NCBI GenBank assembly: GCA_961205875.1 | Contig: OY540812.1 | Coordinates: 14,012,001 to 14,076,000, forward strand | Length of the DNA stretch: 64,000 bases | From: Sialis fuliginosa | Lineage: Eukaryota > Arthropoda > Insecta > Megaloptera > Sialidae | Direction: 5' to 3' | In this document: positions 1-64,000 of the stretch, piece by piece | How the letters are laid out: every line of letters starts with the position of its first letter | Numbering within the stretch: the stretch's first letter is position 1 | Notes under the pieces: generated by a model | The model's database searches: none | Told to the model about the DNA's origin: nothing | The model's input: the letters and a program-made list of their open reading frames with translations, nothing else | Program-made: the position numbers and the translations under genes

Positions 1-1401
1 GTCGTAAAGTATAACCAGTTTATGTATTTCACTCGTTGCAAGGGCAATTGTTTTGTAATGTGTAAAAATTGTAAGGTAATTGACATGTTCGTGGGTCGTT
101 TGAAGATTCGACTGTGGGAATACGGTTAAAGAAAAAATCGAAACAGATTACCGTCCATTGTCCGTGTTATTTTATTTCTCGTTTTAAACTGTATTATTAA
201 CAATCTTATGTTTTTTTATGCAGACCCTATACGAAGGGAAGTCAGCAATGTTAGTTAACCTATATAGACTTGAAATTAATTTAAAAAGCCAGATAAAATT
301 CTGAAATTTTAGCCCATAATAGTACTAGGTACACAATGATATTATGTACCAAACATTTTGAGATTGAGATTTAACTACAAACAGTGAACATATTAATCAC
401 AGAATTACAAATGAAAATAAAATAATATTTTTTTTATGTTTTATGTTATAATTTGTAGTAATTGAAAATATTAAATACGTAAATTCTTTATGTCTATAGG
501 ATGACCCGACCAATGCGCTTCTGACAAAGGCGATACAAAATAATTAAAATATAATATACTCCTAATAACAAGTACTTTCCTAAACAAAATATACATATAT
601 ATATATATATGCAACCACAAATATAGTTTAAATTTAGTAGCTAGCTATAATAAGTATTTAACTGTTTAAAACAATTTTAACTTATACAAACATTCATGTC
701 AGTATAACTCTCTTAAACAAAATCATTACATAAAAATCTATGCGTATGTAGATGTATGCAAACATTGTTTACATTACAAATAATATAACCTCTCCTTAAA
801 ACACTAATACCGGTTACTTAATATGTCATAGTAATAATAATTTTATTTTTCCATCGTGTAATAACTTGGCTCAAAATACTAACCTCGACCATTGACCGAC
901 CTAACATCAAGTAAGTTTTTTTTTTTACTTACTCATATGATAATATATTATTATATTCACTTATACGTATCCGCAAAAAAAGTTATTAAATATCAATTTA
1001 ATTGATAATCAAAATGTTAATTTGGACAAAATGTCGACACCGATCGTAAAAAATTGTAAATATTTGACGAAATATTTTCTATTATTAAAGAATTAATAAA
1101 AATGATGTAAATTGCAAATTTTTGTATATACTTTCTCTTCACTAGGGTGTAAGGTCAAAAACAATATGATAAACATATTTTTATAAAATAACGTATCTAA
1201 ATTACTATCACAAATTATTTGAATATTCTTAAAATGTCTACATTTCTATGTATCTTGCTAGTCTTCAACAGGTTTTATGTAAGAAAAAAAATTAGATGAC
1301 ATTTTTATACAATAAAATTACTGTCATACTGACTTCCTATATACACATAATTCTAATGAAAAATTATTTTTTAACATTAGTTTGAGAAAATAAAATTTTG
1401 C

Positions 1402-2113
1402 CTTTTCGTTGAAATTTTTTGTAGCTTGGAGAAATGAATGTTCATAGTATGCTGATCAAAAGTTGTTATGGGTGTAACCTACGAAAATCCATTATTTATA
1501 CTCTAGACTCTAGAGGGCACTCGAACATTTTATTTTTATCTCTTAAAGTAGGTATCAACTTTAAAAAATTTTTGCTAAGAATGAAAAGTTCTTAGAAATA
1601 ACAAGGCAATATAATTTTTGTTTTTAGAATTTTTCATAACATTTATTAAAAAACTCTAACCTAAAAACTAAAAAAAGTCATAAAAAATTCTAAAATTTTC
1701 ATTGTATTCTTCAATAAATTATAAGTCCTTTTTATTCTTTGCATTTTTTTTTTAAAGTTGATCCTTTAGTTTAGGAGATAAAAAATAAAATAAATACTTT
1801 TATATTAAATTAAAAATATATAATATGTATAAACACAAAATAATGTATTAAACATTTATAATGTTTGGGGGGCCCCTGGAGCAGAAATAAAAACTTTTCG
1901 TTTACAACTTTTGATCAACATACTTCGAACTATCATCTCCCCAAATTACAAAAAAATTCAACCAAAAAGTACATTTCTCTTGGGCGGAGCCCTTTCTTTT
2001 GCTCTACTGCTAAAACGACTCGTTTGCAGACATGAGTTTATTAACAAAAAGCGATTGTTTTAATATCCTCGACAATCCCTGAAAGTTTGTCGGTATGTTT
2101 ACGTGACACCCTG
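1402..2113. mobile_element. Foldback-like DNA transposon remnant
   Basis: Two arms pair as an inverted repeat: about 1402-1520 against about 1867-1985. The shared core TGATCAAAAGTTGT is at 1454-1467 and, reversed, near 1903-1917. The right outer end reads CGTGACACCCTG followed by TA (2102-2115), which is the reverse complement of a TA-CAGGGTGTCACG mariner-like terminus. No matching left terminus was found beyond about 1400, so the left side is probably decayed or truncated. No transposase frame lies inside. Confidence 0.5.
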
Positions 2114-3458
2114 TATACATTTGAAATGACAATATTAAGTAATAAATTTTACGTGATGTAGGTCCAACCAAATAGGTATTTATTATTTAATGTTTTTTTT
2201 TTTCAAATATCTACTAGGATAAGTAATATTTATCGAGATAAAAACAAATAGTTAAGCATAATATATGGTTATCTCTTCCTGCAAACCGTGCGTAAGCTAA
2301 AAGCTATGGGGTCCATTAACTGGCAGAATCTAATTAGACCGGTTTTTCACAAACTTTATTTCTCCTTAAATTAGTTAATAAAATAAAATAAATAGTAAAA
2401 CTATAAAAATACTTCATTAAATGTCGTCAATACAAATTTATGGTTTTAAAAAAATATAACCTTATTTATTTTCTGGTTATAATAAACTGTAGTTTTTATA
2501 AATTTTTGTAATAAAAAATATAAATATTTTATTTTATTTTTATATAAATTTATAAATATGGCCAAAATCGTTATTTTTGGTACTTTTAAATTAATATATA
2601 TATCGAAAACCAGACATGCAATTTGGGCCACACCAAAAACCTTCGAAAATGCATATTCAGGTGTTTGGTACAGAGAAAAAGTATTATTAAATTGATTGAC
2701 CAGTGTTAAGAATAATTAAACAGAATTAAGTATTATATATAAAATTTCGTACATATAACTGAAAAGTATAACATATTTTTCAATACATTGAAATGTACCA
2801 ACTGTTATCTATAATGCCTTCATTGACCAACTTATAAAAACGGTCAAATGAACGTGACTTAGCTGTCAGATATCAAAATGTGTCTACAAATATAAAACTA
2901 TTTTTATGTTAGTTATATGCGGTTAATTTGACAAATTCATTTAATTTTTTTATAAAATTTGATTTCAAAATAGTTATTTTTGCAACCAATTAGCTACTGT
3001 AATTTTAATATATTCATAAAAAAGAAATTCCTAATAAAACAGATAGAACAGAAAATTTATTTCTTGTTTTATATTCTACACAATTTACAAAATACTTGCT
3101 TTCTGCATGTTGTAACTTCTTAAGCGATAAATTTAATAATAACAGTTTCTTGTTGTCAACTCAAAGAACTGCTTCGGAGGCTGCGTTCAAACAGTATTTA
3201 TAACAGTTGCAAATGTAAACACTTAAATATGATAATCGTTTCTTTGAAAATTGTTTGTGAATTATTGTAAATAACTTTGAAAGTCATTAATATTATTGTG
3301 TTCATAAACAAATATAAATTTAAAAAAATTAATACAAATATTATATTTACCAAAACATATACAAACAAATTATATACATTAGTTAAGGAGAGTATATATG
3401 ACACGTTGACTAGATTTTTCAATAACTCACAGAAATTAATGTTGAGTATGAGTGACTT

Positions 3459-3645
3459 AAGCCTTGGTACATTACAGAAACGGTCTCCGTCACCGCTTCG
3501 ACCTTGCAAATCTATTACATGTTAGCTGCGTCAAAACGCAACGCCGTTTTGACGCAGCTAACATACCACTTGTATTGAATCACATATAATAGATTTGCAA
3601 GGTCGAAGCGGTAACGGAGACCGTTTCTGTAAAGTGCCAAGGCTT
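3459..3645. repeat. Long near-perfect hairpin (MITE-like)
   Basis: The left arm 3459-3538 and right arm 3545-3645 are inverted copies around a six-base loop (3539-3544). The inner 18 bases, GTTAGCTGCGTCAAAACG at 3521-3538, pair perfectly with 3545-3562. The right arm carries about 20 extra bases near 3563-3583 that the left lacks. Both arms start TTAA(A)GCCTTGG, so the terminal repeat covers nearly the whole element. It is much more GC-rich than its surroundings. No clear target duplication was found. Confidence 0.7.
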
Positions 3646-6600
3646 TAATCTTAACCCTTTGGACGCGTAAATCGACTAAAGTCGATTGTATTTTTTTCCT
3701 TCCGCGAAAAAATCGACTATAGTACACGTGTAAATCGACTTTTATCTTTTTATTGTATGCTCAATTGACATCATGAAAAAAAAATGTAAATAAAAAAAAT
3801 AGAACATTTTGATTTTTCTAGGGAAATGTGCACATTTTTATATTAGGAATAATTGTTTCGCTATAAATAAAATACATTGTGAATAATTTCGGTGGAAGAA
3901 ATCGTATATGCATTTAAATCACTGTCACCAGAAATGATATAACTTATTACCTTGCACTTGAAATGCATTCTCGTTGGCTATAGACTCATCTGTACATAAA
4001 TAGTTCCATTGTCAATGTAGCAATCGTTCCTCTCACCAATATAACCTCATTTTCAATGTTCTTATTTTCAAGTCGCTGTTTCTTCACACTTTATTCCATC
4101 GTTTCGTAAGTATTTTTACTCTTCTAAATAAAAGAAGAAATCTTTTAAAAGTTGTCAATAAAAAAGATGATCAATTATATAATAATTTGATTTTAATTTT
4201 GTTCATCTTAAAAAATATTAAGTTTTTATTAATAATTATTTGTTCTATAATTCCTAAAAGTTAAATTTCAATCATAATAGATCCTTCTATTATAGTTTTC
4301 AATTTTTTAAATAAACTATTCGACACTGTTATTTGCATAATTATATAAACGTATTAAGTAATTTTCATATTAACATAATATCTACATATGCTCGTTTTTA
4401 AACAATCTGTACATGATCAAAGTATTTATTATTTATTGGCTTACAAATTCACTGATAGCGTGAAGGTGAAAGGTTTATTTGTTATAGAAAGCATATAAAT
4501 ATTTAATACTAACGAGGAAATATCTTTACATGAAAAACTTACAACGAATGGCAGAATAATTTTAATAAGGTTCTGATACCAGTCTTATATATGACCCCAG
4601 TAATGGCTATTTTTTAATTAAATGTACTGAATTAAAAATATTTGTTGATATTTGATTTCTATCTTTTCTGAATATTAATCTATATACATTTAACTATTCT
4701 ACAGCGTGATTTGATGACAATCGGCCAATAGGTGTCAAAATGGTGGACATTTAAACTAATTATTAGTATAATTTATTTATTAATTATTATACGAGTATTA
4801 TCATAGCAACTCCTTTACATTATTTCGAATTTATATCGTAGTACTTATCATTTTGTAATCATTAGTAAGTGTCCATTACTGCGTGCTCATTACTGGTTTA
4901 ACTTTATCCATTACTGGAGAAAAAACATAAACAAAATAAAAGGTTATCTATAATTCAAAAAATAAACTATATTTGCGGACTTTGGTAATTAAATTAATTA
5001 TATAAAGATTTACTTGTTTTATTAGTAACATGAGTTCATGAGAATTACAAAAAAGAAGCCCGTCAATCACAATAACAGTAAACCTTGTTCTTATAGCGGC
5101 CATTACTGGTACCAGTACTTTATCATAAAATAATATAGTTTTTATGTTTTTATTTTATTTATAAAATGTTAAGTATATTTTACAAAACAGGGAAATAAGA
5201 AAAATTAAAAAAATTGCACAGAATAAAAACTTTTTTTAATTAAATAAGTAAATTGTTTCGTTGTATAATTTAAAAAGAATACTTTGCTCTAATTTTCGTA
5301 ATTAATTATATTATAATATTTCCCCTCTTCAGAAAGTTAAAGTAAGATCTAGCATCCACCCATCTCTGTCCAGAAAACATAAATTAGTTAATAACTCATC
5401 ATATTTTTAAATGTAGATATTTGCCATTTCATATCATTTAATAAATTGTATTCGAACATAAAAAATGGCACATTAATAAATTAAATAAGACTACACAAAT
5501 ATTCCAAATATTTAAATGAAATCGAATTTGTTATGTGACACTTAATATACAACATCTATTTTATAAAACTTTACTATTTGGGTGTGTTTCAATTATTGTT
5601 ATTTGACAAATAGAAAATTTCTCCTAAACATGATATGTTATAAATAAATGTGCATTCCTTATAATTAAAATTTAGAAATGTGACTATCAATTTCCAATTT
5701 TTTTTAATGTTCTTATTTTTTATTAAATATACATATTTAGCATTGCAAATGTATTTGCAATTAAAAGAATTAATTTAATTTAATTTTAAATATATTAATA
5801 ATATCTTTAACATATTTCTACTATTGACCTTTTTTAAATTTTATCGCAAAATCCAAATCTACATAGAGAAAGTGTATACAAATTATACCAAAAATAAAAA
5901 CTATCATCAAAACAATCGCAATATTATTAAATGTAGAACGGAAGAAATGTTATATAACTTATGCGGAAAATATTATTAACCAAATAAAATAATTTAGGTA
6001 TATTATCTATATTAAAATTAATTTGTATGTTGATGATTAATAAAACTGTCCACTAGACAAGAAATGCATCTTAAGCAGTTTTCACCTATAAAATAATTCA
6101 ATAAGAATAAAATTAGTGTCATCAACACTATGTTTATCAATTATTTAATATTATCTACCTCACTTCTTCCTGGAACCGGTTGTCATATTAACAGCATCCC
6201 AAAGAATTATTCTATACAGTGGTGGATCCTGAAAAAATAATTTGAGATTTTTTTTGTCTTCAATTTAATAATTATAATATAATATAAATTAATATACCTA
6301 TCAAGAGGAAGGGACAGAAAGGACAAATTGCCTGAATCTCTCATAACTAACAATTTTTAGGAGCCTCACTTTTCAACTCTATTAAGAAATACATAAGTTT
6401 TAATATTCTGAAAAGAATTAAAAATACGATTAACAATTATTAGATTAATTGAACACTGTTATGCACTATTGTATTAGCCCTCAAAAAACTCAAAATAAAG
6501 TTTGTGTATATATGACACTACAAAAAACAATATTATTTAAGAAAAACATTTACTGAAAAATCTCTTTGCAGTTTGGTTAAAAATAATTAACTAACCAAAC

Positions 6601-6831
6601 GCCAAAGTACTTTTTTTTAAGAAATGTAACAAAATTACAATTTTATTTTTCTTTGCACGTAACGAAAACGTTGATAAATCTAAATTCGCTTTATGTACGT
6701 AGATACATTAGTTCATAACAGTATCCAACTAAATGAACTATAGCGATGCTAAACATATAGGTACTTCCAGATAATGCGTATGTTTGATTATTCGAATAAC
6801 TGAATAAGCTAGTGTTACAACGCAAACAGAT

Positions 6832-7148
6832 TTAATGGCAACACACACACATGATTTTTTTGTGCACATCGATGGTACAGTACCTAACCTAACCTAACCT
6901 GCTTTTACAACAAAAATTTCCAAATTTCCATTCTATACGCATTCTCTACGTTTGACAGAAATCCAAAACTATTTATTTTTTTCGCTTGATGGCGCTAGGC
7001 GTATTGCTATTCTGATGAACGATGCGAGGGGAAATAAACAAACAGCGAGAGGGGAAATCATATGTGTAAGTTAACTTTATTTTACCTGCCTTAATGGCAA
7101 CATACACACATGATTTTTTTTGTGCACATTTATGACACAGTACCTTTA
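6832..7148. repeat. Pair of direct repeats flanking 200 bp, with short CCTAA run
   Basis: A segment beginning TTAATGGCAACA, with ATGATTTTTTTGTGCACAT and a CAGTACCT end, occurs at 6832-6890 and again at 7091-7148 in the same orientation, with only a few differences. Three and a half CCTAA units, the insect telomeric motif, follow the first copy at about 6885-6901. The layout could be two repeat ends (solo-LTR-like) or a local duplication. No coding frame lies between them. Confidence 0.55.
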
Positions 7149-8111
7149 GAATAATATAAAATTCATTCACCTCATTTTATAATAAATACTAAAAAAACAT
7201 ACGACAATTTTCGATCACGTATTAATATATAGATGACATAAAAAAACTTGGAATTTTATATTTTCTTGAGTTTTTAAGAAGGGAGACTGAAAAATATCGA
7301 GTTTCTCATTTTCTCTGAAATGCCCTACCTATATACGCAAGAATACTGTTCATACAAAAGTATCTACTAAAATTATTTCATATTTACATGCATTTTACAA
7401 TAATCCTTTATATATAACTCGTGCGGCTAATCTGAAAAGTGAGATATAATAATAATAATAATTTGATTTTTGTGGTAAAAAAATATCACTGTAAGCAACA
7501 ACGAATTTTTTTGTACTTATTGACTTCCGTAATATTTGGGATGATTTACTTCTAGTTGTTAAAATTTCGGAGAAAAACAATATATATTTATTATACAAAT
7601 GCATATTAGTATAATATAGTATATTTATATTAAAATCACGTTATACATAAATAAAAATTTACAAATATTTGATTTCAATAGTATTATCTACAATAAATCC
7701 AATACCCCATAATTATCAACAAGATTAATTATTTCTAATTATCTTTAATACAATATTTCACAAATTACATAATATTACAAAATATAATTGAATTTTTATT
7801 AATCATTGTATCAAATATCATTATTATCGTATATTCTATAATTACAGAGTATAATTACATATATACATAGTTTTCTAAATAGTTAATACTAGATAGGTAT
7901 GTATGTATATTTTATTATATTCGTTTGCTCAAACGTCTTTACGGAAGTTCCGCCACTGGTAACCATATTATCATCCCAAAGCATAATTTTATGTAAGATT
8001 CACACTTATCCACGAATCACGTGTGATTTTTATCTGACCCACCATTTGACGGTCAAACAAGTAAATCCACGAATAATGTTCTTCTTGTGCCTGGGGGCTT
8101 TCTTTGCCATG

Positions 8112-8117
8112 TATAAA
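8112..8117 (+). promoter_or_regulatory. TATA box of cuticular protein gene 1
   Basis: TATAAA lies 79 bases before the ATG at 8191. A candidate start is the CAGTT near 8145. A GGGGG run and a degenerate octamer-like TTTGCCAT (8104-8111) sit just upstream, like the layout at cuticle genes 3 and 6. Confidence 0.65.
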
Positions 8118-8190
8118 GGCAACAGAAGATCTTCAGGAGTGATGCAGTTTACAATTTGAAGTGTGCGAATTGGAACTAAAGTGCTTAACA

Positions 8191-10102
8191 ATGAAAATCG
8201 TAAGTAATGAAAATTTGTGGGAAAGACATACTAATAAATATAAGAATTATCAATGATATTGCCAATTTGTTGTTATCGTGTGCTCTCGTTAAAGGGGAAA
8301 TTTGTTTTACTTTTTTTATATGTATGTATGTAAATACATATAATATTTATTATTTTATATTCTCGTTACATTATGGTGGATGTGCAGTTCAGTAATGTGT
8401 TGTGTTTCTTCTTAACAAAGTGATTTTTATTTATATCATTCCTTTAATAGTTATAAAATATAACAAAACCATTAATATGTGTTTAAAAATTAGACAATTC
8501 GATAACTCTATCATAAATTTTAGTAAATATTATCACTAAAACAGTTAAATTACTTGGCTAATTAAATACACATAAATATTGTTAAGATTTCTTCACTGTT
8601 CTATCTACATTAAAATGTTTAATTAAAAACAATGAGATGAAAATATTTATTATATTTTCATTTTACAAATCGTCAGTAGCACGTTACACAGTATGCACTT
8701 TAGGCAACTGTCTAGGGCCCCAAGGCAAAGGGCGGGGAAGGCATCTGATGAAGTGAAGAGCGAAATAAAGGTCTCCAGGCATAGTGATCACATATTTTTT
8801 ATGAATTTTTTTTATTTTCTTATTTTACCGAAAAATATGTTTAACTGAGGGCACTAAATATTTATTCTGCCTAGAACCCTCGACTTTCATAACATGTCAG
8901 TGCATAACGTTTATAAAATTACAAATACTAACTAAACGAAGAAATAAATTATATATTTCACTTCCGTAAGCAACGGTCATTTTTTTAGTATTTTGATTGG
9001 CAAATTCCATTTCTCTCATTAGCTATTTTTATTGAGCAAAAATAATATTTTCACTAATGTAATTACAGATGTCATAGTTATCATTACTGTTATGTTGTTG
9101 CATAATATATTTTAATGTATTTTTTTAATTAAAAAATTATTAGTTGAGATTCAATTGATGAAATAATAAAAAGTTTAAATTAAACTAAATAATTATTATT
9201 TAAATGTAGGTACTTATTTATTTAATTATCTTAATTATTTATTACATTCGATGATTCGATATATAAATTTTCAATTATTTATTAATAACTTTTTTAATAA
9301 AAATTTCTAATCACTATAATAATATAGTTTGAAAATGATTACCAAGCTCAGTAATCTTTAACTGTGTCCAGGTGCGTTGCTGGGAAGGGGGGGGGGGGGG
9401 GGGGGTCCGTATACTATGTTAAAAAATAAAGCTTAATTACCTTATTTTTTGGTTATTTTAAGCTTCCAAGGAGTAAGATGTGTAAAAAAAATTTTTTGGT
9501 CATTGAATGTTTATAAAATTATAGTAATAACTATACAATTTATTAAAAAATATTTTCTTTTCTGTCGTTAAAAAATCACAGTGGTTACACCCGCCTAATG
9601 TGTAAAAACCTATTAACTTTTTTTGGCGGTGGATTGGTGACACTCTCGATTTTCCTCCTGGTTATCCCCCCCCCTTCCCCCCCTAGTGACGCCACTGACT
9701 TTGTCTGTATTATTCTTTCAAAACCCAAATGTTACAATATTTTAACAAATTCTTTAAATTTTATAGATAATTCTCATCTCACTCATCTGCGCCGCCACCT
9801 ACGCCCTGCCACTAGGCGGTGATAATCCAGCTGAAGCAACAATCTTAAGATTCGACAATGAACGAAACCCCGACGGCAGCTACCAATTTGCTTACGAAAC
9901 GTCAGACGGAAGCAAACGCGAAGAAAAAGCTGAAATAGTCAACGCTGGTTCTGAGAACGAATCACTCGTTGTCCGAGGTTCTTATTCTTACATCGGACCT
10001 GATGGAGTTACATATACAGTCACTTACATCGCCGACGAGAATGGCTTCCAGCCCATAGGAGATCACATTCCAAGCAGAGGTGCTCCAGCTCCTGGCCAGT
10101 AA
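8191..10102 (+). CDS. RR-1 cuticular protein (divergent member, gene 1)
   Basis: Secreted structural protein of the cuticle that should bind chitin through a Rebers-Riddiford RR-1 domain. Exons are 8191-8199 (Met-Lys-Ile, donor GTAAGT) and 9767-10102 (after acceptor TTTATAG), giving 114 residues. A signal peptide ends near residue 16 (ATYA, then LPLGG). The RR-1 signature is clear: SYSYIGPDGVTYTVTYIADE then NGFQP. This is the most divergent of the seven paralogues. It has RFDNERNPDGSYQFAYE where the others have NDNIG-GGY, and ends IGDHIPSRGAPAPGQ instead of QGAHLPVAP. The 1567-bp intron holds a hAT-like element (9369-9697). A poly(A) signal AATAAA lies at 10149-10154. Exon 1 was chosen because every paralogue uses the same three-codon first exon with a consensus donor. 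Confidence 0.92.
8670..8900. repeat. Probable hAT-type repeat fragment in intron 1 of gene 1
   Basis: The GC-rich stretch with GGCAACTGTCTAGGGCCCC and a following purine-rich run at about 8702-8745 resembles terminal regions of hAT elements, and the surrounding DNA is much richer in AT. I could not find a matching inverted end or target duplication, so this is only a likely fragment. Confidence 0.3.
9369..9697. mobile_element. Non-autonomous hAT-like element (MITE) in intron of gene 1
   Basis: The ends are CAGGTGCGTTGCTGGGAAGG (left) and, reversed, CAGTGGCGTCACTAGGGGGG (right), followed inward by a G run (19 G at 9387-9405) and complementary C runs (9666-9674, 9677-9683). The flanks ACTGTGTC (9361-9368) and ACTTTGTC (9698-9705) form an 8-bp target duplication with one mismatch. 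CAG...CTG ends with an 8-bp duplication are diagnostic of the hAT superfamily. The element is 329 bp and has no transposase. A second partial copy starts at 33470. Confidence 0.8.
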
Positions 10103-11382
10103 AGACTGAAATATTACTGATCTGTGTTTAGTGTCCATAATACAAATTAATAAATGACGGAAGTCAATTATTTCTAAAGATAATACAAGTACTTATCTCA
10201 TTTTGTTTATGTTTAAACATTTTCAAATTACTTTATTCTTATGTTTCTTATATTAAGAGGTATAACTTATATAAAATTCAAAATATTCAAATGTAATTTT
10301 ATTTTACAAATCTACTCATAAACAAATATTATCTTTAGAATGTATTGAAATAGTTATTACCATTTATGTTATGTCTTTCCTTATAGACTAAAATTTTTAG
10401 ATCTTAGATATAAGATAGAAAAATGTAGTTATTGATTTTTAAGTATTTTTATATACATTATACAAATCAAAACCAAAATTATTATTATCTTTTTGTTATA
10501 TTAGTATTGTTATTCTTTCTTTATTTAATTTTTTATAATAAACATTCAATCATTATAACTTGTTCAGTTCTTACATTAAACTCCTTTTGTTGAACAAATT
10601 TAAAATAGGAAATCAACAATAAGGCTAGATGCTAACATGCAATTTTAGTCGGTCGATTGTCACTTCGCGTCCACTATTAGTCTAAAATTAATGGTGGTCA
10701 TATACAAAAAAAATAATAGGTATTTTAAAAAGTCGGAAATAATCCTTCTCTTATTCAATGATTCTTCTATCTACAGTAATAAGAAAAAATGGGAATGGAG
10801 GGTCATGTTAAACTGAACATTCTGCATATTATTCGGAGAATAACTGCATCCTAAAATGAAACATTTTACCCTATTTTTAGTCCCTAACATTATTTGCACT
10901 GAGTTATCGATTATTATAAAAATATTTAATTAGGATTTCACAATCCCCGTTAATAACTTCATATCCGAGACACATATTTATTATAAACACGACTTGCATA
11001 TTGGCATAGACATAGAGAATGGACAGTGCATTCTGTATTAACACAATGGTGTAACATCTGTTCAAAAAGTGAGAGAGAGATGCAGTGTAGTTTGGAATAT
11101 ATCTATATCTTTTTCTAAGAATCTGATTGGTAGCTTACTACAGTTCAGGGTAGTATTTCTGTCAGATATATTTTTGTATATCTATCTTGTGATTTTTGTG
11201 CAATAAGTTTTTTATTAGAAAAGTAAATAATATAAACAACAAACATACTATAATGGTTCATATTTCATCGAGGAAATTTAAAAAAAACAATTGATCTGAT
11301 AGAAATTTGCAAAATTATGAATGGATATTCCGGGAAAATAACATTTTTGCTACCAAAAATATATGAAGTTCGTTCCATGTTT

Positions 11383-11430
11383 GTCTGTCTGTCCGTCCGT
11401 CCGTCCGTGTGTGTGTGTCCGTCTGTCCCC
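11383..11430. repeat. GTCT/GTCC/GTGT simple repeat
   Basis: A tetranucleotide tract that changes phase from GTCT to GTCC to GTGT. It sits at the edge of a dispersed repeat whose tail (CTTGTCACACGCATAACTCA, about 11438-11457) recurs near 17248-17264 and 17501-17512. Confidence 0.75.
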
Positions 11431-11674
11431 TAAATCCTTGTCACACGCATAACTCATGAAGCACTAATGGATAGAGTGTTTCACGAGGAAGACTTAGGTG
11501 TATATTAATTCGGGTAATACCGGGTCCAATGCGCTAGTAAAGCTATATTACAAGTAATTGTTATTGTTTCAAATGTTCATGACAGGGACACGTGTTTCCA
11601 ATGTAGATAAAGCGATACGTTTTATATAGCCCTACCTATATGTCGGCTCGCCGCATCTAAAGGGTTAAATCTTA

Positions 11675-11800
11675 CTATCTACTGGAAAACTGAGAATCTC
11701 TGGTTTCTTATAGTCACTTAAAGTAATCTGAAACTATTAGGCTCCTGATGAGGATTTCTTCTGAAACTGAAACACGTGTCGAGTTACAGAATGTATGAGT
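11675..11800 (+). repeat. Dispersed repeat carrying hammerhead-like core, copy a
   Basis: Starts TACTGGAAAA, continues with TGGTTTCTTATAGTCACTTA, and ends in the CACGTGTCGAGTTACA segment. The upstream half matches the copy at 54705-54840 and the downstream half matches both 54705-54840 and 56655-56755. No target duplication was identified. Confidence 0.65.
11741..11790 (+). ncRNA. Candidate minimal hammerhead ribozyme motif (copy a)
   Basis: In order, the sequence has the catalytic box CTGATGA (11745-11751), a stem II region that can pair (GGATTTC...GAAACT), the second box GAAA (11769-11772), a self-complementary stem III ACACGTGT, and a GTC cleavage triplet (11778-11780). GAGT then pairs with GCTC just before CTGATGA, giving a short stem I. 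Box order and spacing match the hammerhead fold with very short stems, as known for ribozymes carried by Penelope-like elements and retrozymes. Two other copies of the same repeat (54761-54802 and 56664-56716) have broken cores. Activity is not shown. Confidence 0.5.
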
Positions 11801-12200
11801 TTTACAGTAATAATAATAATATCACACACCTATTATAATAATATATGTATAACAATAATTTTATATTTTTAAAATTTTAATTCACCCAGCTTATATTAAA
11901 AATATACTTTTCTGTATAAGAAATTGCCTATCATCATATATATGTATGTATGTAAACATTTCAGATCATAAAATGCAAAAAAAAATATATAAGTACCTAG
12001 GTATCATTTAATTTAAAAGGATTTGTATTCTATTACTTATAAAACATATACATATATACTATTTCATCAAATTTAAATCATTGATTGATTATATCAAATC
12101 ATAAAGCATTTTTACAATGTTTACATTAAAGTTAAACCCTGAGTTAAAGATAATACATTAATAAGTTGGCAATTATGTTTGTAAATACGTTTCACTAAAA

Positions 12201-12243
12201 TTTGGCGGGCATTTCTCTATTAAAAACTGTTTGAAGCGCGGGA
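12201..12243 (+). promoter_or_regulatory. Two E2F-like sites upstream of RnrL
   Basis: TTTGGCGGGC (12201-12210) and GCGCGGGA (12236-12243) match the E2F/DP consensus TTTSSCGC in the two orientations. They lie 70-112 bases before the RnrL start codon in otherwise very AT-rich DNA. RnrL is a classical E2F target at G1/S in flies and mammals, so the placement fits. Confidence 0.7.
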
Positions 12244-12312
12244 TTGAATACCTTTGTCTTCTGTGTAGCTCTAAATAAATATAAAATTAAAATGAATACT
12301 AATTTAAACAAG

Positions 12313-15292
12313 ATGTATGTTCGCAAAAGAGGTGAGTTATAATCTTAATGATATACATAAATAATTATCTGCCTTATATTAACTTAACAAATGACTTTTC
12401 TTTTAGACGGAAAACTGGAAGATGTGCATTTTGATAAAATAACATTTCGTATAAATAAGCAGTGTTATGGACTTGACAAAGCATACATCGATCCTGTAAG
12501 TATTTATAAAAGGTTATTTTATAACCTCATTAAAATATTTTATTCTTTAGATTGTTATAACTATGAACGTAATCAAAGGACTCTACGATGGTGTATCAAC
12601 GGTTGAATTGGATAATTTAGCTGCTGAAACCGCTGCAACTATGACTACAGTCCATGCTGATTATGCACTTCTTGCTGCTCGTCTGGCAATTTCAAATCTT
12701 CATAGAGAAACAAAGAAAGTTTTTAGTGGTTTGTTAATTTTTATTTAAAAAATAGGTGCATGCACGTATCAAATCAAATACTGCACTGAACATATTTTTG
12801 TATTATACAACATAATACTACAATAATTATCAATAATATTTCCTATTATCAAATCGTCAGCTGTGTCACTAATAATGCAAATTTATGTTAAGTGTAAAGG
12901 TCTCTATACACCTCCCAACCTGCAGGGCCGATTTGTCAGGAAGTAGAGTGGGGGTACTGCAGATTGGGTCGTGTATAGGCAAGCCGACTATTCGCGGAAT
13001 ATACGGCTCAACTTGCGTATACACAACCCAATCTGCAGTACCCCCACTCTACCTCCCAACAAATCAGCCCTTGTAGATTGGGTGGTGTATAGAGGCCTTA
13101 ACTTATATCCAATTGATTAAATTCTTTCTGTTTATTATATGTGTATAAGAAAAATATTCTATTTTTCAGACGTAATGAGCGATCTCTATCACATGGTTAA
13201 CGAAGCTACTGGAAAACATAGTCCAGTTATTTCTGAATACCATTATAATATTATCATGAAAAATGCAGACCGTTTGAACTCATCTATCATTTATGACAGA
13301 GATTTCTCTTATAATTTTTTCGGTTATAAAACTTTAGAACGGTCATATCTTGCAAGAATCAATGGTAAAATAGTCGAGAGACCTCAACACATGTTGATGA
13401 GAGTTGCTGTAGGAATTCACGGTGAAGATATTGATGCTGCGATTGAGACATACAATTTATTATCTGAGAAGTATTTCACACATGCAACACCTACTCTGTT
13501 CAATGCAGGTACAACCTGTGCTCAACTTTCATCCTGCTTTTTATTAAGAATGAGAGATGACAGCATAGAAGGAATCTATGAAACCCTTAAGCAATGTGCA
13601 CTCGTATCTAAGTCAGCCGGTGGAATCGGATTAAATGTGCACAATATAAGAGCAAAAGGAGCTGTCGTTAAGGGAACGGGTGGAAAATCAAATGGTCTTG
13701 TACCTATAATGCGTGTCTTCAATAACACTGTACGTTACGTTGACCAAGGTGGAAATAAACGACCCGGTGCAATTGCTATGTACCTAGAACCGTGGCATGC
13801 AGAGATATTTGAATTTCTAGACTTGAAAAAGAATACTGGAAAAGAAGAAATGAGAGCTAGATCTCTGTTCTATGGATTATGGATTCCTGATTTATTTATG
13901 GAAAGAGTTGAAAGCAACGGAGAGTGGTCTTTGATGTGTCCGTATGAATGTCCTGGACTAGATGACTGTTGGGGTGAAGAATTTGAAAAGCTTTACACAA
14001 AATATGAAAACGAAGGAAAATATAAAAGACGAATTCCTGCACAGAATGTTTGGTATGCAATCATAGAGGCGCAAGTTGAGACCGGTACACCGTACATGTT
14101 GTATAAAGATTCTTGTAATAAAAAAAGTAATCAGCAAAATTTGGGAACAATTAAATGTAGTAACCTTTGTACTGAAATAGTTGAATATACATCCTGTGAT
14201 GAAATTGCAGTTTGTAATTTGGCTTCTATAGCTTTAAATATGTATGTGAAACCAGATAAAACATATGATTTCCAAAAATTGAAGGAAGTAACCAAAATAG
14301 TTACAAAAAATCTTAATAAAGTAATTGACGTTACGTACTATCCATTACCTGAAGCAAAAAATTCAAACATGCGTCACAGACCAATTGGAATTGGAGTGCA
14401 AGGTTTAGCAGATGCGTTTATTATGATGAGATTACCTTACGAAAGTGATAAAGCTAGATTACTGAACAAACAAATATTTGAAACTATTTACTATGGAGCT
14501 CTTGAAGCAAGTTGTGAATTAGCAGAACGAGATGGGCCATATTCGACCTACGAAGGCAGCCCTGTAAGTAAAGGAATTTTGCAGTACGATATGTGGGAAA
14601 ATCATGAACCCACAGATTTATGGGACTGGGTCGCTTTGAAAGAAAAGATTAAAAAGCATGGTGTACGAAACTCATTACTTTTAGCTCCAATGCCTACTGC
14701 ATCAACTGCTCAAATATTAGGAAATAACGAATCGTTTGAAGCATACACGTCCAATATCTATACAAGGCGTGTATTGTCTGGAGAATTCCAAATAGTCAAT
14801 CATCATCTTGTAAAAGATTTAGTTTCGTTAGGTTTATGGAATGAAAAAATGAAAAATCAGATAATAGCAAATAATGGATCTGTACAAAATATAGATGAAA
14901 TTCCTGATGATTTAAAGAAGGTGTATAAAACTGTATGGGAAATATCTAACAAGATCGTCATCAACATGGCTGCAGACCGTGGAGCTTACATTGACCAAAG
15001 TCAGTCATTGAATCTTCATGTAGATAAACCAAACTATGGATTATTATCATCTATGCACTTTTATGCTTGGAAAGCTGGTTTAAAAACAGGAATGTATTAT
15101 TTGAGAACAAAACCTGCAGTTAATGCCATTCAATTCACAGTAGATAAAAAAACATTATCATCTAAAGTAAATAATGGAGTTGCAAATGGTGTTTCGAACA
15201 GTGCAGTACCAACTGAAGATAAAGAAAAGGAAATGGCTCAATTAGTTTGCTCATTACAAAATAGGGATGAGTGCCTTATGTGTGGTTCTTAA
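12313..15292 (+). CDS. RnrL: Ribonucleoside-diphosphate reductase large subunit
   Basis: Reduces NDPs to dNDPs in the cytosol, together with the radical-bearing small subunit, which is not in this window. Exons 12313-12331, 12407-12495, 12551-12728 and 13170-15292 join in frame to 802 residues; human RRM1 has 792. The ATP-cone occupies about residues 1-92. The catalytic set is complete: Cys218 (LSSC), Asn427/Cys429/Glu431 (NLCTE), Cys444 (AVCN), the radical-path tyrosine pair at 738-739 (GMYY), and the C-terminal redox pair Cys797/Cys800 (ECLMCGS). Asp226, Ser227, Arg256 and Gln288 of the effector site are kept. Residues 257-271 ([15 protein letters not shown]) differ from the usual TGSYIAGTNG-type loop. 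An in-frame ATG at 12292 would add seven residues; 12313 is chosen because MYVRKRDG matches the family start. The last exon alone encodes about 88% of the protein. A poly(A) signal AATAAA lies at 15609-15614. Confidence 0.97.
12899..13097. repeat. 80-bp inverted repeat (foldback/MITE) in RnrL intron 3
   Basis: The left arm 12899-12979 and right arm 13016-13097 are inverted copies with a loop of about 36 bases. The core GTGGGGGTACTGCAGATTGGG (about 12950-12969) is perfectly mirrored near 13026-13048, while the outer part (CTCTATACACC...GATTTGT) pairs with mismatches. The element is GC-rich in an AT-rich intron and would form a stable hairpin in the pre-mRNA. Its ends suggest TA- or similar-targeted MITE insertion, but no clean target duplication was seen. 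Confidence 0.75.
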
Positions 15293-17068
15293 TTTTTATA
15301 GTTTCAATTTATTTATTAATTCAAGCAAGGTTTTATTCCCATATGATAATTTTGCACTCAAATATATTATTTTTATTTTAATATTTTTATGTACCTTCTA
15401 TATATTATTACATTTATATTTAATTAAGTTTATCTTGAAAACATAATTATGATCTACTTGCATTTAGTTCCTTATTATCATATTATTATGAATTCTCAAA
15501 TATATTATATTACTGAATTAAAAGAAAATACCAAAAATAAGTGCTCGAATAGAATATTATCAGAACTGTTTTATATACAGTCTTTTAAAAAAGAAAAGTG
15601 TTTATTATAATAAATTTTAAAAACAACATATATTATACTTTATCAGTATTACTACAACACTTCCTTTGTCTTTGTACCAAAAAGAAATTCCATTGGAAAT
15701 AGTGCATTCTCTCAGTCGTGATTAATATTTTCATGTTTCCAAGTTATTTTTTGTGACATTTTTTCTGAAAAAGTCTTGTTTTTTTTAATCATTAAAAAGA
15801 TTGTTTCTTACCGAAGTTAATACAAAAACTGAGTTTTTCTGTATGATACATTGTAGAGGATGATACTTTCTACCTGCATGTTCATAAGTTTTCAATATAA
15901 CCAATTTCCGAACATAATTTTTCCCCTTATTTAAAAGACTGTATAATTTTGAATAAAATGCATATTACGTAAGTTTAAAATTATGAAGTCAGTCCAATCT
16001 TTGGATTAGTGGATCGAGCAAAAATATAATGTTCTGTAAGTACCAAAACTGACATTTAAATATATTGTATTCGTAATACTTTTACATTTTTATGCAATAA
16101 TGCAATAAACTATTATAATAATTACAGTGTATCATTTATTATACCTTCCAAAAATTGTAAATTATAATTTTTATGCTCTGTGCAATGGAAATATTTTGGA
16201 TTTTTTTAATATAAAGTAAGTAAAGGCAATACAAATCCATTTTAATAGTCTAGAATTTGTATCTGTTTATTTCAACTTTTATACTAAACCGATTTTCATT
16301 GTTAGAAAGACCATAGAATAAGTTGAGGGTAGTTTAGGCTATAAGATAATTAAATTACAGCAGGTTTGTATTAAGGAAAATTTACAGTTGATATGCTCTA
16401 ATAAATTAATGTACAAATTGCTTTCTCCCCTCACCACTTGCTTACGAGCGTACGTATTTAATGGATCACCCCTTCGGTATATATTATATTTTCAGAATAA
16501 CATTGAATGAAAACATAGTTATAAATTATGACAACCTATAGATGTACTTTCATTATAAATTATTTCAATAATTTATGTAGTTACAATATAAAATAAATAA
16601 AGTACAATATAACAATGTCACTGTTATCTTTACTACAAAAGCTTTAAGTATGTAATTAAAAAGTTAATTATCTCATTGACTTGTGTAATTAATGATATAA
16701 ATATTAATTACCTGCAATACTAAATAATACTCGTTTTCACCAGAAAAGTAAAAACCATATAATGAACACTAAAACACAAGCGAATTTTTACAGTTCACTT
16801 TATATCGTTTTGTATTTCTAACAAAACTATGTGGTTGCTGCATACTTATAACATGATTTATTTGACTTTAGGAACTTCGTCTTTGGTCTTAAATCATGGG
16901 GCAGAATTTCTAATTAGGCGTTGACTATTATTGAAAATTAAAATTCTGTAACATTTGTACATACATACTTCATGTTTTTTTTTATTATATCTAATTAAAT
17001 TCAATTTATTCGATCCCAGGAGATAAGGGGGTGGGGTGCTCTGGATTCCTCCTTCTACGGACGAAACT

Positions 17069-17152
17069 TCTCGTATCTTCGATATGGCAAGGAAACGATT
17101 AATCCTAAATATTAGATCAGTGTTGCTTCCTCGCCAAATCGAAAATACGAGA
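17069..17152. repeat. Short inverted repeat (28-bp arms)
   Basis: 17069-17096 and 17125-17152 are inverted copies matching at about 24 of 28 positions (core TCTCGTAT.TTCGAT.TGG), with pairing of lower quality extending outwards for a few bases. The loop is 28 bases. It sits just before the repeat tail in which the 17265-17492 element inserted. Confidence 0.6.
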
Positions 17153-17264
17153 ATTTTTGCGATCGTTTTTCAAAGAGGAAAGAAGTTGTTCTCCGATTTC
17201 AAAATTTTCACTTTATTTTTTCGTTTCGTGTCTGTGCTCTGAATTCTTGTCAACGCATAACCCA

Positions 17265-17492
17265 TAGGGTGACCAGATTTTAATTTTGCTAAACCCTGAC
17301 ATGTAAATGAATACCCGTTTTTTATTTTTTTTATCTTTTTTATTTTATTCTTTTTATTTTCATAAAATTTATTACCATAATCTGCACTTTTGTGCCCCTT
17401 GGTGTATTTTTGTCGACCTTTTTTTAGTAATTATTTTTAGCAAAACCTGGAGAAATTGCACCCAAACCCTGACACTCCGGGTCAAAACCCTA
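17265..17492. mobile_element. Non-autonomous hAT-like MITE with perfect 8-bp TSD
   Basis: The 228-bp element starts TAGGGTGACC and ends CAAAACCCTA, flanked on both sides by ATAACCCA (17257-17264 and 17493-17500). Removing the element and one duplication leaves ACGCATAACCCATGAACCAC, which matches an uninterrupted related repeat at about 11445-11466 (ACGCATAACTCATGAAGCAC). The window therefore holds a paralogous empty site. An 8-bp duplication indicates the hAT superfamily. No coding capacity. Confidence 0.8.
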
Positions 17493-19355
17493 ATAACCCA
17501 TGAACCACTGAACCTATAACCTATAATAATGAAACTTAGTTGGTCGGTTGGGTCCGGCTAATGTACAGAGTGTACAGTCCCATTTAAAAATCATCAAAAT
17601 CGTGTGTATGGAGGAGTGATGATATACCAAAATTGTTATTTTTCAAGATATCTCAAGAACGACATCTTACGAAAAAATTGTATATAATTTTTTTTTGTAG
17701 AGCATTCAATTTTCTATAAAATAGGTCAACACAGATTTTGATAGTAAATATTCCCATACGAAGATTTATCTCCATTTGCTTAAAAAATCATTTTTTTTCA
17801 ATCGCTATATACTTTGACATGTCATTTTGACGTTTGCTTAGCAGAAAAAATTAGATTAAGCTACATTTTTTCCTGAAAACTGTTAGAGGGTAGATTCGAA
17901 CGGGAGCAGGTTGCAGGACTCTTCCCCAAGATGCTTTGTATAAAAAATATCAATTGTCCGACCGTGGTCACAAACGAACGTAGGTACTTCACCATGAGCA
18001 TCACGTTACGAAGCCGTGTTCCTATGTTTGCATGAAAAAGTCGAAGATATTAATAAAAAAAAAAACGTCGATGAGCTACCAGGTCGTAGAAGCACTGTGC
18101 ATTCTCTTGGCAGATGGTTTTTTTTTAAATTTTATATTTTATTAATGAATTTAAATATTTAGTTTGAAGAGCACTGCAAACTATAAAAATATTCTCACAA
18201 GAACTCGATTTACACGTGCCAAAATGTTTATATTTACATTAATTAACAAATTTTGCATTTTATTACACAAAACAGATTGTTATTACATTAATAGTTGACT
18301 TTTGGAAATACATAAATTGAGATTTTTTAGTCTTTAATTATTTATATACAAGACGTCCTAGTTTCGAAGGACCAATCAGTTTTTTTTTTCAAAAACGGTT
18401 TGTCTTCCTTTTGATATTTTGTTTGAATATCGGCAGTAGGATCAACAAATTGCACTCTATTACTTTTTATACATCGCGATCGTTGAAAAGTTGATTTTAT
18501 GTTGGATATAAGTATATAACAATATAACTAGAGTCACTCCAGTAAGAGTCTGGAAAGCACGGATCAATTTTAATTTAATTGTAGTAGCCAAGTCTCGCTC
18601 ACAGCCGTATTTTCTGATATTATCAGTCAATATCATTAGATATACTTTACATTATGTTCAATTTTAATGGTAATTTTTTATACTTGCTAAAAATAACACA
18701 AATGATCTTATTAAAACGCCGATTTGGCTAAAATTGGTGACGCTGTCGAGACTCTTACTGAAATGACTAATACAACTACTCGAATTAAAAAAATTATGGA
18801 TTAATTCAAATTAAAATTTAAAAGTTATTTTATTTCCAGTTTTTTAGATCTTTAGGTACAATAAAATTATTTATTTTAATACATGAATTATATAGTAAAA
18901 TCTTTTATAACAAAATTAATTATACATATAGAATTTATTTTATCTTATTTAATGTCAATGTCATTCTTATAAAAAAAACTTATGTTTAAAATATTCATTG
19001 ATATATCATTGTATGCCAAGATACTTTTTCAATTATGTTCGAAGTATGAAATTGCTGATGAGCCAATTATAACAAGTTAAGACATATGGATGGAGGGTGG
19101 CTGCTGCATGGTATTATAAGGATGGATTCACTTTAGGTTGCAATAATACGATATAATATATTACCAGAAAAATTCGTTCAAATAAACATAATAGAATTAT
19201 AATATAATATATTTCCGACCCGAAGCAACAGATCACCAGCACCTCACCCCCATTCCTACGTACCATGGCCACCTTGTTCGTGAATACCATCTATGACCAG
19301 CCCACGATCGCTATCCCATTACATCATGTTTCCCTGCACCATACATATAAACACA

Positions 19356-19530
19356 TCATAGACATAGGGACACGGACTGTACATTCTGTATTATCGTAAT
19401 GTTTTAAATTTGGTTCACATAAGTGAAGATAGAGATATAACCCAACCAATAATTTTGTACACTCGTGTTTACATAAAGACAAAAGACTTAACGCAAGCTC
19501 AGATACGCGGTCCATACTCTATGTCTATGA
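19356..19530. mobile_element. 175-bp element with TCATAGACATAG terminal inverted repeats
   Basis: TCATAGACATAGGGACACGG at 19356-19375 is mirrored by CTATGTCTATGA at 19519-19530. A related but truncated copy begins at about 11004 (CATAGACATAGAGAATGGAC, then GCATTCTGTATTA shared with this copy). Non-coding MITE of unknown superfamily. Confidence 0.6.
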
Positions 19531-20925
19531 ATACGACACATAACTCATAACACAAAGGAACTGTGAGATAAGATCTAGTTGACACAAAACCCATATAGAA
19601 GAAGAAAAATTTGACCGTCCGCTAAATGTACAATGTAAATTCTAGAAGACTATATAAGCATTTCCAGTAGTTTTTCATTAAAAACAGGGTGCATGTATGT
19701 CACCGATTTTACTCTCGATTTTTTTTTCTTAAAGTACATATCAAAAAAAACATGTCTCGAAATTTTTCCCTACTATCACTTTTTTCGACCGAATTACGAT
19801 TTTTTAAAGTTATTATATCGAGCGTAGTAAGACATTTCGATTGTTAGTTATTTTTCGAAATGACTCTTATTATGCATGTTATGGGGCTTATTATCTTCGT
19901 TTTTTATGGTTTCAGAGCCAAACATTGAATTTTGACCGAATGCGGTACCAAAACATTAAGGGGATTTTTTTCGAAAAATAATCGATTTTGAAACTGCCGT
20001 CAAATATTTTGGTTTCAACCAAAATACTTCCTTATAACTTTTTTCTTCATACTCCCAATTGCACCAAATTTTGGCAAGCAGTTCTTTTTTATCCTCAAAA
20101 CAATCCTCGAAAAACTTTTTCATATTGAGTTCCTAAGTGAGATGTAGTTTTTATAAAACACCTGATTACTCGTGTATTAAATATAAGAATTTTCAGTGTT
20201 TCCGAAATGTCAGGGCTTCTGATAATCGAATAAAAAATATACCACTTAATTCGTGTTTTGTAAAAAACTACTAGATATGCTAATATATTTTTATCCGATC
20301 AGACTTTACAAGTTTTAATTCCATTAAAGTTACCGAGCTTATAGTGATCTACATACATATTATTTTTTTACATTCATCAAAATATTATTAAACAAAACGA
20401 AAAAAACTTCAGACTCATTTTTCTTTATACTCACATTAAAACAATGATTTACATACTATAATAACATAATTTTATTTCAAACTTGTTCGCCTTATTTAAA
20501 AACAATTTAACCAACAGTCACGAACGTTGTTTTACTTTTTTTTTAGATTTAATGATTCACATAAATTTTATTTTTAAATTACTCCCTTCAGAGTTAATAT
20601 ATAGCGATTTTTCATCAGTTGCGGATGATGTTAATAGAGCATTTTATTTTAGTTTTATTATTATCAATACATATAATAAAATTAAATATTCAAGGCCCGT
20701 GAACACAGATTTTTTCCATTAAACTAGTTAAAAGAGTCTTTCTTGTTTATCTTCAACAGGACTGTGACAAATCCTTCGTATGTTGATTTGTTTGTTCAGG
20801 AGCACATGAACACAAGATGGAAAATGAATTAGCCTAATAGGTTGATTTCGGGATTGTTTAAAAAATATGTAGTCAAAAAAGTATTTAGATCAATAAAACA
20901 TATACTTACAAGCTTTTAGATTTTT

Positions 20926-21035
20926 GCGGTGATTTTGAAATGAATCTTGGCTTCTTGAGGCAAGTCGCGTTTTTTCGTCATTATCTCGGCCAAACCTGAA
21001 AATGTCCACTGTAATGTGTGGTGATACGTTAACTG
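20926..21035. repeat. Dispersed repeat, copy 1 (GGTGATTTTGAAATGAATCT family)
   Basis: Contains GGTGATTTTGAAATGAATCT then TGGCTTCTTGAGG, and further on TGTCCACTGTAATGTGTGGT. The same pieces occur at 51086-51220 and, partly inverted, at 61583-61760. Non-coding. Confidence 0.55.
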
Positions 21036-21139
21036 AGATACCGATCAAAATGACAGTTTTATGTAAGTTTTCTTTACTGATGTAGTGTACTCGTAGTTTA
21101 TTTAAATTATTTTATATGAAATGTTTTTACCAGGGGTCC

Positions 21140-21560
21140 GGAGTTAATTCCGGAATTAATTCCGGAACTGAATCCCTGCTATTCGTTCCGGAACTTTTAA
21201 AATCTATCCGTTCCCTACGTTAAAAACTCCGGAACGAATAGATTCTATTAACTCCGAAGAGAATTCGTGCCGGAACTTTTAAAATCTATTCGTGCCCTGG
21301 CTTATAAACTCCGGAACGAATAGATTCTATTTGCTCCAGAGGGCATTAATTCCGGAATTTATAAAATCTATTAGTTCCCTGGCTTATAAACTCCAGAACT
21401 AATACAATCTATTAATTCCGCACGGCATTCGTGTCGGAACTTATAAAATCTATTCGTTCTCTGATTTAAAATCGTCGGAACTTTTAAAATCTATTTGACT
21501 CCAGGAGACATTATCAGTGGAGCAGATAGATTTTATAAGTTCTTTAGTGTATCCGGCACG
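21140..21560. repeat. About 60-bp tandem units in left arm of foldback
   Basis: Imperfect tandem units built from AAAATCTATTCGTTCC, GGCTTATAAACTCCGGAACG and AATAGATTCTAT modules, many internally palindromic (TTCCGGAA). Mirrored at about 27310-27735 in the right arm. Confidence 0.75.
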
Positions 21561-21789
21561 ATTAAAGTCTATACGTTCCCAAATTTTATATTAGATTGAT
21601 TGTACATGAAGCCAAATAGTTTAATGTGTATGTAATTACTATAAAATGCAAATCGAGTATTATTAATTTATTTAAACTATTGTTAAGGCTTTCGCGGTTT
21701 GTAATTTATAGATAATTAACATACATTTTATGAATTTTTGTAACAAATATTTTATTGGAATAATTTGATATGTGATAATTGTCATCAAA

Positions 21790-23230
21790 AACAATTTACA
21801 ACAAATACGTATTAAGGTAGATTTAGAGCCCTTTTTCTTAGAATACCGTATTCTCAGAAATAAAATCAAATATATTATATGCTATGTAATCATTTATAAA
21901 ATTAATTAAGTCAGACACGTATTAAGGAAAATTTGGACCCCATTTTCTAAATATTTAAATATTTTGGAAAAAAATGAGATAGTCAGTTGTATTAAACATT
22001 AACTAAATAAATTTAAAGTCAGTCACGTATTAAGGTAAATTTAATGTCCTTTTTACTAAAAAAATTGTAATGTCGGAAATAAAATTAAAAAATTAAGATG
22101 ATACTATTAATTACGTTCTGTGAAACAAAACCTAATACAGAATTAAGTCAGTCGTGTATTAAGTAAGATTAGAGCCCTTGTTCTTAAAATAACATAATCT
22201 CATAAACAAAATCAAATATTCTATATATTATGTAACCATTTATATAAATTATTAAGTCAGGTACGTATTGAGGAAATTTGGGCCCGTTTTGTAAATATTT
22301 TAAATTTTAGGAAAAATAAAAAAATAACATGAGATAGTAAGTTGTATGAAATATTAAATATGTAAAATTAAAGTCAGTGACGTATTGAGGTAAATTTAAA
22401 GCCCTTTCTACTAAAATTTAATAATATCGAAATAAAATGATAAAATACTATGGTAACTTATTTTATGTGAAACAAAAACTACAACCGAATTAAGTCAGAT
22501 GTGTATTAAGTAAGATTTAGAGCCCTTCTTCTTAAAATAATGTTATCTCAGAAACAAAATCAAATATGCTATATAATATGTAATCATTTATATAAATTAT
22601 TAAGTCTGACACGTACGAAGGAAAATTTGGGCCCCGTTTTGCGAAAAATTTAACTTTTCAGACAAATAAATAAATAACATGAGATAGTAAGTTGTATGAA
22701 ACATTGACTGTATAAAATTAAAGTCAGTCACGTATTAAGGTAAATTTAATGCCCTTTTTAATAAAATATTGTAATATCCGAAATAAAATGAAAAAAATAC
22801 TATGGTATTATTGATTATGTTCTATAAAACAAAAATTATAACAAAATTTAGTCAGATGTGTATTAAGTAAGATTTAATACCACTTTTCTTAATGTAACGT
22901 AATCTCAGAAACAAATGCATACGTACTATATAATATGTAATCATTTTATAAATTATTAAGTCAGACACGTATTAAGGAGAATTTGGGCCCCGTAAATTAA
23001 AAAAATTAAGATGGTATTATTAATTATGTTCTACGAAACAAAACTTTATACGGAATTGAGTCAGTCGTGTATTAAGTAAGATTTTGAGCCCTTCTTAAAA
23101 TAACGTAATTTCAAACAAAAACAAATATAATATACATTATGTAATCATTTATATGAATTATTAAGTCAGACACGTATTATGGAAAATTTAGGCCCCGTTT
23201 TTTAAATATTTTAAATTTTAGATAAATAAA
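21790..23230. repeat. Three-monomer higher-order tandem array, left arm
   Basis: Monomers of about 105-125 bp centre on a CGTATTAAGG-like box. Three types alternate: A (GTGTATTAAGTAAGATTTAG then AGCCC), B (ACACGTATTAAGGAAAATTT then GGGCCCC) and C (CACGTATTAAGGTAAATTTA then ATGCCC). Boxes near 21807, 21915, 22021, 22146, 22256, 22373, 22493, 22605, 22723, 22850, 22961, 23050 and 23166 read ABC ABC ABC AB AB: 13 monomers with a 340-357-bp trimer period, one C missing near the inner end. Confidence 0.8.
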
Positions 23231-24965
23231 AAAATAACATGAGATAGTAAATTGAAATATTTTTTAATATTTTTTTCTGCTTTCTTACGTATTAAAATGA
23301 GCACGAATAAATGATAATTTTTGCCCGTTTTGTAATAGTGAGGACGACGTATCAAAAATACCATTATATTATGAAAAAGAAAATAATTAATTCAAAATTT
23401 TAGTAATAAAATTCAAATATAATAAAAATCAAATGAGTTCTGAATACTATTAAATAAGTATAATAAATGCAGTTTACAGTTCTGTTATGAATTTAGGAAA
23501 TTACTCAAAGAACATTTATTGATAAATAAACATCATTTTGATGTTAATTTTATTTAATAGTAATTTTCATAAATACTGGATATGTAACGCTTCGCAGGTG
23601 ATAAATTTTTTATTTTGTTCTTTTTTAGCATTAAAAATATTATTTACAATATTTTGGGTTTCAATTAACTACAGCAAATATCGTATAACTAAATACTTAT
23701 AATCTATTATACCTATGTTATATATGATGTTTTTATATAGGTACTGCGTATTTCGGTGTTTATATTTTTACTGCCGATTGTCTGTTTTCAACTTTGTAGA
23801 TGTTTTAAGTAATAAGGAGATTTCTTTCTTTCTAGACTTTGGATTTACTGTTGGTTAAAATGAGAGCGATATATATCAAAACATTGCTGTTCGTATACAT
23901 AACATATGTATGGTGTATAGCGTGTATAGATACAGAAACAAAGATAGTTATATTATATAACAATACAAAAGATGTGTACATCTCTTTTACACTTGTACAA
24001 TATTATGAATAATGACTAATATGTTCAACTTGCAGCCTGGTAAAATTTCAACAAATGATTAAAACGTACATCTAATTAATATACATATATTCAAGATAAT
24101 TTGCTTTGATTGAAAAGGACAAAGTGAGATTAATAGGGTTTCTTCGGAACCCTAAAAAAGATTTGAAAATCTAATATCTACAATTAATAAAAATTTACAA
24201 AAAACATTAATAAATGAGCTATCAACTCAAAATGAACATACATATAAAACTCTAAAAATATAAATATAATTTTTATTATTGTCACAAACACATCTTGCAT
24301 TTTTTAATTTAGTTTATAGATGTTTAGTTTTAGAGGATTTAACCGTATGGTCTACTGTACTTGGATTATTGAATAGAATGAAAACGACATATATTTTTCT
24401 CCTTGTTACATACATAATCTACAAAGACCTTGTATTCATAAACAAGGATAATTTTATTATTTAACTATACAAGTTATGAATACATCTCTATTTCACAAAA
24501 TACTAAATATTATCCACTAAATTTTATAGTGTAAAAAATGCATTCGTAGCTTGCAAATTACAGAGCTATTGCAATAATTGTTTAAACATATTAAGTTATA
24601 CATTTTTTAAAGGTTTAATCAATTGTTGAAATTTTACCAGGCTGCAAGTTGAACATATTTGTCATTCTTCATAATATTGTACAAGTGTAAAAGAGATGTA
24701 CACATCTTTTATATTGTTATATAATATAACTCTCTTTGTTTCTGTACCTATACACTATACACCATACATATGTTATACGAACAGCAATGTTTGGATATAT
24801 ATCGCTCTCATTTTAACCAACAGTAAATCCAAAGTCTAGAAAGAAAGAAATCTTTTTATTACTTAAAACATCTACAAAGTTGAAAACAGACAATCGACAG
24901 TAAAAATATAAACACCGAAATACGCAGTACCTATATAAAAACATTAAATATAACATAGGTAAAAT

Positions 24966-25346
24966 CAGGCCCGGATTTAGAAATTTGCCCCCCCTCGAAA
25001 CTAACAGTTTAAGTCATAGATGTCAAAATATAAAACTCAGGATTTTTTTTTTTTTGGTTGCGTCAGTTTCAAATGTTATAAATTTTTATAAAGTTACATT
25101 AGGAAACATAAAAACTGAAGACTTTTTTTCATGCTTGAGTTACATGTATAGAGAAATTATTGCTTATTGATTGAAATTTTTACGTCTCGATTTTCGGATG
25201 GCAAACTCATCGATAATGGAATCAAAATCAAATTCAATTCCCACGAATATAACAAGTTTTCAAAGTTTCCACCAAAATTTGCCGCCCTTCAATTATTGCC
25301 GCCCTAGGCAGCTGCCTACTCTGCCTGCACGGTAAATCCGGGCCTG
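24966..25346. mobile_element. Nested hAT-like MITE, right arm only
   Basis: A 381-bp insertion starts CAGGCCCGGATTTA and ends with its exact reverse complement TAAATCCGGGCCTG. The flanks GGTAAAAT (24958-24965) and GGTATAAT (25347-25354) are an 8-bp duplication with one change. The left arm of the surrounding foldback at the mirror position (about 23697-23712) lacks it and preserves the empty site, which proves insertion into a pre-existing palindrome. Non-coding. Confidence 0.9.
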
Positions 25347-25859
25347 GGTATAATAGATTATAGGTATTTAGGTATACGATATTTGCTGTAGTTAATTGAA
25401 ACCCAAAATATTGTAAATAATATTTTTAATGGTAAAAAAGAACAAAATAAAAAATTTATCACCTGCGAAGCGTGACATATCCAGTATTTATGAAAAGAAA
25501 ATTACTTTTAAATAAAATTAACATCAAAATTATGTTTAATTATCTTAAGAAATGTATTTTGAGTAAATTCCTAAATTCATAACAGAACTGTAAACTGGAT
25601 TTATTATACTGTTATTTAATAGTATCCAGAACTCATTAATTAACTCCAAATTTATATAAATATTTGATTTATGTTATATTTGATTTTTATTATATTTGAA
25701 TTTTATTACTAAAATTTTAAAATAATTATTTTCTTTTTCATAATTGTATTTTTGATACGTCGTCATCACTATTACAAATCGGGCAAAAAATTTTATTTAT
25801 ACATGCTCGCTTTAATACGTAAGAAAGCAGAAAAAAATATATAAAAAATATTTCAATTT

Positions 25860-27075
25860 ACTATCTCATGTTATTTTTTTAATTTGTAAATATTTAGAAA
25901 ACGGGGCCCAAATTTTCCTTAATACGTGTCTGACTTAATAATTCATATAAATGATTACATATTATATAGTACGTATGCATTTGTTTCTGAGATTATGTTA
26001 CATTAAGAAAAGTGGTATTAAATCTTAATTAATACACATCTGACTAAATTTCGTTATAATTTTTGTTTTACAGAACATAATTAATAATACCATAGTTATT
26101 TCGGATATTACAATATTTTATAAAAAAGGGCATTAAATTTACCTTAATACGTGACTGACTTTAATTTTATACAGTCAATGTTTCATACAACTTTCTATCT
26201 CATGTTATTTATTTATTTGTCTGAAAAGTTAAATTTTTCACAAAACGGGGCCCAAATTTTCCTTCGTACGTGTCAGACTTAATAATTTATATAAATGATT
26301 ACATATTATATAGCATATTTGATTTTGTTTCTGAGATAACATTATTTTAAGAAGAAGGGCTCTAAATCTTACTTAATACACATCTGACTTAATTCGGTTG
26401 TAGTTTTTGTTTCACATAAAATAAGTTACCATAGTATTTTATCATTTTATTTCGATATTATTAAATTTTAGTAGAAAGGGCTTTAAATTTACCTCAATAC
26501 GTCACTGACTTTAATTTTACATATTTAATATTTCATACAACTTACTATCTCATGTTATTTTTTTATTTTTCCTAAAATTTAAAATATTTACAAAACGGGC
26601 CCAAATTTCCTCAATACGTACCTGACTTAATAATTTATATAAATGGTTACATAATATATAGAATATTTGATTTTGTTTATGAGATTATGTTATTTTAAGA
26701 ACAAGGGCTCTAATCTTACTTAATACACGACTGACTTAATTCTGTATTAGGTTTTGTTTCACAGAACGTAATTAATAGTATCATCTTAATTTTTTAATTT
26801 TATTTCCGACATTACAATTTTTTTAGTAAAAAGGACATTAAATTTACCTTAATACGTGACTGACTTTAAATTTATTTAGTTAATGTTTAATACAACTGAC
26901 TATCTCATTTTTTTCCAAAATATTTAAATATTTAGAAAATGGGGTCCAAATTTTCCTTAATACGTGTCTGACTTAATTAATTTTATAAATGATTACATAG
27001 CATATAATATATTTGATTTTATTTCTGAGAATACGGTATTCTAAGAAAAAGGGCTCTAAATCTACCTTAATACGT
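25860..27075. repeat. Three-monomer higher-order tandem array, right arm
   Basis: Mirror image of the left array, with 11 monomers. Read from the outer end inward they are ABC ABC ABC AB. It is two monomers (about 200 bp) shorter than the left arm. The monomer boxes appear as CCTTAATACGTG and ACTTAATACAC on the + strand. Confidence 0.8.
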
Positions 27076-28107
27076 ATTTGTTGTAAATTGTTTTTGATGA
27101 CAATTATCACATTTCAAATTATTCCAATAAAATATTTGTTACAAAAATTCATAAAATGTATGTTAATTATCTATAAATTACAAACCGCGAAAGCCTTAAC
27201 AATAGTTTAAATAAATTAATAATACTCGATTTGCATTTTATAGTAATTACATACACATTAAACTATTTGGCTTCATGTACAATCAATCTAATATAAAATT
27301 TGGGAACGTATAGACTTTAATCGTGCCGGATACACTAAAGAACTTATAAAATCTATCTGCTCCACTGATAATGTCTCCTGGAGTCAAATAGATTTTAAAA
27401 GTTCCGACGATTTTAAATCAGAGAACGAATAGATTTTATAAGTTCCGACACGAATGCCGTGCGGAATTAATAGATTGTATTAGTTCTGGAGTTTATAAGC
27501 CAGGGAACTAATAGATTTTATAAATTCCGGAATTAATGCCCTCTGGAGCAAATAGAATCTATTCGTTCCGGAGTTTATAAGCCAGGGCACGAATAGATTT
27601 TAAAAGTTCCGGCACGAATTCTCTTCGGAGTTAATAGAATCTATTCGTTCCGGAGTTTTTAACGTAGGGAACGGATAGATTTTAAAAGTTCCGGAACTTT
27701 ATCGGAGCGGGAGTCAAATAGGCATTAATTCCGGACCCCTGGTTTTTACTGTGTAGGTACATGACACTTCAGTAAATACAATGCGTGGACTTTGTTCAAG
27801 AATACAAATATGGGTTATGTTAAGTACCTATGTATGTACTTCTATTTTTATGTAATGTAAAATGTTTTCTAGAAAATAATTTCGTCTGAATTCATTAGTA
27901 CCTATTTTGTTTGTATTGTTCTAAAAGTATATGTAATATTCTTACTATTCTTGCCATTCAAGACAATCCCTCACTATTCATGTTTCATTTTACTCATTCA
28001 CGGTTACATTTTTCGAGTACCATGAAATTATTCATCTTGGTTTTTGTATTTTCCGTATTTGCGTATTTCTCTATTGTATTACATGGCCTAATAATGAAAA
28101 AACTATT

Positions 28108-28325
28108 TTATTCTTCGACATAATCTCCATCCAGAGTAATGCACTTGTTCCAACGGTCCTCTAACATTTTGATACTGGTCTTATAGTGGTTCGCGTCAAG
28201 TCTCAAAACAAGTGTTTGTTTTCAACTCGACCTCTTCATTAGAGTAAAATCTTTTCTCAGAAAGCCACATTTTCAATTTCGGAAAAAGGTAGTAGTCGCT
28301 AAGGACCAAATATGTGAGGTCAAAG
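28108..28325 (-). pseudogene. Mariner-family transposase, C-terminal relic
   Basis: Reading the - strand, the last frame is MLEDRWNKCITLDGDYVEE, with the stop at 28108-28110, the typical C-terminus of mariner (DD34D) transposases. Upstream in a shifted frame lies SDYYLFPKLKMWLSEKRF followed by YSNEEVELK, which matches the segment after the last catalytic aspartate region. A frameshift with an in-frame stop (near 28190-28205) separates the two parts, and nothing recognisable remains of the N-terminal two thirds. This is a dead fragment of a Tc1/mariner element. The flanking inverted end was not identified. Confidence 0.85.
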
Positions 28326-28821
28326 ACTATTCATCCCATGCAGTAGGTATAGTTAGTTATATGAATTTTTAGTAATACAGTACTGGGAAATTAATTTAAT
28401 CTAGTTCTGTCAACAAATAAAATAAAATTCTGTAAAAAAGAAAAAACTGTATTTAATTTGAAATGCACCTAACATTTGTAGTCCAAATGTTACTCTGTGA
28501 AATTTATTAATGATGTTACACGTTCAATAAAAATTTACATATATCTAAATGTTTATTATCAATTATCAAATCTGATTCAACAATTTTTTCTATGTCAGCA
28601 ACTATGTATCTCGAGCTAACCTTTACACAGTTTTGAAAATATAAATAAACTGATGCTCTGCAATTGACATCTACTCCGAAACCATTTCATCTGAGGTGGG
28701 AGACTTGCATAATTTTAAATATAAACAATTCGTCTCCTGCTCCGAGCAAATGATTTATAAAATAAGGTGGGGTTTAAATGTCAAAAGCAGAGCGAAGCAA
28801 CCTTCCTGATGGGCTGAGATA

Positions 28822-28828
28822 TATAAAA
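28822..28828 (+). promoter_or_regulatory. TATA box of cuticular protein gene 2
   Basis: TATAAAA within GATATATAAAAGC, 77 bases before the ATG. A start near the ACAGTT at about 28854-28859 would fit the usual 30-base spacing. Confidence 0.75.
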
Positions 28829-28898
28829 GCAATGCGCATCACCAGATCACTAATACAGTTTTAATTGTGAACGTAGAACTTCTACAACAATCTCCACC

Positions 28899-29703
28899 AT
28901 GAAGATGGTAAGTTATACAACGGAATTTACAATAACTGGATTGTGCTGTAAATAAAGACTGTAATCATATGCACTCTTTATTGCGGTTCTTGCTTGTATT
29001 TAATTATTATAATTTGCTAATTTCAAATATAAATAATTTTATTTACAACTTCTTGCGTCATACGTGTGAAATACTAATAAAAGCTTGTAGTTTGTCTGGT
29101 TTTAACATTTGTGTAATATTCAATCGATTTATTTGCGTCTGTACATTTTTTTATTAAATCTTGTACTTAATTTTTTGAGCAACGTTAGTTTATCCAAAAT
29201 ACCGTTTATATTTTTTTTTTATAATTATAAATAGTTATTTTGAATATATGTAGAGGAAACATCGATAAATTCAACATTATTTGATATTTTTAATTTTGAG
29301 GTCAAAATTTGTATGTCTTCCTTTTTCTTTTTGAATATAAATCATCTTTCTTTTTGATTAAATTTTTTTATTGATTGTTGTATTCTCTTTCCAGATCATT
29401 GTTTTCGCCGCCGTCTTGGCGCTCGCTTTAGCCCGTCCCCAACAAGACAAAGACGCCGTAGTCGTAAGATATGACAGTGACAACATTGGACTTGGTGGAT
29501 ACAACTACGCCGTAGAGACCTCCAACGGAATCCAACAACAAGAATCTGCTGAACTCAAGAACGCCGGTACCGAAAACGAAGCCATCTCCGTCCGTGGATC
29601 GTTCTCCTACATCGGTGCTGACGGAGTCACCTACACTGTTACTTACATTGCCGACGAAAATGGTTTCCAACCCCAGGGAGCTCATTTGCCAGTAGCACCA
29701 TAG
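28899..29703 (+). CDS. RR-1 cuticular protein (gene 2)
   Basis: Secreted chitin-binding cuticle protein. Exon 1 28899-28907 (Met-Lys-Met, good context CCACCATGA, donor GTAAGT) and exon 2 29395-29703 (acceptor TTTCCAG) give 105 residues. Signal peptide residues 1-16 end ALALA before RPQ. The RR-1 domain spans roughly residues 38-97: GSFSYIGADGVTYTVTYIAD then ENGFQP. The C-terminus is QGAHLPVAP. The GYNYAVETSNGIQQQES stretch groups it with genes 5 and 6, yet its 3' coding end is nearly identical at the base level to gene 3. The coding part is far richer in GC than its flanks. A poly(A) signal lies at 29819-29824. The intron is 487 bp. Confidence 0.95.
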
Positions 29704-30751
29704 AATAAGAACAAATTGTGATCACGTGTGTCTTGAATTATCTGGTCTTGTTTTTGTTACCCAACGCTTTTTTACAATTTTTTTGTTAAAAACTGTATTT
29801 TTTGTATTTATGAAATGTAAATAAACATTTTACGTTTTATTTTTTATATATTTTGTATTATTTCTTCTCAAAATATCGTATATTTTATAGGATCTCTATC
29901 TTCAAAAATATTGACTTACACTATACTAAAAATCTACTAATAGTATTTTTCATTAGGAAAATAACTAAAATACACAATTTTTGATTTTTTTGAACTTGAC
30001 AATGAATTCAAAAAGTAATTAAATTCTTTTCTCGAAGAAAAATTTGTGTAAACAAATTTAAAAATATTTACCAATCATGAATACGGAATGGAGTAATTAG
30101 TAGCAATAAAACTACTATTAAAAATATAATATCGATAAATTCGAAAACACAAGTGAGTTTTTATTATAATTAATACATTACAACAGGGCACATATTTATA
30201 TGCATAATTACCTATGCATTCGTAATAAACATTCTATATACATCTGTCAAATATTTTAGCGCCCATGACCCAAATGATATGTAATTTCTATATTTATACA
30301 GATTTTATTCAAGAGAAAATTAATAGAACTAGTCATCTTATATTTTGTGTAAGGTAAATACACCAACAATTTTGTCTTCAATTTTGCTAGAGTAATTATT
30401 TTTAATAATCTGTAAGAATAGTTAATTTTTTATAATTGAAGAATTATCTCATATATTTAATTAGTTATCTCTATATCAAATTATAACTTTTTCCGCATGA
30501 TGTTCTTTGTTACTTGAAAAGTGCTTTTTCAGTTCAAAATTAATTGTTTAGAACTTTTCTTTGCATTATTTTCAATTTTCATCGACATGTGTATTTTTAC
30601 ATACTCTTGTATATTTTGCGGTGATAACATAAAAAACGTAATAAGGACTATGACTCCACGCTGAGACAAGATATTACTTGAGTTTTAAAGAAACGAGACC
30701 GAGACGGTATCAACTTTTACTCCCCGGGATTTCTGTTTTAAAATATTCTTA

Positions 30752-31099
30752 ATCGACTTCAAAAAAGGAGGAGGTTCTCAATTCGACAGTATATATTTTT
30801 TATGTATGCTCGGGCCTAACTCCGACAAATAAGTACCGATTTGGACGTTTTTTTTTTGTTTGAAAGAGTATACTTCCGAGGTGGTCCCATATAAATTTCA
30901 TCAGAATCACACCATGGACTTCAGAAAAAGAGGGGATTTTCAATTCGGCTGTATATATTTTTTAAGTATGCTCGGGCATAACTCCGACAAATATACACCT
31001 ATTTGGATGATTTTTTTGAGAGTATACTCCCGAGGTGGTACCATAAAAGTAAAAAACTTTATAAGAAAAAAAAATAAGAAAACCGACTTCAAAAACTGT
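30752..31099. repeat. Dimeric interspersed repeat (GACTTCAAAAA family)
   Basis: Two similar units in tandem. The first (30752-30915) starts CGACTTCAAAAAAGGAGGAG; the second (30917-31060) starts ACTTCAGAAAAAGAGGGG. Both carry a TCAATTCG(A/G)C(A/T)GTATATATTTTTT segment, GCTCGGGC(C/A)TAACTCCGACA, and a CCGAGGTGGT box. The element closes with AACCGACTTCAAAAACTG (31082-31099). This composition matches a repeat common in lepidopteran and other arthropod genomes; the class is not certain. Confidence 0.7.
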
Positions 31100-32569
31100 T
31101 AAAAATTTTGATATACTTTTCACTGTTTTTATTTTATTTTTTTCAAAAAAAAATTTTTTTTATCAATAACAGGTAAGTATTTATGATTTATAATTTAGTC
31201 GTTCACGATAAATGTTTCTTTAACATAAGTTTGGTTTTAGTTTTTATGAATAGATATGCGAGTATTGATTGAGATTTATGCAGCTTTTTGTAATTAATGA
31301 AATTATAGGATATGTAAATTAATAATTGCAACATAATGAAACAAGTTATTATATAGAAAATATATTTGCTATTTATACTTTATTTTAATTAAAAAACCCA
31401 GACATCAATATTCAATGTTATTTTATTTTCCAGCAAAATAAATATTGTTAAAAAATATATATACCTATATCAGTAGAGCCGGAAGATTAAAATTACATAT
31501 ATATCAATTTTTCATAGAAGGAGCGCAAAAAATAAACGCACCTTTCAAAAAACTTCATACGGTTATTCTTGAGATCATTCGGCTAGTTTGCTAACAATAA
31601 ACAGAACACATACCAATATAAAAAGATGTTTATAATTGACATTGGTTTACTGTCAAAATTTCTATTTTTTATCTATTTCCGGTAAAACCGGAAATAAGAT
31701 TTATATGACATATAGCCATATATTTATATCAATTTTCCATTTTTCTACACATTCGATTAGTTTGTCGGACAGACGTATAGACTGACAGATAACAGAAAGA
31801 TGCACAGACCGACATTGACAACTGGTAGACACAACTATAATTTGTATATATCAGTGGTGGGGCATGTAATGGATGGAAGAAGAGTTGAAATAGTATTTAG
31901 GCGCACTCACCCTACACACACACATACATATTATTGAAAAGAAGATTCGTGGTTCTTGTCATTTTATTTTTAAGAGTATTACAAATATCGACGGATGACG
32001 TAACGTAGGTTGGTGTCAGACTTTCTGTTTGCAAATCACGTAATTTTTATTTAGAATGCTTATTGAAATGACAGTTACCGCGTACTAGTAATGTCATCTT
32101 TCGATCTTTTTACTACCAAAGTTGAACTAAATATTATTTTTTTCGGCATTCACTTTTTTTATTTTACTTATTCATACATTCGGTATATATAATAGATCAT
32201 TGTCGAATATGATATAACATATTAATAACAGACTTAAGTCAAAGGTTATGGATTTTGATTAATTTATTGTGTTAAGTAATAATATAAATATGGAATTTGG
32301 TATTAAAACGTTGATGAAAGTTCATTAGTTTACAATGTATTTTGATAGGTATAATATTAGAGGATTTTGAAAAGAAAGAAAAAAATTATAACTATTTAAT
32401 TATGCATATGCTATTTTTTATTTTTTTATCTCGCTGGGATTGAATAAAATAATTTATTTGGTAACCCAATTTTTTGAACGCATCGAAAAGTTTTGCAAAA
32501 ATCGTTCCATAATACGGTATTATACATACTATAGTGTATATTATATGCATAAAATAATCCGTCTTATGT

Positions 32570-32864
32570 CCGGTATTATAAAGGAGCTAACAAATTGCTA
32601 GCTAACATGCACTTTCAAATGGGGTATTAATTTTGTGATAGTATCTATGGATTAGCTATGGAATTTAGAGCAGTGATACTTCAACTTATTGTAACACAGT
32701 TGACAACTCAGACCGTACAAAATAATTTTCATAATATCGCCACAGTTTTAATACCGTGGGTGTTTATTTACCACGCGTGCGTGAAAATTGTCAAACACTT
32801 CATGAAACTCAGATAGGTTAGAAACCTCATTTGAAAGTACTTGCTAGCTCGTTTATAATATCCG
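32570..32864. mobile_element. MITE with CCGGTATTATAAA / TTTATAATATCCG ends
   Basis: The terminal inverted repeats of about 55 bp include GAGCTA(A/G)CAA and ACTTTCAAATG. Parts of the interior (TCTATGGATT, TGGAATTTAGA, ACCGTA) recur in a decayed copy at 40645-40890, and a relative with similar ends is at 44100-44360. No coding frame. The target duplication is unclear. Confidence 0.65.
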
Positions 32865-32924
32865 AAAATTATTCCGTTTATTAGGGAGTTTTTTTTTTTA
32901 CATAGGAAATAACTGTTTGTCCAG

Positions 32925-32972
32925 GTTTCCGGTATATAGAGGATCCGGTTTAGGTGGGTTTCACTGTACTAT
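32925..32972. repeat. Pogo/Tigger-like terminal fragment
   Basis: Reversed, the segment reads TACAGTGAAACCCACCTAAA then CCGGATCC...TATATACCGGA, the style of pogo/Tigger-type mariner ends (TA target, CAGTGAAACCTC). Another such end on the + strand is at about 60065-60110. No partner end was found. Confidence 0.4.
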
Positions 32973-33469
32973 ATAAGAGTGGACAGTATACACACTTTCT
33001 GGCTAAATGATATTCTTTACAACATTGATAATAAAATAATAAAAATAAGACTTTTATTTAAAAATATATTTTAAAATTTTATTTTACTTATATACTGGGA
33101 GTTCATATACATTACATGACCGTATACGAAAGTAAAAATGTATATGTATTTAATTTATGTAATTGCATTATCTAAAATATAAATAAGTGTATGTTGCATA
33201 GTAAATACTTACCGAATGAATGGGGAATGCCAAAGTATGAATCAAACAATAACCCATGCAATGTAATGAATTTTCAACAGAGTTGTATTTCTCCGAATTC
33301 ATCTCGAAATCATTTTCTAGAATTTAAAGATATACTTACTTAAATTAATTATCAATTTTTATTAAATACTTCTTAAATTTTAGCATTATGCATTAATTAA
33401 ATACTTAATTAATGGATTTTATTATATATATAGATGTATTTTATCTTAGAATTGTTGTTCAGTGGCGTC

Positions 33470-33545
33470 GGATATCGAGAGTGTCACCCCCCCCCCCCCC
33501 TAACTGCCAAAAAATGTCAATAACTGGTTGTATTCATTTACAGAG
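33470..33545. repeat. Fragment of CAGTGGCGTC hAT MITE
   Basis: Starts CAGTGGCGTCGG, then ATCGAGAGTGTCAC, a run of 14 C (33487-33500), and AACTGCCAAAAAATG. It matches the reversed right half of the complete element at 9369-9697. Confidence 0.65.
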
Positions 33546-36500
33546 ACGTTTAACGTAATGGAATAATTTAATTTCTACATCTTTCTTTACCCTGAATTAC
33601 TTTTATATTTTATTAATTTTTCCAATGTAATCCACAGCTTTGAAATGCATCTAATAATTTAATTAAATAATTTATAATCAGATATTATTTCATTAAACAA
33701 ATGTATATAATTTGTTGATTTTAGTTATTATTTTTAGTTTATATTTGCATTATCGATGTTAAAATATACATACATATAACACATATTATTTTAATATAAT
33801 TTTTTTAAATATATAATTCTGAAAATACTAATCTGTTCAAAAAACATAATATAGAAATTTCAAATTTCACTGTCACATATATCTGTATTGTACTTACACA
33901 TATTAAAAAAAACTTCCGAATACCAAACATGATTATAGGATAAGCATATAATTTTTTATGTTAATAAATCTAATAGAGCTTTTTTACATTATTAAATTGT
34001 TGATTTCCTTGACCTTTCATTATAAATTTCGGATGATTTGTCAACTGTAATTTAAGTTCAAGAATGTATTGTAGTTAAATAGCCTTTTATGACCGTATGC
34101 CGTATATGTATATTAAAATGAAATAATTCCTTCATTTACGCAAGTAATTAGTTTCACGAAAACAGTACGTAAATAAAAACCGCGTAAATGGAACTCGAAA
34201 CTACATTGTAGCCACATTTCGTTTGTATTTAAAATATATACAATTTCAACCGCGTTTTTTTTAATTTTTTTATTGTATATCGATGTTTCTCAGAGTGGTT
34301 TCCACGGAAAAATTCAGGGTTCTGCGTATTTTTTCGGTGTTGCGTTGCTTATTTTTACAACGTATAAATTATACCCCTTATTTGTATTAATTAAAAGGAT
34401 TAACTTCGTTTTTATAATAATATGCATCAATAAAACATTTTTTTCCATTTATTATTTCATTAAAACTAGCGTAAAAAAAAGAAAAAGAGTAAGGTTCTCT
34501 CTCTTATTTACGAGTAAAAAACTAAAAATACAGAACATAAAAAAATGTACTCCTTATATAAAGTTCACGACTTTTTAATATAGTCAACAACTTTTTTTTT
34601 TATATTACATATATTTGTCTAGTTCTATAGTAAAAGATTAACTAAAAAGTTTTCTTTTCAAACCCTTTAGTCCAGCTATGGGAGCATATTTTAAAATGAA
34701 TGAGCAATATAATGATTTTATTCATTTTGAAATAGGTGTAGCAACTACAGATATAAAATTCTATCTGGGTATGTCTCTGTATTCCCGCACATCACCACAA
34801 TGGTATTTGCGGATCTTTTGTGCGTTACTGCAGTAGGATGGGCAGCTTCACTTTCTTTACAATAATTTACGTTGGCGTATCGCGGTTTTATCGCAACCCA
34901 ACGCGCGACGGTTTTTGCCATTTTGATATTTCTTAATTTGAGACAAACATCTAGAGAAATGAAGTTTCGATTTGACAAGTTCTAGCTATTTGTCTTAATT
35001 TAAAGGGGCGTCAAAAATCACGAAGAACATTACGACCTAATGGAGGTTATTAACAAATAATTGAAAGGAAAATAAAAGGTTTGGTTTATTGTGTATAAAA
35101 TCTTCTTTTTTTAATTACAATAATACATATATACATTTATGTTACATTATGTGGCCCCTCTCTACCCATATATGTTAAAGTAATTTCAGTAGTTATCTAT
35201 TCTTTAATTATTAATGGTTTAATATTTTGATAATTGTTGTAAATAACATTAAATAATGATTAAAAATACAGGTATTTAGATATTTTTTACCTTAAACGCT
35301 ACATTTCTATGTTTTTCAGAATCCAAAACGACAAAATATATATATTTTAACATAAAATATTTAACATGAAAATAATTTTAAAACTAAAATTTATAAAAAT
35401 ATGATTAATTTAACCCTTTTTGCAACTTTTTTTGTTCAAGCAATTTGATTTAGTAGTCTACCGTTGTAGAATACTAAATATCATTTCTATCGATGCATGT
35501 TTATATACACCAATAAAAATAAACAATTAGTAAGTAAATAATGCAAAATAAAACTTTATTAAAATGTAATTAGGTAAAGAAGAGTAAATATCAAACAATA
35601 AAAAAAATTTCATTGAAGACTTAACAGCAGGACCGGTTTCTGTGAGAAGTTTATAGTTTATTTTCAATACATATATTACCATAAATGAAGTACATTAACT
35701 ATAATCTATGGTTAACGTTATATGTATATGGTACATTAATGTATTTATACAATTTAAATAAACTGCCCTGGTCGGCACAAGACTTTTTTAAACATCATGA
35801 CACAGAAGAAATTACATATGTAAACACTTTTTTCTATGAAATTGGATATAAACTACATTATATTAATTATTGTCTTTGTTAATGTTTGAGATATATATTA
35901 ATTCTATTCTGTGATTTTATTTCAAACGTTTTTATTATAAAACAATAGGTATAATAATTTTTCTGTTTAGAAAAATGCCATTTTGTCAAAGGGTTCTTAT
36001 TTATTTGATATTTCAACAGTTTAACACGTTTTAGATATTATTATTATTTATATATATCTGTTTGATTGACAGTTGTAATAATAAATGCTTTTCTTTTCAT
36101 AGATCACTAGATTATTATTAAAATTATTTTTAAATAAAAACTAAAATTATTATTTTTTGGTCAATTCATAAAACATACAAAAAAAGAATAGAACATTAAT
36201 TATAGAAAATAACGTTCTCTACAAATTTTATTTTAAACATTTTTTACTGGTATGTAGCATTTGAAATATAATTTAAATAAAAATATTATTTCTTTACAAA
36301 TTTTTTTAAATGATTGCAACAAAAATTAGAGATAATAATATTCTCTATAACTTGTATCTAAACTACCGTATCTAATACGTACCGTTTAAAATTCAAAAAT
36401 TAAAGAAAATCGATTATTTCCTAAAACAAATTTTGGGGGGGAAAATGAATAGAACATAAATTATAGATAATAATATTACCTACAATTTTTAACTTGACCA

Positions 36501-36630
36501 TTTCTTTGTAATTTGCACAGACATTATGGCGAAAATAGACAAAATGGATAGTTCCATCAAAATCTGGAAAAATTGGCTTTACAATACTTAACTATACTAC
36601 ATAATATATGTATATTCACATACATGCGTA

Positions 36631-36877
36631 CTCTCTTAAACTGAATCAGTGAGAATTCCACTGACTCCTTCAGTGAACGTAAAAGTCACAGAAAATCAGT
36701 GATATATACCAGTTTTCACTGATCAATCAGTGATTTTGACCATATTAACAATGATCGACTGATTTGTTCAGTAATTATCCACTGATTAACAGTGGCCTGT
36801 TTTTCACTATTTTACAGTGCAAAGTAGACCATAGTCACTGATAATTAGTGACTATTCATTGATTCAAATTTAGAGAG
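36631..36877. mobile_element. MITE packed with CAGTGA/TCACTG motifs
   Basis: The ends CTCTCTTAAACTGAATCA and, reversed, CTCTCTAAATTTGAATCA are flanked by TA on both sides (36629-36630, 36878-36879). The 247-bp interior carries well over a dozen CAGTG, CACTG or close variants in both orientations, so it folds into many alternative hairpins. Probably a TA-targeting (Tc1/mariner-like) non-autonomous element. No coding frame. Confidence 0.7.
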
Positions 36878-37617
36878 TATAAGAAAGTAAAAAGTGCTTT
36901 AAAAGACTATTTAAGGTTACTATAGTCTTATTTATTGCAGAGATACGTAATTAAAAATATCATCAAAAACGTAAATAAAACTACATTAAAACATTATTTA
37001 TTAATTATATAGTTATAAATATAAACTATTTATTAATTATATTTATAACTAGCTTGCTGAGAGATGTTACTCTTTAAAATATTATATAACTCTTACAACT
37101 AATTTATAAAAATATAAATTCTATGATACTATGTTTTTCGTCTAAAATTCATCATTTATTATTGATAGAACACACTATATATGTCCCAACACTATTAAGA
37201 TAATCTTTACTTATACAGACAATACTGATATTAAAACAATATTTAACTTTCCAAAATTTCTCCCCTTGAAATTGCAAAACCGACTCTGCATTATTATGTG
37301 TATTTACTTATTACACAATGGTTGTGAAAAATTGGTGGTATTTCTTATCGATATTTTTTTTATGTTTTATGTCCTTTTTACCTTAACATTAAAATAATGC
37401 AAATTTAAGTATGAAGAAGTTCAAGTGACTACTTTTTTATGATTTAAATGTCAAATATTCAATGTTAAGTTGGTGGTTAATGTTAACGAGTATACAACTG
37501 ATGAGTTTTTAATCAGGCATCTTAGGTGGGAAAGATTACCATATTAATATCCCATATACATACATGTACACATAATTTAATTTATAAAAATTTGTCATTT
37601 ACACTTGTTAAAGGGTA

Positions 37618-37655
37618 GGGGAATCATTTGCATAGGTACAGTTATTGTATATAAT
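37618..37655 (+). promoter_or_regulatory. Core promoter of cuticular protein gene 3: GGGG, octamer, TATA
   Basis: GGGG (37618-37621), then the POU-type octamer ATTTGCAT (37626-37633), then TATATAAT (37648-37655), all 73-110 bases before the ATG. An arthropod-type initiator TCAGT lies at 37697-37701, rather far (about 50 bases) from the TATA. The same GGGG plus octamer pair precedes gene 6. POU factors are known regulators of silkworm cuticle genes, but binding here is inferred. Confidence 0.55.
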
Positions 37656-37727
37656 AGAATTATTGGAAGATAATTCCAATAGTCTGATAGTTTTGTTCAG
37701 TGCAATTCAACAAACACATATTCCAAG

Positions 37728-38461
37728 ATGAAACTGGTAAGTTAAATTTAGTGAAAAAAAGTGCTTTGTGTTTGATAAAATTTAATATAAAAACGTTTAG
37801 TGAAAATTTTCTTAAATGTGGCTTATGTTAAAATATTTTATAAATTCAATAATTTAGTTTTAAAGTATATTTTAATTCCTTATTGGTATCTAAATTTGTG
37901 TGTTAAATTAATGTTTGAATCCAATACTTGGACGAACTACGGACGAATTTAAACTAATATTCATTTCGTAAAATACAATTTCGTAAATTTAATTTACACT
38001 AAAATTTTAAATTAACATTTATTCTGAACCTTACGAGCACATAACATAAATTACAATATGTTTTATCAGTAACCCACAATCTTTTAAAGTTTTAGTTTAT
38101 CATAGGTACTAAAATTTCACTTTGAAAACATATAATTATGATTTTTCAGATAATTGTTCTCGCCGCCTTAATGGCAGTCGCATTGGCCCGGCCACAGAAA
38201 AGCGACGAAGTGACCGTCCTCCGTTACGACAACGACAACATCGGTGTCGGAGGTTATAAGTTCGGCTATGAACTCTCTGACGGCAGTGCTCACGAAGAAA
38301 CCGCGGAACTGAAGAATGCCGGAAGTGAAGACGAAGCTATCTCTGTTCGTGGATCCTTCAAGTACGTTGGACCAGACGGAGTCACATACACAGTAACCTA
38401 CATTGCCGACGAAAATGGTTTCCAACCCCAGGGAGCTCATTTGCCAGTAGCACCTCAATAA
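37728..38461 (+). CDS. RR-1 cuticular protein (gene 3)
   Basis: Secreted chitin-binding cuticle protein of 106 residues. Exon 1 37728-37736 (Met-Lys-Leu, donor GTAAGT) and exon 2 38150-38461 (acceptor TTTTTCAG). The signal peptide ends AVALA before RPQ. The mature start is short (QKSDEVTVLRYDNDNIGVGG), followed by GYKFGYELSDGSAHEET, like genes 4 and 7 (ELSDGS type). RR-1 core: GSFKYVGPDGVTYTVTYIAD then ENGFQP; tail QGAHLPVAPQ, one residue longer than the paralogues. The last 50 or so coding bases are the same as in gene 2. A poly(A) signal lies at 38538-38543. The intron is 413 bp. It is the last + strand gene before the cluster turns to the - strand. Confidence 0.95.
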
Positions 38462-38920
38462 GCTTTATTTTAAAAGTTTATTTGTAAATTGATACTCATT
38501 GACACTGTTTTCTCTGTATATTTTTGTGTTGAATTTTAATAAATGTATATTTTTATCATAAATCTATTTTATTCTAATGTTTTTTAACCAGATTTTATCA
38601 TTAAGTACACGAGTTTATTAAAATTATGTATATACATTTTCTGTAAATAATACAGAAATCAACTTAAAAAGCATAAATTATATGATTTTTTGGAGATTTG
38701 AAATATTTATTTTAAATGAAATACTTTTAAATTTCGAAGTAATAATGATACAATGACATGATCAAAAATTAAAATTTTTAATTTTATGATAAATATCTAT
38801 CTATATTTTATAGGTATATTTATGCAAAATACTGATAATCTAAAATATTTTTTGTAAAATTAATATGCAATTGAAACGTTAAAACCATTTTAAAAAGTGA
38901 CCCTAAAATGGGTGTTCTTT

Positions 38921-39391
38921 TGCCCGTTTGGGGTTCCGTAAATATTTAATTAAATTGTGGTCTAAATTATGTCTTATGATCGACCATTTGAACATAAAAC
39001 CTAACTTAACTACCCCCTATACACAATACATTTTTTTTTAATTCCAGGCCAGAACCAGCATGAATTTTAGTGAAGATCATTGGGTAAAGGATTGCATTTT
39101 TTTATAAGATTTCAGGCTTCACTTAATTATCTTCACTCAAATTCAGGCTGATTTTAGGCCTGGAACTTGTTTTTTTAATATACATATTGTGTGTAGGGGA
39201 TACTATTTAATATATATTTTACATCGTTTTATAATTTTCAATAATTTCGCGCATTTGATCTTTCTATATGTTTCAATTACTTTGACCCCTTTTATCTTTA
39301 AAACTATTTGCTCATTTTGTCATTAATGTCTCATCATAAGGCATCATTTAGAGTACAAATGAATTATATATTCGCAGACACCCAAACGGGC
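38921..39391. repeat. Outer inverted repeat GCCCGTTTGGG around a nested MITE
   Basis: TTGCCCGTTTGGGG at about 38920-38933 is mirrored by CCCAAACGGGCGA at 39381-39393. Between them sits a separate inverted-repeat element. The arms are short (about 15-20 bp), so the outer pair may be a real element end or chance; the order implies the inner one inserted later. Confidence 0.4.
39011..39202. mobile_element. 192-bp MITE with TACCCCCTATACACAATA ends
   Basis: TACCCCCTATACACAATA at 39011-39028 pairs with TATTGTGTGTAGGGGATA at 39185-39202. Pairing continues inward through CCAGGCC and TTCA(G)GCTT segments and GTGAAGAT, so nearly the whole element is a hairpin. TA at each tip fits a TA target site. Non-coding. 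Confidence 0.7.
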
Positions 39392-40251
39392 GATTTTTTT
39401 TTATTCTGTTTACGCATTACCTGTTTTCGTAAACGATCAAAAACCGAATTTCAAATTTCAGTTGGTAATTATAGTCTGATCAGAAAGATTATTATATAAT
39501 AATCAACGTATCTTAGAATATATAATTATTATCATAAAAAAAATGTATTAATTGAATCTATCAATGACTACTCCCGTATAAAATTAATTAAATATTACAG
39601 AACACGTAAATTTAGAAAGAATTACAGCAAAAATATAAATATCTATACATTAAAATTAATACGTGTAATCTTGTTATACCGAAAGTAACTATTTATTGCA
39701 TGCAATATCTGCTCTTAATAATGTAACTGTATCATGATACATTAATTATATGTGCTAAACTAGCTTGTTCGTTTCTTAATCAACGAAGTAGGTATATTTT
39801 TAATTATTTTATGTAATATTTTATATACCATCTCATTGTCAGTGTATCTGTTAATAACTATAGGATACATATTTATTATATACAATCGTACCCAGTTTAC
39901 TGCTATAAGACGTACGTTGCGTCGTATTTACATTCATTATCAATTACCCCTATTTCCCAAAGTTTTGGTGCTCACTTCAGAGTTTTGTCTTTTTAGTGAC
40001 ATAATGTTACCGCTCAATAGGCTTCCAGCATATAAAAAAGAAGTTCTTTGACTAACGGGCATTTAAAAACTATAGCTTGTATCTAAAACCGAAGGAGACG
40101 TAACTTGGGGGTATAGCTATTTTATAATAATGTCGAAATAAATGATTTTCCAGGTTGAAAATTTCAAAACATTAATTTAATATCAATATATCGAATCAAA
40201 CTATATACTCTCAAACAAAACAAGTATTATTTTTACAGTAATTGAGTTATA

Positions 40252-40523
40252 CAGGGTGTTCATCAGTATCGAGTTATCATTGCTAACTTTGTTATTATTA
40301 GAGCTAGAAGGTCGATTGAATAGGCAAAATATCAGTATTTTTCCGGGATGAATAATGGCGGTCTCCAAAAAAAATCGAATGTCGAATTTCAAAGAGATAT
40401 TGAAATATAACTTTTTTTGTAAACGGAATAATCCGTATATTATTAATGGATTTTATAGGTGAGAATGTTCTCTTTATAAAAGTGTATTCGTGCAATTATC
40501 ACTCGATTCTGGCGAACAGCCTG
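40252..40523. mobile_element. Mariner-like MITE (CAGGGTGTTC ends, TA target)
   Basis: The left end CAGGGTGTTCATCAGTATCG and the reversed right end CAGGCTGTTCGCCAGAATCG share most positions over about 36 bp, each flanked by TA (40250-40251, 40524-40525). 272 bp, without a transposase frame. The TACAGGGTG type of end is typical of Tc1/mariner-derived elements. Confidence 0.75.
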
Positions 40524-40644
40524 TATATTGTAGATAGAGTACACAACATATTTTATAACAATTGTAAATTTCGTGGAATTCGTGTAATTATTGTGTATTT
40601 TACTTGTATATTTAGTTCGACAGATTAATTATTATCATTGATCA

Positions 40645-40890
40645 TCAATTTGCTAGCTTTCGAGCACTTTAATATAGAATATCAATTCTGTGATTTGCTC
40701 TATGGATTTGTTTTGGAATTTAGAAAATTGGTACTTCAATTTATTAAATTATAGTTGGTGACTCTGACCGTATAAGATATTTCTCATAGTTATTTTCTAC
40801 TTACTACGCATACGCTAAACTGTTAAAAAACGTTATGAAAATGTCTATTTTGATGCTTTGTTTTAATGTGCTTGCAAGCAAGCTAAAATA
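40645..40890. repeat. Decayed copy of the 32570-32864 MITE
   Basis: Shares TTGCTAGCTT, GCACTTT, TCTATGGATT, TGGAATTTAGA, TACTTCAA and GACCGTA blocks in the same order as 32570-32864, with many substitutions. Ends are poorly defined. Confidence 0.5.
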
Positions 40891-43470
40891 ATTTTAACCA
40901 ATTTTTACTCATGGTCATCGTCTTTTGTTTATTTATAGTAATAAATATCAAATCGAAAAGTAATTTATGTACTCCTGGTGATCCATAGTTTTAAATCTTT
41001 TCGGGAAAATTCCGAATATTAATTCTAACAATCTTTGTAATTAACAATTAAATTAATAATACTATTAGGCATAATGGGGCCAAATAGTATACATCTGTTG
41101 TCATCTTTACTCATTCAGTTAAAAAATTTATTGATGTCTCTCAATAAACCTCGATTTATATGTAAATTTAAGTACCTTATTCCTTAAAGTTAAAATTAAA
41201 ATCAATAACGATTAATTTATTGAGTAATCAAATAACACGGTGTTCGTGAATATAAAAAATTATTAACAAGAACTGTATAATTTTCATGAAAACATTTTTT
41301 TAAATCATAGGCCAAGCTATTTTACGATACTTAGTATAACAAATTATTATAAAACCAAACGCCTCTTAATTAAGCAATGCTCTAGGCCATAAATTATATT
41401 ATTCATATAAATACATATGTTACTTAATTTGATAGAATATAGATTTTTATATTATAAAATTTTATGTGAACAAGGTAAAATAAAATAATAATTTGATATT
41501 ATACTTATTTATGTAAATTGTAAATAAAACTTTTGCATAAATTACTATTTAATCTTACCTACAAAAAATAATATGGAAAAATTATATTATTATAAAAATA
41601 AGAAAGAAAATCTCAATTTTTTTACTAAATTAATTCCAAAATATAATGTATTATATAGTTTAAAATCATTAAAGTTGTTTCTTACTATAATATAGAAATT
41701 AATCAGTTATTAATAATTTTTGCCAATGATTGTGAATAAATAGCATCAAACAAACCGCAGGAAGAATAATTATGAAATTATATTATAACTCATATAATAA
41801 ATAATAATAAAACAATCCTTTAATAAAAATTATATTGATAGTAATTATAGTTATAAACTTCTGTGTTATGTTATGAATGTGTAATATGAATAGGTTAAAT
41901 AGTACCTACATATACTTATATATAATGTTTAAAAGTATTTGTTTTGGAAGCCAATTAAGAATTAATAATACATAAGTATTGCTATGTTAAATAATTACAT
42001 ACTTTTCAATTTTCAGTTTCTGTGTAATAATGCACATAGATGGATTTAGATGTATAAATGTCCAATATTCGTATTTTTTAAGTTTTCATATTGATATTGA
42101 CTTGAATCCAGTACAAATATTCTGAATTAAATAAGCATATGTTAATAGTATTTATTTATAGCAAATTTCAATTCATGAAGGCTTATTGGATTCATAATAA
42201 AAACTCAGTGAATTGTTAATAATTAATTTGTATAACAAGTACTATCTAAAATTATTCAACATACATCTAATATGTTTAGTTATAACATAGAGCACTGTAG
42301 ACTATAATATATGAACATAGGCCACTAAATTCAGTTCATTGGAGTCTGCTGACCGCCCTATCTTCCCCTAAAAAGTCTCCCAAAAATTTGTTTATGAGTA
42401 AAAAAAGGAAAATTTCAGCGAAAAAAAAATATACATATAGGTATATTAGAAAATAACTTACATTTCTTTAATCAATTTATTATTTTTTATATTTTTTACT
42501 AGAATTTAGCATCTGTTGAGAAAAACTTTTGTATATTTTATACTTTTTGTTCTTTAAGGTCTTACGAGCCATGTGTATGACACCACTGCTGTAGACTCTA
42601 GATAGTCTTTTTTATAGTTACTTCTTAATAGTTTGTATAACTTTTATGTTATTCATAATTAATTTTAATTTTAAACAATGAATAGATACATATTATTTTG
42701 AATATTTAATTCACCATTGACCTTAGTGTTCATCCTAGATTATTTCACAATACAAAAGGGCATCAAGTAACCTATTCTTACTTCCTTATGGCAATAAAAT
42801 TAATAATAAATTATCCCCCATATTATTTTCTATATTTAATGTCAAATAGATTTCAAAATTAAAATTAATTTATCTAATTGGTAGTTCATGATATTTCATT
42901 AGAATTAATTAACATTTTGCTAAGATATTAATTTTTTAAAAGATTTCAAAAATAATATTAAAATTATTTAGATAATTAATAAATTTTGTTTTCTGCTTTT
43001 ATGTGCAAATACATGAGATTATTTGAAAGTTTATATATGATATGTTAAACCAAATATACAGAATAAAAATAATTGCAATAAAAATAATAATTATATCTAA
43101 TTAAAAGTCATTTTTAATTATTTATATTTTGACATTTAAAAAAATTATATGAATATATGTATATTATTCAGTGACTAAGAATTGAAAGGATTATTTGTTA
43201 CAATATTTGTTTTTATAGAATTTGTTGACAGAAGAAGAAAAAAGGAAACATTGATAATAAAAATTAAAAAAATATTATAAATTAAACAATTTATTTGACT
43301 TATACAGAACTTATAAAACAAGCTCTTAATAAGAAAACCAAAAATAATATATTCACAGTAACATTAACAACGAGTCATCATATTTGAGTCCAGATTTTTG
43401 TATAATACATTCAAACAACAAAATAATTGCATTTAATCATCAAACTTCATTTAGCTTTAGTCATCAACAT

Positions 43471-45713
43471 TCAAGGAGCAACTGGTAAATGAGCACCCTG
43501 GGGTTGGAAACCGTTCTCATCGGCAATGTAGGTAACTGTGTAGGTAACGCCGTCAGCGCCGATGTAGGAGAATGATCCACGGACGGAGATGGCTTCATCG
43601 TCAGTTCCAACGTTCTTGAGTTCAGCAGATTCTTCGTGTTTGCTGCCGTCTGAGAGTTCATAGCCATATTTGTATCCTCCGACTCCGATGTTGTCGTTGT
43701 CGTATCTCAAGATGGTAACTTCATTTGGGTTCTTGGCTACGGCTTTGGCCTGTCCTTTTTGTGGTCTTGCAAGAGCGATGGCCAATACGGCGACGAAGAC
43801 AATGATCTAATAAGATAAATTAATATGCGTATTTATTAAAAATATTCAATAAAAGTAAACTTATATTTTTTTCAAAAACGAAATAATTTATTGCAACAAT
43901 GTACATGTTTCATGTTTTTTTTTTGCTTTTGAAAACAGATTTAATCGTTTAGCAGGGCCGGCAGTAGAATGTATATTTTTCTATCAAATTTGCTAAAAAG
44001 CTGATTTTTCCTGAATATCATTATCCTAATATAATTTTAATTAAACTATTCAATATGATTTCCAATTTATAAAAAAATATATTTTTGTCAGGCATATGTT
44101 CGGTATTATAGACTAGCTAGCAAAATTTGCTAGCTTGCAAACACTTTCAAATAGAGTATCAAACTTATACGACAGTTCTCTTGGAGTTTTTGACATTGAT
44201 TAAATTTAAATTAAAAACCAAGGTATTTAAAGTATATTTATATGAAGGTTATTTAGTAATCTTGAGTAATAATGCTAAAACATATAAGTTTGATACCCTA
44301 TTTTAAAGTGCTATAAAAAGCTAATAAATTTTGCTTACTATTCTGATTATAATTATCAGAATCTGATGATTATACATAGTTTTGCTACTAGGAAACTTTT
44401 GATATTTTTCATAATTATAATTAAAGATAATAAAAGGTACCTTGCAACGAAACTATAATTATTGAATAAGGTAGAAGCTATGGTTTGATATAAATAATTT
44501 AGATAATTATTCGGAAAAAAATATTTTCATATCTGGTTTCAAAATCAAAGTAAAAAATATATATAAAAAAAAACAATCTTTATCAGTTCTGTTTTAAAAA
44601 AAATACCAATTTTTCGAGGCTATGGCAACTATATAATATGGATATTTAACAAATAATTTACCGTTCCTCTTTAATATAAAATATAAAATTACTTAAATCT
44701 ACATTTCAATTTTGTATCGTATTATCAACAGAACCAAGCATTTTTTGATTAAATGGAATTTTAATTGTCTGCACTATGTTTTTCAACGCATATTGTACAT
44801 TTTTCTATGAGAGCCTAGCATTTAACTAAATATAATTTTAAATATATAAGTATCATTTAAATCACGTTCGTAATACACCAAGCTTACTTTAATTGAGCAT
44901 TTAGCGCTAAAAGAGCATTGACAAATTGACAATACCGGGCATAAGTAATCAAATATTTATAGAAACAAATCTTCAACAATTTCAAAGTATTTTTTTATAA
45001 ACATTATCAAGGTAAATTTATGAATCGGGTATCTACATCTTATTTATAAACATTCAATCGCAAAATAATAATATATATGTACCTACATATTTTTAAATAA
45101 TATGTATCATTTAATATAATATTATACTGCAATATTAATAAAGAAATATATAAAGAAAGCCATGCATATTCAAACTATATACAATGTCGTAATCTTAATC
45201 GAATAGAACTGTTGTAATAAATTGCTACTTCACAGATAATACTTCATTACACATACTCTAGGTAAATTTCATTATTTTGTATATTGTTGACGAAATATCT
45301 TTGTAAAGGATTTTTATTTAACCTTCTTCAATTTATTTCAGTTAGATTATAACACCACTCAAATCAAATTATCGTTAATATAATATGCGCTCAGTATTAT
45401 CAAGTTTTAATTAAATGCTCCTTTAACTAACTGTAATATTATTAACACTATGTTTTTACAACAGATATTATGTACATTTTTTATTGAGAGCCTAAATATT
45501 GATTTAAATCACATTTGTAATATATAAAATTTAGGTTAAAGAAGCATTTAGAGCTAAAGGAGCTTTAAATTGGTTAATAATACCGGGCATATATCCAATT
45601 ATTATGTTTAAATGATTTTTATTACTTTATATTTGTTTTTAAGAAGGATGAGTTTAGCAAAACATATAAATTAATATTAAAAAATAATAAATATTAATAC
45701 ATACCAGTTTCAT
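43471..45713 (-). CDS. RR-1 cuticular protein (gene 4)
   Basis: Secreted chitin-binding cuticle protein of 114 residues. Exon 1 is 45713-45705 (Met-Lys-Leu, donor GTATGT), exon 2 is 43806-43471 (acceptor CTTATTAG). The signal peptide ends AIALA before RPQ. Compared with the paralogues it has about nine extra residues at the mature N-terminus (KGQAKAVAKNPNE), rich in Lys and Ala. Domain: GYKYGYELSDGSKHEES, then GSFSYIGADGVTYTVTYIAD, ENGFQP and tail QGAHLPVAP. The TGA stop and 3' UTR resemble those of gene 6. The poly(A) signal is the reverse of TTTATT at 43290-43295. The intron (1898 bp, the longest in the family) is largely made of non-coding transposon copies (44100-44360, 44697-44945, 45405-45598). 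Confidence 0.95.
44100..44360. mobile_element. MITE in intron of gene 4, related to 32570-32864
   Basis: The left arm GGTATTATAGACTAGCTAGC then AAAATTTGCTAGC, ACTTTCAAATAGAGTATCAA is mirrored at about 44290-44355 (TTTGATACCCTATTTTAAAG, AATAAATTTTGCTTA). Arms about 60 bp. Confidence 0.6.
44697..44945. repeat. Intronic GCCCGGTATT-type element, copy 1
   Basis: Reads TACATTTCAATTTTGTATCG, ACGCATATTGTACATTTTT, GAGAGCCTAGCATTTAACT, AGCATTTAGCGCTAAAAGAG and ends AATACCGGGCATAAG. The same blocks in the same order form copy 2 (45405-45598) and, reversed, copy 3 (59050-59360) in the intron of gene 7. Non-coding, probably a MITE of about 320 bp. Confidence 0.65.
45405..45598. repeat. Intronic GCCCGGTATT-type element, copy 2
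   Basis: Carries TTAAATGCTCCTTTAACTAA, TGTACATTTTTTATTGAGAG, TTTAAATCACATTTGTAATA, GCATTTAGAGCTAAAGGAGC and ends AATAATACCGGGCATAT. It lies about 105 bases inside the donor site of gene 4 exon 1. Confidence 0.6.
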
Positions 45714-45792
45714 GATGACTTTTAAAAAATTTTAAATTCACTTGTACAGAAAATTCAAAATATTTATGGTCCTTATTCTAAAATTCAAACTG

Positions 45793-45800
45793 TTTATATA
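45793..45800 (-). promoter_or_regulatory. TATA box of cuticular protein gene 4
   Basis: TATATAAA on the - strand, about 80 bases before the ATG at 45713, preceded by ATGGGGTGTAGG (a GGGG run, no octamer). Confidence 0.65.
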
Positions 45801-45809
45801 CCTACACCC

Positions 45810-48800
45810 CATTTTTTGTATACTCCCTCCCTTTCCATTCAGGAGTAAAGGACTGTACCGGTTTTTACATTTAAATCAAATGATGATACAAATGTCTGGA
45901 TTTTTTTTTAAAGAAGATCTGACATATGATCAAAGTAACCAATCAAAAACTACTATAATTCATTAACATGTAACAAATGCAAATGTTATTCTGGACAACT
46001 GTAATTTGTAGGCGTTAGATGTCACCGAGCGACCTTCAGATTCACCGCTCCTCACTGAACTTTAAAATATTTTACATTTTTAATAAAAGATAGTTATCAT
46101 TCATAATTATCTAATAAACTTGATATTCGCACGTGTGCAAAAATTCAGCTATTTTATTATTTTTTAATGTGTGTAATTACGGGTTTTTATTGTTTAAAAC
46201 AGTAATTATTTCAAAATAGGTATTATGTGAATTCAGTGAATTACTAAACTTAAGCAAAGCAATATTTTGGTTACAAATTAAAAAAAATAAGTAGTTTAGT
46301 TAATTTTAAAATAATTTTCATTATCATAAGATCTGTTTTTTTGTTTTTGTTTTTAGATATCCCTTAATATACTGGGTGTTCAGTTTTAAAAATAAAGCAA
46401 GGTAGGGAAAAATGTTTCAGACAAAAGTTTAAGTGTTTAAAGGGCGGGATTTAAATTATTTTTGGTGGACGTTTGGAGGTCAATAAAGGTTATCTTCGTT
46501 TCTTATTGCAGAATCGTATTATCTGAAACAATTTTTGTTTTAAATTTTTTATGACTTTAATTTTCAAGAATTTTTTATTCGGAAGTCAACAACTTTTGTT
46601 TATTTTGAGTAAAACTTTAAATTGTTTGGTATTTCTTTTATTTATTTAAACAGCAAAAATTAAAAATACATTTCTGAAGCAATAATAATAATAAACATTT
46701 TCGTCTTTTGTACTTTTTCTCTAAAATTACTGGTCTCCTAGTATTTTTTTTTTGTTTAAATCTCTTTATACTTTATTGTTGTATTTCTTGGAAAATTTAT
46801 ATCGTAAAATGTTTTTAATTTATTTCTTTTTTTTCACGGTGAATACGACTGAAATAAAAAAATTGGGGCTCACATTAAAAAAAAAAAAAAAAAAAAAACT
46901 AAGATGATCTCCATAGTTATGGCCAGACCTCCACCAAAAATAGCGTCTCCCCCTTTAAATACTTTTGTTCAAAACATTTTTCTCTATCTTGGAGCGACTA
47001 ATAGAACAAACATCAAACTAAACAGCGATAATTCTCTTAATCGATTCAATAATTTAACGTTTACCAAAAAAAAAAAATGGTCGATTATTATGAAAGTGGT
47101 CAAGTAAATTAAGAAAGGGATTATTTCGAAGAAGTGGTGAGTTGTAGACGTTTCACTGTACGTTAATGATTCCAATGAATACTGGTTGTTTAAGAAAGGG
47201 GTCGTGTAGAAGTAGTGCTTGGTTTGCAAAACTTTTTGTTTATGTTTATATACTTTCTTAAATATTAGCTGCTTCTAGAGCAAGCTTGTCCAACCCCCAG
47301 CCCGCGAGTAACTTTGGTGCGGCCCTCATCGGATAATTTAAAAAAAAAAATCTTATAATAATAAAATAATGAAGGTACCTTATTTGGAAGATCCTAATTG
47401 ATTAGCAGATTTAGCTTTCAAAACTTAAAAAAATAGACAAAAATAAAACAGAGTTTAAAAAACCCAGAAACACTGAAATGTATACCTAATATAATTAAAT
47501 TTAACAGTTTTTGAAGTCGGTTTTCTTTTTTCTTTATTAAAAAGTTTTTTATTGGCTCGGCACCGATTTCAAAAATTGTTAATTTTAATTATTAGGTTTA
47601 TTGTTAGTTTTTTAAGCCGATTTTATTTTTTTCTTAAAATTAAGTTTTTTCTTTTTCTTTTTTGAGTGACGTATCTTCGAAGTCCATGGTCAGATTTCAG
47701 TAGTTTAGTAAGAAAAAATTTCGGGGGGGGGGGGATAAAAACATTGAGAAATTTTTTTAAGGTATTTTGAACAAATGTTTTCTCAAAATTGAAAAATTGG
47801 GTTTATGCTATGCGGCCCAAAAGGTTTAAAAGGACACCTATGTTCTAGAGCAACATACAAAAAGTGTATTTTTTAGTATGTTTTATTATTTTTAAATGCG
47901 CATCTCTTAAAAAAAAAACTTTTACTTTTATATAATCCATACTTTAAATTCTTCATTGGTTCTTTACAAATATTATCTTATTTTTATAAACGATGCAATA
48001 TGTGTATCAAAATCTTTTAAAAAAGAAATTATTTAATTATTTTTGCAACAAAATTATTACATGAAATTTTCTCTCCAAAAATATCACCAACTTATATAGT
48101 GAAATGTAAATTTACATACTAGAAATAAAAAAATATTCTGTTATGTAACTGACTATTACACGAATGTCAATTTGTTATTATATTATTATAATTTATTAAA
48201 TAAAAGTAATTAAAAAATAATTTGTATTCATATATGTATATTTTTCTTAACACTCCTACTTAATTTTCAAAAGAGAGAAAATGAATACTTGCTGCATGTA
48301 TAACCTGATACAATCTTTATTACTGCTATTACAATATCATCGTCTATTTATTTTCACATATTTCAATCACAGATATTAGTATCAATTATGTCATTTCCCA
48401 AGATTATTTTATCTTTCATAAAAATTCCAAAATATCACGTTTTTCAAATATTAATTGTTTTTAAATGTGTATTTCGATAACACCTCATTTACTACAAAAA
48501 AATGCACCATCACATACTGAATAATGCATAGATATTCAGGGCTTTCAAAGAGAATAAGGAAATATTTTGCTATAATATATCTTGTACGTGTACCTGTATT
48601 GTTTTGAATTTATATTATATATATATGGAAATGCATTACACATGGTATTTGTATTTTTTTAAATTGTGAATTTTTAAACATTAGGTTATACGTCCTATTG
48701 AAAACTGTGTTGGACATTCCATTTATACAATATCTACTGCATATACATATATAAGATGAAAATGAAAACTAATAATATATAATATAATAACAATTATATT

Positions 48801-48950
48801 TTAAAATACTTTTTTATTATAAATTGTTTAGTTTCAGTACAGGTATTTTCTATTCTTTTACTACTTATCTTATCCTGTACAGGGATAATCAATTTAAGGA
48901 AATAAATAAATAAATCTTAATACTAAAGGTAGATTGAAACAAAGAAATAA
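45810..48950. other. Gene-free region between cuticle genes 4 and 5
   Basis: No gene. Contains TACTGGGTGTTCAG at about 46372, which looks like a mariner-type end without a visible partner, a run of about 22 A at 46878-46899, and the hAT-like element 47281-47842. 47850-48950 is AT-rich with nothing supportable. Confidence 0.55.
47281..47842. mobile_element. Non-autonomous hAT-like element with perfect 8-bp TSD
   Basis: Starts CAAGCTTGTCCAACCC and ends GGACACCTATG; the reversed right end (CATAGGTGTCC) matches the left at 7 of 11 terminal positions. Flanks are TTCTAGAG on both sides (47273-47280, 47843-47850), a perfect 8-bp duplication. The left terminal region (GCTTGTCCAACC...GCCCG...GCGGCCC) is the classical look of hAT families in many animals. 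The 562-bp interior contains GAAGTCGG-type repeat remnants and a G12 run (47723-47734), no transposase. Confidence 0.85.
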
Positions 48951-49065
48951 GTTTTTTATTTTTTTTATTCATAATAGTCTTCAATAAAAAAATTTACATA
49001 AATATACAATACATCAAAACAACAGTGTATTTACACCCAGTCATAATAGCCTAATTTGTTCATGT

Positions 49066-49753
49066 TCAAGGAGCAACTGGTAAATGAGCACCCTGGGGTT
49101 GGAAACCGTTCTCGTCGGCAATGTAGGTAACTGTGTAGACAACACCGTCTGGGCCAGTGTATGAGTAAGATCCCTTGACGGAGATGGCTTCGTCCTCGGT
49201 ACCGGCGTTCTTAAGTTCAGCTGATTCTTGTTGTTGGATTCCGTTGGAGGTCTCTACGGCCCAGTTGTATCCACCAATGCCGATGTTGTCGTTGTCATAT
49301 CGTAAGACTTGTGCGTCTGCGTCTGGGTTCTGTGGGCGGGCCAAAGCGAGCGCTACTACGGCAACGAATACGATGAACTGAAAGATAATTTCATTTTTAT
49401 TACTTAACATATTCATAATTTTTTGATTTTCTCTAAATAAATTTTCGTGAAAAAATGACAAAATATTTATTCCAAAATTAAGCACTAAAAAATAATCGTT
49501 AATATTTGCAATAATCGAACAAATAAATCAAAATGTAAATTTAAATAATAACCGATAATCTGTGTTACATAACAACAAAGGAAAAAATTCTCGGAATTTA
49601 ATACATCGCTATACAAAGTTCATCATAATAATTGCGACCCGGTGACCTTCTAATAAGAAGATGACTACGTGATACCGTAAGACCAATACCAATAAGTCAC
49701 TGAATATTACCACTTTCACTTTCACAAATGTTTTTTTCACTCACCGTTTTCAT
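49066..49753 (-). CDS. RR-1 cuticular protein (gene 5)
   Basis: Secreted chitin-binding cuticle protein of 106 residues. Exon 1 is 49753-49745 (Met-Lys-Thr, donor GTGAGT), exon 2 is 49377-49066 (acceptor TTTCAG). The open frame continues upstream of exon 2 into the intron, which could mislead gene finders into calling an N-terminus of 36 extra residues. That version has no signal peptide, while the spliced one gives MKT plus FIVFVAVVALALA before RPQ. Domain: GYNWAVETSNGIQQQES, GSYSYTGPDGVVYTVTYIAD, ENGFQP, tail QGAHLPVAP. The last 60 coding bases almost equal those of gene 4. Poly(A) signals, reversed, are at 48955-48960 and 48964-48969. The intron is 367 bp. Confidence 0.94.
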
Positions 49754-49837
49754 GTTGGTTGATTTATATAATTTATATATCACTGTTGAATGTGAAGATG
49801 AGTGTTGTACTATGAGCATATTGCAGAAGACACGATG

Positions 49838-49846
49838 TATTTATAT
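49838..49846 (-). promoter_or_regulatory. TATA box of cuticular protein gene 5
   Basis: ATATAAATA on the - strand about 90 bases before the ATG, with GGGGATAATG immediately upstream. Gene 7 has the close match GGGGATCAATTATATAAATA. Confidence 0.65.
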
Positions 49847-50196
49847 CATTATCCCCAATATTCAACAGCCTCCCTTCTTCTTTGATGAACTGTTCCACTC
49901 TAACCTTTACGGGTTCAACAGAGATTGCATTGCAGCATCGATTTTACATATAGATTGTACTGCTGACCCCTTTCTTATTAATGATTGTTGTTTGCTGAGC
50001 CATCCAAAAATGTCTATAGAAAATACTTAACTTTTGTGTTTGTGTTTCCGTTGCTACCGACCAAATATCCGTTAAATGTGGGTGTTTTGCAACTACTGAA
50101 ATTTAAACAGTTGCTACACACGACACATTCTTTGATAAATTATTGTTGTATGCAAAGAGTTTTTTTAATTGTACAGTTTTCTTTATTTTATACTAG

Positions 50197-50580
50197 CACA
50201 TCGGATCTGGTGTTACCCGGGAATATTAGTTCAATTAAACATAAAGTAATCATTTATAATTATAATTATAACTCACCGCGAATTGTTTTTTTTCCGACTT
50301 TATGAAATTTACATAAAATATACAAAAATTATATACCTACACTTTACATATCCATTAGTGAAACCCGGAATAAAATCCGTTCAGTAGTTACTGAGAAAAT
50401 CGTGCAAAATTATATTTTCAGACTCCCAGAAAATTCCAGGTCTTGTCTTAGAATTTGTATGAAAATCAAAAATAAATAGATAAATACGATACTGCACAGA
50501 AAAATTATCTAACTATTGGTGAAAACCGCATTGAAATCGGTTCGGTAACTCCCGAGTTTATAAGCCTCATACAAACGAAC
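50197..50580. repeat. Interspersed repeat with duplicated TGAAA(A)CC...TTCGGTA unit
   Basis: Starts near GCACATCGGATCTGGTGTTACC. It includes two related units: ATTAGTGAAACCCGGAATAA then ATCCGTTCAGTAGTTACTGA (50350-50400), and ATTGGTGAAAACCGCATTGA then ATCGGTTCGGTAACTCCCGA (50514-50556), ending CATACAAACGAAC. Such units occur at tails of arthropod non-LTR or SINE-like repeats. No open frame; the class is uncertain. Confidence 0.5.
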
Positions 50581-51085
50581 ATTCATTATAGAAATTTGTT
50601 CAAATTAATTCTTTGTACCTAGTTATTTTTGTAAAATATGAAATGAAAAACTCATCATTATTTTTTTAAATACATAGTTTTAAAATACAATAATTATAAT
50701 CATATTTGATGGTATGATAAATATATATTCTACTTTTTTTACTGTTCCATCTTATCCATAATTGATACAAAATTGAACTGCCATAAAACAATAAAATAAA
50801 TAAAATCTAATTATAGATTTTGTCACCTAATTTGCCATCCAATTATCGACCAAAATAGTAATCTGGAATTAAGTCATATATTAAAGATTACAGCATATGT
50901 AATAAGCCGTAATTACCTGATAAACAAGAAATTTCTCTTGTTAAATTAACAACTTTTAGTAAGCAAACAAAAAATACTTGTAACTAAATAATGATCACAT
51001 TTACTTTTGATATTAATAATGATATATTTTTGTATAGTAATATAATAACTTAAAAGTGTACCAAGAGCCATCTTTGAGGGTTATA

Positions 51086-51220
51086 CGGTGATCTTGAAAT
51101 GAATCCCGGCTTCTGGGTGCTGAATATATTTACTAAAATTGAAGATGAAATGTTAGCCAAAATAACGACCGAAACGATGGGGTTTATTACCAGAAACCAA
51201 GGTCCACTGTGTACCAAGAC
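51086..51220. repeat. Dispersed repeat, copy 2 (GGTGATTTTGAAATGAATCT family)
   Basis: CGGTGATCTTGAAATGAATC then CCGGCTTCTGGGTGC, and later GAAATGTTAGCC, AACGACCGAAACG and GTCCACTGTG. Shared with 20926-21035 and 61583-61760. Confidence 0.55.
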
Positions 51221-53469
51221 TTTGAATTAAAATATCTTCTGAAAATATTTACCATACACTATAAGGTATTTTAATATTTTTAGTTATCATATTTAATTGA
51301 TTATTTTAAAATAGTTTTAAGAGGCTCACATTGAAGCTTATGTAAGGGAGATGCCTTTCGAATGCCGATGGGCGCTTTTTATTATTCATTATATGAAGGC
51401 CAAAATTTGGGCTGAAATATTTAAAATTTCATATTTACTATAATTTTCAAGTAAAAATTAAAAAAACGTGTAACATGATTTAATTTCATATGTATTTTTT
51501 AGTTGATAAAGAATAATTCCGAAAAATTTTATATTTAAAAATTTTAAGAAGTTGAGGTTTATTTGGATTTGGATTTTTATTTCTTAAAGGATCAACTTAT
51601 AAAAATAAAATTAAGAATAATTTTTTTTTCATAATTAATAAAAATTAATATAAATAAAAAAAAGCATAAATCAAAAATAATTTTTATCCACACAATGTTT
51701 GTCCCTGGCTCTAATCCGCTTCACGCAGAATATTAATTTTATATTTCTATATTACGCAATAAAAGTTAATAGTCTACAAAAAAAATACACGTTTACCTAT
51801 TTATTCAACTTATACCATTACTCCCTTGATAAAATCAAATAAACACAATTTATTGACTTTTATCACCACTCCTAAACACTAAAGATAATCTAATTTAAAT
51901 ACAAAAGTTTTCAATCATTTTTTCAAATAAAATTATAATAATTTATCAATTAATTTAAATTTTGATATGTGAATTATTAGCATTTTTTATATCTTTTAGT
52001 TCCCATATATAATTTTAATTCATATTTCCTGTGTTATAAAAATAATTAATATATAGTGTTAATAATGCATTTACATAAAATATATTTTAATTAAAAAGTT
52101 CTTCCTCAACAATAATCATTCAGAAGTGATGATTTCATAATATTTCTAATAATTAATCAAATTTCTTTAGTATAACTATTATTTTTAATTCAAATTCATT
52201 TGTATTTTCTGTAGATCTAAATTATATATTAATTAACATATGATATCATGACATTAACTATTTTCTATTTAAATTTTAAAATACCTACCAATTGTTTATA
52301 ATTTTTTCATTATAAAGATATAAAATTTTTTGAATGAGGTTACAACGAGTATTAATAAACAATCTAAAATAATGATAGATTAGACAATTACAAATAGTGA
52401 AAACGACGAAATACAAAGTTTATCATATTTAATAGATTACATCATGTACATACATACATATGTTAAGAAGCTGTTGTCATATAAAATTCATTAAAACCGT
52501 TAGCATATTTTTACTTTTCAATTTTACTTTTATACGTCTGCAATTTAAAGTAATAACATGTAAGAGTAAATCACTATTTATTTATTTTATTAATTAATTT
52601 TTTTCTTCTAGATCCTTGTTGACATTTTTAGACACATTTTATACTTTATTTTTTAATTATCACTATCTATATTTATTCATTTGTGTTCTTAAAATACTAT
52701 TACAATATTTAAATCAATTTATAAGTTGTTTAGAAAATCTGCGTTTTTTGTCTCTGTATCTTATGAAAACAAGTCGATAGAAAAAAAAAGTATCTACATC
52801 AAATTTCCTATAAGACTATAAAATCAATCTTCTTACAGGATGTTTCATATTAATGTTATGATGACTTTTTGACGTATCTGTCTAAATATTAATTTCTCTT
52901 TAGAGAAAAATACCCTAAAGTCAGAAATTTCTCTGTAAATTAATTAACATAATGAAAAAATTTGAAAATAAAAAGTTATCTACAAAATTAATACTTATGA
53001 ACACAAAGGGGGTGATTTTTTGTGTTTTTATTTTTTTTATTTATAACTAATATTCAATAAAATAAAAAGACAAAATATGTTTTTTAAATCTTTAAAAATC
53101 ACTTATTATGTTTCTAGGTAATATTTTATTTCTAGCTTTTTCAAAAATCAAACTTAATTAGAATTAATAGATACCTATGCATATTATTGTATAGGTATAA
53201 TTATAATTTTGAATTTATGAAACTTTTAAGAGCTTTTTTTATAACGTTATAAGTATACCAATTAAGTGTTTATAAGATATCATTGCTATCCATAATTTTA
53301 AACTTACCAAATACTAAATTTTAAAAGAAATAAAATTTGCAATCTATTATAAAAGAAAACAATTTATTTGTTCACGTACACTGTACAAAAATTACAAATC
53401 TTATAAATACATTAAAACAACAAAGTAAACTCATTTAATCATTTTATCTTTAGCTTAAGTCATCAAAAT

Positions 53470-54994
53470 TCAAGGAGCAACTGGTAAATGAGCACCTTGA
53501 GGTTGGAAACCGTTCTTGTCGGCAATGTAGTTGACAGTGTAGGTGACACCGTCTGCTCCTACGTAAGAGAATGATCCTTTAACGGCGATAGCTTCATCGT
53601 CAGTGCCTTGATTCTCGAGTACGGCTGATTCCTGTTGTTGGATACCGTTCGATGTCTCGACTCCCCAATTGTAGGCTCCAAGACCGATGTTGTCGTTGTC
53701 AAAGCGTAAAACTGTGGCTTCTTTGTCATCTCCTGGGCGGGCTAAAGCTAAGGCCACTACAGCCGCTAACACAATGATCTGCAATAATAACATATTATTA
53801 TTTTTCATTTATTTTTCTTAAAGTTGGCAAAATTGTCAGAAAAATTAAAAATTAACTGTTTTTATCTAAAAAATGTTTGACTTATTTATTTTAGTATAAA
53901 CTGAATTTAGAAGGTATACTTAAATTTTTAAAACTATTGTGTCAATGTGCAAGTATTTTTTAGTTTACGAATTTTTTTCGACTCCAAATGAATATGTTTT
54001 AAAACAATGAACTCGTAGTGCGGGAAATATATATTCTTTAGTTTATAATTTAGTGTAATAATCGGAAAATACGTATTAAATCTAAAAATTTACATGTTAC
54101 AAAAGTGTACAATTCATTCCATTTTGAATAGAAACTAATTATTCTAAAGTAAATTACTTTAGGAAGCAATTGTTTGATGCAGATGAAGATTATTGATTAT
54201 AAGATAAAAGATAAGAACATTAAACAATAAAAAGTGCTAAAAATAGCTGCCCACGATTCCAAAACTCGTTATTATGTTCTTATGTAGGTATGCTTTATAT
54301 AAAAAGTTACGTCAAAGTTTTTATACGGTTTTTAAGACATATCGTAATAAATTTTTAACTATCAAATACATCCTGAAATGTTTCTTATATAAATGTATCC
54401 TTCATTTTTAATATTATTGATTTTTTTAATAAGTTGAAGATTTAAATTTTTAAAACCTATAACCTTTTGCAGTCGTGACAGAATGACTTAGATTTTAGTA
54501 CACGTATATTTGTAATATGCAATTGAAAATAACAATAGTGGTCTTCATTGAGGTATATGCACACCTCATTTAAATATCTACCATTTTCTATATACAATTT
54601 AGAACAGGTTTGTTGTAAAAAAAATTAATAAATGTATAATGACAAATTTTATTAACGAGTAATATTTATAATCTACTTTTAAATAAACAGTTCAATAAAT
54701 TACTGGAAAAACGGAGAAACTGTGGTTTCTTAGTCACTTAAACTAAAAATAGACCTTAACCACAAGAGGAATTTTTGTGAAGTCGAAACATGTGTCGAGT
54801 GACATTGTTTTAAGGTGTATTTTTAGTTTAAGTGAGTTCAATAAATGATTATATATGGTATAAATCGTATCACAAACTAAATTATACAAAATATACAAAA
54901 CAAAAATGAATAAAAAATTTTAGTAGTAGAAAAATATAATAGTTATATTCTCAATTTTTTAAATAAAAACACGTTATTTACTTACCATCTTCAT
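53470..54994 (-). CDS. RR-1 cuticular protein (gene 6)
   Basis: Secreted chitin-binding cuticle protein of 105 residues. Exon 1 is 54994-54986 (Met-Lys-Met, donor GTAAGT), exon 2 is 53778-53470 (acceptor TTGCAG). A run-in open frame upstream of exon 2 begins with its own ATG (53808) but is the intron end, as in the paralogues. The signal peptide ends ALALA before RPG. Domain: AYNWGVETSNGIQQQES, then GSFSYVGADGVTYTVNYIAD, KNGFQP and tail QGAHLPVAP. The Lys in ADKNGF replaces the almost invariant Glu of the RR-1 ADENGF motif. The 3' UTR shares blocks with gene 4. Poly(A) signal (reversed) at 53363-53368. The intron is 1207 bp and holds part of the hammerhead-bearing repeat (54705-54840). Confidence 0.94.
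54705..54840 (+). repeat. Dispersed repeat carrying hammerhead-like core, copy b
   Basis: TACTGGAAAAACGGAGAAAC, TGTGGTTTCTTAGTCACTTA, then CGAAACATGTGTCGAGTGAC. Shared with 11675-11800. The first catalytic box has decayed (CACAAGAG in place of CTGATGAG), so this copy should not cleave. It lies antisense in the intron of cuticle gene 6. Confidence 0.65.
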
Positions 54995-55017
54995 TTTGAT
55001 GGTTGTTATTCAAATAG

Positions 55018-55098
55018 CACTGACGGTCACAAATATTTTATTGGCAGAAATTAATTAACACTCTTTATATATTTATACAGAAAAATTTGCATGCCCCC
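55018..55098 (-). promoter_or_regulatory. Core promoter of cuticular protein gene 6: GGGG, octamer, TATA, initiator
   Basis: Reading the - strand: GGGGG (55093-55098 region), octamer ATGCAAAT (55085-55092), TATAAATATATAAAG (55063-55077), and an initiator-like GTCAGTG (55018-55024). The order GGGG, octamer, TATA is the same as at gene 3. The ATG follows at 54994. Confidence 0.6.
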
Positions 55099-55109
55099 TC
55101 TCAAATATT

Positions 55110-58100
55110 ATTCATTATCACACTAATGTTTTATTATAATACATACAAAAGAAACTAACTAACCTTTAATGAAATGTTAAAAGTTCGACATTAACGATCG
55201 TATGATATTCTTAATGTAAATATAAGAATTTTGGAAATTTTAAAGGACACCGTATGTTAAAATTTTATTTAAATCAATAAAATTGACTACGTGTTTGATC
55301 ACTTCATTAATATTGGATACAAATTAAAAGGTTGACAAAATGCAAATGTTATTTCATTTTCTGTTTTATTATCGTTTTGCAATATTTTGATGTTAAACAA
55401 CCTCGCCTTTTTAAATTAATATAAACATATAAATATAACAATCAATATTAACAAATGATCGTGGAAAACAAATGCTTAGGTAAATCTTTGAAACATTAAT
55501 TTATACAATGTATAAATATAATACAGGTCAACACTGATTAAATAATAATATTTTTATTTCTATCAACTCTATTTTTTTATTTATATGAATATACCATGAG
55601 GGTAATTCCAGAATATCTAAAAAAAACTAAAGGTGTTGGGCAAAAACTAATATCATATTCCAAAAACTTTTTAAAAAAATATCAAAGGAAAAAAAGTAGT
55701 ATTTTGTTGGGCAGCGTAATTTAAACACGAAATATGTACGAGTACAAACCTTATGGTATGATCTACATAAGCGTTTCTCAACCGCCGGGCCGCAAGGGAT
55801 TTTTACCTGTCTGCATTAAATGTTTAAAAATGCATAAATTATTATATAAAATGTATTTAGCAATAAAGTAACTTTTTTAAATTGAGCTTATAACATTTAA
55901 TTATGCACTCAGATGTTCACAGCAATTCTTTCAGAGCATAACGTACTTGCGAGATCCTCCCAGCAAACTTCCAGACACCGCTGATAAACGTTTGGCTTTA
56001 TACGAGTATTCTGTGGTGCTCTGCTCTTTTGTTTGGGTTTTCATTTTGGAGAAAAGTTATACTGGGTGAACTAACTACTGAACAATGTAAGGATCAAATT
56101 TTTCGTTAAAAATTAACGTATTTATTGAAAAGGCGAAATGATTTACATGACAAAGAATGCATTCATTATTTACTAAATCAGAGCAGACTCAGACAAAACA
56201 ATTGATTGATAGTTTAATGCTTGAAGCAAAATATTCGTACCAACACTTCTCTTATCTTGTTTTAGATGGATTCAAAATATGGCTACAAATTATCATAATT
56301 CATTTTTTGAACAAAGTAACATAACATAAATTAATGAAGGTAAAAATTAGTACACGTATAAAGTACCAATGAAGGAATTTTGGTATACAAAAGATCAATT
56401 AAAAAAAGTAATCCCGAATAGAGTTATATCAACAAATTCTCGTGACTTATGAGCCATATCTTCTATTCTCTTTTTTATCATCATCAAATGTCTATATATA
56501 ACCTATATATAAATAAAGTTTCTAGCAAATATATACCTCTATAAATGTAACTGTTCGCTGTGCAAAAAATATCAACATTCTACTGGTTCGGTACAAGTAC
56601 AATTAACGTTAATAAACATTGATTTGCATACATACATAATAATATGTATTACCACTGGAACTATCAGACTTCTGATGAGAACTTTTTCTAAAATCGAATC
56701 ACGTGTCGAGTGACACTGTTTTCTTATGATTAAGGTGTATTAATTTAATTTAAGTTACATATGTATTTTTTTTTTTAGTTTTAGAAGTGCAAGCTTATAC
56801 CAGAGGCATATTACAATGAAAATTACATGTATTTAATTTTTTTATAATCGTGTGTTTTACACCAAATTAATGATTGGTGAATAAATAATAATAATTATTA
56901 TTATTATTATAATATACAATAGGTCGAACAGAAGAAAAACAAAACATTCACATTATTAAGATTTTTGTTATCGTATTCATGTTCTCTGATATTCTCCTCA
57001 AATAAATATTGATGCTTCATAACAAATAATCCTTATTTAAAAATGAATAGGTCCGCCAATGTTAATATTTTTAATTTAACAAAAATAATTCTACGCAACA
57101 AACAATTATTTAAATGTTTGTTAATACATATATTATACGTATTTTATATAGTCAAGTTTAACTATAAATTATTTGTAATTGTATATTTTATGTTATTCCA
57201 CATACTTAGGGTGTATTAGTTTTAATACTGGATGTGTATTATATTAATACTTATAGATAAGAAAAAAGTATTCATAGTTATACAGATATTTTATTAGTAT
57301 GTTGATTATTTTTAAATAACGTATATCTAGTATTAAATTGTACTAACATGACTAAAAATTATATAAAAATTTAGAATGATGTGAAATCAAGCTCCCAAGA
57401 ATATAATTCAATAACTTCTACTGACTGTATCTGAAATTCTTATGTTTTTTAGACTCATTTAGACAGCTCTTTAACGTTATTATTTATTTTATCTGATAAT
57501 AATTTTTTTTTTAATTTTACGTAAAGTTTTAAAATTTATTTATAATTGCTTTAAAGTATTAATATATTTCAAGAAACATTTTCATCTTGTTTTATAATTT
57601 AAATATATCTAAATTTTGGAAAAATACTGATAACTATGCATATTATTTAAGAAAAAAGTGTATACTAGTATGTTTATTAAAAAGTAAAAGTTATAATAGA
57701 TAAATTCATACACAAATTAACCTTGGACAGATAACTAATATTTCTAGCTTTTTATATAATAAATCATTTATAAATTAAGTCATCTTCATTTTACATTACG
57801 GTTGTCTAAATTGTAATATGTATTATATTGCAATTATCTTTATGAATATGAATATGCAATTTAAAATTTTAAAGACAGGATATTAAAAGCCAGAAAAGAG
57901 ATAGATTCATAGGATAATGATAAAGCAAAAGGCAAAACAAAATGAATTGACTTGTAAAGTACCCACCTATATAATAAAAAGATTTAAAAAAAACTCATTT
58001 GAAATTCAAACAATGATAGTAAGATATGAAATAAACTAATTTTCCTTTCAACATCTTCAATGTTGATAGCTTATGTATATTTCATTTACTGGTAGAATTA

Positions 58101-58280
58101 TTAATTTTACTTCATCATTTAATTTAAATATACAAAAATATTGAAACATCTCTTTCTTATTTATAATATTATGCAAACGTTATATGCATTTCATCATATT
58201 TTTAATCATCCTTTTTTATTAAAAAATTGGCAACAGTAATTACTTCTTAATTTAGAAGTAATAAATACCTAGATATCATA
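55110..58280. other. Gene-free region between cuticle genes 6 and 7
   Basis: No gene. Contains a short hAT-like scrap (GCGTTTCTCAACCGCCGGGC, about 55771-55790), hammerhead-like repeat copy c (56655-56755) and an (AAT)n/(ATT)n palindrome near 56885-56915. The rest is plain AT-rich DNA. Confidence 0.55.
56655..56755 (+). repeat. Dispersed repeat carrying hammerhead-like core, copy c
   Basis: CAGACTTCTGATGAGAAC, then GAATCACGTGTC and GAGTGACACTG. The CTGATGAG box (56672-56679) is intact and ACTT before it can pair with GAGT after the GTC, but the second box reads GAAT instead of GAAA, so the core is broken. Confidence 0.6.
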
Positions 58281-58393
58281 ATCAAATAAATATTTTATTA
58301 AAAAACAATATTTTTATTCAGAATTTCATACATAAATATATTAAAGCATATATGTGTCACAGTTGAAAAAAATCAATTTTATTTGAGAGTTTA

Positions 58394-59526
58394 TTAAGCG
58401 GTTTTATGAGCACCAGGAAGATGAGCGCCTTGTGGTTGGAAACCATTCTCGTCGGCAATGTAGGTAACTGTGTAAGTGATACCATCAGCACCAACGTATG
58501 AGTATGATCCGCGGACGGAGATAGCTTCGTCATCAGTACCGACGTTCTTCAATTCAGCAGTTTCCTGTCGGTTACTTCCATCGGATAATTCATACGCGAA
58601 GTTGTAACCTCCAATACCGATATTGTCATTCTCGTACTTAAGGATTGTCACTTCTTTAGGGTCCTGGGGCCGCGCCAAAGCTATGGCTACAACTGCAGCA
58701 AAAACAAGTACCTGTAAAAAAATTATTTTTTAATTAATCGAATCTATTTTAATCGATAATTTTATAAAAATATAAACTTATAAAAATAAAGTTAGCATAT
58801 TTAAGGGTATCAATGATATTTTCATAGAGTTTTTTAATTCATCATATAGAAGATGATTATTACAATTATAAATTAAACAATTAATTTAAGAAATATTTAA
58901 TTTTGATTTTAAGGTTTTTCTTTAATCAATGTAAAATTAACAGAAACCAAAAAAATTCAAGTAATAACTAATAACAATGTTTAAAATTGTTATATATGTA
59001 TTTGCTTGTATGGATAGGTAATAATTGTCTTAAAAAATGTATACCTAGATACATGTAAAAATTAAAGTCCTATGCCTTGTTTTATCAACCAATTTAATGC
59101 TTAGTTAGCACTAAATACTCCTCTAAATTAGATTTTGTGTATTAACCAAAGTAATTTAAATGATACATATTTAAATTCAATGCTAGGCTTTCATAAAAAA
59201 ATGTACGTACAGTATATGCGTTGCAGAAATTTTTAAAATCCCTTTATTTAAATGTATTTAATTATGCTTGATTACTTGATAATACGATACAAAATTTAAA
59301 TGTAGATTTAAACTAAATGACAGTTAGTTAAATGCATTTCGTTCAACTGGGTAATACCGGGCGTTAGTATTTTAATTATATTTTATATTTACGAACTCAA
59401 AATAATAGTCCAGAGACATAAATCTTTTATTAATAATATAAATAATAATAGTGTAATAACTACTGTTTCGTCATGACACAATAATATAAAATTGTAAAAC
59501 GTATTTTATGTACTCACCACTTTCAT
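58394..59526 (-). CDS. RR-1 cuticular protein (gene 7)
   Basis: Secreted chitin-binding cuticle protein of 108 residues. Exon 1 is 59526-59518 (Met-Lys-Val, donor GTGAGT), exon 2 is 58711-58394 (acceptor TTTTACAG). The first exon-2 codons give VLVFAAVVAIALA, ending the signal peptide before RPQ. Domain: GYNFAYELSDGSNRQET, GSYSYVGADGITYTVTYIAD, ENGFQP. The tail differs from every paralogue: QGAHLPGAHKTA followed by two stop codons in a row (TAATAA), so the common PVAP end was replaced by a short extension. Poly(A) signals (reversed) at 58294-58299 and 58313-58318. The intron (806 bp) holds a copy of the element also found twice in the intron of gene 4. Confidence 0.93.
59050..59360. repeat. 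Intronic GCCCGGTATT-type element, copy 3 (gene 7)
   Basis: On the - strand: GCCCGGTATTACCCAGTTGA, AAATGCATTTAACTAACTGT, TTTTGTATCGTATTATCAAG, AACGCATATACTGTACGTAC, GAAAGCCTAGCATTGAATTT, and an end with ATTAAATTGGTTGATAAAAC. It is the most complete copy of the family and defines both ends. The ends pair only weakly (CCGGTATTA... against CTTGTTTTATCAACC). Confidence 0.65.
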
Positions 59527-59606
59527 GATGACAAATAATAAAATTCACAGTCACTTAAGAACTTACGACAATATAACAATGCACGTTTTAATGAATTTAA
59601 CCATTA

Positions 59607-59614
59607 TTTATATA
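59607..59614 (-). promoter_or_regulatory. TATA box of cuticular protein gene 7
   Basis: TATATAAA on the - strand within GGGGATCAATTATATAAATA, about 81 bases before the ATG; near-identical layout to gene 5. Confidence 0.65.
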
Positions 59615-59639
59615 ATTGATCCCCTCTAATGGATGTATG

Positions 59640-62600
59640 CGATCATCGGGTGCCCCTTTGAAATTTACGAGTAGACAAAACAATTATTTTTGTTATTATT
59701 ACAATCAGTTTTTTCGTAGAGTATCAGTCTTATGATATTCCCATAATGTGTGGATTATTGTGCATCATTAAATCAAAGTATTGTAAAATTACATACTCGT
59801 GTATGGGCAAAACAAACGTGTCATCTATGAACTTCAAATTAATTGCTTATTTAGAGACCTTCACCCAAGATTTGTTTATCGGTTCAAATAATAGCACGTA
59901 TATACCATACATACATATTATTTGCACATTAACCGTTATTATTTTTGCATTGATATTTCACATATGATGATTATGTATGATCTAATATTATTTTTGTATT
60001 TGAGGACATTAGGCTTGGTGCATATGTTAAAGACATACCGATCTTACTAGTTGATGTATAAAGTACAGTAAAATCTCGATGTTATGAACCTGATGTAACG
60101 AACTTCGGGTAAGTATAGGCACACAGGAAAACATCACTTTTTTTCATTGGCTCATCAAAGCACAGCCCACATTCTGAACATAGGAACATACAATTTTATT
60201 AATGTCTTCCTTTAATGACGTATGTACTCACTAAGAAAGGATTTTCCAAAATTCAACCTCTGGGAGTGGGGTGGAGGGGTAACTTTTTTTTTAATCTGCA
60301 TAATTGCTTATATTGTTAATTAGAGTTTAATCCTAATAAGGGTAAACAGTTGTTACATACTAACAGTAAATTATAAAAATGTCCAGACAGCTAGTTTTTA
60401 TTTGATCACTTGTACAAGAAATAAATAAATTTGATTGTTTATTTTAAATTTTTTGTGTTCTATGTATTATAGATATACATATAATACTTTTAACTGCACA
60501 TTATAATTCTCATTGCACGTTATGTGTTCGGCTCATTGTCAGCGTTAAATTAATCCATATAAGAACGTTCACAATAGGTACCTTGAAGTTTACTGAAAAA
60601 CTATTTTAAAGAAGGAACGAACAAAGATACATAAGTACATTTACAATGTTTTCCATTATGAGACTATGATTGCATCCTTGTGAATAATTTTTGGTTTGCC
60701 AAAAATGTGAAATTATACAAGATTGTCGTATAAATATGTATTAATTGCAATTTAAATGTGCATCAATAAGGAAGCTAAGGCTTTCTATGTAAATTATATT
60801 TGCGAATATAAAATGTATTTCAAATGATCAGTGACCTTTAAAAGAATGTAATTGGTGTTTTTATAAATGAAATATTTTATTACAGAAGATATAATTTTAA
60901 CATTTGAAATAATATTTATTTATATTAATTTCTTTAAAATATCAAGTTGTGCAATTGTGTTAAAAAATAATGAAAAAAGCATAATCTGGAAAGATGCTTT
61001 ATGTTTTAATTTACAGTTGTACTTAACCTAAAAGACATTCATCAAAATAATATAAAAATATTCATTTACTCGATTACAAATTGAATAAAACAACACGTTA
61101 ACATTAAACATTTCACAACAAAAACAAGTAATAATTGATATGTTGTTTAGATACTTCAAACTGCAACTTATTTGTTTTTATTAGTTTCTTATATGGCCTT
61201 ATACTATTGTTGCCATAATGTCCTGTATGTCAATGGATATAGAAGAATGAAATTATATATTTAAAATTAATTTTCGTTAAGGAAGAAAACCTTTTATTTT
61301 TGTAAACGGATAATAACTCTTGCCAGTTTTTGAATTTTTCGAATTATTTTTGAAATGGTGTTAAAAAATATTTTGGGTACAGGTTGTTAAGAATATCATT
61401 ATTGAAAATAATTGATGAAATAATCGATTTTTTAACTATAATTGAAATGATTCGTAGCAGAAATAAATGTTTATAATTTGTTGTATAAAGTTGTAGAGAA
61501 AGTTATTTTATATAGTTTATATCCCATTAATTTTTTTATCTCATCAATTAACCTAAAAAATGTTTTTAATTATATTAATTTTTAGGCTTCCGCGGTGATT
61601 TTGATGTGGATCTTGGCTTCTGAGTGTAAGCCGTGTCGGTTTGGTTGTATTATCGGCTAACGTTTCGTCACACATTGCAGTGGTCATCTACACTTTTAGA
61701 AGAGCCCTGAAGGTGTTCACTGCAATCGACGCAATTTACACCCAGAAGCCAAGATCTATGTATATTCATTTTAATTTAAATAAAAATATAAATGCTCATA
61801 ATAAAAAGAGATGTTTATAATAGAACTTATAAGTAGTGAACATTTTTTTCTATAGTTTGTATTCCATACATTTTTTTATATCTTTTTTCAATTAGCTGGA
61901 AATATTTGTTTTATATTTACACTTGCATTGTTTATTTTCAGTATAATACAATGTTCTATATATTTATAATATTAAATCTATGCGGTAGATAAAAACTGAT
62001 TTTTTTTAATAGAACCATGTTTTGCTGCTATTCTTATACTCGTGTTAGTGCATTAAAGATTGCATTACTTATCCGACACTTAATATAATTTGAATGCACT
62101 TAATGTAATTTCAAGCTTGCATGTTTTTATTTAACATGGCTCGCATGAATATCTAATACACATAGCATTAGACACCTTCAGTAATTTTGAATGCAACCAT
62201 ATTTCCCCTCTCCGGAACACGTCATTCTTCCTCTTCTATGCTTACGTTAAAATCTCCATTACTTTATAAATAACTATCATGAAAACTATTTCAACATAAT
62301 AATCTCAACCTTTCAAATATAATATAATTCAATCCTCAATATACTACCTACTAATTTATGTTAGATAAGAAAAATGCAACACGCATTACAAAAATAGTTA
62401 TCACGATACGGAGAAGACATATTATGTGAAGTGTGAAATGAAATTACGATATATTTATTTTTGCGAAACATTCGTACAGTCGAATTTACTCGTATGTCCT
62501 ACATATTCTTCAGATAAACATAACAATGTTGTTAGAAAGAGATAGAATGGACAATTGTACAAATACTTTGCAATTCTCTTCATTCAATTTAACGATTTGA

Positions 62601-63220
62601 TGAATGTGCAGCTGGTAAATTGATTGTAAATAATATTGTAATTATTTGCACTATTTCGTAATATGTTAGATTTTAAATTAAAATATTTACCCTGATTACT
62701 TTTAATTTTAAAGTTTAATATTTCTATTAAACTTTTGTGCTAGTTTTTGGTTCAGCGTTTTAAAATATCAAATTATTTAATATGCTATTATTTATATCAC
62801 GAAAAAGTAAATTATAACTAAAAATTCTTCCAATGAGACATACTGTATAGTAATATTTTAATAATATCTAATTATTAAATGTATATTTTATACTATTTTT
62901 AAATGAATGTAATAGATTAATATAATCTTATAGAATATTGCCCATGACCTAGTATAAACACATGAATTAATTTTTTAATATGAATACGTATTAATTTGAT
63001 AAATTATTAATATTTCCCTTCATTATTTTACATTTTATATTGAAAATATGGATTCATGTATACAATTTTATCTTGAATGTGAGTAATTAATTATATAATA
63101 GTCAGTAATTTTTCAAATAATGTATAAAAGCGTGAGCAGATTATTACTATTTATAGTTTAATAGTAAATAAGGTTTTTCTTATAGCCGAAATTTATGATT
63201 AACATTTTCAATCAAACGAA
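59640..63220. other. Gene-free region downstream of the cluster
   Basis: No gene. A pogo/Tigger-like end TACAGTAAAATCTCGATGTT is at about 60064-60083, with internal repeats GATGTTATGAAC and GATGTAACGAAC, and the third copy of the GGTGATTTTGAAATGAATCT family at 61583-61760. The rest is AT-rich with no supported feature. Confidence 0.55.
61583..61760. repeat. Dispersed repeat, copy 3, with 21-bp inverted ends
   Basis: GATCTTGGCTTCTGAGTGTA (61609-61628) is mirrored by TACACCCAGAAGCCAAGATC (61737-61756). Between them are CGGCTAACGTTTCGTCACAC and a second CACTGCAAT segment. The left part matches 20926 and 51086, so the family includes a hairpin form. Confidence 0.65.
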
Positions 63221-63225
63221 ATATA

Positions 63226-64000
63226 CAGGGTGGAACAAGTGTTACAGATTTTTATCTCATTGTCAGAAAAATCGCATATTTAAAAAAAATGTTTCGTTGT
63301 GAGGGGATAATCAAATAGTAATATTTATTTGTTATTTAAGCGTGACCTTCAATGTTATTTGACGGTCAACATCATTTTTTTAAATAGGAACATTTAGTTT
63401 TTATTTAATGATCTTATTCTATGTGAAAAAACACGAATCTTTCATTAAAAATTTTTTTTTTCAGCAACCTAAACTTTACAAGATATCTAACAAAATAATT
63501 TCGAGATTTTGAACATGAGACTTTTTTAATCTGAAATCATGAACATTAGAGAGAAAGTACAAAATACAAAAAATATTTATTTTAGTCTAATAAAACTTGG
63601 AGATTTATTCTAGATTTTTTTTAACATTTCGTTTTTTTTTTGCTTAAATAAAATAAATAGAAAAAGTTTTAAAATTTTTAAAATAATTCTCCAAGTTTAA
63701 TTAGACTTGTACTTGTACTTTTTTAAGTTTATGGTTTCTGAGTGAAAAATTCTTGAAAGTCCAAGTTTCGAATTATTTTGTTAGATATCTGGAAACCTTA
63801 GGTTGTTCAAAAAAATTTTCAGTGAAAATTCGTATTTTTTTACGTAGAATAAGATTATTAAATGAAAACTATCCTATTAAAAAAATTATGATGACCTTGA
63901 AATATTCTGGAAGGCTACGCTAAAATAACAAATAATTATTACTATTCGATTACCCCCTACAACCAAACATTTTTTGGTTGAAACTTTTTTTTCAAATATG
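63226..64000. mobile_element. Mariner-like foldback element, cut by the window edge
   Basis: Starts TA-CAGGGTGGAACAAGTG (TA at 63224-63225). From about 63275 to 63625 the sequence is mirrored by about 63650-64000, for example AACAAAATAATTTCGAG against its reverse near 63765-63785, and GTCTAATAAAACTTGGAGA against 63690-63710. The arms are about 350 bp with a short A/T loop and moderate identity. No transposase frame. The right terminus lies outside the window. Confidence 0.75.

What the first reader, a model, noticed from the sequence alone, without database searches (positions are those of the whole stretch)
21123..27749. 6.6-kb palindromic element with hAT-type ends and 8-bp target duplication
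Long foldbacks with tandem-repeat arms are best known from the FB/Galileo group (P superfamily, other duplication lengths). Here the tips CAGGGGTCCGGA and the perfect duplication GTTTTTAC fit the hAT superfamily, and the arms are about 3 kb each around a 0.55-kb loop, with no transposase. A hAT-derived foldback of this size and inner structure is unusual, and I know of no described family with this layout. Such palindromes are prone to breakage and hairpin-mediated rearrangement.
Basis: partly seen in the sequence, partly recalled or inferred. Interest (0 to 1): 0.75.

Follow-up and report, generated by a model that had tools for sequence, protein, structure and literature searches.

The report
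Insect foldback transposon with hAT-like ends
This is a 6.6-kb non-coding "jumping gene" in an insect genome, built almost entirely of two mirror-image arms, whose ends look like those of the hAT family; the mirror-image transposons I found described are assigned to other families.

Summary
A 6,611-bp palindromic element (21131-27741) has an 18-bp tip CAGGGGTCCGGAnTTAAT at both ends and a perfect 8-bp duplication, GTTTTTAC. Arms of 2.9-3.1 kb flank a 550-bp loop. No curated Pfam domain reached its cut-off in the 10 of 39 ORFs scanned. A simple inverted-duplication artefact does not fit: the sub-tip sequences differ, outer arms differ at 4 of 1,601 aligned positions, inner arms at 46 of 1,040, and one arm alone holds a 381-bp nested element whose empty site is in the other arm.

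Best reading: a non-autonomous foldback DNA transposon, probably (about 0.65) mobilised by a hAT transposase. Each end has eight CCGGAAC-type sites at exact 41-bp pitch, inferred to be transposase-binding sites. The outer 1.6 kb was probably homogenised recently by arm-to-arm gene conversion.

hAT membership is likely, not shown. No second copy or transposase could be sought: the genome search did not complete (11 attempts). New variant of a known kind.

The parts
21123..21130 (.). left target-site duplication GTTTTTAC
27742..27749 (.). right target-site duplication GTTTTTAC
21131..27741 (.). whole foldback element, 6,611 bp, 26% GC
21131..21148 (+). left tip CAGGGGTCCGGAGTTAAT
27724..27741 (-). 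right tip CAGGGGTCCGGAATTAAT
21149..21184 (+). left sub-tip segment that differs from its partner; contains 12-bp TCCGGAATTAAT repeats
27698..27723 (-). right sub-tip segment, unlike the left one
21188..21515 (+). left subterminal array: eight 41-bp units each starting with a CCGGAAC-type site, two alternating unit types (82-bp repeat)
   Evidence: the 383-bp module 21131-21513 folds with z = -7.5
27367..27694 (-). right subterminal array, mirror copy of the left one
21185..22786 (+). outer left arm, nearly identical to its partner (4 differences in 1,601 aligned positions)
26096..27697 (-). outer right arm
21797..23326 (+). inner array of the left arm: 14 matches (12 or fewer mismatches of 34) to the motif TAAGTCAGACACGTATTAAGGAAAATTTGGGCCC
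25781..27085 (-). inner array of the right arm: 12 matches to the same motif
22787..24063 (+). inner left arm, diverged (4.4% over 1,040 aligned positions, plus gaps)
24614..26095 (-). inner right arm
24064..24613 (.). unpaired loop, 550 bp
24966..25346 (.). nested 381-bp hAT-like MITE (14-bp tips CAGGCCCGGATTTA, 8-bp duplication GGTAAAAT / GGTATAAT) in the right arm only
   Evidence: empty site GGTATAAT in the left arm within 23701-23740

Best explanation
A non-autonomous foldback DNA transposon that inserted as a cut-and-paste unit about 1.1 kb upstream of a cuticle-protein gene. Shown by sequence: matched tips, an exact 8-bp duplication, arms of about 3 kb, arrays in both arms. Inferred: a hAT-superfamily transposase (Tip100-like tips) supplied in trans recognised the 18-bp tips, and the eight phased CCGGAAC-type sites next to each tip are extra transposase-binding sites that make an otherwise too long, empty element recognisable. 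Inferred history: the tandem arrays formed first, an arm was then copied in inverted orientation (or the arms were kept alike), inner arms drifted to 4.4% and one took a nested MITE, and recently a conversion between the arms homogenised the outer 1.6 kb but not the 26-36 bp beside the 18-bp tips.
For: Tips and duplication. Tip CAGGGGTCCGGA against Tip100 CAGGGGCGGAG (PMC12511174); duplication fits nTnnnnAn reported for Hermes (PMC2803484). Subterminal sites: TTCCGGAA with at most one mismatch occurs 7 times in the left 383 bp and 6 in the right 373 bp, 0 times in the 5.85 kb between and 18 in the 57.4 kb outside; CCGGAAC-type sites fall at exact 41-bp pitch eight times in each arm. Precedents: hAT Hermes binds multiple subterminal repeats through BED domains (PMC10368747 passages) and Galileo's long arms hold several transposase-binding sites (PMC3688188 passages). 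Conversion: 4 of 1,601 against 46 of 1,040 differences, Fisher p about 5e-15; the same array unit is 98-100% alike between arms but different units are 84-87% alike.
Against: No transposase, second copy or autonomous partner was found, because none could be sought in the source genome. One locus only. CAGnG tips and an AT-rich 8-bp duplication are weak diagnostics: GTTTTTAC also shares GT...TAC with Galileo's GTANTAC consensus (PMC4168063). Long TIRs and short subterminal tandem repeats are typical of Mutator foldbacks such as Muta1 and Tm1. The nested element's duplication GGTATAAT does not fit nTnnnnAn at position 2. The binding role of the 41-bp sites and the conversion event are inferences.
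Confidence: 0.65

Rival explanations
1. A Mutator-like (MULE/Phantom/Rehavkus type) foldback that happens to have an 8-bp duplication and a tip starting CAG.
For: PMC4079207 says most foldbacks seem to belong to Mutator; Muta1 has 8- or 9-bp duplications and nine 12-bp subterminal repeats; MULE TIRs are commonly hundreds of bp and duplications 8-11 bp (PMC6446971 passages). The left end here also has 12-bp repeats.
Against: Tip fits the Tip100 hAT tip; the MULE tips I saw printed (Tm1 CGGTTAA / CCTACCC) do not resemble it; most MULE groups listed's truncated table have 9-11 bp duplications. I did not see the Muta1 or Phantom tip letters.
Confidence: 0.15
2. A P-superfamily foldback like Galileo.
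For: P-superfamily elements include the best studied long-armed foldback; duplication GTTTTTAC resembles GTANTAC with a base more, and three Galileo copies of D. willistoni have 8-bp duplications.
Against: CAGGGG tips match a hAT element; P tips starting CA without this motif are recalled, not checked in a call. No THAP-type transposase in the loop (no Pfam domain in the ORFs scanned).
Confidence: 0.12
3. Another eight-base-duplicating DNA transposon superfamily, or a chimera of ends and body from different elements.
For: Classification rests on 18 bp and one duplication; the arms carry no known sequence.
Against: Tip match to Tip100; matched ends and duplication argue for one insertion event.
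Confidence: 0.05
4. Assembly or library artefact (inverted duplication by foldback reads) or a host inverted duplication rather than a transposon.
For: Long perfect palindromes can be produced by sequencing chimeras; reads could not be inspected.
Against: Palindrome stops exactly at matched tips flanked by an 8-bp direct repeat; sub-tip segments differ; inner arms differ by 46 of 1,040 and by gaps up to 204 bp; one arm alone has the nested element with its own duplication.
Confidence: 0.03

Closest known systems
Galileo (P superfamily, Drosophila)
   Same: Long, internally tandem-repeated arms; copies consisting of two arms without transposase; several transposase-binding sites in the arms; arm-length change and exchange between copies.
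   Different: P transposase, mostly 7-bp GTANTAC-type duplications; D. mojavensis TIRs 18-1,250 bp, against about 3 kb here.
Tetris (D. virilis, assigned to Mutator by its authors)
   Same: Foldback with flanking, tandem-repeat and inner arm domains, no ORF, 8-9-bp duplications in complete copies.
   Different: Arms up to 1,735 bp with about 220-bp repeats; tips not compared here.
Muta1 and Tm1 (Mutator foldbacks)
   Same: Arrays of short subterminal repeats beside a terminal motif; Muta1 makes 8- or 9-bp duplications.
   Different: Muta1 TIRs are 145 bp; Tm1 has asymmetric terminal motifs unlike CAGGGG and mostly 9-bp duplications.
Tip100 and relatives (hAT)
   Same: CAGGGG...CGGA tip and 8-bp duplication.
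   Different: Tip100 has 11-bp TIRs and a transposase gene, not kilobase arms.

Membership tests
Foldback-type elements (structural class) | Very long inverted arms making up most of the element | tested here: met
   Arms 2,933 and 3,128 bp (2,747 without the nested insert) of 6,611 bp
Foldback-type elements (structural class) | Internal tandem repeats in the arms | tested here: met
   41/82-bp and about 350-bp arrays in both arms
Foldback-type elements (structural class) | Flanking target-site duplication | tested here: met
   GTTTTTAC on both sides
hAT superfamily | 8-bp target-site duplication | tested here: met
   one locus
hAT superfamily | Target consensus nTnnnnAn (Hermes) | tested here: met
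   G-T-TTTT-A-C fits; weak in AT-rich DNA; Buster/Tip groups may differ
hAT superfamily | CAGnG-type tips | tested here: met
   CAGGGGTCCGGA at both ends; Tip100 CAGGGGCGGAG; the general CAGnG rule is recalled
hAT superfamily | hAT transposase in the element or in an autonomous partner with the same tips | not tested
   None in the 10 of 39 ORFs scanned; partner not searchable, genome search unanswered (11 attempts)
Mutator superfamily | 8-11-bp duplication (mostly 9 in animal foldbacks seen) | tested here: inconclusive
   8 bp lies at the edge
P superfamily (Galileo) | 7-bp GTANTAC-type duplication | tested here: inconclusive
   8 bp GTTTTTAC; three Galileo copies have 8 bp

The most novel reading that the evidence does not exclude
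The hAT superfamily has independently evolved kilobase foldback arms, with a helically phased array of alternating head-to-head transposase-binding sites at each end, and such arms are kept alike by arm-to-arm conversion after insertion; foldback would then be a convergent state reachable by Mutator, P and hAT.
Probability: 0.4. Interest if true: 0.55.

Novelty: new variant of a known kind. Interest (0 to 1): 0.42.

Why it matters
If hAT, it adds a third superfamily to those with kilobase tandem-repeat foldbacks and supports the view that multiplied binding sites rescue long, transposase-less elements. It also offers a single-locus record of palindrome evolution: old arrays, an arm exchange, a nested insertion in one arm with the empty site in the other, and a recent homogenised tract. 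It lies upstream of a cuticle-protein gene, where a fragile palindrome or an arm transcript could matter, though nothing here tests that.

Tried and rejected
Looking for other copies: tip and repeat patterns in viral contigs (none; one contig) and prokaryote genomes (none; four bacterial single matches). Comparing the element with these five fetched loci gave only one 19-bp match, so they are taken as chance. Distant blastn against phages: none. These collections hold no insect genomes, so the negatives say little.

Empty site from a paralogous flank in the window: the joined flanks matched nothing but themselves over useful length.

Coding remnants: 39 stop-to-stop ORFs of 40 aa or more overlap the element; 10 scanned in Pfam gave three matches at E 0.067-0.14, all below the curated cut-offs; 29 were not scanned.

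Host identity: the ribonucleotide reductase exon is closest to Chrysoperla (78-79%), but the tree gives it no supported place, so only 'an insect' is claimed.

A mariner-like fragment beside the element did not reach Pfam.

Printed descriptions of a hAT foldback: ten searches of the open-licence library. None of the passages I read assigns a foldback to hAT; 'foldback element' with 'hat' as whole words held 0 papers. Listings were seen in part, subscription papers are not held, and two key papers (Phantom, Galileo in P) are not held. I recall foldbacks in sea urchin (TU) and Chironomus (TFB1) but saw them only cited; TU is, from memory, flanked by 8-bp repeats and could be a precedent.

Full report
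What is there. The finding's coordinates are exact. GTTTTTAC stands at 21123-21130 and 27742-27749, and between them lies a 6,611-bp element starting and ending with CAGGGGTCCGGA in inverted orientation. The longer tip CAGGGGTCCGGAnTTAAT is found only at these two ends, and no shuffle of 100 has two matches. The 12-mer alone is less special: with up to 2 mismatches 3 of 100 shuffles have two.

Anatomy. From each end inward: an 18-bp tip; 36 bp (left) or 26 bp (right) of sequence that differs between the ends; an array of eight 41-bp units each starting with a CCGGAAC-type site, in two alternating types so that tandem-repeat software reports 82 bp; about 290 bp without array; an array of a 34-bp motif (14 matches in the left arm, 12 in the right; none expected from three shuffles) in a three-motif higher-order unit of about 350 bp; AT-rich inner arm; and a 550-bp loop. 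Neighbouring units in the outer module are partly inverted relative to each other, and the module 21131-21513 as single-stranded DNA folds far better than its shuffles (-69.2 against a mean of -35.7 kcal/mol, 0 of 100 as good). A same-length piece of the inner array does not (z +0.9, 83 of 100 as good), so local palindromes belong to the ends only.

Age and exchange. On a global alignment of the arms, leaving out the nested insert, 4 of 1,601 positions differ in the outer tract and 46 of 1,040 in the inner arm (Fisher p about 5e-15); at the tips 4 of 37 aligned positions differ, with gaps. Array units at the same place in the two arms are 98-100% alike, units at different places 84-87%. So the arrays are older than the present likeness of the arms, and the outer tract was homogenised later than the inner one. 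Gene conversion between arms is the simplest cause; exchange with another copy is not excluded. The left arm also has a 204-bp stretch that the right lacks, about two array motifs.

Nested element. Only the right arm holds a 381-bp insertion at 24966-25346 with perfect 14-bp inverted tips and flanks GGTAAAAT / GGTATAAT; the left arm keeps a single GGTATAAT. The palindrome thus carries its own filled and empty site, which dates the nested insertion after the arms were alike.

Coding content. No ORF in the element reaches 100 aa. Ten of the 39 shorter ones were scanned; three weak Pfam matches lie below their cut-offs.

Setting. The window is insect: a ribonucleotide reductase large-subunit exon and seven proteins with the insect cuticle domain. 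The element ends about 1.1 kb before the start codon at 28899 of a cuticle gene with a TATA box at 28820. Rfam and tRNA scans of the window were empty.

Which superfamily. For hAT: tip CAGGGGTCCGGA against CAGGGGCGGAG of Tip100 (PMC12511174, passage); 8-bp duplication; fit to nTnnnnAn (PMC2803484, passages); subterminal site arrays, as in Hermes, where BED domains bind several subterminal repeats (PMC10368747, passages). Against: foldbacks described in the passages I read are Mutator or P (PMC4079207, PMC3169594, PMC5225508, PMC4168063, PMC3688188, PMC3573991), with 8-bp duplications possible in both, and GT...TAC resembles the Galileo target. My odds: hAT 0.65, Mutator 0.15, P 0.12, other 0.05, artefact 0.03. 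Arm-bearing hAT elements may exist in Repbase or in closed papers that I could not search.

Mechanism. A transposase acting in trans would bind tip and subterminal sites, excise the element and insert it with 8-bp staggered cuts. PMC3688188 proposes that multiple binding sites in long arms offset the cost of length; the exact 41-bp pitch (about four helical turns, by recall) would place sites on one face of the DNA. That step is inference.

Limits. One locus; no read data; no other copies; the genome search was unanswered in all 11 attempts.

Noticed in passing
24966-25346: 381-bp MITE with 14-bp perfect inverted tips CAGGCCCGGATTTA and an 8-bp duplication with one mismatch, in one arm only, its empty site in the other arm.
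   Followed up: yes
28111-28330, minus strand: Translated fragments look by eye like the C-terminal part of a mariner transposase (recalled motif); Pfam gave nothing for the two pieces.
   Followed up: partly
9767-10102, 29362-29703, 38126-38461, 43471-43806, 49066-49527, 53470-53808, 58394-58729: Seven insect cuticle-protein exons, a tandem cluster on both strands.
   Followed up: partly
13121-15292: Ribonucleotide reductase large-subunit exon, nearest listed relative Chrysoperla at 78-79%, no supported place in a 19-row tree.
   Followed up: partly
20914-20955, 51072-51114, 61580-61621: A 42-43-bp segment about 81-83% alike at three places in the cluster; nature unknown.
   Followed up: no
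30752-31048; 32591-32733 and 40646-40788; 44693-44928 and 59090-59311: Other repeats of the window: a tandem pair and two dispersed pairs.
   Followed up: no
10530-10922: 393-bp stretch with 11-bp inverted ends and a perfect 8-bp flank TATTTAAT; AT-rich, may be chance.
   Followed up: no
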